Source of the DNA: Austropuccinia psidii
Lineage: Eukaryota; Basidiomycota; Pucciniomycetes; Pucciniales; Sphaerophragmiaceae
Assembly (NCBI GenBank): GCA_023105745.1
Contig: JALGQZ010000011.1
Location: 23,323,975-23,387,974, forward strand
Direction of reading: 5' to 3'
DNA: 64,000 nt
The position numbers and the translations under genes are program-made. The stretch's first letter is position 1. Each line of letters begins with the position of its first letter. The notes under the pieces were generated by a model, which saw only the letters and a program-made list of their open reading frames with translations, was not told the origin of the DNA and did no database searches. Positions 1 to 64,000 of this stretch are shown here, in pieces.

Positions 1-989
1 GTTTATAGTCTTGCCTAGGACTTATCCTCCTTTTGTAGTCCTTTTCCAATCTTTTTGAATACTTCAAATAGGCAGTTTATGGTCTTGCTAAGGACCATTG
101 GTTGATTGTGTTTTAACTTTGAGTCCTTGTTGATAATTCCAATGATGGGCAGTTTATGGTCTTGCCAAGGACCATTGGTTTATTGTTTTGCTGATAATTT
201 CTTGATTTCTTTTTTGAGAGTCTTAGTGGTGGGCAGTTTATGGTCTTGCCAAGGACCATTGGTTACTTTTTTTTATATTATTTGTTGATACTTTGAGTGA
301 TTTTTCATTGCTATTTGAAGGAATTTCTTGATCTTTGAAGGGGCAGTTTATGGTCTTGCCAAGGACTTTTGGTTACTTTTTCTTGTTGATATTCTTGATG
401 ATATCCTGAGGAATTTCTTGATCCTTGAAGGGGCAGTTTATGGTCTTGCCAAGGACTTTTGGTTACTTTTTCTTGTTGATATTCTTGATGATATCCTGAG
501 GAATTTCTTGATCCTTGAAGGGGCAGTTTATGGTCTTGCCAAGGACCATATCTTGTGTACAGGCACCTGATTGTTGCACTTGGGACTTCCTGGCATGTAA
601 TTTATCTTCAAAGCCAAGTTGTATAGTTATCTTAAACAGTTTATAGTCTTATTGAAGACTCATCTTTATTTTAAAAGCACATTTAAGCCTATAAAATAAT
701 AGAAATGTTTTATTAATGTTGCATACCTGTGGAAGCCAAATCAAATATGTTAGTATAGTTATCATTCAAAATAAGAAAGCATAAAAGATAAAATAAGCAG
801 TTTAAAGCCTTGCTGAGGGCCTTTTTGTTTTTTATAGCCATTTTGTTTTATTTTTTATCTCTTCAACCCTTCTTAAGTCATTAAATATATATACACCATT
901 TTTGGTTTGTTTTGAAATATTCCTTTTTTTTTTTGTTTATTTAAGCTTCCTTAATTCATGAAATATATATACTGTTTTTTTGTTTTTTT

Positions 990-1046
<57 letters not shown>

Positions 1047-1463
1047 TCTCTTGTTTCTCATTAAAATAAACCTGTATCAAAAATAAAAAGATAATTTAGC
1101 ATTTATTATGGAAAAAAAGAATCAAATAATAAATAAAACCAAGCAGTTTAAAGCCATGCTGAGGGCTTTTTTTTTGTATATTGAAAGCTTGTAGATTTTA
1201 AAAGAAAATAATTCAGTAAAACTTAAAGATAAAATCAAATTGAATGAAAAAGTTTTAGCAGTTTAATGTCTTGCTGAGGACATATTTTATTTATAGCCTG
1301 AGGGTTCTTGTTAATTTTCCAAAACATAATTAAAAAAAAAAATTTAACAGTTTAAAGTCATGTTGAGGACTTTTTGATGTTTGTTGCTGCAATCCTACAA
1401 AATAAAAAGATAATCAAGAAAATAAATAAAATAAAACAGTTTAAAGTCTTGTTAAGGACTCTT
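1..1463 (-). repeat. Hairpin array A, left arm (13 stem-loops)
   Basis: Thirteen copies of a short motif start near 1, 71, 148, 232, 342, 432, 522, 634, 797, 1142, 1258, 1347 and 1436. On the plus strand each is a constant CAGTTTA followed by a 4-6 bp stem and an 8-nt loop. Examples are ATGGTC-TTGCTAAG-GACCAT at about 79, AAAGCC-ATGCTGAG-GGCTTT at about 1151 and AAAGTC-ATGTTGAG-GACTTT at about 1355. Stem bases change in pairs between copies while loop and flank stay alike. Spacers are AT-rich and mostly unrelated, except that 361-450 and 451-540 are identical 90-bp tandem units. The strand given is that of the linked retroelement. Function is unknown; structured RNA, single-stranded DNA structure or protein-binding sites are all possible. 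Confidence 0.85.
991..1043. repeat. Poly-T tract of 53 bases
   Basis: An uninterrupted T run within array A. On the retroelement sense strand it is poly-A. It is a simple-sequence tract and could be a length-unstable or assembly-sensitive site. Confidence 0.9.
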
Positions 1464-1570
1464 TATTTTTTTATTTATCTTATAGCCCCCTTTTGTTGTT
1501 GTTTTTTTTTTTTTTTTTTGTTTTTTGCTTTGTTGTCAGAAGGTAAGGTAGTCAGTTTGATGGGCTGATC

Positions 1571-2110
1571 TAGAGGCTGTTACAACCCTCTAGGAGCTTC
1601 GGGTAAGCTGTTTCCATCTCTAATTACCCTGCAAAGCACTTTGTTGTGCTTTCAACCACTTCGGGTGGTTAGTTCTTTTTTACCTAGAATTTCTGAAAAC
1701 TGCCTCGGTGCAGTATATTAAGGTGGGGCTCAACCCTGTAAATCTCCTCAGCAGCCCTTTGGGTGGGCTGTTGTAGTCTTGATGGGTGTTATTACACCCT
1801 AATTGAAGCTTTAAAACAGTTCGGGTGACTGTATGGTGCCTGAAAGTGATTGGTGTTGAGGGTTTATGATGCCAGAGGTGTATTTGCTCCTCCACACTTG
1901 AGATTTGTTCCGTGGCTGATTTTTTAACTATAAGGGACTTTGCCTTCCCCTGTAAGGCTCCACACCTCATCGGATGTCTGTATTTGGGCTGTGATGGGTG
2001 CTATCTCACCTTTACGGTGGTTAAATTGATGTCGGGTGGCTGATTTTAATACCTTAAAAAGATGATTCAATCGTGTTAGGTACTTTGGGTGATGTTTCTG
2101 TCACCTTTGG
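1571..2110. repeat. Hairpin arrays B and C, left arm
   Basis: Two hairpin types alternate. Type B has a conserved CGGGT-like loop and unrelated stems: AGCTT-CGGGT-AAGCT (1595-1609), AACCAC-TTCGG-GTGGTT (1654-1670), ACTGC-CTCGGT-GCAGT (1699-1714), CAGCCC-TTTGGGT-GGGCTG (within 1749-1773) and ACAGT-TCGGGTG-ACTGT (1816-1832). Type C sits just before type B in most units: TAGAGG/CCTCTA (1571-1592), AAAGCAC/GTGCTTT (1633-1652) and GGGTGT-TATT-ACACCC (1784-1799). Weaker copies continue to about 2110. Stem divergence with loop conservation argues for conservation of structure. No protein-coding explanation is visible. Confidence 0.75.
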
Positions 2111-3600
2111 AGCATTCCACAGGCTCCAATGTGATCCTAACCAAATCGATGGGTAGCGGTGGCTGTAACATTCTTTTCCGGGCTAACTCCACCACAGGAA
2201 TTAGCCATGTCACTTACTGTTTGGCTCTAACGTTTTGTTTAACACCTGCTGTCAATCACGACAAGCAGCTTGGTTTTGTATTTTGGGTAACTTGTCAACG
2301 TGCTATATTGTACTGTACTGGTGCAGTGTACAGTACATGCCCTTGCCTTTTCTTCTTTCCTCTTCTGACCTACTTGTATTGCTGGCAAATATTGTCTTGA
2401 TGCTGTCGTGATATTCAACATGCATGGTGTTTGTACCAGAGGTAGGGTCTTGTGATGACTGCATGCAGGTGCAGTAGTGTCGTTCTTCTAGCATGTTACT
2501 GAGGCTGTACATTTATATCAAAAACTGAGAATTAGTCAATGAGGTGCTGATGCAAGATCTCTTGTATGATCTATTTTGTTTCTTTTATTTTTTTATTGTG
2601 CATGGATTTAGTGAAGTGGCGATGAGTGTCAGACACCCATCTCCCGGCTTATACGTGATTCAGGTCTGGTTACCAGGCACATGTGATCCTAACTAGATCG
2701 ACTTGTATTGGTAGGTGGCAGATTTTTTTCCCCAAGCTGTTGTGATAGTACAGCTTTTCATTCAGTTAGTTGAATTGTATTGTTTTCTTTGATGCTCTAT
2801 CTACGCAAGTGAGCGCTTATTGGTATTCTTAGGCAAGATCATGGTGCTGCTGGATTCAATGGGCTAGTTCGGTGTGTTAGCCTGTCTGACAGATCGGAGG
2901 CTTGCTGATCCAAATGATCTTTATGGTGTGTTGACACCATGTTTAGCAACAGTAATACAACTTGAAACGACCATAGAAAGATATTCTCCTCCAGATGGTG
3001 GCGTTTATTTTGACATCCTCTTAAGTATTTTCCCTTTTAAATAAAGCCGCTGTGAACCCTTTCGGCTCAGTTCACACATTATTTCTTGTTATTATTTCAT
3101 GTTGCATTCACAATTTCTGGCTCATTTGACTGCATTGCTTGTATTTTTTATTCATATTTGGTAGTGGTGTTAAGTTGGAATTTCGAGTTAGAATCTTTAT
3201 TATGATGGCTGGTTGGCTTTAGAGCGTCTTGAACGTCTTTCCAAGGTTGATCCAAATCCCTTGCTATACACATGGCTGGGTTGTATTGTTCGTTATTGCT
3301 AATGCAAAGAGGAGGGTCAATGGTAGTAACGTGATTTTGTTGATGCTTATGCAAGGGTGCTCGCATTCCTGATTTGTGTTTGGTAAGTCTCTCTCTATAC
3401 TCTGCATGACAATTGTTATCTCCCACTGCAGTGTAAGTAAGTGTTTGGTGAAGCTGATGTTGTCCTCCAAAAACTAAAGGCATGCCATTATAGTGTGTTG
3501 TTTATCTCCTATTTATTCCTGTAAGATGAAGTGCTGTGATTCAAGGAGCCCAACGTTCTGAGCTCTTTATCTCCAACCATAAATAATGCGGAGATAAACG
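2111..3600. other. Non-coding stretch of copy A between hairpin arrays and TATA box
   Basis: Only short, unsupported reading frames occur here. Scattered phrases match the right arm in inverted orientation. For example the stretch around 2128-2180, with a conserved GTGGCTGTAACAT, corresponds to 56755-56810, and the one around 2678-2710 is a second related copy. This shows the region belongs to the same repeated element. I see no gene. Confidence 0.5.
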
Positions 3601-3610
3601 TTTCTTCATG

Positions 3611-3656
3611 AGCCACGGGAGGGCTGTTGGCTATAAATACCCCTGCTTCCGTGGCT
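3611..3656 (+). promoter_or_regulatory. TATA box framed by an 8-bp inverted repeat
   Basis: CTATAAATA at 3631-3639 lies between AGCCACGG (3611-3618) and its exact inverse CCGTGGCT (3649-3656). It faces rightward, towards the 3' end of ORF3 and antisense to the retroelement ORFs. A comparable CTATAAATACC lies on the opposite strand of the right arm at 57271-57280, again facing the ORFs and again with hairpin arrays on its upstream side. Promoter function is inferred from sequence and this recurrence. Confidence 0.45.
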
Positions 3657-3659
3657 AAT

Positions 3660-4530
3660 TCACATTTTCTCTCTTTTTTTTAAAAAATGCATCAAAAGGT
3701 CCCTGCATTTTTTTTCTTTGTTGGGTTGCTTGATTTCGTTATATTTATTTATCTTTGTTAAATCATAGTTGTTTAGTGGTGTTGGTGATATGTAGTCACC
3801 ACCTTTCCAGTGTTTAGTCTTCAAGGTCGCCTATTTTCTTTGCTGTCAAAGACGTTTTTATTTTATTTTTCATATGAAAACTGTTATTGAACAAAGTCTG
3901 GAGCCCCAATAGAACTCTTCATAGGTATTAACTTTCGAGATAGGTTGATTTTGTAAACTAGGAATAGTATCAGAGGAGAGACAAGAAATAAATATATTTT
4001 TATTATATTTATTATGAGATCTGAACGACTATTTTATAGACACCCAAACAGGTGGGTTGTATTGAGAAAACATTTAGAAAATCTATGCATGAAGGCTATA
4101 TAAAATAACAAAACCCAGAAAAATGCAGCAGGGATGAAATTAGGCTGAATCATATAAATCCAAAAGAATATAATAATAAGGCTAAGATTGTATTCTGTAT
4201 CTAGCTTTTTATGTTTTCTGCATAGATATATGTTATCTTTGGAAAATATTCAGATTATGATCTGTTCAGAGAAATTGATATTTCTTTATAAAAATTTATC
4301 TGAAAAAAAAATATAAATTAATTATTGAAGCCTTTTTTTTAAATATGTTCACTATCACCTCTTGTTTTGTAAAAATGAACTATTCAAAGTTAATGTAAGC
4401 TTTCATATAGTTATCACTTATAAGTATAATTTAAGTGGGGACTGATGCTGTCTTTGTCTCTTTCTTTCTTTCTCTTTTTTTTTTTGATTGATTTTTGAAT
4501 AAAATTGGAAATTAGATAAAATAGATAATG

Positions 4531-4567
<37 letters not shown>

Positions 4568-4944
4568 ATGTAAGTGTTTCTTTCTATAATAATTATCTAC
4601 TGATATGAACTGAGTTGAAACTGATTGTCTTTTTGTTGTTGTTTTTCTTTTTTCTTGAGAAAAAAAAATAAATAAATATAACTATAAGATAAAATATTTG
4701 ATATCAGGTAAGCTTATATTCTCTTTCTTCCTTCCAAGCTTATATGAATTGAAGCTTATTTTTAAATTTTTAATATTTTATTTTGTGTCTCTTTCTTTTT
4801 TAGTATAAAAGAAGAATTGAATTGTAAAAGAGGAAGGATGAAAGTGGTAAGAAGAATGAAAAATTGAAGAAATGAATAATAATAATATCAATGGAAATAG
4901 GATTATTAAGCAAATGATTAAGGACTTAGCAGGTGAGATTTTTT
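3660..4944. other. AT-rich 3' region of copy A
   Basis: No convincing gene. The stretch is AT-rich, with a (TA)n microsatellite at 4533-4564 and a C/T-rich tract near 4450-4485. Short matches to the right arm show it is part of the repeated element: the TCTCACCTGCTAAGTCC element on the sense strand near 4923 matches 55726, and a sequence containing ATATCAGTAG near 4598 matches 56023. Confidence 0.5.
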
Positions 4945-5631
4945 TTAGTTCCTTTGACCAAGTATCTTCTTCACTAATTTTTGTTTGATAAAATTTCCTC
5001 CCCTGCATTTTTCTCTTTTCAGACTTTTAAACAAGTATTCCTTACAGAAAGAGTTCCATTCTTCTTTATTCAATTTAGTTGCACCCCCTCTAAGGCTGAA
5101 TATTGCTGGTATAAGTGTTTCTTCCCAGTGGCAATCCCAGGTGGAATTATTAATAACATAACCTCTTGATATCTTGCATATTTTTCCATTTTTAATTTCA
5201 AAGTCCTGAAGGTTTAACCAGTCTTGGCATTCCCAGGTCCTCCAAAATAATGATTTCCTGAGGTGTTCATCCATGTGGAATATTTCATTCCAGTATTGGT
5301 TTCCAAGGTTGCCATCAACTCCATCCCAGGTCAGTATTTCCAAGAATTCATATTTTGTAAGGTTGAATCCAGGTAATTCTTCCCATGGATGAGATATGAC
5401 AATTTCTGTTGGTGAGTTTTCTTTTTCAAAGATGTCCTCAAACTCAATATATGGAAGAAGAATGGTGGAAATATCAGGACAGGGTTCTGGTTTTATTTTC
5501 AAGAACCAGTCAGGATTTTCTTCTATTTCTTGTGAATTGGTGTAATTGGCCCAAACTTCTTTTTCTTCTATCCAGGTGATATCAGTGTCCAATGACCAGG
5601 GATTTTCTTCCAGTAATGGCCAAGATTCCAT
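4945..5631 (-). CDS. Retroelement ORF3, unknown protein related to the ORF1 C-terminus
   Basis: An intact 228-aa frame begins at the ATG at 5629-5631 (MESWPLLEEN). The frame stays open upstream to 5790, but there is no earlier ATG. The protein is acidic and rich in tryptophan and aromatic residues, with no signal peptide or membrane segment. Its central part, LPGFNLTKYEFLEILTWDG followed by a GNLGNQYWNEIF-like stretch, aligns with the C-terminus of ORF1 (LPGANLNKIQFLEILTEEG, then GNLSNQFWDKKF). ORF3 therefore appears to be a duplicated copy of that domain. A second copy is at 55018-55674. The family and function are unknown to me. Three copies of a 35-nt hairpin repeat lie just upstream. Confidence 0.7.
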   Translation of the reverse strand: MESWPLLEENPWSLDTDITWIEEKEVWANYTNSQEIEENPDWFLKIKPEPCPDISTILLPYIEFEDIFEKENSPTEIVISHPWEELPGFNLTKYEFLEILTWDGVDGNLGNQYWNEIFHMDEHLRKSLFWRTWECQDWLNLQDFEIKNGKICKISRGYVINNSTWDCHWEETLIPAIFSLRGGATKLNKEEWNSFCKEYLFKSLKREKCRGGNFIKQKLVKKILGQRN

Positions 5632-5770
5632 TTTGTAGGATTTTGTGGGTTTTGAAGGGTTAAGGTAAGATGAATTGAGAATAGTATCAAATTTATTTAT
5701 GAAAATAGTTTGAGGGTAGGTATAATGGGTTTTGGATGGTAATTTTGGGTGAGAATTTGGATATTCCTCT

Positions 5771-6001
5771 TTGATAAGGCAGGAGGTCACTGCCTTGTGA
5801 TTTTATGGTTGGTTGTTGTTTCTTTTTCTGGGTGAGTGAAATTATTGATTTTATTTGGTTGATAAAAATTTTAGATTTTTCTCTTTGATAAGGCAGGAGG
5901 TCACTGCCTAGTGATTGCTTGATTTGGGGATTGATGGTTATTTAAATTGATAAGAACTTATTTTCCTCTTTGATAAGGCAGGAGGTCACTGCCTAGTGAT
6001 T
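5771..6001 (-). repeat. Three copies of a 35-nt dual-hairpin repeat before ORF3
   Basis: Copies lie at about 5771-5800, 5884-5914 and 5968-6001. On the sense strand each reads TCACTAGGCAGTGACC followed by TCCTGCCTTATCAAAGAG, with small changes. Two stems are possible: TCACT/AGTGA around AGGC, and AGGCAG/CTGCCT around TGACCTC. They share bases, so they exclude each other. The repeat also occurs between ORF1 and ORF2 (6437-6467) and in copy B. A role in splicing, reinitiation or RNA packaging is only inference. Confidence 0.75.
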
Positions 6002-6335
6002 ATTGAAGTTTAAATCTGACTATTTTATTTGATTTTTGATTTTTAGAGCTGTTATGTGTCTTTAAGATGGTCCTTGATGGTTTGAAATTTAATTGGTCCA
6101 TTAATTCTAGAGTAATTTGATCATTGGTTTTGTCAGAAACCTCCAAAATTTTCAGCAATTCCTTGATTTCTTCAATTTCTTGGTTTCTTGTTATTGATGA
6201 AGTATCCTTAAAGTGCCAAAGGCTCTCTTTATTGAAATCTTCATCTTCTGGTGACCAATGAAGTTCTTCATTGATAATTTGGTCTTCTTTTATTAATTCT
6301 TCCCCATAGGATCCAAAAATTGGTGAATTGGCCAT
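6000..6335 (-). CDS. Retroelement ORF2, small acidic unknown protein
   Basis: A complete 111-aa frame runs from an ATG at 6333-6335. The product is acidic in its first two thirds, with a helical E/I/L-rich stretch (about residues 52-75) and a basic tail (KNQKSNKIVRFKLQ). It has no recognised domain. It lies 228 bp downstream of ORF1 and about 370 bp upstream of ORF3 on the same strand, each gap holding the 35-nt repeat. The equivalent in copy B, near 54592-54760, is badly decayed. It could be an accessory protein of the element. The short length makes coding status less certain than for ORF1. Confidence 0.55.
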   Translation of the reverse strand: MANSPIFGSYGEELIKEDQIINEELHWSPEDEDFNKESLWHFKDTSSITRNQEIEEIKELLKILEVSDKTNDQITLELMDQLNFKPSRTILKTHNSSKNQKSNKIVRFKLQ

Positions 6336-6436
6336 GATGGAGGTGATTGATATATTTTTGTAAGTTTTTTTTTTTTTTTTTTTTTTTATTTTTTATTATT
6401 TTTTTTTTAAGAAAAAATTTGTTGATGAATGTCTTC

Positions 6437-6467
6437 TTTGTTAAGGCAGGAAGTCACTGCCCTGTGA
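6437..6467 (-). repeat. 35-nt dual-hairpin repeat between ORF1 and ORF2
   Basis: This is the fourth left-arm copy of the repeat seen at 5771-6001. The GGCAG/CTGCC stem is intact and the other stem is shortened. A counterpart lies at about 54492-54525 in copy B, at the same position relative to the ORFs. A 20-plus-base poly-T run lies at about 6366-6387. Confidence 0.65.
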
Positions 6468-6563
6468 GAGAAAAAATGAAATAAAAGAGAAACTAATAAT
6501 GATACATTTGATGAATGATACTGATACATTTTTGAAAAAAAATCTTGATTTTGTTGATTTTAT

Positions 6564-9500
6564 TTAAAGTTGAGCTCCCCCAAGTGGGAAAGGTGAGTGT
6601 CTGTTGAGCAATCTGACCAAAATAAGGTCTTTGAGGGCTTCCACAAAGTTATTTCTTTCCTCAATCTCTGGTTCTGATGGAAATTCTGACCACCATAAGT
6701 CTTCATCAATGAATATATATCCATCTCCAATCCATTTTATTCTTCCAGTTTGATATGTTGATCCATTTAATCCAAGGTACCACTGGGCCCAAATTTGATT
6801 GAAGTAGAGACCTCTTCTTGGTAAAGTTCCCATTGAAAATTTTTTATCCCAGAATTGATTTGAGAGGTTTCCTTTAATTCCTTCTTCAGTTAATATCTCT
6901 AAGAATTGGATTTTGTTCAAGTTTGCTCCTGGAAGCTGACATAAATATTTATCTTCACATAAAATTTCTTGAGCTTCATCCCCATAAAGGTCTTCAAAGG
7001 TAATATATGGCAGATAAAGGTAGTTGTATTCATTTTCTAGGATGGATTCTGTTTCATCATCTTCATTGGGAGGTTGTTGGATGAATTCAGGGTTTTCCAG
7101 TTGCCATTCATAAGGTTCTTCTTGGTTGTTCAATGGTCTGTCCAAGAAGTTGATATGGTATGTCTCTTTTGAATTTTTGTCTCTTTCTTGCATAATTCTG
7201 AGGTCTTTTTCAATGTCATTTATAATTTCTTCATCTGAGAGCTCATGATGCTCACTAAATCTGACTTTCTTCCTTTTGGTTTTAGTTTTGAAAGGGTTTC
7301 CATATATTTTCTCATTTCCATCCACCAAAATCTGGAAAGTTTCTTCATTATTGTTAATTGGCTTGTAAACTATGTTGGGTAATTCATCTTCAGAGTTTGG
7401 GTCTTCAAGTTGTCTTTTGAGGTTGTTTGGCCATTGGGTATTTTGTAAATCTTGACCAAATTCATCACCCTTTGGAGATATGGATAACTCTTGGGTCTTC
7501 TGGGTTAAATTGATTATGGTATTGTCTCCTTTTGCATTTTGAAACTTCTTTCCTGGGTTATTTCTGACCAATGTTGCCATATTGCATAAATCCATTCCTC
7601 TAGGTGGTCCAGTTTGCCATCCAAGTGCTTGAGGTTTGCATATTGGCATGCATAACCTTCTTCCATCAGGTTCTTGATAACTGAGTATCTCTCCTTGTTT
7701 ATGGGAGAATTCTAGTCTGATATTGTTGTCTGCCAAGAAAGGTCTTCCAAGTACTGTATGGACAGATCCTTTGGCAATAAAAAAGTGAATCAGAGTTTCT
7801 TCACCTGAAGCCAAAATGATTGGAGTAAATTCTGAAAGTGCCACCAATGAAGTAGTATGGCCTCCAATTCCCCTCAGGTTCATGTTAAGGTTTCTTGTTG
7901 TGAGTGAAGCTTTGATTGCTATTTCTTCTGGTATAATGTTGAGTTCTGCTCCAGTGTCCACTAATGCTCTGATAGGATATTCTTCCTTTCCAATAAAGAT
8001 TTCCATAAATCCCAAAGGACAAGCATAATGAATCTTGGGCTTTGGTATTTCTTTGAATCCAAATGTTAATAGTCTTTCTTGAAGATCCATTGAGTTGAGT
8101 GATTTAATTTTTTCCTTGTCTTTTTCTGATAATTCTTGTAATTTATGGACAAAATTTGGTGACATCCTCAAAATTTCTTCAATGGTGAGGTTGATCTTTT
8201 GTTGCATAATTTTTTTAATAATTTTGTCAATTTCCAATTTTGTTTCAACTTGTTTCTTTTGAGGTTTTCTGAGCTTCTTTTCTTCTTTTGGAATTTCCTC
8301 ATCTTCATTCTTATTGTCAATATTCTCAATTTCCTCCTCATGCTGGTCAAATTTTGGAATATTTGAATTTTGGAATTTAGTGGGAATTATTACTCTTTCT
8401 TCTTCCTTTTCTTCTTCAATGTAAGATCCTGGAATTTCTGCCTTTTTCTTTGGCTCTTGATTTTGGGATTGTCTTTCCAACCTTTGTTTTGTCTGTCTTA
8501 ATCCAATGTGTGATTCAAAAGGGTCATTGGCTGAGGAAATGGTAGGTGGTTTCCAGTTTGACCAATCTTCAACATGTGCAATTGAGGTTGATTTATCCTC
8601 TGATTTCTTTTCAGTGGGCTTAACCTCTTCTGCTGGTTTTTCTTTGACAATAGGTTTTTCCATAAATTTCTTGTTGAGTTCTGCTTGTTCTTTTGCAAAG
8701 GCCCTGACTATGTCTTTGGCACTTTCATTTCCTTCCATAGGTACTCTCTGATAGTTGGGGAAGAGGTAAGATGCTCCTTGGGTTCTGACAATTCTTCTGT
8801 CTAAATCTTCAGCAAGGTGAGTGCATCTAGTTGCTGAATGTCCTTCTTCCTTGCAGTAAGCACATTTCATTGGTGGTCTTGGAGCCATTTGAGCTGGTAT
8901 GTATGGTTGATAACTGGATGAAAATGGTGGTAAAGGATTCCTTGGCCTATATGGCTGATTATTTTGAGGTAATCTTTGCTCTTGATTGTTGTTCCAATTC
9001 CTTCTTGGTGGATTCACTGCTTCTGAAAGGCTTTTAAGCTGATTTAAAACTTCTTTAACTGATTCTTTTCCCTCATTTCTTGGCTGAGGTTCTGGTTGTG
9101 GAGGATTTTTGATCTTTTGGGTGAGTTCTTTTACTTGTTTTAAAACTTCATCCCAGCTTTCATCCTCAAATCTTGTTTTCTTTTCTGGAGGTTTTGGTTT
9201 AGAGAATTCTTTTTGTTGAATAAGTACCTTGGCCTCCAAGTCTTGTTCAATGTATAATTTCAAAATATCCAATCTTGGAATGATATAACCTCCATCCAAG
9301 GCTTGAACCATAGCTCTGTCTTTAATCATTTCTTTGTAAATTGATTCTTGAACACTAGTGGAAAGGCTGGCCAATATTTCCTGGTTATGATTGATATCAC
9401 CTTGGATATATTGGTATCTTTTGAGGTAAGTGATGATTGCTTCATATTCCCCAATGAATTTTCTGTATTGAGTCATGTTTCTTATTCCACCTTCTTGTTG

Positions 9501-10193
9501 AGTTTTTGTGAATAATTCAGTGATTGAGGATAATCTGTATCTTCTTTCAGGTGAGACTGTTCCCCATCTTCTTTTCATATCCACTTTCAATTGATCCCAA
9601 TCAGCTGTTTCATATCCCGGCATTCCTTCAATATGATAACTGATTTCTTCATCTTTTGTCCAAAATGCTATTTGTCTTGCAATGTCTCTTCCACTTGCTC
9701 CTTCAATTTCTGCAATATTTTCAACTTTCTTGATGAATCTTTCAACATCCTTTCCATCAAACCACAAGTTATAGTCCTTGGCTCTGATTTTCACTATTGG
9801 AGTAGTGTTTCTTGGAATTTCTTGATGTGATGGAGTTGAAATTTGAGCAGAAATGTTTACTCTTCTTGGTAAAGTACTTTGTCTTTGTTCTGTATAAGGT
9901 GTTGATGTGGCCATGGGTCTAGGATAAGGTGAAGGTGATCCATGCTGCCTGAATGATCTTGGGAGGGTGGTTTGTTCTTCAAGTGGACTATTTTGTGGAG
10001 TATAACTTGATGATTTATTTTTGCCTTCCTTTTTGATTAGTGCTAGTAATTCTGCTTGCATTTCTAGCATCTTCTGCTGAAGTCTCTCTGTTGAAGCAAT
10101 TTCTTCCTGTCCTTCAACAGTTTCTTCATTAAAGTTTTCTTCCTGGATTTCTTCAATACTACCAGGTAATTTTGATGATGAAGGTTTATCCAT
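6564..10193 (-). CDS. Gag-protease polyprotein (ORF1) of an LTR retroelement without visible RT
   Basis: An intact frame encodes 1209 aa from the ATG at 10191-10193. The frame is open back to about 10460 without an ATG, so a spliced or non-AUG extension is possible. Domains in order: a low-complexity N-terminus; a capsid-like gag core (about residues 140-315, with FWTKDEEISYHIEGMPGYE); a CCHC zinc knuckle C-x2-C-x4-H-x4-C (residues 444-457); a charged linker; a retropepsin-type protease with DTGAELN (catalytic Asp about 746) and the later VLGRPFLADN strand; and a C-terminal domain shared with ORF3. No reverse transcriptase, RNase H or integrase follows within the window. The expected role is capsid formation and self-cleavage. 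Decayed copies lie at 50697-54417 and 44430-46556. Confidence 0.88.
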   Translation of the reverse strand: MDKPSSSKLPGSIEEIQEENFNEETVEGQEEIASTERLQQKMLEMQAELLALIKKEGKNKSSSYTPQNSPLEEQTTLPRSFRQHGSPSPYPRPMATSTPYTEQRQSTLPRRVNISAQISTPSHQEIPRNTTPIVKIRAKDYNLWFDGKDVERFIKKVENIAEIEGASGRDIARQIAFWTKDEEISYHIEGMPGYETADWDQLKVDMKRRWGTVSPERRYRLSSITELFTKTQQEGGIRNMTQYRKFIGEYEAIITYLKRYQYIQGDINHNQEILASLSTSVQESIYKEMIKDRAMVQALDGGYIIPRLDILKLYIEQDLEAKVLIQQKEFSKPKPPEKKTRFEDESWDEVLKQVKELTQKIKNPPQPEPQPRNEGKESVKEVLNQLKSLSEAVNPPRRNWNNNQEQRLPQNNQPYRPRNPLPPFSSSYQPYIPAQMAPRPPMKCAYCKEEGHSATRCTHLAEDLDRRIVRTQGASYLFPNYQRVPMEGNESAKDIVRAFAKEQAELNKKFMEKPIVKEKPAEEVKPTEKKSEDKSTSIAHVEDWSNWKPPTISSANDPFESHIGLRQTKQRLERQSQNQEPKKKAEIPGSYIEEEKEEERVIIPTKFQNSNIPKFDQHEEEIENIDNKNEDEEIPKEEKKLRKPQKKQVETKLEIDKIIKKIMQQKINLTIEEILRMSPNFVHKLQELSEKDKEKIKSLNSMDLQERLLTFGFKEIPKPKIHYACPLGFMEIFIGKEEYPIRALVDTGAELNIIPEEIAIKASLTTRNLNMNLRGIGGHTTSLVALSEFTPIILASGEETLIHFFIAKGSVHTVLGRPFLADNNIRLEFSHKQGEILSYQEPDGRRLCMPICKPQALGWQTGPPRGMDLCNMATLVRNNPGKKFQNAKGDNTIINLTQKTQELSISPKGDEFGQDLQNTQWPNNLKRQLEDPNSEDELPNIVYKPINNNEETFQILVDGNEKIYGNPFKTKTKRKKVRFSEHHELSDEEIINDIEKDLRIMQERDKNSKETYHINFLDRPLNNQEEPYEWQLENPEFIQQPPNEDDETESILENEYNYLYLPYITFEDLYGDEAQEILCEDKYLCQLPGANLNKIQFLEILTEEGIKGNLSNQFWDKKFSMGTLPRRGLYFNQIWAQWYLGLNGSTYQTGRIKWIGDGYIFIDEDLWWSEFPSEPEIEERNNFVEALKDLILVRLLNRHSPFPLGGAQL

Positions 10194-10548
10194 TTTTGGT
10201 TGGTTTATTTCCTCCTTTGATTTTGGTGTTGAGTTATTGATTTTATTTCTTTCAAGGAGATCAAGGAAGAATTTTTCCACAACCTTCAAGTCCCTTTTAT
10301 TGGTTCTTGGTGTTGCAATAGGAAAATTAGAATATTTTTCTGATTCCTCTCCTAATTCTGATTCTTGTTTGGGTGGATAATAGTAATGGTCAGAGTGAGT
10401 TGATGATTCAGATTCTTGAGATGATGGTTTTTGCTGATTTTGATTATTTGAATCCAGTTTTTGTTATAGTAGTAATATCTTTTAATGTAGTTTTTTTTTT
10501 TGATTTATTGGAATTTTATTTATATGTTATTGAAGTTTGAGGTTGACT

Positions 10549-10569
10549 GGCCACTGTTGGGACACCAGA
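10549..10569 (-). promoter_or_regulatory. Primer binding site-like sequence of copy A
   Basis: Two bases beyond the LTR end, the sense strand reads TGGTGTCCCAACAGTGGC, starting with the TGG expected to pair with a tRNA CCA tail. The identical sequence follows the LTR of copy B at 50412-50429. Which tRNA would prime was not determined. Confidence 0.7.
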
Positions 10570-12470
10570 TGTGGGAACTCCTCTTGTGTGGGATTAAAAT
10601 GAGGCAGTACCTGGAGGGGGAAATCACAGGTAACTAGTTTTGAATTGCTAATAACTCCTGTAACCAAGGGTGGCAAGGGTGTATTGCCTGCCCCTCCTGA
10701 AATACTGAACAAAATCTTCCTTGGAGCTCACAAACCAAAATAAAATTAGTAAGTGGCTTTACAACTGCAGAAGACAAAATTCAGCAGTCTCAGATCAGAC
10801 CTATTCAATAAATGATATGAAAAATAATGTCAGTAATTTTGGTTAATTTTTAGATTTAATGAAATACTTGTCTGTTTTAATTTTAATCTTTTGGTTAAAT
10901 TGAGGTGAGTGGTTTCTTCTTGGTGATAAAATTTTTGTAAGATGAGTTATTTAAGGTGTTCAGAAAAATCTGGTGAGTGTTGGTAAAGGTAATTTTTTTG
11001 TTAAGGTATAGTTATAATAGAGTAAATAATTTTTTAAAGGTTTGTTATTCTTTTTTAAGAGTGTTAATAGTGAGATAAAATAGTATTTGTTAAATTTAAG
11101 AGGTAAGATTTCTTTGATATTGGATTTTTTAAAGGCGTAAGTAATTTTTAAGTCTTGATAATTTGTGTTAATTTTACTGGATAAAATATTTTAATAGAGT
11201 AGTAACCCTAATCTTGGGTACTGGGTAATTTTTAATAATAATTTTTAATTTTTTTTTTAATACTAAGATTCCACTGAGCTTAGCTACTGGGCAATCTTGA
11301 ACACTATACTTCCACTGAGCTTCAGCTACTGGGCAAGTAAATTCACTATAATTTGCTGGACTACCTCCCAGATGAGGGATGACTTATTCCTGTGCTTGTA
11401 ATGTGCAGAGGATATATTGTGCATGGGATATAATTTTCATCATGTGACTCTGTTTTTGGTGAGGACCTTTGTTGCATGGGTCTGGTGATTTAAGGTTTGG
11501 TGATAATTTTCTCTCTGCACAGCCTCCATTTATCACATGATTATCTTTTGGTGGACTAATTATGATGTGATATTCTTGGATTTTCCTTGCATGCATGAGG
11601 TGATTCAATTTTGGCTGGGGATTTTTGTTGTGCACAGCCTCTTTCTTGTCACATGATATTCTATTGGTGGATGCAGTATCACATGATGACCTTGTAATTC
11701 CTTTGCATATGTCCTATTTTAGGTTTGGTAGAAGTGGCTGTGTAATTTATGCAGGTGTCATGTTTGTTTTTCTTCTTTTTGAACTTTAAAATGAAGTCAG
11801 GTGATAACTTCTTGCACTGGTGAATTTACTGTTTTTATGAGATGATGTGATTTTTGATTTTGACACATGCTGTGCATAGTCAGGTGGTTGAGATTTAATT
11901 GGAATTGTGTACTGCATGCAGCCTGTTGTAACTAGCTTTGGTTTGCATGAGGTGATGAGTGGTGTAAATAATTTTGATTTGGTTTTAAGGTTTTAAGTGG
12001 GGTTACTGTGGATATAAGATAAGGTACTCCTGGGGCTGTGTTGTAAATGAATTGCAGGAATTCCATGGAGTTGAGCTTTGCATCATGTGACTTTTCTATG
12101 TTAAGTTCTAGGTTGCTGTGTAGTTCATGCAGGTGTCCTTTTCTTGCTGCATGAGTCCTGTGGCTATAAGGGGGTGTAAAGCTGGGTGGGGTGTGTAATC
12201 TAAAGGGTGGTACCTCATTTGTTGTAACTAGTTTGCTATATGTAAATTGATTTTTTACATATGCATAGTGAAATTGAATAAGTTATTTAAACACATACAC
12301 TTCCCTTTGGTGCCTGTGCCATGGTTTTATGAGTTAAATCCAGCTTCTTGCTGTAAAATTGACCTTTTGGTGTAAAATTTAAGTGTAAGTCTGCCTGTAG
12401 GCTGGATTTCCTGCTGTTATAGGGTACTATGAGCTTGAGCCTGGTGAAAAAAATGGTATGGAATACCACA
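10570..12470 (-). repeat. LTR of copy A (about 1.9 kb)
   Basis: In plus-strand coordinates it begins TGTGGGAACTCCTC and ends GGTATGGAATACCACA. On the minus strand it therefore starts TGTGG and ends CCACA, as expected of an LTR. It aligns along most of its length with 48430-50409. The R/U5 side (11200-11345) has tandem copies of a CAGTAGCT-CAGTGGAA phrase. Relative to copy B, about 100 bp holding the CATAAATAGAGGGG TATA region is replaced by an unrelated 30-40 bp near 11400-11440. The intact-coding copy may therefore lack its usual core promoter. The partner LTR lies outside the window. Confidence 0.8.
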
Positions 12471-12589
12471 CCACCTAATCCGCGGCGACGCTTTGCATGA
12501 TTACGCGCCCGCACCGCCCTCAAGATGTGACTCTGACACTGCCCCTCCATCTCCATCCTCACCACTCCTTACGCTTTCACACCCCCGCC

Positions 12590-13165
12590 CTTACCATCTT
12601 TATGCTCACGTGGTTCCCTCCCGACATGCCTCCAACACCGCTAGACATCCTTACACTTGTGTAGTGCCCTCCCGACACTGCTTACCATCCTTACGCTTGC
12701 GGAGTGCCCTCCCGACATGCTCCCAACACAGCTTATCCTTACACTTGTGTAGTGCCCTCCTGACACTGCTTACCATCCTTATGCTCGTGGAGTGCCCTCC
12801 CAACACTGCTTACCATCCTTACGCTCGCGGAGTGCAGTCCCGACATGCTCCCGCACTGTGTATCATCCTTACGCTTGCGGAGTGCACTCCCAACACGCTC
12901 GCGGCACTGCTTACCATCCTTACTCTTGCGGGGTGCCCTCCCAAAATGCTCCCAACACCACTTATCCTTACGCTTGTGTAGTGCCCTTCCAACACTGCTT
13001 ACCATCCTTATGCTTGTGAAGTGCCCTCCCAACACTGCTTACCATCCTTACGCTCGCGGAGTGCACTCCCGACATGCTCCCAACACTGCTTACCATCCTT
13101 ACGCTGGTGGGGTGCCCTCCCGACATGCTCCTGACACCACTTATCCTTACGCTTCCGTACTACAT
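12590..13165. repeat. GC-rich minisatellite with a 40-51 bp unit
   Basis: About a dozen imperfect tandem units run through here. The consensus core is ACCATCCTTACGCT then YGYGGAGTGCCCTCCCGACA. Unit lengths alternate between a short and a long form with an extra ATGCTCCCAACAC. Reading frames on both strands are by-products of the repeat. The ATCCTTACGC core recurs in the minisatellite at 20030-20530. Confidence 0.85.
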
Positions 13166-13695
13166 CCATAGTGTACGGTGGCTTGTTGGCGTACACAATG
13201 AACGCAATTGCCAAAATATGCTGAGTGGCCTTCTCTGCCAACAGGACCTAAGGGGAAATTGGTCAGTATATTCACAATGTTGTGGTTAGGGTTTAAATCA
13301 TGAGACTCACAAATTAAAACATAATAAGTGGAATATATAAGACAAGAATTGTGTCTCCTGTTTCCCCAACAAAATCATTTTATTTCATATCATTCAAATG
13401 GAACACTTTGCTTAGTCCTTACCTCATGAGTGTTGAACAGTTCAAAAGTTGACTTTAGTAGGTTTCTCACTAGTCAACTTTATTCAATGTCTCACAGGGA
13501 AGTGATTTCATTTGCATGGTATGAAATAATTTGCAAAAAATTGCCTCCTTCAACTTTCCGACAAATTGCATTTTGCAAATGCGATTATTTTACTTCCACC
13601 TTTTTTCTTCAATTTGGATCTTTTTATTCAAAAATTTTCAAACAAGTTATCAATCAACTTGTCACCATCTATTTGCTTAATAAACTACCTCTGCT
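13166..13695. other. Spacer with possible LTR-tail fragment
   Basis: No supported gene. The stretch around 13303-13335 (GACTCACAAATTAAAACATA then AATAAGTGG) resembles part of the copy A LTR near 10727-10755. It may be a small LTR fragment. The short frame at 13430-13798 has no visible domain. Confidence 0.3.
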
Positions 13696-15762
13696 ATGGC
13701 CCAAACCCCGGGAAATTCATATGAGTTCAATGAACAACCAACTTCAACCCCAGAGAGTGGATGTGAAATCTCTGATATCGCCAGTAGTTGTGAATTAGGC
13801 ATTGAAGTAGAGAGCCAGTCACATGAAGATAATCAAGATCCACCAGTTCTTCCAGAATGTGAGTATGCATCCACCTTGAATATTTCTAATCTCTCAAAAC
13901 CTGATATTGTGTCATAGCCTTTATTTCAGGTCAGCCTCCAAGCTCTCAGAAACCAAATTTTAAAAGTTATGAGAAGGAAAAGACTGTTGAACCTTGTGCA
14001 CCGACAGAAGATGATGGGCAAGATGATGTAATTTTCAGTGGGGAGGTGGAAATTATATCCAAGGAACAATTTTTCTCCAACATTGCTCAAACAATCCCAA
14101 GGCTTGAAAAAATTCAAAATGATAGTAAAATTCCTGATTATGTGCGTCAAAAGATTGCTGAAGCCATGAGCTTGCTCAAAATGGATTTGAACTGTAAGTC
14201 CATTACTAATTACAACCAAAATTGATAAAAATAGCTGCTTACAGTATATGGGCAGGTGTGGAGGTGGGAGAATCTCTACCTGAAGGTTCTCAAGTCGTAA
14301 TTGGATTTCCAGGCAAAGGATTAGGAAAAAGACCAAATATACATGTGACCAAAAAAACAAACAAAAAACGCCATACCTTTGAAGCCGCAAAGGATTCTTG
14401 GGATCAAGGTGATGAAATGTTCAATGTTCAAGGGGACCATATTGATAATGAACCTCCACATACTGAACCCCCCCCATACTCAATGAAACAATCCATGATG
14501 AAGCTCCACATACTGAAAGCCCCCAATACCCAATGAAACAATCCATGATGAAACCCCTCCCGCCTCTCCTTGAAATATTCAATCCTTTCAAGAAAGGGAA
14601 ACAATTAAACATGATACAATGGGACGAGATATGACTGATATAATTCCTGACCCTGAGCCCAAAGTGTCATTGTCTGCTAATTTTCAAGGAATATTTTTAT
14701 CCCGCATGGAAGAGTTTTCAGGAATTTTGAATTATCATTCCAATATTACTCAACAATCATGGAAAAGGGGTCTTGATAATATCAATAGTATTTACAAAAA
14801 TCGATGGGACAATTTACCAACAAAAGATGCTCATACATTCCTGCCTGTTGGTATTAAGGTGATCAGTAACGAGAGCTTAAAATGTTGGCCTGGCTGGAGG
14901 ACCTTGAGATGGCAGGTGAGTTTTATCTTTGTGCATGATACATGGCTATTGGCTGTTGACTGGTGAGATAAATTGCAATATACAGGGTTAGAGTTTTTTA
15001 AGCCAACAGAAACAGAAGCGTCTTTTGATCACAACATTTGGAATCTCAAATTGATGAAGGAATCAGCTAAACCTCCAGAGAATCTCCCAAAATATGAACA
15101 CTCCTTCTTCAAAATGGTTCAGAGCCTTCTTTACCCCGCCAATCCAGTTAAACATTTTTGGGCAAATGTTATGTTTGAATCCATTAGGTTATTCTCATAC
15201 AATGTGATTGCATCCAAACGATATGTTGCACCAACTTCAAATTTGACCGATACTCTTGGACTCGAACGGGGAGCAGTTGAATACCTTGCCTCCTGCTTGA
15301 TTAAATCAAAGCGGGTGGCAGGGCTGACAATGGGATATCCACAAAGCCGCACAAGAACCTGGAGGATCTAATGGATACAGTTATCAATTTGATGATTGCG
15401 TACAACATGGTACATGCACATACAAAGGTCAAGGTTAATGGCATCAAAGGCAAACTCACGAACTCAAAAAAAATGTGGCCATCAAAGATCTTTTGACGTG
15501 TCACAAGAATCTCAGAATAAATCGGATTTGCTATGGTATATTAGTGGCATTCTGTGCGGAGGGGATTTGTGGTTTGATGGTATGCTCAGATGACTGGAGA
15601 ACAAGCTCAGTTAAAGGGGCTTTATCACTAATTGACATTTCCAAAAAGTTTTCAGAGGGTAAAAATCTAGTGGAGCCAGTGTGGCTATGTACTAATAAGT
15701 ATATATGTAATTTACTGAATAAAAGTTCTGTAAGGTTTGACTACAAAACAATAAGTAAAAAT
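13696..15762 (+). pseudogene. Decayed multi-exon gene of unknown function
   Basis: A spliced plus-strand gene can be followed. Exon 1 is 13696-13858 (ATG, MAQTPGNSYE), followed by an intron at 13859-13929 (GT..AG). Exon 2 is 13930-14193, then an intron at 14194-14255 with a TTACTAAT branch-like site. An open exon runs from 14256, and further coding stretches lie at 14619-14915 and 14985-15310, then to about 15490 in another frame. The first two exons join in frame. A short tandem duplication at about 14445-14560 then shifts the frame, and several stops follow. No domain is recognised. The protein is acidic and serine-rich at the N-terminus. It resembles repeat-associated rust proteins and I cannot assign a function. 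Confidence 0.5.
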
Positions 15763-15781
15763 TACTAATATTTTACTTATT
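15750..15781. repeat. Perfect 11-bp inverted repeat at the edge of the AT-rich element
   Basis: AATAAGTAAAA at 15750-15760 and its exact inverse TTTTACTTATT at 15771-15781 surround a 10-base loop. It sits at the junction between the decayed gene and the AT-rich LTR-like repeat, so it may mark an element end or an insertion scar. Confidence 0.6.
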
Positions 15782-17703
15782 GTACTATGAATGTCATTAC
15801 AAATGAAATAAATAAGATAAAAATAATTATAATAATAAAGAATTATTATAATTATGGTGTAAAAATAATTACATTATTAATAAAATATAATAATATAATT
15901 TATATTATAAAATATAAGATAATAAAATAAATATATTAATATAAAATAATCAATATATTCAAAAGCACTTTATTATTGTTACAAACAAATAATAAAGGCG
16001 TAAAAGATTGTTTTTATTTAATAAAAAACAATTAATAACAATGATATTACCAATATTAAAGCTATAAATTAATATAAATACTATTTATCTTAATTAAAGT
16101 ATTATTAAAAGAATAATAGAGAGAAAATTATTATAATAAGAGAAAATAACCTACTTTTAATACTCAATATAATAATTTTGAGATATTTTGCGCCAAATAA
16201 TATAAGTACAACTTATCCAAATTTTATTTACAATAAGAAATAGAGAAATTACAAATATTCTTGATTTTTACATGGAAATGAGATTTTAGAGAGATTTTTA
16301 ACAAAAACAATTAAATAAATGATTTAATCACGTCAAAATTGATGATTATAATAAGATGATCTTTGGACTTTGATAATATAAAAGTTTTTATATATAAAGA
16401 ATAAAGAAATTACCTTTTTATTGTATTGATTTAATGTTTTTGATGCGTCTGAGCGGAAAACAGAGTAAAAAGAGCTCTATTTATAGTAAATACCTCCCTC
16501 CTAGAGTCCAAAAGGCTTCTAGTAGACGTTTACTGATCACATCCACTGGGATTGATCAATATTTTAAGGTTTGGTGATGATTACATCATGATCAAACCAT
16601 ATTACATCATTATTACGCCATTATTTAGAGTTATCACTATAACTCTAATTTTGATGATGTCAAAGGCTTGACAGAACCCCAAAACTCATGGATTTTATTA
16701 GTTTTAATCATAAACTAATAATATTCACCAATCGTATCACTCATATGACTGTTAAACTTAATTTAAGGTTACAGTGAGTGATCATAAATGATCAAATTAA
16801 GCTCAAACTTTGATCCTTATTAACTTTGAAGATTTACATGCTACAGCCATTCAAAGAGTGAATTATAATAGCTTGGAAAAACCTTATTATTCTGCCAAGA
16901 GAATTTCATTACATCATCAAAACTCTATTTTTGATGATTTTTCTTGTAACTCATCTTTTCTGTCAAAATTTAATATTTTAAACTTCAAACTATGATTTCA
17001 AGGGGTTATACCTTGAATATTATAATAAAAAATACATCATTCTTGACGAATGAACTAGTGGAATCCAACTGTCTACTTTTTTTTAAGTTTGGACCACTTT
17101 CACAACAAAGTGGTCAACAGCTCTGTTGTGTTTAATCAATAATTCCTTACAGGTTTTAACCTTGTTTATAACTTGTGAAATAAACTTCATTTCTGTATTC
17201 CTACAGTAACTAAGGGATGACTTTATCTTTGGTTCATCACTCTATCATGTATTATTCAACAGATATTAGCTAAAATCCCTGAATATATGCATTGTCCAAA
17301 AAAGTGCATATATTCAGGTTAATTCCTTACGTATTGAGTTTGAAGCTTAGCTTCTTAATTGTTTTATATGTAGACCTTTATGGAGAATCCACTGGTACTA
17401 TTTATTTCACATGTTGTCTCATTGGTCTTTGAAATAAATAAGGATTAGTGTATTTAATAAGGTATTATTCCTTATAACTTATTAAATATTGACTTTACAG
17501 ATATGCCAGAAAAATGGTATAGGTGTATTTTACCATGGGAAATCCAATGGTATAATTTATTTCACATGTTTATTCCTTGGTTTTTAAGTTAAACCAAGTT
17601 TTATGTCAATTTATGGTATTTTTGTATTTTAAAAGTACTTATAATTATATTAAATATTTCTTGTGACCTTTTTGGGTATGTGGTCATATCTCAAAGGTTC
17701 ACA
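15782..17703 (+). repeat. AT-rich LTR-like repeat, copy 1
   Basis: About 1.9 kb of AT-rich DNA without a credible gene. It resembles 24960-26823 in order and in local phrases, most clearly the 3' tail: CTTGTGACCTTTTTGGGTAT against CTTGTGGCCTATTTGGGTAT, each followed by a CTCA..GGTTCACA-like end. A perfect 14-bp stem (CCTGAATATATGCA, 17278-17291, with its inverse at 17305-17318) lies in its 3' part. I infer a solo or truncated LTR. Exact ends and target duplications were not established. Confidence 0.5.
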
Positions 17704-18001
17704 AGTTTCTTCTTATCAGAGTCTTTTAACCCCACTGTACCTCTTAGATTTGAATTTGCACAATGCTTAGTATTAGACTTTGGTGATGCCTGGGTGGCAA
17801 AGCGCGGTCTTGGTTCAAGTTATGAGGTCACCTTGACTGTACCCAGGTCAGCTAAACTTACAACCAGGATTGACCCGTTTTAGATTAGCTTTGTACTAGA
17901 TAGATTGTAATTGAATTTTGCAAAGTTATTTATGAATTTAATAATCATGACTTCCTATCCTACTACTGCCCGGATGCCACAGTCTGAATACCAATAGTAA
18001 T

Positions 18002-18025
18002 TGTACGGCGGCATGCCTCCATACA
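18002..18025 (+). repeat. Palindromic repeat P, copy 1
   Basis: TGTACGGCGGCATGCCTCCATACA-like imperfect palindrome centred on GGCATGCC. The outer arms TGTA and TACA pair. It lies 0.5 kb upstream of the Tet-like gene. Relatives are at 19990, 24379 and 32173, all in the same orientation. Confidence 0.6.
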
Positions 18026-18585
18026 TCATTGAAAAGACTCCGACAAGATGCAAGCTGAGTCAGGCAGTTGTGCGCGCAAGTAGCACACGCAGGGGAATTG
18101 CGGGAGGTTGCATTTATCACTTCCCGCCAGCCCATAATAGGCCAAATGTTCCTGTGTCTTTCAAGAGGACTAGGATAACTAGGGATCCGCAGCAGGATGC
18201 ATATTGCATTTGCGTGTTCTTGCAATATTCCAAATGGTTGGATTGGAAAGTGATTGCATGGGAACATCAATATGTTTAATTGAATAATGCACTATCCACT
18301 GAAATTTTCAGGTTCAGGTATTTGAGATCGCGAATTTGCAAAGGTCAGGTGTGAGCTTTCTTTTTAGCCGCAATTAAAAAAGATTTATTGACTGCAATTC
18401 AATTTAGGTGATATTAATAAATCAGTAATAATTTGGTTTCATTTCATTTTCTGCTGCAAGCATGCCATTCACAAAAAAAAGGAAAAGAGCGTAAAAGGGA
18501 ACTTGCAAGAAAGCATTGGGCTGAGGAAGGAAAGTGTGAGTTGCTCACTTAATCTCAGTGTATATATATAGATATATATATATAT

Positions 18586-19704
18586 ATGCTTCCACATTTA
18601 TGTGGCACCCTCATTGGGCCCCACGGAAGAACATTGGCTTTAGTCGCTTCAGATTGTGCCAATGTCATGTGGGCTCCAACAGGGAAGTCAAATGATGTGT
18701 GCCGAAGAAAGCTCCTTGGGCATTGGGCACCATTCTGGACTCAAAACTCCTTAGCTTCAAATGGCAGGAAGCAGTATCTGATATCTTGTCTGCTTCAACA
18801 TATAGTGATCCCTCAACCACTCGGGAATAGTGGGAGATCCCAAAAGACAAATGAGCGCAAAACAACCCAAATGAATTGGTTGTTTTCCTCCTCTTGCCCA
18901 ACAGCACAAATATCAATGCCAGTTTCAGCAAATATCACCCCAAGTGAAATTCGGAGGGTTGTGGATGTCAATCAGATCAAACGCATTCACTTTGGCCATG
19001 TGGCAATTTTCTCTTCAACCGGATTACTCATTGCCTTTGTCAAATTCCGACCATTCACAACAATGAGTGAAGTCAAGGTCAATCAATGGGATGAATTATC
19101 ACAATTCTTATTTTGCAAAAAGAGATTCACCGACCCGATTGCAACAAATGGGACATTACTGGAGGGATTTATTTTTGCGATTGGGTGGTGCAAATGCAGC
19201 ACAAAGAATGAACAATTTGGTCTGTATGGAAGTGTTGGGAAAATTGAAAATTCAAAAGATGAATGGCGGAACCAAGGTGCCAATCTTAGCTCAGTGAGTT
19301 GCATTCTAGGTAAATCCTTACAATATGTTGGGGATAATTTATTTGAGAAGATTCAAAATTGCTACAACTCATTGGGGGTTCCATCTTTTGATCAAGTCAA
19401 CTATGAAGGCGATATTCCCGCAAATCAGGGTGCATGCGAGTTTGCTTCTGCACTCACTTTCACCATGAATGGATTCAAAAACTCACCTCATCTTGATAAG
19501 GATGCATCGCTGTATGCTTTGGGATGGTGGTTTCAAGCTGATAAGGGGACCGGCCAAATTCAAAGAGATGTGTCAAAGCAGTGTACAGGGGGAAAATTGA
19601 TTTTCCCAAATGCGCATTTTTGGATTGATCTATCCGCATGTCATGGGCTCATTCAGGTAGTTTGGGCCAGTAGTACATTTGTTCATTATACTGATCCAGC
19701 ATAG
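18586..19704 (+). pseudogene. Tet/JBP-like 2-oxoglutarate Fe(II) dioxygenase, truncated
   Basis: The 372-codon frame contains the hallmark HLDKDASLYALGWWF (HxD iron ligands), then a TGQIQRD stretch, GGKLIFPNAHFWIDLS, and a distal HYTDPA that supplies the second His. These match the Tet-like oxygenase family that is expanded in rust fungi. Family members oxidise 5-methylcytosine or act on other bases; activity here is not shown. The frame stops at TAG (19702-19704), but matching sequence continues in frame after it (DNKRTTLVGMSAQC). The stop therefore looks like a CAG-to-TAG change that removes the C-terminal strand expected to hold the 2-oxoglutarate-binding Arg. More stops follow. The true start lies upstream: a Lys/Arg-rich exon near 18480-18535 is plausible, and the listed ATG sits in a (TA)n tract. 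Confidence 0.72.
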
Positions 19705-19989
19705 GACAACAAAAGAACGACACTAGTGGGTATGTCCGCACAATGCTCAAGCAGGTTAGCAAAAACAATGTAGCAAAAAAAGCCATGGCTATTATGAGAT
19801 TGGCAAGAGAGTGGGCTATCACATCAGGGATGGTAATACAATCTCATGCCAATTCAAAGAATGAGGAGATTTGCATGTGTGTTGGGTAAATAATGGTGGG
19901 GTAAGGCAGAGGACAATACACACCAGGATTGGATGGTTTCGAGTGCGGCAGATGGGGTGTCTCACATGAAAAAGGGGTGAAGTGGATTA

Positions 19990-20013
19990 TGTACAGTGGC
20001 ATGCCATCATACA
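19990..20013 (+). repeat. Palindromic repeat P, copy 2
   Basis: TGTACAGTGGCATGCCATCA followed by TACA, extended by TA on each side. The same GTGGCATGCCA core and the same unpaired CA/CA bases occur in copies 3 and 4. It lies just downstream of the Tet-like gene and immediately before a minisatellite. Confidence 0.65.
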
Positions 20014-20029
20014 TATGTCCTGGTTTGTT

Positions 20030-20530
20030 GCTCTTGTCCAGGATGCCAATGCTTCACACGCGAATCCTTATGCTTGTGCAGGTTCCAACAATGCTAAAAG
20101 TTCCTTACGCCTATGTGGGGTGCCGACGCTTCACACGCCAATCCTTACGCCTGTGCCATTTCCCAACAGCTCACACGCCAATCCTTACGCCTGCGCAGGC
20201 TCCCAAAAATTCACACGCCAATCCTTATGCTTGTGAAGGCTCCTTAAAATGCTAAAAATTCCTTACACCTGTACAACCTTCCGACGATTCACACGCCAAT
20301 CCTTACACTTGTGAAGGTTCCCCACAATGCTGATAATTTCCTACGCCTGTTCAGGCTCCCGACAATTCACACGCCAATCCTTACGCCTGTGCAGGCGCCC
20401 AAAAATTCACACACCAACCCTTACGCCTGGGCAGGCGCCCAACAATTCACATGCCAACCCTTACGCCTGTGCAGGCTCCTGACAACTCACACGCCAATCC
20501 TTACGCTTGTGAAGGTTCCCGACAATTTTA
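20030..20530. repeat. Minisatellite with about 43-bp units and an internal palindrome
   Basis: About eleven tandem units with the core ACACGCCAATCCTTACGCC then TGTGCAGGCTCCCAACAATTC. Many units contain GCCTG-TG-CAGGC, a short hairpin. The CCAATCCTTACGC core resembles that of the 12590-13165 minisatellite. Reading frames through it reflect the repeat rather than a protein. Confidence 0.85.
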
Positions 20531-20941
20531 ACAATTCAATACATGAGTAAGATTAATAGCGTGTGAACATAGGAAAGGCAATGTCTCATGAATCTGGAGT
20601 GGATTTCTCACATGTGGGAACCTCCCGCTTTTTTACAGTCAAGATTGGATATGGCTCTAAACCATGGAAGAAGAAAATATAGGAGATGGTAATGGTGACT
20701 ATTGGTGCATTTTTGGCAAAAGAGGGTCACACAAACAAATACTCACTCAAACCTTTGGTGGGGCAGTTATAAAATTTTTTCTCACACAATAGGATATTTG
20801 AACCATTGAGGAAAATATAATTTGACGTGAGCAAATAATGTAATAGAAATGGAAAATAACAAACATTGGATACAAATAATTTATTTAAAAGAAAGTATGA
20901 CAAAAAATAAAAAGAGGAAATAATGAGATTTTTTTTTAATT
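20531..20941. other. Spacer, no gene seen
   Basis: Only short frames and AT-rich sequence occur. It lies between the minisatellite and the 3' end of the zinc-cluster gene on the opposite strand. Confidence 0.4.
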
Positions 20942-22222
20942 TTATTTTTCTAAGTATTTCAAAACTATCCTGGTGATGTCCTCCTTTGGATAAGCCTCCA
21001 GTGCCTGGGCAAGGAGGGAGTTGAGTTCCCCCTGGAATTCCCGGTGCATCTCATTTTGATGAGTTGCATCCACAAAAGGAATCATGTGGAGCAAGCGGCA
21101 ATTCTCCAACAAGATCTGGTTGATTGATTCATGGACAATGGCTTGAGGAATCATCAAGGTCAGTCGTAAGTCAGTGAATTCCTGGCTAGCGTCATCGTGG
21201 GAATGAGAGGGGCTTTGCACCGGGGGGGGAACAGAAGAGGAAGGTGGGCGAGTCGGGTAAGAAGAAGGGGGAGGGGGAGGGGGGATCCAACGGGCGTATC
21301 GTTGATGATAATGATGGAGCGGGGAGTGGCGGGACAAGCTGGAGATGGTCGAAGGAGGTGTGAGGAAAAGCTGGGTAGAGTTAAAAAGTGAAATTGGGAC
21401 TTACCAAAAGGTTCCTCCATGGATTGCGTAGGAGCCACCTCAGGTTCTGGCTCACGAGTTGTATTGTCCTCAGGTGGTTGGGAGGATGGACTCGGGCCAG
21501 GAATAGGTGGCTCTTTGGTTTGGGAGGGTTCTAAAAAAGGAGTAAGAGTCAGTTCACTCAACTCAAAAGTGAAAGTGAAAATGAAATGAAACTTTGGCTG
21601 CTTACCGCGGAATAATTCCTCTGACCATTGGGTGCCACTTGGGCCTGGAGTGGGTTGCCGCGGGGTTTGCTCGCGAGGCAAACTAGGAACGGGAGAGTCT
21701 GTGGGGGGGATTCGGGGGGTTTTGTTCTATGAGTAATGGAAAAAAGTCAGTATTATTGCGTGAAGAGAAAGATAACTTACTTTGGCATTTGAATCCCATC
21801 GGTGACAAGACATGGTGACAATCAGCCCAAGCTTGAATGTCCTCTTTCCATTGCCATCCTTTGTTGGCCGGATAATCACTTCGCTCAGGTCGAGGAGTGA
21901 AGTGACCATCGGATGGTGGCCTAGGAGTGGGGGTGGACAAATCTATGCTTGAGGGGACAGGGCCAATTGTCCGGAATTGTTCCCATTGGCCTGCTTGAGG
22001 TCCTGGTGTCCATTCGCGCTTGGATATTGTTTCATCATCTTTGACCACAAAGGAGTCCTCGCAAGGGCGTCTTGGGCGAGAACTCCTCTGGCCTCATGGT
22101 CGGAAGGGGCAGACAACAAACAAACATTTCTTGTGTGCTTGTTGGCAAGCATCACAAGTGTTGGTTGTTGTCAAGGAACGAATGCAGGGGATACCCTGCT
22201 TTGTGCATAAAGTGCATGACAT
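20942..22222 (-). pseudogene. Zn2Cys6-type zinc-cluster protein, decayed four-exon gene
   Basis: The gene starts at the ATG at 22220-22222. The first 40 residues contain C-x2-C-x6-C-x9-C-x2-C-x6-C (CTLCTKQGIPC, then CDACQQAHKKC), the spacing of the fungal Zn(II)2Cys6 DNA-binding cluster. Exons follow GT..AG introns: 22222-21781, 21726-21606, 21530-21405 and from 21338. The remainder is Pro/Ser-rich (TPGPSGTQW, EPPIPGPSPSS) with a helical C-terminus that ends in another frame at 20942. Two breaks are visible: an in-frame TGA at 22094-22096, most simply from CGA, and a frame change near 21160. It is probably a transposon-associated regulator relic. No activation domain is certain. Confidence 0.62.
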
Positions 22223-22732
22223 CTAAAAACAAAACAATTGAGGTTAGTAACTGAATAGAAAGTAAACAATCAAGAAAGAAAATAAAGGCGTATGATGAAT
22301 GATAAATTTAAAACATTAGCAAAATAAAGATGCTCTACTCGGAAGGTTTTAAAATTCTGGAAGAGAGTCGTGAAGAAAAATAAGTATTAATATTGGTACA
22401 TAATGTCAACAAAAGTTTAAAAAAGAGGTAACACACAAGGTGGATAGAAGTGAGGTTCTGAAAGGATCAGAAGAATAAACAAACAGGCAAAAGGAAGGGG
22501 AGTGGGTTTAGTGGAGTGCAAAAGACAAAAGTAGAAAGTCAGGAAGACCAAGGAGAATCCGCACAAGAAGGACAAACGTGGGTGAGGTTGAATGAAGTGG
22601 AGCAGGTGAGAAAGAAAGTGAAGGGCGTGTCGTGTGAAGATGATCTTTTATACAATGGTTAAGCTGAGACAATCTCAGAAGTTGCAGTGCCCGCAAAAGT
22701 CTCAGTTTCAAGGCGTGTGGGCAAAATTTAAG

Positions 22733-22760
22733 CTCAGTTGCAGCATTCGCTGCAACTGAG
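22733..22760. repeat. Perfect 12-bp hairpin with 4-nt loop
   Basis: CTCAGTTGCAGC (22733-22744), loop ATTC, and GCTGCAACTGAG (22749-22760) form a perfect stem. It lies about 0.5 kb upstream of the start of the zinc-cluster gene. It could be an operator-like palindrome or a transposon remnant. Confidence 0.7.
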
Positions 22761-24378
22761 AAGGGAAATGCTGGCGCGAGGCAGAAGAACAATGGGGTTC
22801 TGGCTGAGTATTGCTATTGATTGAATTTTCAAGCTCAGTCAAATCCCCTTTGTTTCCTTAAATAGCCACCCAATCACCCAAGAGGGTGGTCGTGAGGCCC
22901 TCGCTGAATGTCCATGGTGGGTACAATTCCCAAATGCCCCATGCAGAAAAGAACATGGTGCATTTGGTCACAAGTGACTGCAGCAAGATCACCGGCCATA
23001 TGGCCTGGTGATAGTCTTTGAACAAAGGGGGGGGCTGTAAGACAAGTGAATACAGCGTGAGTTTGCCTTGACCCATTGCTCAGGTTTGCTTTTGGGTCAT
23101 AATTAAAATGCTCAGTGGCTGAACATTTTAATTGTACAGTAATTGAACTATTGATATCACAATATCAAATGCACCATACTGAGCCATTGGTTGGGCATTT
23201 TTGTATGCACACAATCCAAGCATTTGGAACAGCGTTGGATGACATTTCAGCCAGGTGCAGCATTTCACATGCTTTGGTGAAGTGCTCCAAACTGAGCCTT
23301 CCAATGAACTATTGCAAAAATGGTCCGGACCATGGCTTTACTGAGCACTTCCACACGGTGCTTTTGACCATGACATTCTCAGCTTGCGTGTGCAAATCGG
23401 GTGAAAAGCAATTCTGAGCATGTGGCACATGAGCTATGTATATGCAAACAATCAAAGGTGGATACCCATTGGCTATATGCATGCAGGCTGAAGTATTATT
23501 ACACCTTCCTAATCTGTACAGCCAACACTGTAGTACGCAGTACATCTTTCTAAATGTATGCTGTGGGGCAGAGCAAAACATGTTCAACAATGTAACATGC
23601 AATCAAATCAAGCCATCAAGTCATATATCTCAACTGCATCCCTTTGATGCAGCTTGTTGGCGAGCTCTGCCTAAATACGGCACAGATGTGGGTGTAATCC
23701 AAGTTAATGAAAGTGGGTCATAATGGGATGGCTGTTTATTTGGGTCATACACAAACAGTGGATTCCATCCGGTGCCATTGTTGGGGCAAACAAAGACTGG
23801 CCCCGCTTGTTCATTGCGCGTTCTCATTGTTGGGCAGCCACACGCTTTCATACGCACCCCCCAACAGGTCATACGCAGGCAACTTTCACATGCCTGGAAG
23901 ACATTTTACTGCCAGTCTTCCGACTGGCTATTTTCTGTGTCAGGTGGTCAGCTTGACTGCAGACGCTCACCTTCTCGCGCGTGGAAACCTGAGGCCAATC
24001 AGTGTGGATTTGCTTCAGCCTCATCCGCATTAGAATAATCCCGGCCTATGATTGCTGAGGCTGGTTATGTTTGCGTGGGGATCTCCCACCGCGGGTCATT
24101 TTCTGCAAATTCTCATGCACCCCGCACAAGCTGTGGGGCCTTGCTTGCAGCCAAAAATTCCCTTGGGCGGGTGGCCTCTTTCTCCGGAGTTTCGTACATG
24201 CGTGAGGCAAAGACCCTGATGCCAATCTTGGTGGATTAGTACCCGCCGCAAACGCAATAGGGGTGAATGTATATGTGGGTCATGGCTCACGGTTGGTGCC
24301 CCCTTTGATCATGCCACACTTCCCCCCTGGAAGCCCAGTAGGCATCAGTCATCAAAGAGCTTCTTGCAAAATCAAGGA

Positions 24379-24406
24379 TATGTTCAGTGGCATGCCACCA
24401 AACATA
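24379..24406 (+). repeat. Palindromic repeat P, copy 3
   Basis: TATGTTCAGTGGCATGCC followed by ACCAAACATA. Outer 6-bp and inner 6-bp arms pair exactly around two unpaired bases on each side. This is the best-formed of the four copies. Confidence 0.7.
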
Positions 24407-24959
24407 TTTCACCTGCCCACACACAAACATCCCCACAGTGAGATTGCCCTTTGAAACCACCAACATTTCCCAGTAGGTCCCTGTGCGGCAATCAACCTGG
24501 GGAGGATATGCTCATTGTTTGCTGTCACACCAGAAAACATGGCTGCATGCCTCTAATATGCCCCTCCACAATAAGTTGCTACAACCCACCCAATTTCTGA
24601 TATACTAATTTCAACCTTGTTCCACCAAAGGTTTCTTAGCTTGCTGAAGATCCAGCAGTCATATTGGTGCACCGACATTTTGGCCACCTTGCCTTGATAT
24701 ATGCCCCAAATCAGATATGAAAATTATGAGCCCAAGAGGCCCACCCCCATCAAGACCATGCATGTAACCACAGGCCATCCCCCCTTGACCCCATTGCTGC
24801 CTTTCATATAAGTTCCCCACCTGTGCTTATTCGTCTTCATTCCATTTACCTAACCCTTCCCGATCATATAATTTCTCACTGTCCCCAAATAATTTAAAAT
24901 AGCCATCATGTCAACTGTAAAATGTGACTATGAAACTGATGATAATATCACTATTAATC

Positions 24960-26823
24960 AACAGTACTGTGTCTGTTCTTATGAAATATAATAATAAAAT
25001 ATTATTATAACCACCATTAAATAATTAAAGAATTATTTCTTTCACGTGTTAAGCACTACTAGTGATTTTAACAATGAGAAAGTAATTGTCTACTAGAATC
25101 AATTACAAGAAGATTTTAATAATAAAACTTCTTTTATTAAAATAATGAAATTATTTTAATATATAATTATCTTTTGCAAGAATAATTATAATGATAATTC
25201 TTGAAGAAAACTAATTTTAGAGAAAAACTATAAGAATCAAAGATAAATCACTCACTAATATTCCAAAGAGCTTATTGAAGGATAAGATAGAGAGATTTGA
25301 CTTAGAATTGTGAATTTTAAGGATAAAAGTGGATTTATAACAGTATTACAACAATATATAGTTGGATTCTATGATTTCACGTCTTTCTGATTGATTCTGA
25401 AAGATTTAAAACACTTAAGAATAGCTGTAACTAATACTTACTTGTTGGTAATAATGGTTTAAATGCTAATAAGATGATGATGTGGAAAAAACAGCAAGAA
25501 GAGGCTTCTTTTAAGTCAAAAACAGCTCACAGAGGCGTGCCATAGAGCAAACTGAAAAACCAGTGAGTGAGAAAGCAATAAACCTTTTGGGATTATTGAT
25601 TGCATCATCAGTTGTCACGTAAGATTATCATAATTACTTAATTGATGCTTTTACGTGACTACCAACCCCAATATGGTTAAGAATAAAAGGAGTAACATCT
25701 GTAAATCTTCTTTCATTCCAAAGTAATCATTGATTTCTCAAAGTTATCAATGTTATTTCCAATTTCATCACAGGTTGTAATTACTGTGAATTTTTGAAGA
25801 TTCAGTGTTTCACGTAGAATAGTCAGAAATGGACTGTAAGTAAAACTTTTAATTTTACTAGTAAAACCATAATTTTTTTGGGTTGTACCATAGATAATAC
25901 AGTTCTCCATTAGTCCTGAAAGTTTCAGAAAGATTCATTAAGAATTGTATTTTTAATGAATTTTTGAAGTTTATACTTCATTTCTATGTAGAATTGCAAA
26001 TATCAGTGTTTCACTGGTTGTGATGAGGTAAATCAATGGATACAAGTCCAAAAAGGGTTTTAATTACTCTTTTGGGGCTTATCCATGGAAAGTCATTAAG
26101 AATTGACATGGTTACAGGAGGTTAAGTAGCTCTTTACCTCCTTGGCACTTCAAAATAGCAGGTTATTTGCTATTTTCTTAAGTTTTACTGTAGTTGTAAC
26201 ATGGTAACCAAGTTCCCAAAAGGTTTTAGTTTACCAATCAGGCCAAGATCAGCCATGGATCCAAGCTTTGGGCCTTTCCACGCCTCTGAGGCCTCAGAAG
26301 TTGGGTACTCTGGCTCTCTTTGATGTCTTTTGTCCCCCTTGCCTATTTGTCACGTCAAAATAGAAATTTAAGCTTTAAGTGAGATATCCACTATGGGTGT
26401 ACCAAAAGTCCATGTAAGAATACCATGATATTAAGTGCTCAAAACATGCATAACACTATTCTTAGTGTATATGTAACATGGGATTTCTCACTTTCCCGTT
26501 ATTTTGGCCCAAAATTAAGAAAAACAAAAATTTTCACGAATCTTTTATGTGATATTGAAGTATTTTCCATTTTACCACCTCAAAGAGTTAATTTGAGCTT
26601 ATTCACTCTATGGAGCTACCCTGGGTGAATTTTAGTGTAGAATCCAAATCTGGTCTTAAATCCATGGATTTACTCACTCAATAAAAAGTTTTTCATCTTT
26701 TCTGAAATCAAAAATGATGAATTTTGGATATATGCATTACTTATGAGTTATGCATAATTCAAAATTTCTTTTAAGATACTTGTGGCCTATTTGGGTATGT
26801 AAAATATACCTCAAGGCTCACAT
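24960..26823 (+). repeat. AT-rich LTR-like repeat, copy 2
   Basis: Second member of the 15782-17703 repeat, in the same orientation, with a similar AT-rich 5' part (ATAATAAAATATTATTATAA) and a GGGTATGT..CTCAAGGCTCACA tail. A long imperfect hairpin around TATGCAT/ATGCATA lies at about 26730-26760. No gene is seen. The two copies enclose the Tet-like and zinc-cluster genes, which are not retroelement proteins, so they are unlikely to be the two LTRs of one simple element. Confidence 0.5.
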
Positions 26824-27254
26824 CAACCCCTTCACAACCACTTTGCATTGGGATGATTAATATTTGTATTCAAATGAATAGTGATATAACCTTAAATCCT
26901 GAGAATTCCCACTTAGCTTCTTGGATTATCATATGGCACAATCAACACAACATATTCGTTTATCTCCCCAATCACCAGCGTGCTATTGGCTCTCTTCCTG
27001 GAAACCTTTCCAAAACGTTGATACCATTCCTTGGGGCACCAAAAACGTTCATGCACTGTGGTCCTGGTGGGGCATAGATTGAAAATTGCCAAACCAAGCC
27101 TACTCAAATATTATTTGTTGAGGGAGTATTTATGACTGATGCAAATGATCCCTCCTCATCTCAGAAACCCAATCTAGCATTGATGTTCTTCACATGGTAT
27201 CCAAACATTTTATTCATAATGGAAAGCTTTTGAACACAGGATTTCAAGCTTAAA

Positions 27255-29230
27255 ATGCCCAAAGAATATGACTGTAATACTCATAGTCAATTTCAACTTT
27301 TTACTCCGACATTTCCTGCTTCAAACTTGACACCAGCTTCATATCCTGCTGTTTCATCATTGATTTCCAAGAAAAAACTGATACAATTACCCAGTGGATC
27401 AGACCTCCCCATGCCATTATTCAAACCCCCCTCCTCCCTCATCAAAAGACTAGACTAGCTTTTCTCTGGGATCAAGAAATCCCCAATGGCCAATCAGCCC
27501 ATAACCTTTGGGTCTCCTCACCCTCAGGATCTAATTTTAATGCCACGCACATCATTACAAACAAGTTTGTTAGCTCATTTGAATTGCTTTTGACCAATAC
27601 CCCTCTTGGAGGACTGCTTGCAGATGATATGGGATTAGGTAAAACCATTCAGGCCATTTCTCTAATTGGTACCTCCAAGGAGCGGCTGATTGCAAACCCC
27701 CATCCCTCCACACCCACCATGATCATCTACCCCCCTTGCTTAATTACCAACTGGCAATCAGAAATATCCAAGCATGCTCAGGCTGGAGCGCTGCATGCCA
27801 AAATCTACCATGGTCCCACTCGTTACTCATTATCCAAGGCCGACATCTTAAAATATGATATCATCATCACTTCTTACAATACTATAACCCAAGAATTTAA
27901 GCAAACCAATACCTCTACATCGTTCATTTTTCAAATCAATTGGCATTGTATAATTTTGGATGAAGCACAGTGAGTGGCTGAGCTTAAATGATTCAAATTA
28001 CCTTTTATATCCAATAACCCTTGCCCCATCTTATAGCTATATTTGCTCTCAATACACTGCCACTCACCGTGCCATTAATAGCCTCCTTTCATCCTGTCAA
28101 ATATGTTTAACGGGCACACCTATTCACAACACCATTTATGACCTTTTGGGCATAATATCATTCATCACTCAACCCCAGAGCGCCAATCAAGATAGCGGGT
28201 CACCATTCATCCTGAGTAGTCTTTCCAAGAGTTGCAATGATATTTTTCATTTGGCATTGCGGCATTTAAGCTTGCGCCGCACCAAAACCACACATCTCAA
28301 ATCCCTCCCCACTATTAGCCATCATTATGAGCTTCTCCCACTCAATCCAACCATGCAGCAAGAATATTCCACATTATATGAAGAATTCCTATCATCCAAA
28401 AGCAAAGGACCAGGAGAATTTTTCAGAAATATTAATAAGCTGCAAATATGTTGTAACCATCACATCATGCTTAACACAATTGCGGAGGCGGATTTGGAAG
28501 ACCCCAAGGGCAGGAGCACTCAGGATAACTTCCCAACAATCACACGAACTATTGTGGATGTGGAAACATGCATGATGAGTAGTAAAATTGTACACCTCCT
28601 ACAAAGCTTAATGAAGAACAAACAAACAAGGTGTGGTCCAACCATATTGGTGGTTTATACCCAATGGACCCCATTTCTAGATTTGTGCATTAATTCTAAT
28701 ATGCATCCATTACCACTTGAATCCATCTGACTTTTTTATATTGTAGAATTGGTATTGCACTTGCCCATCACTCTATCCTTTCAGCACGAATTGATGGAAC
28801 AATTACAGCAAGAGCACAGGAGAAGGCACAGGAGAATTTCTTCAATAATCCTGAATGTGAAGTACTGATTGCATCCATTGCCGCAGCTAGAACTGGCCTC
28901 AATATAGCTTGTGCTAATATGGTCTATTTAATGATGAGGGGACCCCCAAAATTCTGCCCTGATTTGTGGCCCCTGACATCCACATTTCCAGGAGCCCAAT
29001 TGGAACCCAGCCATTGAGGATCAGGCTGTTGATCGACTCCATCGTATTGGCCAACAACAACCTGTAAAGCTCATCCACTATATGACTCCTCATTCAGTTG
29101 AGGTCAACATGCGGAAGGTACCTTTCAAGCTCATCTTTGACCCTAATTTTATTGCTATTCTAAAATCCTTCCTTATGGAAATGCCATTTTCCAAATACCA
29201 ATAGGTCCAAGAAAAGAAAAAATCATTAGC
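27255..29230 (+). pseudogene. SNF2-family helicase-like ATPase, broken
   Basis: Recognisable SNF2 motifs appear in order: ADDMGLGKT (motif I, about 27620), LDEA..H split by an intron at 27970-28036 so that splicing gives DEAH, LTGTPIHNT (motif III, about 28110), TITARAQEKA and FNNPE..VLIAS in the second lobe after an intron at 28685-28746, and DRLHRIGQ (motif VI, about 29030). The N-terminal part (27255-27458) joins the ATPase lobe only with a frame change near 27440. The third intron (28934-28991) ends in a good TTCCAG, but its donor reads ATGAGG where GTGAGG would be expected, so normal splicing appears lost. Family members remodel chromatin or translocate on DNA. The gene lies next to a Plavaka transposase and may be cargo. 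Confidence 0.75.
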
Positions 29231-31610
29231 TGCGTGAGCCTTACTGATATTATATAATTTGCGTTTGACCAAGTTGTTCACACCTGCGCACCCTGGCACA
29301 GGTCCACAATTATGAACACCATGAGCTGGATCCAACTCCTTCAATATTTCCTCAATGAAAATGAGCAATAGAATATTATTTCTAAGGGAGACAGTGATAC
29401 AGTCCAACTCATATTGTCTATCTTCTGACATATTTAGCAAGTTGTTGCATCTTTAAGAAATAATAATCAGATTGTATTACACCTGCACAAATAATTCACA
29501 AAATGTTAATTTGTAACGGTGCTATACATTTATATTACTAAGTTTTTGGAGAGCATCACCATTCGGCCTAATAACTGGCATGTCAAGTATTTTGAGGGCG
29601 CTAGTCTGCATCTTACTACAGCTTTTGAGCCAATCTTGATCAAATACCTGAAATGATAAGCCTTCCGGAATATCACCATCATCTGTCAATTGTAATTCTG
29701 GCAATCTATCAATAGTCTTTTTACCCTTTTTTAATGCGATTACAAAACTCTATGTCTTGATCCATTTTTAATACCAATTCATTAAATAACTGGGAGCACC
29801 AGCGTAATCCCACTTTGCGGTAAACTTGACGGCTATTTTCCAGTACCTCCTCAGTATCTGAATATACTTGAGGGTCATTGAATTGTGATGCTAGAATGGG
29901 AAATTTAGCCATATCACACCATTCACGACGGCGCTCAAAGGTCTGCACATAATCAAGTAGATCATCATCAGTCTTTGCTCACAATGAAGAAGAGATACAT
30001 TAACTAACCCTTTGACAAACATTTGCAAGCTTTTGATTCTCCTTCTTTTTAACCAAATACTCCTCATCCTTTTGAAAAGACTTCCATTCTCTTTTCAAAT
30101 AAGTGAAATATTGCTCCATTAAAGCCGCCACGACCCCATAGTTATTGTGATCCTTGTTCCAACAGTAATGATGATACTTGGTGCTGACCAGTGCGAGACG
30201 GAATGTACGGTAAAACACCATAGACATAAGCTCATTGAACGGATGTTGCAATGAGCTCTCCCAGTCCCAAGTGAATCGCTTTAGTCCTAGCTTGTGGAGC
30301 TCATTTTCACAGTAGCTTTGGAAACCCTGAGACTGAACCTGTGTTGATGGCTCATTGAAAACATCCTTGGGGACATATCCGCAATGACCAGCCACTTGAA
30401 TTGCAATTTCACGCTCTTCTGTGCTTGGTGGTTCTGGTAGTGAGGAAAAATCCTTATCCCTGACTTTGAGTAGGAACAGGCAATGGGCATGTACTGCTGA
30501 TCTCATTCCATGGACTTTCTTTGGAAGTTCTGCTTTCAGCCATTTTTGTTGCTCCTTCTGGCTTGCACGTTTTGCCACATTGTGATCTTTACAAGCCTGG
30601 TTCCTTTTCTGTCTGACCTTGGATTGTTCAAGCATACTCTGGGCAAGGGGCATTTGAGGATGGGTGAACTCACTATTTGACTGAGTGCCATGCTCATGCG
30701 CCGTGAAATTGTCCCTCCTTGGTTCATCATTTGTTTCCATTTGAGTCGGAGACATGTTCTCATCCTCATCATCCACAATTTTTTCTCTTGATGAACTGGC
30801 ATGAGCTGTTCTTGGTTTGGAGGCATATGGATGATGACGTCCAGTGACTTTCTCTTTATGGACCAGAGGTGAAGATGCATAAAGTTCATAGCCTGCCATG
30901 CACATCATCAGCTAACACATCAAAAATTAATGAAGACTGGTCATACTCACAATCTTCAATTGGCTCCTGAGATCGGACTGGCTTGTCTTTAGGTGCCATA
31001 TCTAACCCATGAAATAAATATATCAGATCGTGAAAAAGGTTATACTCCGAAATTCAAATGACTTACTTTGATGAAGCATCAATCCTGGATTTCCCTCCAA
31101 CAGACCACTCCAAGTTACATTCTCCAATGGTCTTTTTTGTTGCCCCCCATTCACATGCCTTTCATTGCCCACATGAACCTGAGATCCTGATGGAATAGTG
31201 AGGGTTGGCTCTTTACTTTGGCCAAAGGGATCCTGGGATGCGACTGGATTCTGAACGGGATTAAGGAGGAACTTACGTGGAAATTTTGATTGGGGATTAG
31301 TGTTTGATGAGATTTGAGGTGTGCCTTCTGGCCCCTGAGACACATGCGTTTGTGTATTAGTGGGATTCAGGGGAATTGAAGTGACGGAAATATTTGGGAT
31401 CAACCAAGTGCTTGAAGTTGGAGCCTTTGGATTTCCCACATCAATGTTATGACCTGATACATTCATTGAGGATGCAACAGGGGTTGTTAGAGGAATGTTG
31501 GGACTCAATGGTGACTGTGTTTGAACATATTCTATGCTAGATTCACTATCTGAGTCATGAACAGAACCTGAACGGGATTTATGTGACTTGGAAGATGACA
31601 TAAGGGCCAA
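29100..31610 (-). pseudogene. Multi-exon rust-type unknown protein, frameshifted
   Basis: The gene starts at MALMSSSKSH (31610). Exon 1 ends at 31067, followed by introns at 31066-31002, 30950-30893 and 30008-29943, all GT..AG and about 58-66 bp. The joined protein is Ser/Pro-rich at first. It then carries a basic segment (VRQKRNQACKDHNVAKR), a tryptophan-rich helical region (WDWESSLQHPFNELMSMVFYR), and a KDEEYLVKKKENQK coiled-coil-like stretch. In the fourth exon a four-T run (29744-29747) appears to contain one extra base, because a conserved-looking frame continues past it (LPELQLTDDGDIPEG) to about 29524. Likely terminal exons reach about 29100 and converge on the SNF2 gene. No known domain. 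It may be a partner of the adjacent transposase. Confidence 0.55.
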
Positions 31611-32560
31611 AAAAGTACAGTAATATTTTTAACTAGATAAAACACCTCAGTATTATGATAAAATAGAGTGATATGAGATGAAATCTTTCCAAATTTAGAA
31701 TAGAGATATCCTATGAATATTTCTAAAAAGAGTCTTATCGGAAGTCTAATAAGCCTCTCTTTAGGAGAATCCTCCCTACCTCCTCTTGAGCTCCTCCGCT
31801 TTTGTCGGAAACCACCCTGCACGGCCTACCACCATATAATGTAATATTCCCTTGATCTCAAAGGGGACCCATCATCCATAAGTAATCATATTTGGTAACA
31901 TTTCCGCCTCCCCATTGTCACATTTTGTGAATTATCCAAAATGCCAATATATGCATTGAAATTCCACAGCATTGTACATCTGTAAAGGGGTATATTCATG
32001 AAGGATTTACCCACAAAAGAGACATCACCTTTTCAAGAAAGGCAAGACAACCCAAATCACATTCCAACCAATTAAACGCCTGCTGCACTCAAACCAAATA
32101 CCAAGACTTTAGCTGCACTCCAACCCCTTATGTAATAGAGTTATATCGTTATGTCTGTAATAAGGTTTAAGTCATGTACAATGGTGTGCCAGCATACATG
32201 GTTTCAATGTCAATCCCCTCAAATCAATGTTGACACATCCCTATTGGAATTCCCCTCAAGGGTCAAAACCGCAGTATTGCCATGTGTAAATAAAATAGAA
32301 TATGTATGAGCATTGAGCAGCATGGCATTTTATCCAATTAATCCTAACCAATTCTGCCATCCAGATGAGACATGTTACACTCTATCAGCTGCAGCTCACG
32401 CACCATTACAAATGGGATAAAATTCTCAGATGGCTCAAATCATCTCCCCCTTCATAAATAATCACTCAATTTTTTTTCCAATTAATAACACTCCTAAACA
32501 CTTTCACATCAGCCATAGATATTTATACACAAACCAACCGTACTCCCAATTCCTGCAACA
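31611..32560. other. Divergent intergenic region between the unknown gene and Plavaka
   Basis: About 0.95 kb separates two divergent genes. It contains palindrome P copy 4 and no supported frame. A bidirectional promoter is plausible from the layout, but I see no clear TATA box. Confidence 0.4.
32173..32200 (+). repeat. Palindromic repeat P, copy 4
   Basis: CATGTACAATGGTGTGCCA followed by GCATACATG. The outer 6-bp arms are exact and the centre is slightly decayed. It lies 0.36 kb upstream of the Plavaka start, as copy 1 lies about 0.5 kb upstream of the Tet-like gene. Confidence 0.6.
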
Positions 32561-35500
32561 ATGACAACCCGCGGCTATTCCTCAATGCGTATATGCATGT
32601 GTCAACACTGCTCAACTCAAACACACTCTTCCACTGGGGGTGATAGGCCTGGAGTTGCCTTCACACCTTTCCAATATAAACAGCACATTAAAAAGCTCAA
32701 ATCAACAATTGCACCCAAATCTCTTCCAAACATCCCTACTTCTGCATCAGGATCTGAGTGCCCACAACTTCTATTGGATCAAATATTCCCAGCTCATTAT
32801 TCACCATTGACCCAAAGCACCTTCTCCACAGCACCGGGACCTCAATTCAACTGCACAGAAACCCTACAGCAGCAGTCAAACCCATCCCCCACAAGACCTT
32901 GGAATGATAATATCTGCCATTCTATCATTAAGGTATAATATACCCTGCAGGGCCTCACGCATTCTCAACCCCGCCCTAAACCTGCTGATCAAGTCCAGCA
33001 TTCCAAGCTCCGGTGGTCCCCCCACTCCTGCATTCCATATACCTCAAGATCTGAGTACCATATTTGAACATCTCCAATTGGAACCAGTGATTCAAAACTA
33101 TATGTGTTGTCCTCAATGTTTCTCTCTTAATGGCCATACTGAATCAGTCACAACTGACCAAACTCACTGTCAACGCCATAATGACCCAAATGATCATGAT
33201 CCACCTTGCACACAATCATTAGGCAAATTTATCTATTCATTTGAAGCCCACACCCAAAACACAACCAACATGAAGCAAAAATTTATACCACCAAAACATT
33301 TCATTTATCAATCATTCAAAAATTGGCTTTCCAGATTTCTCCAGCGGGCTGGAATTATGGAAATTCTGCATCAACATCAACAATCCCAAACTCCCAAAGG
33401 TTCCGCAAAATGTGACGTCTGGGATGGATTGGTCTGGAGACGCTTCACTGGAACTAGAAATATCCATGACCCCCCATTCATGTCCATTCCTGGTGCATTG
33501 GCCTTCTCCATTTATGTGGACTGGTTTAATGCACATGGAAAGTCCACCCGGTTGCCCAGCATTGGACCTATCATGCTTATTTGTCTTCATCTCCCCCCAA
33601 GTGAAATATTTAAGCCAGAGAATGTCTATGTGGCAGGAATCATCCCTGGTCCAAAGGAGCCAACTTCCCTTCAATTTAATTACCTATTAATTCCACTCAT
33701 CAACGAGCTCAAAGAGCTATGGCAAGGTTACCATTTTTCACCCACCTCAACAGGTCCTCCAGGATCCTTTATCCGTGTTGCCATTCTCATAGCCATTGCG
33801 GATGTGTTTGCCATGGGCAAGCTTACTGGATTTATTTCCCATTCAGGCAACCACTTTTGTAATTTTTGCACCATTCACAAAGCCCAAATTGAAGAAATTG
33901 GTCCTCAATTTCACTACACACGCTCATATCAAAATCATAAATCAACCATTTCCAAATGGCTTTGGGCAACCCCACAACAAAGACAAGCAATTTTCTCTGA
34001 GTATGGAGTGCAATATTCAATTTTAGAAGACCTTCCGTATTGGGATGCAACCAGAATGGTTAATCTTGACATAATGCATAATTTAATACTGGGAATTTTG
34101 AAGGATCATGCAGCTTTCAAATTGTGCATTCCAGAGTCCAAATCAAAAAATATCCTCAGGTCCCGCAGGAAATCCAATGACACCAACAGTTCAGACTCAG
34201 ATTCCATGACCTCCAACAGCTCTCTTGATAAAATCACATTGAGAGAGGCCCTCTCCCTGAGAAGAGACGCAGCAAAAATAATAAATGAGCCACTCCCCAC
34301 TACTTCCCAATGCCCACCCCTCACATGGAACATCCATCCAGGGGTTCTGCGGAGATTCCTTCATTTGATGCGGATTACATCCCCATTTCTGAAATCCCCT
34401 CTGAATTGGATATCACTGCACTGAGTGATTACCAGATCAAGGGTGAGGCTCTGGAGCATCTCCAACAAATCAGATCTGAGATGATAATTCCCTCATCATG
34501 AACAAGAGTACCTTGCAACATGGGTTCGCCCTCTCATGGTCGCTTAAAAGCCGCTGAATGGGCTCTCTTATATAAGGTCTATATTCCATTTTTAATGCTC
34601 AGTAAACAGATGTCATTAGATGCACACCAATCCTCCAACACTCAAAGAAAAATGGGTCAGTCAGAAGAACTTGCAAATGAAATAACCAAGAATACATTCC
34701 ATTTGATTAGTGCTATCAACATTGCCACAAGCTGGACTGTTTCAATAGATGATGCGACTGCATTTGCTGAACATTGGAAAAAATGCCGCCTTTCCAATCA
34801 ACTCCTGTTCCCAAAACAGAAAAGTAAACCAAATTATCATTTTGCTGATCATATTCCCGAACTCTTCCAACTTTGGGGCCCAGCACAAGCCTCAGCCACA
34901 TGGGTCTATGAGCGCTTGATTGTAGTATTTGCAAAAATGCCAACAAATAACAAAATATGTACGTCAATTAATAAGATCAATATATTCACATTGATTAAAC
35001 ACCTGAACTGAATAAGACTAATTTCTTGAAACTCTGAATAGATGATAGAGATAAAACCTTACTTCAACATATCTGTCAATGTTCCAACCTTTCCATTCTC
35101 CTGAAATCCCCATCCGTGCCATGTGAAATAAAACAGCTTTCAAATCACAGTGACCTGCCCTGTTCAATCACCATAAATATAACAAACGATCCTTCCATGA
35201 CCAAGAAAATTATGATTGCCTGGTTGAGTACTTACAGAATTTTCATTCAACAAGGGAAATAGCTGATTGGATCAGCTTAGACACTACCGTGCAATCCACA
35301 AGTCCTCCCACTTCAAGGATTGTCTCACCTTGGTATTTTCCAGTTTCAAACATTAATATTGGGAACAATATATTTTCAACTGAATCCAAAAACATCACTA
35401 ACAGTGTGATATGTTTTCTGAGGGGCAACTCACGACGATTTGGTATTATTGATAGCATTTTTAAAGTCTCTGAGCCGTCTAGCATACTGAACAATAACTT

Positions 35501-35702
35501 TACAATATCAAAAGCTTTGAAGATTGATGTGAATTTCTTACCAGATTGGCCGCATCTGAATATTTATGAAGCTGTTGGTTTTGATGATGGACACTTGATT
35601 ATATCTGAAGAAGAAATAGAAGGTAACTGTGGATTGTATGATAACAAAGTTCTGTCATGTGGACTGCTTGTACTGATAAAGCCGTTATTTCATGATATTT
35701 AG
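32561..35702 (+). pseudogene. Plavaka-type (CACTA/Tnp2-related) DNA transposase, decayed
   Basis: Frames at 32561-32938, 32904-34424, 34310-35011 and about 35205-35702 form one transposase. An N-terminal Cys-rich stretch (CMCQHC) and CCPQC lead into the core: WDGLVWRRF, VYVAGIIPGPKEP, LINELKELW, IADVFAMGKL..HFCNFC, then MVNLDIMHN. These match the Plavaka transposases of basidiomycetes, DDE enzymes that cut and paste DNA. Later comes the SHGRLKAAEW motif typical of the family. Breaks include a frame change near 34350 and TGA at 34499-34501, probably from TGG. Introns could explain some joins but not that stop. KDZ transposase is the alternative considered, and the motifs fit Plavaka better. 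I found no clear terminal inverted repeats. Confidence 0.75.
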
Positions 35703-36329
35703 TCTACTAAAATGCAAATCTCTCAGATTCATTAGCAATTTTGCTAGTGAAATAACTGCCTCAAAATTTAGTGACAGAGACATGCCATTGTGACAAGCAA
35801 AGCCCATTATTTCACATTGCCACAAAGAACTTACTATTTTGACATTGGGTACAGTGTGAATAAGCCAAGTTCAACAATCAAATGACCCACACACTCACCT
35901 TTCACAGCATCCAAAATTTCTAACTGCACCATCATCATGTTGGAAGGGGAATCGGCCCTTGCGCACCCGCACATGCACACGCAAGCGCACCCGCACCCGC
36001 GGTATTGTGCGGCAGGCTCTACCAGTGTCATCTGCAAAACGACAATCCCGCTCAGGCGGAGTCCTTTCATGGATGACCTGGTGAAGTCAAACCCCCTGCC
36101 CACATCAAGACTGGCTGAAGGACCTCTTTGATGTGTTTTTGTGCAAACAGGCGGGTCTTGTGTAATTTTTACCAACCATCGGACGGTTGCGGGATGATCA
36201 GGTGGTGAGGAATCTGAGTTGAAGGCACAGGGGAACCAATATTGATGGATGTCACAGGATTTGGTGTAAGACAAGAGTAGGACGTGTGCTTGACGTTTTC
36301 TTTATTTTTGCTTGATTTGAGCTCAACTT
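35703..36329. other. Spacer with CGCACC-rich tract
   Basis: No gene is supported. At 35958-36005 a short repeat of GCGCACCCGCAC/ATGCACACGC type occurs. Frames on both strands here (35834-36274 and 35937-36131) are probably non-coding. Confidence 0.4.
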
Positions 36330-36575
36330 TTATCCTGCTTGACGTTTGCTTGACGTGAAGTCAATCGCCAACAATTGACACGAGATTTGCCCTGGTGAGT
36401 AGGAGTCATTGCAGGTCAATTTTGAGAAAAAATAGACTAAGAATGGATTGAATTCACCTGCTGGATCTTTAAAGGGCTCTTTGGTTATTAAACCCCTTGG
36501 TGCTGGGCTAGTTTGAATTTCAATACTAGACTCTGAGGCTTCAGAGTCTGAAGAGCTGTCTCTAATTGATGACAC
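36330..36575 (-). pseudogene. Fragment resembling the first exon of the 31610 gene
   Basis: The frame starts MSSIRDSSSDSEASESSIEI and resembles the opening of the minus-strand gene at 31610 (SSSKSH..SDSESSIE), with an exon-like end followed by GTGAAT. No downstream exons were recognised. It may be a duplicated first exon or a second decayed copy on the other side of the Plavaka gene. Confidence 0.35.
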
Positions 36576-37149
36576 TAGAGAAAAATAAAAATATAAGTTA
36601 TTTTATCAAACAATAAAAGTAACTTATGAACTCAACTTATTCAATAAAGTTGTTTTAATGTAATTTATGGCAAATTACGTCAAAAATAAAGAAAGATGTC
36701 TAAGATGAAAGAAAATATATTTTTAGTAAAGATTTTTAATTTTTTAATTTTTTATTTGATTTTTTATTTTCTTTAAAGAAATAATAATTATGCAATTAAC
36801 AAATTTATTAATCAAAATTGTATTATTATTCACTTTATACTAGAATAACTCAAAGAATAAATTGCAAGTCTGTGATGTGGAAAAGCCACTAGTTAGACAG
36901 AAGAAATTTATTCCAAGTCACTCAATAGTATATTGTTTCAAACAATATTCTTAAGAAAAAATAACTTCATTAATATTATAAAGATTATTTATAAGGGATA
37001 AGTTCCAAAAAAGCCAATATTAATACCAATATGGTAATTTGACGTCAAAAAACAGTAAAATAAGGTCTAGAATATGATTTATGTCCCAAAAATTGGTTAA
37101 AATCACGGCCAGGCCCCCAAATGTAAGGTTTGTCTATGAAACTCTTGAT

Positions 37150-37776
37150 AATAGTAGCAAAATCAAGAGTACTATGACTGTCCTCAGTAGAAATATATAA
37201 TATAATAAAATATTACAACCACAAATTTAAATATAATTATTAAAAATAACTACATAAAAAAAAGAATTCAATTAACATTATAAAAATATAATAATAAAAG
37301 AATATAATAATTATAATAAATTATAATTATTCTATTATTGTTATAGTCACTGACAGTTATAACAATAAGAAGTGTAAAGCTCTTAATGAGACAATTACAT
37401 GTGGAAAATAAGAATATTAACCACTTATAAATAATATAAATATTATTTAGAAAAGAATTAAAACACACACTTTGCAGAAATAATTCTTATAGAATAAAAT
37501 TCTATGTAAAAAAACTAATACTAGATAAAAAAGATATAGAACTTTAGAGAAAACTTACTTATAATATTTATTTATTACAACAAGTCAAACAACAACAGTT
37601 ATTTTATTAAATACTAATTATAAGTCAATAACACGCCAAAAATCAATATTTTAAAGATAAAACAACTTTTCATAATAAAAATTATGATTAAAGAGTTTTT
37701 AAGTGGAATTTGTGGATTTTAAAAGATATTTAAGATGATTAATTTTATATAATAAAATATATTATTGGTGATTACA
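37150..37776 (+). repeat. AT-rich LTR-like repeat, partial copy 3
   Basis: It resembles the 5' end of the 24960 repeat (TACTRTGNCTGT then a stretch with ATAATAAAATATTA). It ends where the Gypsy LTR begins at 37777, so the Gypsy element probably inserted into it. AT-rich, no gene. The stretch at 36576-37149 before it is also AT-rich and empty. Confidence 0.45.
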
Positions 37777-39433
37777 TGTCACAACCACGAGTTTTGGCCC
37801 TCCTCCTTGATGGCTGCGGCAATCCAACCTGGAGCCAAGATGGGGCCAATTGGTCACGTCATGTCCTTTATGGCCAATTGGCCCCCTTGGGTGTTTTATG
37901 GTTTTTACGCCATAGCCCCTCTCAACCATCATTTATGGCCTCAGGCCATATCCTGCCATCATTGGCCTTCTTGGCCAATTTCCACCTCACCAACCCCCAG
38001 GCCTTCATCTTTTATTTTGGGCCTGGGGGGGTCCTTTTATCTTCCAGGGGGCTCTGGACCCCCTAGCCATCATCATTGGCCCCTGGCCAACCCCTTTCAT
38101 TATGGGGGTTTTGGCCTAAATGGCCTTTTTGGGCCATTTAGGCCCCCTATGGCTTCTACGGTCCGTAGGCCAATTAGGCCCCTTTTGGCCTAATCCAATG
38201 AGGCCAAAAGGGGCCAAAGGGGCCGGCCACCTAGGCCCCAAGGCCAGGTGGGTCCCAAACCACAATTGGGCCCACCTGAGCCAATTTTGGCCATGATTTC
38301 CTTGGACCCAAAAATGACCAAATCCCTCTTGGACAGCCTTTTGGCCATAAATCCCGTAGGACCCAATTTTGGCCATAGACCACCATGGCCTCTGGCAACC
38401 ACCAGAGGCCACCAGATAAGCTCAGCAAGCTTTCCCCTCAACTTAAGGGGAATTCTTTCCTTTCCTTCATGCACTCCGTGCTCAAGATTGCAGGTGTGGT
38501 GCATATATGGTATTATATACCATTATGCACCATTTTTACTCAGCAACCCAATGGTGACGTTTTCAGGACCCAATTTCACCTTTCCATTTTAAGGTCCATA
38601 ATTCAAATGCCCATTTCGAAGGAGGACTTTTCAGCTCATCAGCCTGGCAATCCATGGCGGCAATTCGGAAGATCATTCAAGGATCCCAACCACCTGTATC
38701 TGCAGGAGTTGGGTTGGTACAATTCATTCAGGATTATTCTAAGGTCAATTCTCAAGAGGTATTACATCATTTAAGTCAGTTGTCAAGACATCAAGTATTC
38801 AATACTCCTTGGACAACCCAATTCATCCGTACAGGCCTTATTCAATCAACCTGTATGGCCTTGGCCCAATTGGGCCATTTCTTATTCCACTGTGTGAATT
38901 CCATCACACAGCTCAAATTTCAAGATGGCCAGAACTGTATTTCCCGATTCGGACAGTACAGTCATTGATACACCTTCCAGGATCAATCTTTCAGCTTTTC
39001 ACATATACCGGCCACTTTTCATTACCTGGGGACTTTTTCCCCAGTTAATTAATATATTGGATTTATTTTTATCCTTATTTTCTTTTAAATTATTAAAGTT
39101 AATACTGATAATCTTAAGTCAGTCATTAGCACCCTTTTCTCTTTTCATTCTTCACCTGTCAGTGGATATTGGTGGTCATATCCTTTACTAATTCCATTGT
39201 TCTTTCTGGCAGGTTGAAACAGTGAATTGAGGATTCACTTGGTTGGCTTCCTTTTATCTTTGGCTTCTGGCTTCATCCTTATTACTCTTTTTATCTTGGC
39301 ATATTTGTCCTTTCTCTTTTTTCTGCTTAAGAAATATATTCCGTAGTATTTCTTTTCATCTTTGGAGCCCTCCAAGTGAGTTCTTGATTCCTGAGTGCCA
39401 GGTCCTCTTGCTTCCATAAGAGCCCCTGTGACA
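37777..39433 (+). repeat. 5' LTR of a Ty3/Gypsy element (1657 bp)
   Basis: It starts TGTCACAACC and ends CCTGTGACA, giving the terminal inverted TGTCACA/TGTGACA and TG..CA ends. It precedes gag and pol in the same orientation. The first 640 bp are extraordinarily rich in GGCC (about 35 occurrences). A long hairpin with arms TGGTGCATA and TATGCACCA lies at 38497-38532. No 3' LTR remains because the element is truncated at about 44050. Frames inside the LTR are not considered genes. Confidence 0.75.
37781..38420. repeat. GGCC-clustered segment
   Basis: I count roughly 35 GGCC tetramers in 640 bp, mostly as TTGGCC, GGCCAA, ATGGCC and TAGGCC. Random expectation is two to three. It lies in the U3 part of the LTR. 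Lesser clusters continue to about 38880. Confidence 0.8.
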
Positions 39434-40137
39434 TTTTATTAATTAACTCATAATTTCTTTTCATTCTATTCATTCATTCATAGAAATTATGACTCTTTAA
39501 TGTCGATGAAAATTAATGATTCTCCGTCACCTCTCAATTTTCTCTCATTCATTTCTTCACTCTGAAAATTGAAAGCTGACCCAATTTTTATCTTCCGTAT
39601 CTTTCCAATCTCATTCTTCATTATCATCAATCTTACTCTTATCCGTAATTCAGGCATTTTTATCTTTGATCTACAAATTATTCATCAGATTATTCAGACA
39701 CGTTCTTCATATCAGGATTCATTTTGATTTATTCCTCAAGAATTTTGATTTTGGAAGAATTCACTTGGAATTGATTTGATTGACCGATGTGACATAATTG
39801 AAATTGACATCAAGATAATTGATTGACCTGAAGATTTTATTGATTTGCTGATTATTCACATCAAGAATTCATTTTGATGGATTGATTTTCTGCAAGATTT
39901 TGATTTGATTTGATTCATTGATTTATTGACTTGAAGACTTCATTTTGATTGGATTCATTTATTTACTTCAAGACATTGATTTGATTTTGACTTCAAGACT
40001 TCATTTGATTTTTATTTATTGATGTACTTGAAGATTTTCACTTGATTCATTTATTTCCTCAAGATTTGATTGTTGATTCTTTACTTCAAGATAATTTTGA
40101 ATTTCCTTTCATTTATTTGATTTATTATTCCTAAATC
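39434..40137 (+). other. Untranslated leader of the Gypsy element with degenerate tandem repeat
   Basis: Between the LTR and gag. From about 39780 to 40090 it consists of imperfect 25-35 bp repeats built on TTGATTTGATT and ACTTCAAGA(C/T)TTCATTT. No gene. A primer binding site was not confidently identified. Confidence 0.6.
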
Positions 40138-41475
40138 ATGCCAGTTGAACATTCACCTCCTGCAAGACAGACCAGATCTCAGGCCAGAACTCAAGCTGTT
40201 CTGACTCCAACTCCAAGGGCTCCTCTTGGTGGTACCCCAGCAGTTTCTCAACTGAGGGCCAGATTGGACAGAGGACCCACTTTGGAAGGAGCAGCACCAT
40301 CCAGGAAGGAATGAAGAGGGCCAAGGAGATCAATCTCATTATCAGGAGTGGTTGGCGGATTCCCAGGACTTTAAAGAACCGGTCCCAAGGTTCAAGGTGA
40401 AGATGATGAAGAGGAGGAGGAGAATTCTGTGGAAGAGGAAGAGTCTAATGGCACTGAGGCTGCTCCTGCTCCTGTGGGAGCATCTGAAGGCACCAGAGGA
40501 CCAACTCTAGCCCAGTCTGATCAGCCTCTCTCTCATCAGTCTGAACCATCTTTATTGGCCATCATGCAGCAGATGACTCAAATTATGGCCAATCTTCAAG
40601 CAGCTTCTTCCTCTGAGTCATCAAGACCACCAGCCTTCAAGACTCCCTCTATGAAGGCTCCAGAATGCTTTGATGGGACTCAGCCCTTCAAAGTCAGAAG
40701 CTTCATTCAATCCTGTCAACTCATCTTTCATAATGATCCGGCAAACTTCTCTCAAGACAGAAAGAAGGTTCTTTATGCCACTTCATTCTTAGTTGGAAGG
40801 GCTGCAAAATTGATTGAGCCTTATCTTTCCAATCTCAATAATCAAGACTCAAGCTACCTTCTCAACTCCTGGCCACTGTTTGAATCCCAATTGTTTACTT
40901 TATTTGGAGACCCAAATGAAGTTAGAAAAGCTGAAGCAGAATTGGATGGCCTTAGGATGAAAGAAGGTGGGCATGTTGCTTTATATATTGCCGATTTCAG
41001 GAATTTGGTTTCAAGAATCGGGGATTGGGGTGAAAGGGCTCTTATTCATCATTTCAGGAAGGGCTTGGCCTCCAGAATTCTGAATCAATTAGCCTCCCAT
41101 CCTTCCAATATTGATTCTCTTCAAGACTTAATGGACGTCAGCCTGGAACTTGATACTAGGTACCATGAGAGGCAAAAGGAGAAGAATCATCATCAAGAGA
41201 AGAAGCCTGAAGCCTCAAAGTCTCACTCTTCTCATCATCAAGTTTCTTCAAGCTCAAGGCATAAGAAGAAATTTCATTCTCAAAAGTGGGACAAGCCCCA
41301 TTCTTCCTTGTTGAATAAGGACTTCAAGTTGAAGGGTTCTGAAAAAGAGAGAAGAATCAAAGAGGGCTTATGCACCTATTGTGGTGGGAAGCATAGTCTT
41401 GAGTCCTGTGTCAAAAGGCCTCAAAATAAGCTTACCCAACCGTCAGGCAGTTTTCCCAGCCAGGGAAAAGGTTGA
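40138..41475 (+). pseudogene. Ty3/Gypsy gag polyprotein with two stops
   Basis: Starts at ATG 40138 (MPVEHSPPARQTRSQAR). The frame is interrupted by TGA at 40312-40314 and TAA at 40372-40374, then is open to 41475. The retrotransposon gag domain spans PECFDGTQPFKVRSFIQSCQ to about the GLASRILNQLASHP region. A zinc knuckle C-x2-C-x3-H-x4-C (CTYCGGKHSLESC) lies at 41371-41409. Gag normally packages element RNA into particles. The pol frame begins in the last codons of gag, overlapping by 4 bp, so pol would need reinitiation or frameshifting. Confidence 0.85.
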
Positions 41476-44087
41476 GTGAAGATCATGTTGTGTTCAATGG
41501 TCTTCACAGTTTTCCTTCCAGAGCACAATTGTGCATTCTGAATACTGGTGTCAAAAATTCTCTTAAATGTTTTGTTTTTTCTTCTCTTTCTGATGTTTTT
41601 TACAGTATTCTCATTGATTTGGGTGCTACACACTCATTTATTTCAAAGCAGTTTGTTCACAAGTACTCATTGACTACGTCAGAGCTTCCAGAGAAGATTC
41701 CTCTTATCATTTTGGACTCCTCTGAGTCCCCTTCCTTATTTGTGACTCACCATACTAAATATATGGTTGAGCTCCCTTCCTTCCCAAGCTTTGAATGGGA
41801 CTTTTTAGTCATTGATACTCCCAAGGGAGAAGACCTCATATTGGGCTTTGACTTTCTCAATCATTATAATCCTTCTATTGATTGGAGGCAAGGGCTGATC
41901 ACCTTTAATTCTAATCATGTGAACTATTCTGATCCATCCAATTCTTACCGTAATGACTCTTCTTCTGCCAAATCATGTGCAGCTCTGGTTGGTGATTCTA
42001 GAACACCATCAATTCCGCCTTCTGTCCATATTCCTTCCATTGATTCCCCACAGTCATTACTATCTCCTAGAGCTGAAGTTTTCAAAGAGATTCAAGATGT
42101 TGGAGAAGATAATTCTGTATCTTCACTTCACCTCTTATTTGGGAATATGGACCTTCCTCCTTCATCTTATCATGACTCCCTGGAGGAGTTGTGGGATGAA
42201 GAGGAAGAGCCAGAAGAAGTAGAAACCGTGATGAAGGTTGTTCCTTCTGTCTATCACCAGTACTTGGATGTATTCTCCAAGGTGAAAGCAGAGAAACTTC
42301 CTCCTCACCGCGCCTGTGATCATCATATCGAGCTGGAGGGGTCTCTACCTCCAGTTGGGGTGATCTACTCTTTATCCAAACAAGAGTCAGATACACTCAG
42401 GGCCTACATTTCAGAGAATGTAGAGAAAGGTTTCATCCGGCCAAGCTCCTGTTCTACAGGAGCACCTGTTCTTTTTGTCAAAAAGAAAGATGGTGGCCTC
42501 CGTTTGTGTGTTGATTACTGCAAACTCAATGCTGTTACTAGGAAGAACAAGTATCCTGTTCCTCCTATGAATCAGCTCCTCAATGTCTTTAATGGTTCTT
42601 CTATCTTCTCCAAGATTGATTTGCGTGGTGCATATAACCTGCTCAGAATCAAGGAGGGTGATGAACATTTGACCTGTTTTAGAACTAAATATGGCAATTA
42701 TGAGTACTTCGTTATGCCGTTTGGGCTCACCAATGCTCCTGCTTCTTTTCAAAATCTTGTCAATGATATCTTCCAAGATTTGCTTGATGTTTATGTTGTG
42801 GTTTATTTAGACGATATTATGGTCTTTTCCAAGTCTGAGGAAGAGCATGTCACTCATGTGTCCACTGTTCTTTCCAGACTTAGGGCCAATAATCTTTTTG
42901 CTAAGGCGTCCAAATGCCTTTTTCATGTTTCTAGTGTTGAATACCTTGGTTATGTTGTTTCTGCTGAAGGCCTCAAGATGGACCAAGCAAAAGTCCAGCA
43001 GATTCTCAATTGGCCTCCTCCAAGAAACCTCAAGGCACTTCAATCCTTTCTTGGCTTTGCCAATTTTTACTGCCGTTTCATCAAGAATTATTCAAAGAAG
43101 ATCAGTTCACTCACCAGCTTCCTCAAGAAAGATTCCTGTTTCCCCCTCAATGAGGAAGCTCTTAGTCAGTTTCATCAACTCAAAGAGGCTTTCACCACCG
43201 CTCCAATCCTTTCCCACTTCAATTCTTCTCTACCCACCATTGTAGAGACCGATGCATCCGATTATGCCTTGGGTGCTGTACTGAGTCAGGTCTCTGACTC
43301 AGGAAAACATCCCATTGCATTCGGCAGCCACAAGCTTATTCCAGCAGAGCTCAACTATGAGATTCATGAGAAGGAACTCCTTGGCATAGTCTGGGCTCTC
43401 AAGCGCTGGAGGGCTTTTCTTCTTTCTCTGTCTTCCCCTTTTGAAGTTCTCACCAATCATTCTTCTCTTCAGTACTTTATGTCATCACAGATCCTTACTT
43501 GCCGTCAAGCCCGTTGGGCTGAATTCCTTTCTGAATTTCATTTCTCAATCACTTACCGCCCTGGCCGCCTGGCTACTCTTCCGGATGCTTTATCACATCG
43601 GGACGACGTTTATCCGGAGAGGGGGGAGGATTTCATCAGCAAGAATCCAATGAATTTTCAGCAACTCATTAAGCAAGATGAAGTTCAACCCTCAAAGTTC
43701 TTTGCAGTCAAGGTGGAGTCATTTTCAAATCTGATTGACTCAATTCAGAAGGCAGTATGGCAAGATCCTCATTACAGAAGTATCCTTGAAGATTTGGGTA
43801 AAGGTAAATCTGTCCAAGATTATTCTCTTGATTCCTCCTCCCAACTTCTTCTCTTCAAAGATCGGGTGGTAGTCCCAAATGACTCCACAATTCAACTCAG
43901 CATTCTTCAAAAGCGTCACAATTCTCCTCTAGCTGGACACCCTGGCCAACAGAATACTCTCAAACTTGTCAAGCGGGATTTCCACTGGTCCGGCATGACT
44001 CAATTCATCAAGGATTATGTTTCATCCTGTCAACAGTGTTCAAGAAACAAGAATATTCATTATATTACTAGTATTATTATCAACTAA
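41472..44087 (+). pseudogene. Ty3/Gypsy pol: protease, RT, RNase H, truncated integrase
   Basis: The 871-codon frame is open and uninterrupted. Order: an aspartic-protease-like region with DLGATHSFIS, where the usual Asp-Thr/Ser-Gly has Leu at position two, suggesting loss of activity; reverse transcriptase with the FVKKKDGGLRLCVDY and VVYLDDIMVFS motifs (YLDD active site); RNase H with ETDASDYALGAVLSQ; and the integrase HHCC zinc-binding region (HNSPLAGHPG..CQQC). The frame then runs into foreign sequence at about 44050 and the integrase catalytic core is absent. Another element inserted or recombined here. The element therefore cannot be autonomous. Confidence 0.9.
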
Positions 44088-44416
44088 AGATATCATTAAT
44101 ATTCTCGGATTATTAGTATTTTTAAATAAACCTGGCTCCCTGCATTCATATGATTGTCAAACTAGGTTATGTTTTTAAGAGAGAATTTTTGGAAACTCAA
44201 TCAAATTCTTATCAGAATCTGTTGAATAAGCTCTTTTGCTACAGTCACTTTAAGAAATAAATAAAGTGATTGTGGAACTCAAGTCAAGATTATTCAGCAT
44301 TACAGGAAGTGAAGTTCATATTGTTCTGACACATAAGCAGATTAAGGATTACAGGTCATAAAAGTAATTCAAAACGTTTTTTTATTTCCCCTTACATGTA
44401 CTGCGTCATTCATCCC
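44056..44416 (+). repeat. 3' fragment of a copy A-related LTR
   Basis: Begins abruptly inside the Gypsy integrase and ends CATGCAGAGGAGTA then TCCCAACAGTGGC, which resembles the LTR end plus primer binding site of copies A and B with a small deletion. Its last 100 bases match, in inverted orientation, the start of the LTR at 46559. Confidence 0.55.
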
Positions 44417-44429
44417 ATGCAGAGGAGTA

Positions 44430-46556
44430 TCCCAACAGTGGCAAGGTAAATTGGGATCTATATCAAGCTTATTAAGATTGATTTTCACTAATAAATTAAT
44501 CAACTCACCAAAAAAATTGACTCTGGATTACAATAATCTCACCAATTCAAAATCAGCATCATATCAATAATCAATAAGATCTTAAAAATATAATTATGCT
44601 TGAAGAACACCATCATTATATCTCAGTGATCTAATTCTAAAAGAAGGAAAATAATAAAAGGAAAAGCTCAAACAGCTTATCTTGAAACCTTTCCAGGAAT
44701 GTAGAAGTTTGTAAATATGAGGAATAAAAGTTAGAAAACTCAAAATATACCAAAATCAGTCTAAAGAGTGAAACTATTACCAGGAAGACTCATATATTGA
44801 AGATTAATCTTTAGAAGAAATTGAAAATCAGGAAATACAGAATATAAGGCAGAAAATGGAAGAATTAAAGTTTGAGATGTCACAAATACTTGAAAAAGAA
44901 AAAGGGAAACACCTCAATCACAATCTTATACACTAGCTGGAAATAATAATAAACCATTGATTTCTAGGAGTGGAAAATCATTTACATCACCCACAGTAGG
45001 AAAATAGGAAACATAAACTCCATAAGCTAACCCAAGATATCAAAAATTTCAAAGAAAGGTTCAAATAGAAACACCTATTTATCATATCCCCGGAATTATG
45101 AGAAAAGTGGAACATAAAGGCCAATAGTTAAAATAAAAGCAAAAGACTATGTATTATGGTTTGATAAAAAAGAATCAGAATTGCTCATAAAAATGGTGTA
45201 GAGAATAGCAGAAATAGAAGGGGTATCATCAAGAGACATAGTCAAGGAAATTGGTGTTTGGACAAGGAGTGAAACCATCAGTTATGCCATTGAAGGAATG
45301 CCATGTTATTAAAATGAGAATTGGGAACAGCTCAAAGTTTATAGGAATATTAAGTGGCACAGGGTTGATCCAGAAACCACATATACACTCACCTCTATAA
45401 ATAATCTTTTAAAGAAAACACAATAAGAAGGAGGAATCAATACTCTGGCTCAGAACAGAAATTTAATGGTGAATATGAAGTCATCATCACTTACCTAAAA
45501 GGACAAAAATACAATACAAGGAGAGGTAAGCCACAACCAGAAAATTCTTGCCAGCCTTTCCTTCCTTACTCAAGAATCATTTTATATGGAAATGCTCAAA
45601 GATAAATCCATATTTCAAGCAGAAGATGGAGGATAAATCACACCTAGTTTTAACATCATCAAGATTTACATTGAACAAGAATTGGAGGCCAAAGTTTTTA
45701 TACAGGAAAAGGAATTTTCTCTTAACTCCATAGGAGAAAGAAAGACTACCACCCAAAAAAAGAAGGTAAAGTTTGAAGAAGAATCCTTGGGACCAGCTGT
45801 AGATCAGCTAAGGGAACTAAACACAAAGGTCCAGCAGCAACAACAGAGCGCAAGGTGAAAAATGAAGAACCAAAGCAAGATATAAAGAAATTCATTTAGG
45901 AAATCAAAAAATGATCAGATACAGTCTCATCGTGAGATAACTATAACAAAAATCTCCACCATCAGAATAATCAACCAAAACACAACTTACCACTAAATTC
46001 AGAAAGACATTTTATTAATGGACAAGTTTGGAGTTTCTCAAGGCTACCAGTAATATTGTAGTATTTTCTTCAAGCTTTGAATTTAGTCAGAAGTTTTACT
46101 TTTCTCATAGAAGACCAAAGGTAAAAATCATTGATTAGTAAGGCAATAAATTACATGTTTCCAAATTGGGAAAGGGTCTCCACTAATGGATAATTTTTAC
46201 CCAAGGATTATGTCAGGGAATACCATAAGGAGAAAGAGGAATTAAAAAGAAAAATGGAAGAGAGGGTCAAGAAAGAAGAGCACAATAATAAGGAAAAAAG
46301 AATAATCTCTTGTTCAATGGATGATTGGGACTATTGCAAACCCCAATCCCTTTCAACAGGATTAAAAGAACCTTTAGGATCTACCTGTGGTTTGAGGAAG
46401 ACAAGGAAAAGGAGGGGAAAAGAAGAAAGAAAAAAGTACAGGTGCAGCTCTTACCCTCAAAGGAAACTATTAAACAAAAGCATTTTATCAAGAGAAATAC
46501 TAGTATGCCTGGAGAATCATGTAAGATGAAGAATCTGAAAAAGAAAAAGTGATAAT
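44430..46556 (+). pseudogene. Heavily decayed gag relic related to ORF1 of copies A and B
   Basis: No long frame survives, but translated pieces follow the ORF1 gag core in order: IAEIEGVSSRDIVKEI, SYAIEGMPCY, ASLSLLTQESFYMEML and YIEQELEAKVFIQEKEF, at about 45200-45720, with many stops between. Divergence is greater than between copies A and B, so this is an older subfamily. Short frames at 45548 and 46254 are remnants. Confidence 0.65.
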
Positions 46557-46558
46557 AC

Positions 46559-48330
46559 TGTGGGAACTCCTCTGCATATGAGATAAAATGGGGCAGTACC
46601 TGGAAGGGTAAATCACAAAGAAAAAGTTTTGAAGGGCTGTTTGGGACTTGTAACCCTTTCTCTGCTTGTGTGCTAGAATAATCTAGACTTTCCGTCCTAA
46701 TATGCTAAGTTATCTTTAATGAGTTCACCAAATCAATTTTATTATTGCTAGTGGCTTGATCAGGAAATATTTTACTCAAAAATCTCTAATCAGACTTTTC
46801 TCTACTCATAGAAATGGTTATCTGAAACCTTAACAAATAAATTCTTTTTAAAACATTTTAGCAGGCTGAGTGGATTCCACCAAATACTTGTACAAAGATA
46901 TATACAATAAAATAATAATTAAAAAAAATAAATAACATTGAAAATCTTTTATAATCCAAGCCCCAAAATCTTCTTTTCCTTATAATTCTTAAGTAAATAG
47001 AAAAACTGATAGCTAAAACAAACACAATATTCAATTAGCTGAGCTAATAAACTTTAAAAGGATAAAAAATATATTTAAAGGCCTTTGTGATGTGCTGGAT
47101 AAGCTAATACTCTCATAATTCCTAATAATATAGTATAATACAAGTAATTCAATGTTATGGTTGGTGTTCTGTTTAAATAAGAAATTATATAATCTCTTCT
47201 GTGTTGTTGATATTAATACTAGCTAATTGTTATAGGTTCAATATTGATTTTAACTAAAAATACAAGTCTTTAATTTAATTTTTTTCCTTTCTGTTCCTTG
47301 ATGACAATTTATTAGGTATCAACCAGTAAATACAAATCCATTTTTATTTTAAAAGTAGTAAAATTACTTTTTTTTTGCAGGTTTTCTTTTACAACAAGAA
47401 AAATCAATCTCTTTGAGGAATTTTACAACAAACAATAGCCCAAAACTAATTAAAAACGGTTAGTTTTTATTTTAAAGCCTACAAAATTACTTTGGTTTGA
47501 TGGTTTTCTTTTAAAACTCTCTGAAACTACCTTTAAGGCTTAAACACCAGGCTCCAGAGATGCCTTGCTCATGAGCTTCAATCTTGAAGATCCTAATTAA
47601 ATAAGGAGATAGTCTACCTGCTAGTAAGGGATTAATTAAAGTCTTTTCACACTATTGGTTCTCTTTATCTATGTCAACAACAAAATTCAGTTACTAGGAT
47701 TGATTTATCAAGTAAATTTCTAGGATAAACTCCTAGAAGAGGGATCAGAAAAAATAAATTCAATTTACAATTTCTTGCTAGTGAAAAGGGAAAAAGTGGG
47801 AGAGAGGCCCTCTATTTATATCTGTGGGGCCCTCCATAGTGATTCAAAAAAGAGGGGACTTAGAAATTTTCAGCCTCTGGTGGCTGTACAAAGCATTGCA
47901 AAGTTTAACTTTGGATTTGCAGGGGTAACGTGTCCTTACATGAAACCAGTCTAGATCTCTGACCAATCAGATTGCTTCACTTCACTTTTCATAATGACAT
48001 GATTTGTTTTTAACCAATAAGATCAATTCATTCTTATATTACCTATTCATGTGACATTTTTGTGACCTGTGGCCGTGAAATGCAGTCAAATGTTAAACTT
48101 TGGCCCTGGAGCCCTTATCTCCATGTTTTACTCAATTGATTACTACCCAGTCACCTAGCTTTACTGTATTGTATTTTGTTGGTGTTTGAAGGATGACTTG
48201 TGCACTAGGTTTTACATTTTTCTGAAAATACATGTAGGAATGACTTTCCATATTCCTTATTGACCTGTATTACCTGTATGCTTCCTTAAAATTTGTAAAT
48301 ATTCTGAAATATTCCTCAAACTTCTAAATT
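46559..48330 (-). repeat. LTR of the relic subfamily, inverted
   Basis: Begins TGTGGGAACTCCTC in plus-strand view, as the copy A LTR does at 10570, so it lies in reverse orientation. A minus-strand TATAAATAGAGGGCCTCTC at about 47808-47828 matches the CATAAATAGAGGGG promoter of the copy B LTR. No primer binding site lies beside its 3' end, so it is a solo LTR or a rearranged piece. The left end is clear. The right end, somewhere near 48330, is uncertain. Confidence 0.55.
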
Positions 48331-48429
48331 TTGAGAATGTTGTCCCTGTTGCTTGAACCCATGACCTTGTCAGATTTCAGCTTCAGATATCCTCCTTATC
48401 AACTCTCATGGGAAACATTTCACAGTTGT

Positions 48430-50409
48430 TGTGGTATTCCATACCATTTTTTCTTCACCAGGCTCAAGCTCGTAGTACCCCATAACAGAAGTAAATCCCG
48501 CCTACAGGCAGACTTACACTCAAATTTTACACAAAAAGGTCAATTTTACAGCAAGAAGCTGGATTTAACTCATAAAACCATGGAACAGGCACCAAAGGGC
48601 AGTATACGTATTTAAATAAATTATTCAATTTCATTATGCATATGTAAAAATTGAGTTACATATATTAAACTAGTTACAAAAAATAAGGTACCACCCTTTA
48701 AAATTACACACCCCAACCAGCCTTACACCCCCTTATAGACACAGGACTCATACAGCATGAAGATTACACATGCATTAACTACACAGCCACCTTTCATTCA
48801 ATATAGAGAGTCACATGATGCAAAGCTAAACCCCATGAAATTCCTGAAAGTCATTTAAAACACAGCCCCAGGAGTACCTTATCTTACATCCACAGTAACC
48901 CCACTCTAAACCTTGAAACAGGATCAGAATTATTTATACCACTCATCACCTCCTGAAAACCAAAACTATTCACAACAGGATGCATGAAGTACACAATTTC
49001 TAATTAAATCTCAACCACATGACTATGCACAGCATGTGCCAAACTCAAAGATTAAATCATCTTATACATAACAGTAAATGAATCAGTGCAAGAATTATTA
49101 CCTGACCTCATTTTGAATTTCAAAAAGAAGAAAAACAACCATGACACCTGCATAAATCACACAGCCACATCTACCAATCCTAAAATATGAAATATGCAAA
49201 GGAATTACAAGGTCATCATGTGATACTGCATCCACCAACAGAATATCATGTGACAGAAAAGAGGCTGTGCACAACAAATATCCCGAGCCAGAATTGAATC
49301 ACCTCATGCATGCAAGGAAAATTCAAGAATATCACATTGTAATTAGTTCACCAAAATACAATCATGTGATGAAAGGAGGCTGTGCAGAGACACAATTATC
49401 ACCAAACCTTAAATCACCTGACCCGTGCAAGAAAGGTCCTCACCAGAAACAGAGTCACATGATGAAATCAAGAAGAATTAAAGTGGGAAAAGACAGCTCC
49501 CATGGAGGGCCCCCCAGGCTCCCAAAAGGCATAAATAGAGGGGCTCTCTCCCCAAATTTCAAAATCCCCCCCATGCACATTGCAAGCATAGGAATAATTC
49601 ATCCCTCACCTGGGAGGTAGTCCAGTATATTATAGTAACTTTACTTGCCCAGTAGCTAAGCTCAGTGGAAGTCTAGTGTTGAAGATTACCCAGTAGCTAA
49701 GCTCAGTGGAATCTTATTATTATTAAAATAAAAAATAATAATAAGTAAAAATTACCCAGTACCCAAGATTAGGGTTACTAATTTATTAAAATATTTTATC
49801 CAGTAGAATTAACACCATTTATCAAGACTTAAAATCAACTTACCCCTTTAAAAATCCAATATTAAAGAATCTTACCTCTTAAAATGAACAAATACAATTT
49901 TATTTTATTATTAAACACCCTTAAAAAACATAAAAAAACCTTTAAAAATTATTTTACTCTATTTTAACTTTACCTTAACAAAAATCATCTTTATCAACAC
50001 TCACCAAATTTTCTGAATACATTAAATAACTCATCTTACCAAATTTTTATCACCAAGAAGAAACCGCTCACCCTCATTTCACCGAAAGAAACAAAAATGA
50101 TACAGACAAGTATTTCATTAAAAATCTAAAAATTAACCAAAATTACTGACATTATTCTTCATATTATATATTGCATAGTTCTGCTCTGAGACTGCTGAAT
50201 TTTGTCTTCTGCAGTTGTAAAGCCACTTACTAATTTTATTTTGGTTTGTGAGCTCCAAGGAAGATTTTGTTCAGTATTTTAGGAGGGGAAGGCAATACAC
50301 CCTTGCCACCCTTGGTTACAGGAGTTATTAGCAATTCAAAACTAGTTACCTGTGATTTCCCCCTACAGTTACTGCCTCATTGTAATCCCACACAAGAGGA
50401 GTTCCCACA
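48430..50409 (+). repeat. LTR of copy B (1980 bp)
   Basis: Starts TGTGGTATTCCATACC and ends GAGGAGTTCCCACA, and aligns with the inverse of 10570-12470. A TATA-like CATAAATAGAGGGGCTCTCT lies at about 49530-49549. Downstream, near 49645-49770, are tandem CCCAGTAGCTAAGCTCAGTG units. It is followed by a primer binding site. The sister LTR would lie beyond the window. Confidence 0.8.
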
Positions 50410-50411
50410 CC

Positions 50412-50429
50412 TGGTGTCCCAACAGTGGC
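50412..50429 (+). promoter_or_regulatory. Primer binding site-like sequence of copy B
   Basis: TGGTGTCCCAACAGTGGC, two bases after the LTR end and identical to the copy A site. Identity between otherwise diverged copies supports function. Confidence 0.7.
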
Positions 50430-50696
50430 TGACAACCTCAACTTCAATAAAAAAATCAATTAAATTACAATCAATTTAAAAATTCTTAACTACTCCAGAA
50501 TACCTTTTTTATAAAAAGAAACTGGAGTCAAATAATCAAAATCAGCCAAACCCATCATCTCAGGAATCTCAATCCTCAACTCACTCTGACTATTAATATT
50601 ATCCACCACAGCAAGAAACAGAATTAGGGCAGGAATAAAACAAATATTCCAATTTCCCAATTCCAACACTAATAACCAATAAAAGGGACTTGAAGG

Positions 50697-53600
50697 TTGT
50701 GGAGAAATTCTTCCTTTATCTCCTTGAAAGAAATAAACTCAATAAATCAATCTCAAAAGCGGAAATTAACCAATCAAAAATGGATACACCTTCATCATCA
50801 AAATTACCTGGTAGTATTGAAGAAATCCAGGAAGAAAACCTTAATGAAGAAACTGTTGAAGGATAGGAAGAAATGTCTTCAACAGACAGACTTCACCAGA
50901 AAATACTAGAAATGCAAGAAAAACTATTATCATTAATCAAAAAAGAAGGGAAAAACAAATCATCCAGTTATACTCCACAAAATAGTCCACTTGAAGAACA
51001 GACCACCCTTCCAAGATCATTCAGGAAACATGGATCACCTTCCCCTTATCCAAGATCCATGGCCACATCAACACCTTATACAGAACAAAGACAAAATACC
51101 TTACCAAGAAGAGTCAGCATTTCTTCCAAAATTCCAATTCCATCACATCCAGAAATTTGAAGAAAAACTACTCCAATAGTAAAAATTAGAGCCAAAGACT
51201 ACAACTTGTGGCTTTATGGAAAGAATGTTGAAATATTAATCAAAAAAGTTGAAAATATTGAAGAAATTGAAGGAGCAAGTGGAAGAGACATTGCAAGAAA
51301 AATAGCATTTTGGACAAAAGATGAAGAAATCACCTATCATATTCAAGGAATGCCAGGATATGAAACAGCTTATTGGGATCAATTGAAAGTGGATATGAAA
51401 AGAAGATGGGGAACAGTCTCAACTGAAAGAAGGTAAAGATTATCCTAAATCACTGATTTATTCACAAAAACTCAACAAGAAGGTGGAATAAGAAACATGA
51501 CTCAATACAGAAAATTCATTGGGGAATATGAAGCAATCATCACCTACCTCAAAATATACCAAGATATTCAAGGTGATATCAACCATAATAAAGAAATATT
51601 AGCCAGCCTTTCCACAAGTGTTCAAGAGTAATGTTACAAGGAAATGATCAAAGACAGAGCTATGGTTCAAGCCTTGGATGGAGGTTACATCATTCCAAGA
51701 TTGGATATTTTGAAATTATACATTGAACAAGACTTGGAGGCCAAGGTACTTATTCAACAAAAAGAATTTTCCACACCAAAGCCTCCAGAAAAGAAAACAA
51801 GATTTGAGGATAAAAGTAAAGATAAAGTTTTAAAAAAAGTAAAAGAACTCACCCACAAGATTAAAAATCTTCCACAACCAGAGCCTCAACCAAGAAATGA
51901 GGGAAAAGAATCAGTTAAAGAAGTAATAAATCAACTTAAAGCCCTATCAGAAGCTGTTAATCCACCAAGAAGGAACTAGAACAATAATAAAGAGCAAAGA
52001 TTCCCCCAAAATAATCAGCCATATAGGCCAAGGAATCCTTTAGCACCATTTTAATCCAGTTACCAACCATACATACCAGCTCAAATTGCTCCAATACCAC
52101 CATTAAAATGTGCTTACTTCAAGGAAGAAGGCCATTAATCAACTAGATGTACTCATCTTGCTGAAGATTTGGAGAGAAGAATTGTCATAACCAAAGGAGA
52201 ATCTTACCTCTTTCCCAATTATCAGAGAGTACCTATGGAAGGAAATGAAAGTGCCAAAAACATAGTCAGAGGCTTTGCAAAGGAACAAGCAGAACTCAAC
52301 AAGAAATTTATGGATAAACCTACTGTCAAACCAAAAACAGAAGAAGAGGTGAAACCCACTGAAAAGAAACAAGAAGAAAAATTAACCTCAATTGCTCATG
52401 TTGAAGATTGGTCAAATTGGAAACCACCACCATTTCCTCAGCCAATGATCCTTTTGAATCCCACATTGGATTAAGACATACAAAACAAAGAATAGAAAGA
52501 CAATCCCAAAGTCAAGAGCCAAAGAAGAAAGCAGAAATTCCAGGAACTTACATTAAAGAAGAAAAGGAAGAAGAAAGAGTAATAATTCCCACCAAATTCC
52601 AAAATTCAAATATTCCAAAACCAGACCAACTGGAGGGGAAATTGAGAATATTTCCAATAAGAATGAAGATGAAGAAATTCCCAAAGAAGAAAAGAAGTTC
52701 AGAAAACCTCAAAAGAAACAAGTTGAAACTAAATTGCAAATTCAAAAAATTATTAAAAAAATTATGCAACAAAAGATCAACCTCACCATTGAAGAAATTT
52801 TGAGGATGTCACCAAATTTTGTCCACAAATTACAGGAATTATCAGAAAAAGACAAAGAGGAAATTATATTGCTCAACTCAATGGATCTTCAAGAAAGACT
52901 ATTATCATTTGGACTCAAAGAAATACCAAAGCCCAAGATTCATTATGCTTGTCATTTGGGATTTATGGAGATATTCATTGGAAAGGAAGAATATCCTATG
53001 AAAGCATTATCGGACACTGGTGCAGAACTAAACATAATACCAGAAGAAATAGCAATCAAATCCTCACTCACAACAAGAAAACTAAACATGAACCTTAGGA
53101 GAATTGGAGGCCATACTACTTTATTGGTGGCACTTTCAGAATTTGCTCCAATAATCTTGGCTTCAGTCAAAGAAACTCAAATACACTTTTTCATTGCAAA
53201 AGGATCTGTCGATACAGTATTTGGAAGACCCTTTTTGGCATACAATAACATTAGGCTTGTTTTTCTCACAAACAAGGAGAAATACTGAGCTATCAAGAAC
53301 CTGATGGAAGAAGATTATGCATGCCAACATGCAAACCTCAAGCACTTGGATGGCAAACTGGTCCTCCTAGAGGAATGGATTTATGCAACATGGCCAGGTT
53401 AGTCAGAACTACTCCATGAAATAAGGTTAAAAATGCAAAAAGAGACAATACCATAATCAATGTGACCCAGAAGACCAAAGAGTTACCCATATCTCCAAAA
53501 GGTGATCAATTTGTTCAAAATTTACAAAACAACAAATAGTCAAACAACCTCAAAAGACAACTTGAAGACCCAACCTCTGAAGATGAATTACCCAGCATAG

Positions 53601-54417
53601 TTTACAAGCCAATTAACAACAATGAAGAAACCTTCCAGATTTTGCTGAATGGAAATGAGAAAATAAATGGAAATCTTTTCAAAACCAAACCTAAAAGGAA
53701 GCAAGTCAGATTTAGTGAACATCATGAGCTTTCAGCACAAGAAATTATCAATAAAATAGAAAAAGACTTCAAAATTATGGAAGAGAGACAAAAATTTGAA
53801 AGAAACATACCATATGAACTTCTTCAATAGACAATTGAACAACCAAAAAGAACTTCATGAATGGCAACTGGAAAACACGGAATTCATCCAGCAACCTGCC
53901 AATGAAGATGAAGAATCAGAATCAAACCTAGAAAATGAATACAACTACCTTTACTTGCCATATATTACCTTTGAAGACATTTATGGGGATGAAGCTCAAG
54001 AAAGTTTATGTGAGGATAAAAATTTATATCATCTTGCAGGAGGAAACTTGAACAAAATACAATTCCTAGAGCTATTAACTGAAGAAGTAATTAAAGGAAA
54101 CCTCTCAAATTAATTCTGGGATAAAAAATGCTTAATGGGAGTTTTACCAAGAAGAGGACTCTACTTCAATCAAATTTGGGCTCAATGGTACCTTGGATTG
54201 AATGGATTAACATACCAGACTGGATGACTGAAATGGGTTGGAGTTGGATATATATTCATTGATGAAGACTTATGGTGGTCAGAATTTCCATCAGAAACAG
54301 AAATTGAAGAAAGAAATGCCTTTGTGGAAGCCCTCAAAGACCTTATTTTGGCCAGGTTACTCAACAGACACTCACCTTTCCCACTTGGGGGAGCTCAACT
54401 TCAAATAAAATCAACAA
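50697..54417 (+). pseudogene. Gag-protease ORF1 of copy B, inactivated
   Basis: Co-linear with the intact 6564-10193 frame but broken by many stops and frame changes. Examples are TAG near 50865, TGA near 51160, TAA at about 51435, 51630 and 51978, and several frameshifts around 52430-52740 and 53285. The zinc-knuckle region near 52108-52150 has lost residues. The protease motif (SDTGAELNIIPEEIA, about 53010) survives in the frame 52734-53288. The C-terminal shared domain is visible near 54040-54420. Not functional as a protein. Confidence 0.85.
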
Positions 54418-54489
54418 AATCAAGATTTCTTCTCTAAAAATGTATCAGTATCATCCATAAAATGTATCATTAGTTTCTTTTTTCATTTT

Positions 54490-54880
54490 GTCTCATAGGA
54501 AGTGAATTCCTGCCTTAACAAAGAAGCAACTTATAAATCAATTATTTCTCAAAAAAAATAACTTACATTCAAAATATTAATCACCTCCACCATGGACACG
54601 TCACCAGTTTTTTGATCCTAAGGGGAAGAATCAATAAAAGAAGACCAGATTTTTAATTAATATCCAATTTTAAAACCAGAAGATGAAGATATCAATAAAG
54701 AAACCCTTTGGCACTTCAAAGAGACTCCAGCAATATCAGAAAAAACCAAAAAGAAATCACTAGGCAGTGACCTCCTGCCTTATCATGAGGAAAATCATTT
54801 CTTAGAAACCAAATTCACCATTTTCCTTCACCAAAACTCAATCATCACTAGGCAGTGACTTCCTGCATTATCAAAGAGGA
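54490..54880 (+). repeat. 35-nt dual-hairpin repeats of copy B, with ORF2 relic
   Basis: Copies lie at about 54492-54525, 54757-54790 and 54844-54880, matching the four in copy A in sequence and in position relative to the ORFs. Between the first two lies a decayed ORF2 (from about 54592) with several stops. The stems AGGCAG/CTGCCT and TCACT/AGTGA are intact in the 54757 copy. Confidence 0.65.
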
Positions 54881-55017
54881 ATATCCAAATTATTACCCAA
54901 AATTATCATCCAAAACTCATTATATCTACTCTCAAACTATTTTGATAAATGAAATCTGATAAAATTTTCAAATATTATTACCTTTTAACACTCCAAAAAT
55001 CCACCATATCCTTCAAA

Positions 55018-55674
55018 ATGCAATCATGGCCATTACTTGAAGAAAATACCTGGTCATTGGACACAGACATCAGCTGGCTAGAAGAAAAAGAAGTCTGGGC
55101 CAATTACATCAATCCACAAGAATTAGATTAAAGTCCTTACTGGTTCTTGGAAATAAAACCAGAACCTTGTCCTGATATTTCCACAATAGTCCATCCATAT
55201 ATTGAGCTTGAGGACATCTTTGAAAAAGAAGAATCACCATCAGACACTGTCATATCTCATCCATGGAAAGAATTACCTGGATTCAACCTTACAAAGTATG
55301 AATTCTTAGAGTTACTGACCTGGGATGGAATTGAAGAAAACCTGGGAAACCCATACTGGAATGAAATATTTGACATGGATGAAACCCTCAAAAAATCACT
55401 ATTTTGGAGGACCTGGGAATTCCAAGACTGGTTCAACCTCCAGGATTTCAAAATTAAAAATGGGAAAATAAGCAAGATCTCAAGAGGGTACATTATTCAT
55501 AATTACACTTGGGACTGCCACTGGGAGGAAACAATTATACCAGCAATCTTCAGCCTTCAAGGGGGTGAAAATAAGTTGAATACAAAAGAATGGAACTCTT
55601 TCTGTCAAGAATACTTGTTTAAAAGTCTAAAAAGAGAAATATTGAGGGGAGGAAGACTTATTAAACAAGAATGA
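55018..55674 (+). pseudogene. ORF3 of copy B with one internal stop
   Basis: Matches the 228-aa ORF3 of copy A from its ATG at 55018 (MQSWPLLEEN) to 55674. The only interruption seen is TAA at 55129-55131. The shared domain reads LPGFNLTKYEFLELLTWDG. Apart from this stop the frame is preserved over 218 codons. ORF1 of the same copy is far more damaged. Either ORF3 decayed later by chance or it was kept longer by selection. Confidence 0.7.
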
Positions 55675-55679
55675 GTTAG

Positions 55680-56159
55680 GAAAATACTTTTTCAAAGAAA
55701 TTAGTCAAGAAAAATTAAATTAAATCTCACCTGCTAAGTCCCCAGTTCTCTGATTTTTTAATCCATCCTATTTCCATTAATATTATTATTATTTATTCCT
55801 TTTATTTGTTCTTTTACTTTGACTTTAATCTTTATTGCAATGATTATTTGAGTTTTCCTTTGATGATCACCCTAAAAAACAATTATGCTTCAGAGCATAT
55901 AAGATTGCAAGAAATAATAAAAGAATAAATAAATAAATAATTATTATTAGTTATAAAAAAAATATAAAATATATAAAATAATAAATAAAATCACAAGCAT
56001 TTTCAATTCAGTTTATATCAGTAGATGAGAACTGAAAATGAAGAAGCTTAAATAATATTATAGTTCTATTTTACTCTTTTCTTATTTCATTATCCATTCT
56101 ATCTCATTTTTGAGCTTACTAATTAATGAAAAAAAACTTTTTTCTAATTTTTGATTTTT
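55680..56159. other. AT-rich 3' region of copy B
   Basis: No gene. It corresponds in inverted order to about 4200-4940 of copy A, with TCTCACCTGCTAAGTCC and a ..ATCAGTAG.. phrase in common. Confidence 0.5.
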
Positions 56160-57190
56160 TCAAAACATGAAGTAATACAGCAGGCTTGGCAGCTCTCACC
56201 AACCCCATAAGACAGGTCCAAATGAACAAGCCTGATGGATACAGTATTCCTGTTTAACAGGTGCTGCCACTGCACTTCAGTAATAATACACAACCTTAAA
56301 ACCAAGCCCTAATAAAAATCAGTCTGAAGGGCATTTATTGTTTTAAACAATGGAATCACAAAAATATCCAAAGAAGCTGGCAGAAGCACTACACCAAAGG
56401 AATAATCTCAATCACAGGTCCAATTTGGAAGGCTTATTTAGCTTGGAATTGGTTTTACACAGCCATCATCACCAGGCAATCTTATCAGAGGAGAATCTGG
56501 ATATAGGACTTTAGGCATGGATGACAGCAATATTGTAAGATTTTCTTATATCGGCGGATTTAGCTTGGATATGTGATTCCACACCAGACACTTCTAGCCA
56601 ATGTGGTTATGATCACATATGAAGACTTTTTTGAAGGTTGCAATTGATATCTTATGTCACAGCTATACACTTTCTGACTAGAAAGCACCCAACCTGACTA
56701 AGCTCTAAGTACTGTAAAGGTGTAATAACACCTCTAGCACCCCAAATACAACTACCAGAAAAGGATGTTACAGCCACCGCTACAAGTCAATTTGGTTATG
56801 ATCACATGCAAGCCTTTTTAATACTCATAAGGTGACTAAAACCTCACCAAGAGGCATTTCATGAATCTCCGAAGCAGTTTTGAGCCCCAGGAGGTTGAGC
56901 TAGGCTACAACGACTGCTTGCGGCACCAATTTCACCAGCCTAAAAGGGTGTTAGAGAATTCTCTACCCCAACCAACTAGATCTTTCAGCAAATCAAGTTT
57001 AAAAGGTTGTTAGAGCACCATAGACTCTAACTGACTCAATTGTTTTAACAAAAAAAGGGGGTTTTAAAACACCCAAAGTTGATCATATCACAATAAAGTT
57101 TTTTTTAAGCAGATTATAAATGGAAACGGCCTACCCAAAGAATCCTTGAGGGTTTTAAGAACTACTAGACCAGCCTGTAAAGCTTACTAC
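56160..57190 (+). repeat. Hairpin arrays B/C, right arm, first block
   Basis: Contains AGGTGT-AATA-ACACCT at 56718-56733, the counterpart of GGGTGT-TATT-ACACCC at 1784-1799 with a paired change at the outermost base pair. It also has several copies of a GGATTTAGCTTGG phrase (for example 56557) and stretches with TCCGAA-type loops, the inverse of the left-arm CGGGT loops. No supported gene. Confidence 0.55.
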
Positions 57191-57270
57191 CTTACCTTCT
57201 AACAATGACAGGGTTAAAAAAAAAGGAACAGGAAGGAAGCAAACAAACACTCACATGCAAGAAGGCGAGG

Positions 57271-57280
57271 TATTTATAGT
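57271..57280 (-). promoter_or_regulatory. Antisense TATA box, right arm
   Basis: ACTATAAATACC on the minus strand points toward the retroelement ORFs, as the one at 3631 does in the left arm. Function is inferred only. Confidence 0.35.
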
Positions 57281-57649
57281 CATGGTTAAAACCCCTGGGA
57301 TACTAATTCTAGCTTAACAGAACAACATAGACTAATCATACTCTACTGTACTTCCAAATATCATAGCATATATCAACAAACCTTACCAAGACCCTACCTT
57401 AGTTTTTATTAAATAAGCCATGCATGGCTCAGCATTCTGACAGTATCATATTTGAATCATGCACATAAAAGCACTCAAACTCCTCCTTGTCAGCTATTGG
57501 TAGAGGTAGTGCTGATGCGATGAAAAGCAAACAACCTTTCCAGAACTGAAGAAAGAATAAAAAGAAGTGTATCACTGAATAGCTCGGAAATACGGGCAAG
57601 GCAATTGAAAATAATATGTGGAATGTCATGTGATGAATTAGGCTGGAAA

Positions 57650-59890
57650 TCCATGTTCAAAGAAGATTAAATGTGATTGCACTTGTAGTACTAAAGGTAT
57701 GAGCCATCATCTCACTGTGAAACTTCAATTGGCCAACCCAAAGTGGAGTGCAATATCCCAAAGCACCAATTGCACTCTTGATCAATTTGTCCAGGCTTCA
57801 AAGACTAAACATGTGAGTTTTCCTTTTCTGGTTTTCAGTCACTTTACTGAGACTCATCCTGTTATGTTTTGAGAAATTATGTTTAGAGTTGCTCAAAACT
57901 TCCCTTGTGTACTTCATCTCTGATTGTGACCTCCCATTGTCAATTACTGAATCCACCTCATTTCGTGAACTACTTCAGCTATGCAATCCCAAGATCTTAG
58001 AAATATTAGTTGGACAAGCTGTTGTCACCTGACACTTCTCCAGTGTCTATTTTTTTCACCAATCACACATTCGCAAAATCCTTGAATACAACAACCAATT
58101 GATTTCTTTCACAACTGATTGTTGGACCAGTCCCAATGTGACTGCCTTCATGGCAGTCACAGGACATTATTTGAACCCTTATTTCAATCTTAAATCAATC
58201 CTGCTTGTTTTAACCAAGATAGAAGGTAAGCTGGTCTTCTACCTAACCAATAAGGTAGCTTGCTGAAAACCTCTACCAACAAAGGCAATCATTCTGGAAT
58301 CTCACTTGCCAATCACTTTCTCCAGGTAATTAACCATTACTAAATTGCCACCAAAATGATCTGCATCACTACTGATAATGCCGCAGTAAACACTCACATG
58401 GCTCAAGAAATAAGTTGGAGTGGACCAACTTTCCATGCCAACACCCATTCAATAGGGTGTATGGCACATATTATCCACCTGGCTGCTTGCAATGGTCTCA
58501 GTGCTCTCACAAATACAAATACCACTGCAACACCAATTGGCCATCAAATGGACTTATCAAATCTCCTGGACACACCTGATGGCACCCATTTGCAATATGA
58601 CTCAATCATCTCATGAATTGCTAAGCTGGGATCTTATTTGAAACAAAGCTCACAACACCATGAAAAGCTTATTACAACTGTCAATCTAGTCTATGATGGC
58701 TCAAAGCCAGCAAAAGCATCAACCCTCTTGACACATGTCTGCACAAGAGGGAATTCAACTTACAAAATGCTTCAGCAAGCCTTAAATCTCAAGGATTCTT
58801 TTAATCAGTTTTGTAGCCCTGACAATATGGAACCATTCCTACTAACACCACTTGAATGGGAAAAGGTAGTGGTAATAGTCAACTTTCTTCTTCCATTATA
58901 TGAAGCAACCCTTCTCATCTGTAAATAGAAATACCCAATGATAAATCAGGCTTTGCCTCTATATATTTTGCTCATAAAAAGAACTCAACAAGCAACTCAC
59001 TTATGCCAGATAATTCTTTATTTGCATATTTACTGACAAGCCTGTACTTTAGGCATCTCAGCAATATGATGTAGCTCCCATTGAACCTGCAACCAAAGCA
59101 ATGACTGACAAACTTTAAAAATACCTCAAAATTTTACTGTGCAGGAAGCTGGTCATATGTGTGATGTTCCTCAATCCACGCTTCAACTTTAAGTTTTTCA
59201 ATACTAATAATTCCACTTTGACTCACTTTGGTACCTCTCCAGCACATTGGAGAGCTATCTTTGAAGAAGATGCAAGACTTCATTTTGAAGAAGCCAATCC
59301 AGCTGACAATAATGCTGAGATACCCAGCACAACCACTACGAATTTCCAGGCTTTATATGATGAGATGTATCCAACATCTTCAATAGAGGCCAGAACCTTG
59401 AAAAGCAGGATCAAACAATTTTTTTCAGAGCCTCCCAAACGCGACAAGCCCGATATCCTACTCTTTTGGAAGAGTAGGAAATCAATGTTCCCAACCCTTT
59501 ATGTAATGGCCCACAAATACTTATCAATACCAGCCACCAGCTCCCCCTCAGAGTGTGTTTTCTCAGGAGGGCACAAAATCCTTAGCTATCAGAGGGCAAC
59601 CTTGTCAAGTATGCATGTGGAGCAACTGGCTTGTGTAAAGAACTGGGCACGGGTCTTTGGCCCAATTTATTATTCACATTCTTAGGTGGTTTAATTTTGA
59701 TTACTGAGTATTTTTATGCTGAAATAAATAAAATTATACATGCAAATGTAAGCCGGTCCCCTGTTGGGGTTAGCCATTTAGCCCATTACCCATTCCATTG
59801 GGGAATAAGGCTTTTTTGGATAACAAATCATGGGCCCATCTTTCAGATGGAAGGGAATGGGGAGCACCCTGAGCATGCAGTATTTTAGAC
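57650..59890 (+). mobile_element. hAT-family DNA transposon remnant inserted in copy B
   Basis: Carries a decayed hAT transposase and separates the hairpin-array blocks, whereas the corresponding left-arm region has no such insert. Exact ends, terminal inverted repeats and the expected 8-bp target duplication were not found by eye, so the boundaries are approximate. Confidence 0.5.
57699..59685 (+). pseudogene. hAT transposase, broken
   Basis: Ordered family motifs are visible: a Cys/His-rich N-terminus just before MSHHLTVKLQ (57699), FTTDCWTSPN (about 58108), CITTDNAAVN (58365) followed by IGCMAHIIHLAA, a GNSTYKML stretch where the usual Trp is replaced by Gly, and the C-terminal dimerisation domain (PATSSPSECVFSGG, then YQRATLSS; 59161-59685). 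Stops and frame changes separate the pieces. A few gaps could be introns, for example one near 57813-57836 (GTGAGT..CAG). hAT enzymes excise and insert DNA with 8-bp duplications. Confidence 0.8.
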
Positions 59891-59899
59891 AGAAACACT

Positions 59900-61110
59900 G
59901 GAAGCTGTGCAATCACATTCAAAGCCCATGGCTGCTAATTCAAAAACTCCTCTGACACCATTAATTGTAGCCTCTGCTAAAATACACAGCTGAATGATGT
60001 GACAAGACTACTTTCATCTTTTCATGACATGTTTAAAAGAGAGAGAAGATTCCACAAGAACTACTTATGCAATCTTGCATTGTAAAGTTATCAAGAACAG
60101 GAATCAAGGAAACTCTAAAATCCTGACATCAGTAAATGGTCTTAATACTGTGTGGGAGATGCAACAATGTGCTGCCTTCAGACTTCAAAATGGTTATTCT
60201 TTGAACTGAGAATGCAACAGTAATTAGACTAAAAATTGGTAAATGCATTAGCTTTCAAACCCCAAAGCCATACTAATTACCAGAAACAGGAACTACATTG
60301 ACCAGCTGTGGAAGATGGAAACTGGTGGATCTTAGCTCCTTCAAGAAACCTCATCCCTGTCACAAAAGGCAAGGAATATTGCTTAAAGTACAGTACTGTT
60401 GTTATCAAAGCATGCTGTTTGAAGTCAAACAGAAATGACAGGTTTTATCCAGGTACTGGATTTAGCTCGGGATGGTATTCAGTAGCCGCCATCACCAATC
60501 AATCCGACACCTTCCATATACAAAATAAATTGACCTGTCAACTTAATACCATTCCAGCACAAAGCATGCAGAAGTTGAAGCAATAATCATTTTGACAACA
60601 GCAGGTGGTACATGACAGCTACAAGTCAGATTAACTTTATCACCCAAAACAAGCATGTACAGTACTATCATAACAGTGGAGCATTCTCACTAATTCTCTA
60701 GAGACAGGAAGTGTCAGATCTTGTTCCAACAGTGGATTTAGCTGGGAGGAGGTATTCTACAGCTACAAGCCTGTGGCTACCACTGAAGTTATTTATGATC
60801 ACATTGGGGACCTCTTGAGGGCTGTAGGGTGACCAAACCCTTGCCAAGAGATTTTTCATCCATTTCCGAAACATCTAATAACCACCCGAATACCTTCTAA
60901 TAACAGAAAAAGTGTAATAACACCTGAAACAGCTCCTGAAACTTTAAATAGGCAAGGACTACTGCACTTGACTGCAACTGCAACATCTTAAAGAGTTCTG
61001 GAGCACAACTTTGACACAAAAGAAGCCACCCAACATCTTTATGATTGCTATAAGGGTGAAATAACACATGTGAAAGCCCAATACAGCCATGCTATTAGTT
61101 ATGAAGCCTC
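59900..61110 (+). repeat. Hairpin arrays B/C, right arm, second block
   Basis: Further copies of the 56160 block: GTGTAATAACACCT near 60920, CCACCCGAATACC near 60886 (inverse of the conserved CGGGT loop), and GGATTTAGC repeats at about 60460 and 60729. The short frame at 60308-60586 runs through these repeats and is not considered a gene. Confidence 0.55.
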
Positions 61111-61628
61111 ACAGGGTCTTCAACAGCACTTGAAAAAAAAAATATAATAAAATAAAAGAAAATAATAATAATAATAAATGTAAAAAAAAGAGGGATGAGT
61201 AGTAAAGCCCATCTAGAGGTCTTTGTAAAAAGGAAACAGTAACCCAAAGTGGTATCAAGCCTCACTTGGGATATACTAACTTAAAATAGCGTGAATTGGA
61301 CCTCCAGAGGCAGACAAACCACCTCATTAGCCAAAATCAGCAGCCCGACTTCATGGAGACCACCAAAATGAGTCTAAACCATTCTGTTAATTTAATGAAC
61401 TTAACAGCATATCAATAATAATAACAATAGGAGCTAAACATATAGATTAACTACTTTTATTACTAAATGTTTTTAATTTAAATTACTAATGTTGCTTTCA
61501 AAAAAAATAACTCAATTAATAAAACAAAAAACAAACAAACAGCAATAATAATAATCATAATAACAATCATAATAATAATAAAATTATTATTAACATTTAA
61601 ATTTATGCTGGAAAAACAAAAAATAATA
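61111..61628. other. AT-rich junction between arrays B/C and A
   Basis: No gene seen. It includes A-rich and (ATA)n simple sequence around 61135-61190 and 61540-61600. Confidence 0.4.
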
Positions 61629-62202
61629 AGTCCTGAACAAGACTTAAAACTGTTTATTTTCTATTGTTTTCATTATTAAAGCTGAATATTACTGATGTTT
61701 TTTTCTTTTAATTAATGTACTTTATAAATTAGCTAAAGAAAACCTCATAAAGGCTTTAAAATGATAGTTTCCTTTTATTTTTATGATTATATTGAGCTGA
61801 AATTTGATACTCTTGATTGCTAAAGGGCTATAAATAAAAAACAAAACATGCCCTCAGCATGGCTTAAAACTGATTAGTTCTTTTATGAATTATAATTCTG
61901 ATTTTTTAATTTGCTAATTGATTTTTATTTTCAAGTTGTACAGGGCTATAAGTTAAAAAAACAAATGCCCTGAGAAAGGCATTAAACTGCTCAATTTCAT
62001 TTCTTATGTTATTTTTTTTAATTACTGAATCTTTATTTTACTGAAATTTCAGTATTTATTTTTAGTTTAATGAAATAATTAAAGGAAATAAAAAAAAGAA
62101 AGCCCTCAGTATGGCTATAAACTTCTGTTTTCTTCTTTATATTATCTTGTGACTGTTTATTTGAGCTAGTTGACAAGATAAATATTTAATTTTCACAGGG
62201 CC

Positions 62203-62246
<44 letters not shown>

Positions 62247-63935
62247 CCCTGGGCATGGCTTTAAACTGCTCACTTTTATATTCTTAATTATTATTTTATT
62301 AGCTTTCTTATTTTACTAAAAATTTATTTATGTGCCAATTTTTTTCATGAATAGGAAGTGCTCTTTGAAAAAAAAATTCCTCAACATGACTTTAAACTGT
62401 TGAATTTTCTTTTATTTATGTTTTGTAAAATAATAAAAAATAGAAGAGCCCTCAGTATGGCTATAAACTGCTGTTTTTCAATTTTTATATCTTGATTTTT
62501 GTGCTGATTCTATTATTTTTAGTGCTACCAATAACAAGAAAAAGAGCCCTGGGCAAGGCTTTAAACTGCTCACTTTCATTTTCTTATAATACATTATCAT
62601 TATATTGACTAGTTTATTTTTACTGAAATATTTGGTTTTTGTTTTGTTTTTTTTTTACAGTTTTTTTATGAATCAATATATAAATATATCACAAAACAAA
62701 AAAAACAAATAGATATATATAAACAAAAGAGGGTTGAAAAGGAAAATGCCCTGAGCAAGGCATTAAAATGCTCAATTCTATTGTTTTTATGTCTATTTAT
62801 TAAATTATTAATTATTGAGTTTTCTGATATTTTATTTTTTCAGTTAGGTAAAATACCTTGGGAGGGCTTTAAAAAAAATAGAAAAATAAAGAAATAAATA
62901 AAAAGCCCTCAGCATTGGCCTTAAACTTCTTATTTTCTTCTTTTTTGAATTTTACCATTATTTTTGGGCTTATTCAACTTACTGACAAAATATTGATTTG
63001 GATTTACCAGGGTTTAAAAAAAATAATAATAAGTCCTCAACAAGACTTTATACTGTTGAATTTATTTTCCTGTTTGGTGTTCAGTTTATTTCTTACTAAT
63101 TAGTTTTTTGTATATAAAACAAAATGATGATAATGAATACAATATATATATATATATATATATAAGAATATAGCTAAAATGCTTATTTATTTATTTTTTC
63201 TTCAATATTTTATTTAAATTTACTGAAAATTTTTTACAAAGGCCTTAAAAAGAGTAATAAAATAAATAAAAAGAATGCCCTGAGCAAGTAATTAAACTGC
63301 TCAATTTCATTGCTTATGTTATTTTTTAATTACTGATTCTTTATTTTACTAAGATTTCAGTATTTTTTTTAGTTTAATGAAATAATTAAAGGAAATAAAA
63401 AAAAGATATCCCTCAGTATGGCTATAAACTTCTTATTTTATTTTTCATGCTTACTTTATATTTGGATATTAAATTAAACTGACATATTTCATTTTTGATA
63501 GGCTATAGGGTTATAAATAACAAAAGCCCTCAGCATGGCTTTAAACTGCTTTGTTTCTTTTTTTTAATCTTATGATTTTTTTGGTTTTTTTACTACTAAA
63601 GAAGTATTTATTTCAATTTTTCAGGGCTATAAAAAAAAGAGCCCTCAGCATGGCTTAAAACTGCTTGATTTTATTTATTATTTGCTTCTTTTTTCCTTTA
63701 TCAATGCTAAAATTATTTTTCTTTTTTTACATACAGGTATATTTCAATGCAAAACAAAAGAAACAAAACAAAAACAGTATATATATATATATCATGAATC
63801 AAGGAGGTTGAAATAAAGCAAAAGGAGCCCTCAGAAGGGCTTTGAACTACTGTTTTATCATTCAAGAATTTCCCTGATGCTATAAGCAAAGACTTATAAA
63901 GAGTAAAAAAGTCCTCAATAAGACTATAAACTGTT
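61629..63935 (+). repeat. Hairpin array A, right arm (about 17 stem-loops)
   Basis: Copies start near 61629, 61849, 61965, 62101, 62244, 62376, 62446, 62544, 62745, 62901, 63030, 63274, 63408, 63524, 63639, 63824 and 63909. On the sense strand each reads stem, 8-nt loop, stem, then TAAACTGCT or close to it. Examples are AATGCC-CTGAGAAA-GGCATT (61965), AAAGCC-CTCAGCAT-GGCTTT (63523) and AAGTC-CTCAACAA-GACTT (63031). Many are preceded by a separate GGGCTATAAA-type phrase. (TA)n tracts lie at 62206-62243, about 63141-63163 and about 63777-63792. This is the inverted counterpart of 1-1463. Confidence 0.85.
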
Positions 63936-64000
63936 GAATTCAATTTACAACTTGGCTTTGAAGATAAAGAAAATGTCATGAAAGCCAAAAGTATCAAACA

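Follow-up and report, generated by a model that had tools for sequence, protein, structure and literature searches.

A repeated pseudoknot RNA in gag-protease LTR elements of Austropuccinia psidii and in phages, a candidate roadblock to 5'-3' exoribonucleases

Introduction

The 64,000-nucleotide stretch of Austropuccinia psidii DNA analysed here (hereafter the window; C11:23323975-23387974) carries two arrays of a short motif, one in each of two inverted copies of a single LTR element, and base covariation shows each copy of the motif to be an RNA of about 30 nt that is predicted to fold into an H-type pseudoknot. The motif, with a characteristic sequence, pairing, strand preference, place and repetition, recurs in two element families of the fungus and in phages. 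On balance, the array probably works as a series of roadblocks to 5'-3' exoribonucleases in the 3' non-coding part of an element that encodes only gag and protease, leaving stable 3' RNAs; both the nuclease block and its benefit to the element are what we infer.

The repeated unit and its fold

An original prediction, made from the letters of the window, had described thirteen motifs in the left arm and about 30 over both arms, and the present count is the same: 13 and 17 copies, 30 in all (Table 1). Twenty-eight of them were detected by a PWM scan, one has a 1-nt insertion and one is cut by the window edge; the counts given below for 28 window copies exclude these last two. The insertion copy, at 62899, has one extra loop base and was located by string search, while the remainder of the edge-cut copy lies in the left-flanking stretch (L131), which holds two further pseudoknot copies belonging to the left element (L131 8276 and 8158). 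The right element has 6 additional copies in the right-flanking stretch (L132). A loose form of the pattern gave 16 matches in the window, against 0.05 expected from shuffles.

The stem variants listed in the prediction are present, and the stem covaries among the 28 copies. The loop and flank, which had been called constant, both vary, and they do so together: in the window alone AGCA/UGCU, AACA/UGUU and GGCA/UGCC are found (TGCT, TGTT and TGCC in DNA letters), and elsewhere GACA/TGTC. Since loop and flank covary in addition to the stem, the motif is an H-type pseudoknot, and the plain hairpins first proposed are ruled out by the covariation of the loop with the bases after the spacer. The elements follow the order S1a-S2a-S1b-S2b, with covariation in both stems. 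S1 has 4-6 bp, with a C-G pair adjoining the loop, and encloses an 8-nt loop, typically C-U-N-R-G-C-A-W; in S2, four or five loop bases pair with those just after a conserved spacer (typically UUAAAC-UGCUN). One copy reads, in the sense direction, AAGCC CUC AGCA U GGCUU UAAAC UGCU, where S1 is formed by AAGCC with GGCUU and S2 by the loop bases AGCA with the UGCU after the spacer.

In the 28 window copies, pair 14-25 is T-A in 14, C-G in 13 and other in 1, pair 12-27 shows three Watson-Crick types, and an outer pair is G-C or C-G in 11. When 29 window copies (28 distinct) were compared with shuffles, the pseudoknot structure paired 87.5% of the cells (75.8% in shuffles; at most 43.6% in slid controls) and 43 two-sided changes were counted (16.7 in shuffles), neither observed value being reached in any of 500 shuffles. 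The number of further pair types in these 29 copies was not above that of the shuffles, 488 of 500 reaching the observed value.

Covariation across the genome

In the whole assembly (1,015,390,075 bases, 84 contigs) the strict motif pattern has 3065 matches (1496 + 1569) and its reversed control none. A sample of 30 stretches, made up of the two flanks of the window and 28 stretches picked among the first-listed places of contig C1, contained 355 copies with a PWM score above 18; the copies of each stretch lay on a single strand, and reversed controls gave 0. The window's element family has 8-26 copies per stretch in 20 of the C1 stretches, all on the sense strand, and a second element family has 2-9 copies per stretch in the other 8.

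Covariation was assessed on 352 unique 40-mers, window copies included. Watson-Crick pairs were found at S2 pair 3-19 in 333 of the 352 (190 expected; G-C 236, A-T 74, T-A 23), at S1 pair 14-25 in 342 (176 expected; T-A 196, C-G 146) and at S1 pair 12-27 in 306 (140 expected; A-T 170, G-C 87, T-A 49). Helix pairs take the first three ranks among 780 column pairs. Two of these, S2 3-19 and S1 14-25, lie above all values obtained in 60 replicates of a tree-based null, in agreement with the prediction that a nucleic acid strand is selected for its base pairing; the third, S1 12-27, has E=0.25. This null, which keeps the changes per column, is a custom one and not R-scape, and its trees are drawn from the same short columns. 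In it S2 2-20 and 1-21, fifth and seventh of the 780, are not significant singly, nor is S2 4-18, and the other helix pairs rank 41st or lower, several of them because their columns hardly vary. At least three of the four inner pairs are kept in both stems in 331 of the 352 copies (column shuffles: mean 256, maximum 273).

Wobble pairs legal on the sense strand number 176 in these copies, against 59 on the opposite strand, and the unit under selection is therefore most likely the sense RNA of the element. The letters given in the original prediction are the reverse complement of this wobble-favoured strand, which in the left arm is the minus strand.

Moreover, some copies in the window (61840-63910, sense strand) and in other arrays have a tag of about ACAGGGCTATAAA 10-40 nt upstream, which could pair with the S1 5' arm (GCCCU) in a possible alternative hairpin, in part of the copies only. 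A switch in which this tag (about ACAGGGCTA) pairs with S1 was considered and set aside; the regular-expression form of the tag occurs in 40 of 299 upstream stretches (reversed control 0).

The host element

Each array arm is part of a copy of one LTR element; the two copies are inverted and share blocks of 5.2 and 1.0 kb at 88-89% identity and one of 1.1 kb at 82%. The ORF list, Pfam and the LTR comparison uphold the location predicted for the array, a non-coding region towards the 3' end of an LTR element whose gag-protease ORF is intact and in which no RT is visible. From 5' to 3' the left element consists of 5' LTR, putative primer-binding site, gag-protease ORF, 285-aa ORF, non-coding sequence, array, the two copies in L131, a purine-rich tract and 3' LTR, and in the 20 stretches sampled the arrays of the family are located between the coding part and the polypurine tract with the 3' LTR. 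The LTRs of the left element are 99.84% identical over 1909 aligned bases (blastn), end in TGTGG...CCCACA and are flanked by an apparent GTGG target duplication (both by eye); the LTR identity and the duplication indicate that this element moved recently.

Table 1. Coordinates of the LTR element copies and of the pseudoknot arrays in the window
Feature	Position	Strand	Description	Basis
Left LTR element	1..12470	-	window part; about 16.8 kb in all	LTR comparison
Left element, 3' LTR	L131 5699-7607		beyond left window edge	
Left element, 5' LTR	10570..12470	-	blastn aligns 10570-12476	blastn
Putative primer-binding site	10551..10567	-	two bases after LTR	by eye
Gag-protease ORF	6564..10463	-	1299 aa stop to stop; zinc knuckle, DTG protease motif, no RT; no internal stop	
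Second ORF	4945..5802	-	285 aa stop to stop; no Pfam match	
Left array	1..1467	-	13 pseudoknot copies	PWM scan, pairing table
Left copies	1-26 (edge-cut), 70-103, 147-180, 231-264, 341-374, 431-464, 521-554, 634-667, 795-828, 1141-1174, 1256-1289, 1345-1378, 1434-1467	-		
Right copy of the element	48424..64000	+	inverted; runs off right edge	self-comparison, Pfam, neighbour L132
Right array	61622..63936	+	17 pseudoknot copies	PWM scan, string search, alignment
Right copies (34 nt), starts	61622, 61842, 61959, 62094, 62238, 62369, 62440, 62538, 62740, 62899, 63025, 63269, 63401, 63518, 63633, 63819, 63903	+		

With an LTR pair and gag, and with no RT or integrase seen, the element has the make-up of a gag-only LTR retrotransposon. 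In a survey of the intact pieces, no ORF of 150 aa was found in window 1-4944 and none of 80 aa in L131 7608-10000, and the DNA of the second ORF has an 82% identical counterpart at 54746-55807. Protein search for relatives of the gag gave 3, all from Austropuccinia psidii; in viral contigs there were 2 pattern matches, none of which was confirmed.

Other features were seen in and around the two elements. A hAT dimerisation domain, from hAT-like transposase sequence, is matched by Pfam inside the span of the right element (59119-59682), and between the two elements, at 45121-46633, lies a third, diverged sequence related both to the gag region (67-69% DNA identity over 600 bp) and to the LTR-end region. 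Two blocks, 12590-13157 and 20035-20543, consist of imperfect, GC-richer repeats whose CCTTACGCTTGCGGAGTGCC-like units measure about 40-50 nt; the first adjoins the left element 5' LTR just outside it. Further Pfam matches in the window are a Tet-like 2OG-Fe(II) oxygenase (18553-19701), a tnp2/Plavaka-type transposase (32811-34421), and a Ty3-type ORF pair of gag and protease-RT-RNaseH with an integrase zinc-binding domain (40375-44084).

A second element family

The second family (L151-L157 and L160) has a gag-protease that is 42-47% identical to that of the window family over long matches in the four loci compared. The DNA common to both is limited to LTR pieces of at most 245 bp (77-79%) and, where the LTR starts, a segment about 50-68 nt long; L157 shares no DNA segment with the window element. 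The second family retains the fold, many of its copies having GACA/UGUC as S2, and the array lies upstream of the LTR-start segment in the six loci showing that segment. The one locus fetched with both LTRs has LTRs 97.5% identical. Arrays vary in size between elements.

In three second-family loci (L172:5904-9101, L173:6507-8372 and L174:6687-7967) the gag and protease ORFs, taken stop to stop, are consecutive in the same frame with a single stop codon between them. Since the protease Pfam matches follow the stop in L172 and precede it in L173, the three stops need not be the same.

Occurrence in phages and prokaryotes

The sense consensus has two exact matches in viral contigs, and a looser form matches at least 120 stretches of viral contigs, almost always outside long ORFs. 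The search pattern was derived from the fungal consensus, and its spacer and other fixed bases are thus no independent evidence; among the 113 unique copies aligned out of 133 listed pattern instances, the column that the pattern leaves free is paired in all 113 and shows four pair types, while the next-but-one outer pair is Watson-Crick in 82 and wobble in 13, and the free S2 pair is Watson-Crick in 86 and wobble in 12. Motif midpoints fall inside an ORF of 100 aa in 7 of 133 cases, against 61% of random places. The copy of Staphylococcus phage phiETA lies between the minor head and scaffolding genes, and that of Lentibacter phage ICBM2 overlaps an annotated gene.

A covariance model built from the 113 copies found further ones with new S2 helices (GGACA/UGUCC, GGUCA/UGACC, CAGGCA/UGCCUG and GAUGCA/UGCAUC). 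The search covered 100 of the first 122 phage loci and gave 164 matches, 109 of which are aligned copies; of the other 55, 49 were read out. Thirty-four model matches of length 35 were counted, one being a pattern match identical to an aligned copy. The 38 new unique copies, added to the 113, gave 151 phage copies, in which helix pairs make up the top six of 595 column pairs (100 replicates), with E values of 0 for two, 0.03 for one and 0.67-1.72 for three, and sense-strand wobbles number 45 against 9 of the opposite kind. The phage model, which was built without fungal copies although its underlying pattern came from the fungal consensus, recovers 25 of the 30 window copies at E <=10, with E below 0.02 for 21; the 7 matches that it gives elsewhere in the window have E >=0.39. 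In the 30 fungal stretches it has 199 matches at E <=0.01.

Phage records with the motif (159 and 155) belong most often to Staphylococcus phages (85 and 88), and other hosts are Lactobacillus, Bacillus, Streptococcus and cyanobacteria, as well as Vibrio (27 records), Moraxella (4) and Methylophilales (4). RNase J is expected in the Staphylococcus, Lactobacillus, Bacillus, Streptococcus and cyanobacterial hosts; Vibrio, Moraxella and Methylophilales lie, to our knowledge, outside its range. The examples from Vibrio (26.2 bits) and Moraxella (35.4 bits) appear genuine, those of Salmonella (17.8 bits) and Pectobacterium (15.3 bits) lie inside genes, and a Pseudomonas example was not recovered by the covariance model. 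In 84,980 prokaryote species genomes a strict form occurs in only 11 stretches: Clostridium, Syntrophomonadaceae, a Bacteroidetes bacterium, Ktedonospora, Hornefia, Oscillatoriaceae, Planomicrobium, Colwellbacteria and three without a taxon name. In some phage contigs (L077, L115) one strand bears several copies, numbering at least 8 in L077 by the covariance model, and in L041:342-531 two copies adjoin a tRNA-like sequence (by eye).

Likeness to coremin and other known RNAs

In Rfam 15 no match at the gathering score was found in the whole window; window 61600-64000 had 14 matches at E <=1, none at the gathering score and most of them on a TA repeat. L001 and L002 gave no match at E <=1 and no riboswitch, and a tRNA check found none.

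The closest published relative is coremin (xrRNA_C), an Xrn1-resistant RNA of plant viruses and fungal dsRNA viruses, with expanded-loop forms in Hypoviridae and Chrysoviridae. As outlined in PMC10520033, it has a 4-bp hairpin with a YGAD or YGNNAD loop, and natural repeats and loops of up to 8 nt are on record; changing the C and U of its spacer abolishes resistance, a second hairpin is required, an octaloop works and Xrn1 stops just before hairpin 1. That 2023 paper presents coremin without a solved structure.

By the coremin features described there, the likeness is as follows. The stem has the same C-G closing pair (28/28 window, 342/352 fungal and 151/151 phage copies; 4 bp in coremin), the UUAAACU spacer is common to both, AAACU being intact in 320 of 352 fungal copies, and the loop starts with C or U (351/352), has a penultimate A (350/352) and ends in A, G or U (352/352); orientation along the RNA and natural repetition also agree. 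The printed coremin 20-mer fits the class pattern G-N-C-C-loop-W-G-N-C-N-UUAAACU, as do 0 of 3,000,000 random 20-mers, a comparison that does not correct for the choice of coremin among many known motifs. Unlike coremin as there described, the present motif does not follow the YGAD/YGNNAD rule, since the second loop base is G in 0 of 352 copies and the loop has 8 nt; it is found in long arrays, DNA-encoded in a retrotransposon and in phages, and its resistance would be a matter of analogy. In place of the second hairpin stands the pseudoknot helix S2. No second hairpin follows it: the 30 nt downstream fold below -3 kcal/mol in 8% of fungal and 17% of phage copies, against 7% and 16% of shuffles. 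By the features tested, the motif is thus not a strict member of coremin, and it nonetheless probably works in a coremin-like way. The near-invariant loop A (350/352) pairs with the spacer U, and S2 is therefore proposed to replace the loop-spacer contact and the second hairpin of coremin.

Flaviviral and tombus/solemovirus-type xrRNAs, as described in PMC5760640 and PMC10520033, are likewise pseudoknot blocks to 5'-3' exonucleases in 3' non-coding RNA, often in tandem (two), but they have larger ring-forming folds of other sequence, and no ring is predicted here. A flaviviral xrRNA stops bacterial RNase J1 too (PMC5760640), and one fold could therefore serve against unrelated enzymes.

As to the host, the element resembles the LARD and TR-GAG types in its LTRs, its long non-coding interior and the lack of a visible RT, and differs from them in the protease in its gag ORF and in its conserved pseudoknot array. 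LARD and TR-GAG elements are non-autonomous LTR retrotransposons with gag only or little coding sequence. LARDs are named in PMC12210899, in whose main text the words 'hairpin' and 'tandem repeat' have 0 occurrences. Among the listed titles and abstract beginnings of open-licence papers, preprints excluded, no such RNAs were found in phages or retrotransposons.

Proposed function and alternatives

Exonuclease resistance, which was absent from the candidates named in the original prediction, is what the phage relatives and the likeness to coremin point to. The knot would be a mechanical block to a 5'-3' exoribonuclease, like coremin and the flaviviral xrRNAs, the blocked enzyme being Xrn1 in the fungus and RNase J in phage hosts. 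Were the long RNA of the element degraded from its 5' end, degradation would halt at the array, so that stable 3' RNAs containing the array and the 3' LTR would persist, and repetition of the copies would make an imperfect block reliable. Such RNAs could act as a decoy for decay or silencing, or could retain the 3' end needed for reverse transcription; in phages the knot would protect the 5' ends of messages. Counting against a block to exoribonucleases are the phage hosts that, as far as we know, have no RNase J, and the mismatches with the coremin loop rule and second hairpin.

The strongest of the alternatives, itself unlikely, is that a protein, in the simplest case the element's own Gag, binds the pseudoknots, which would be a repeated signal for packaging or dimerisation and would let a gag-protease-only element be encapsidated and use the reverse transcriptase of another element. 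Tandem hairpins as packaging signals are a familiar idea, two related gag-protease families carry arrays in the same region, and being packaged matters to both because no RT is seen in either; however, the same fold and unpaired bases recur in phages without such a Gag, outside long ORFs and near gene starts, and the array is far from the 5' LTR.

Somewhat less likely again is a translation or ligand-responsive element in phages, either a riboswitch or a ribosome roadblock, with the fungal array using the fold otherwise. In 111 of 133 phage copies an ORF of 50 aa or more has its start codon within the next 200 nt downstream (median 31 nt), and coremin, according to PMC10520033, blocks scanning ribosomes in vitro. 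Against this reading, the fungal array is in non-coding sequence, L001 and L002 have no Rfam riboswitch match, and the downstream phage genes are mixed: the 20 tested against PHROG include scaffolding (3), ssDNA-binding, endonuclease, PhoH-like and excisionase-like genes, 6 in unnamed families and 7 without a match. This mixture speaks for a general role in RNA stability rather than for a ligand switch.

Repeated short hairpins in a high-copy element might also be processed into small RNAs or feed a silencing pathway, but such a small-RNA cluster is very improbable, given that Dicer-type processing needs stems far longer than the 4-6 bp found here and that the pairing of loop and tail and the invariant spacer would be left unexplained. 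Finally, a functionless decaying tandem repeat of a few stem variants is scarcely credible: recent duplication does explain 2.5 units of 90 nt (99% identical) in the left array and array sizes differ between elements, but within the other genome arrays cores are 71% and spacers 33-37% identical (2597 copy pairs), covariation goes beyond the tree-based null, and pairing is kept with other S2 letters in the second family and in phages.

Implications

Beyond the roadblock reading of the fungal array, we entertain more tentatively, as a possibility somewhat short of even, that phages (against RNase J) and the gag-protease-only LTR elements of a rust fungus, in arrays of up to 26 copies (against Xrn1), employ a single small class of pseudoknot as a general roadblock to 5'-3' exoribonucleases, with the coremin of plant and fungal RNA viruses as a shortened form. 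If this broader reading is true, the RNAs would be, within the literature searched, the first of their kind for a retrotransposon and for phages, and covariation would predict the coremin fold, with the loop A pairing with the spacer U. Two questions are thereby opened: how coremin-type RNAs stop Xrn1, and whether phages shield their messages from 5'-3' decay. Moreover, one tiny fold would block RNA-decay enzymes in bacteria and eukaryotes, transposable elements would join viruses as users of decay-resistant RNA, and a function would be provided for the long non-coding 3' region of elements that lost reverse transcriptase.
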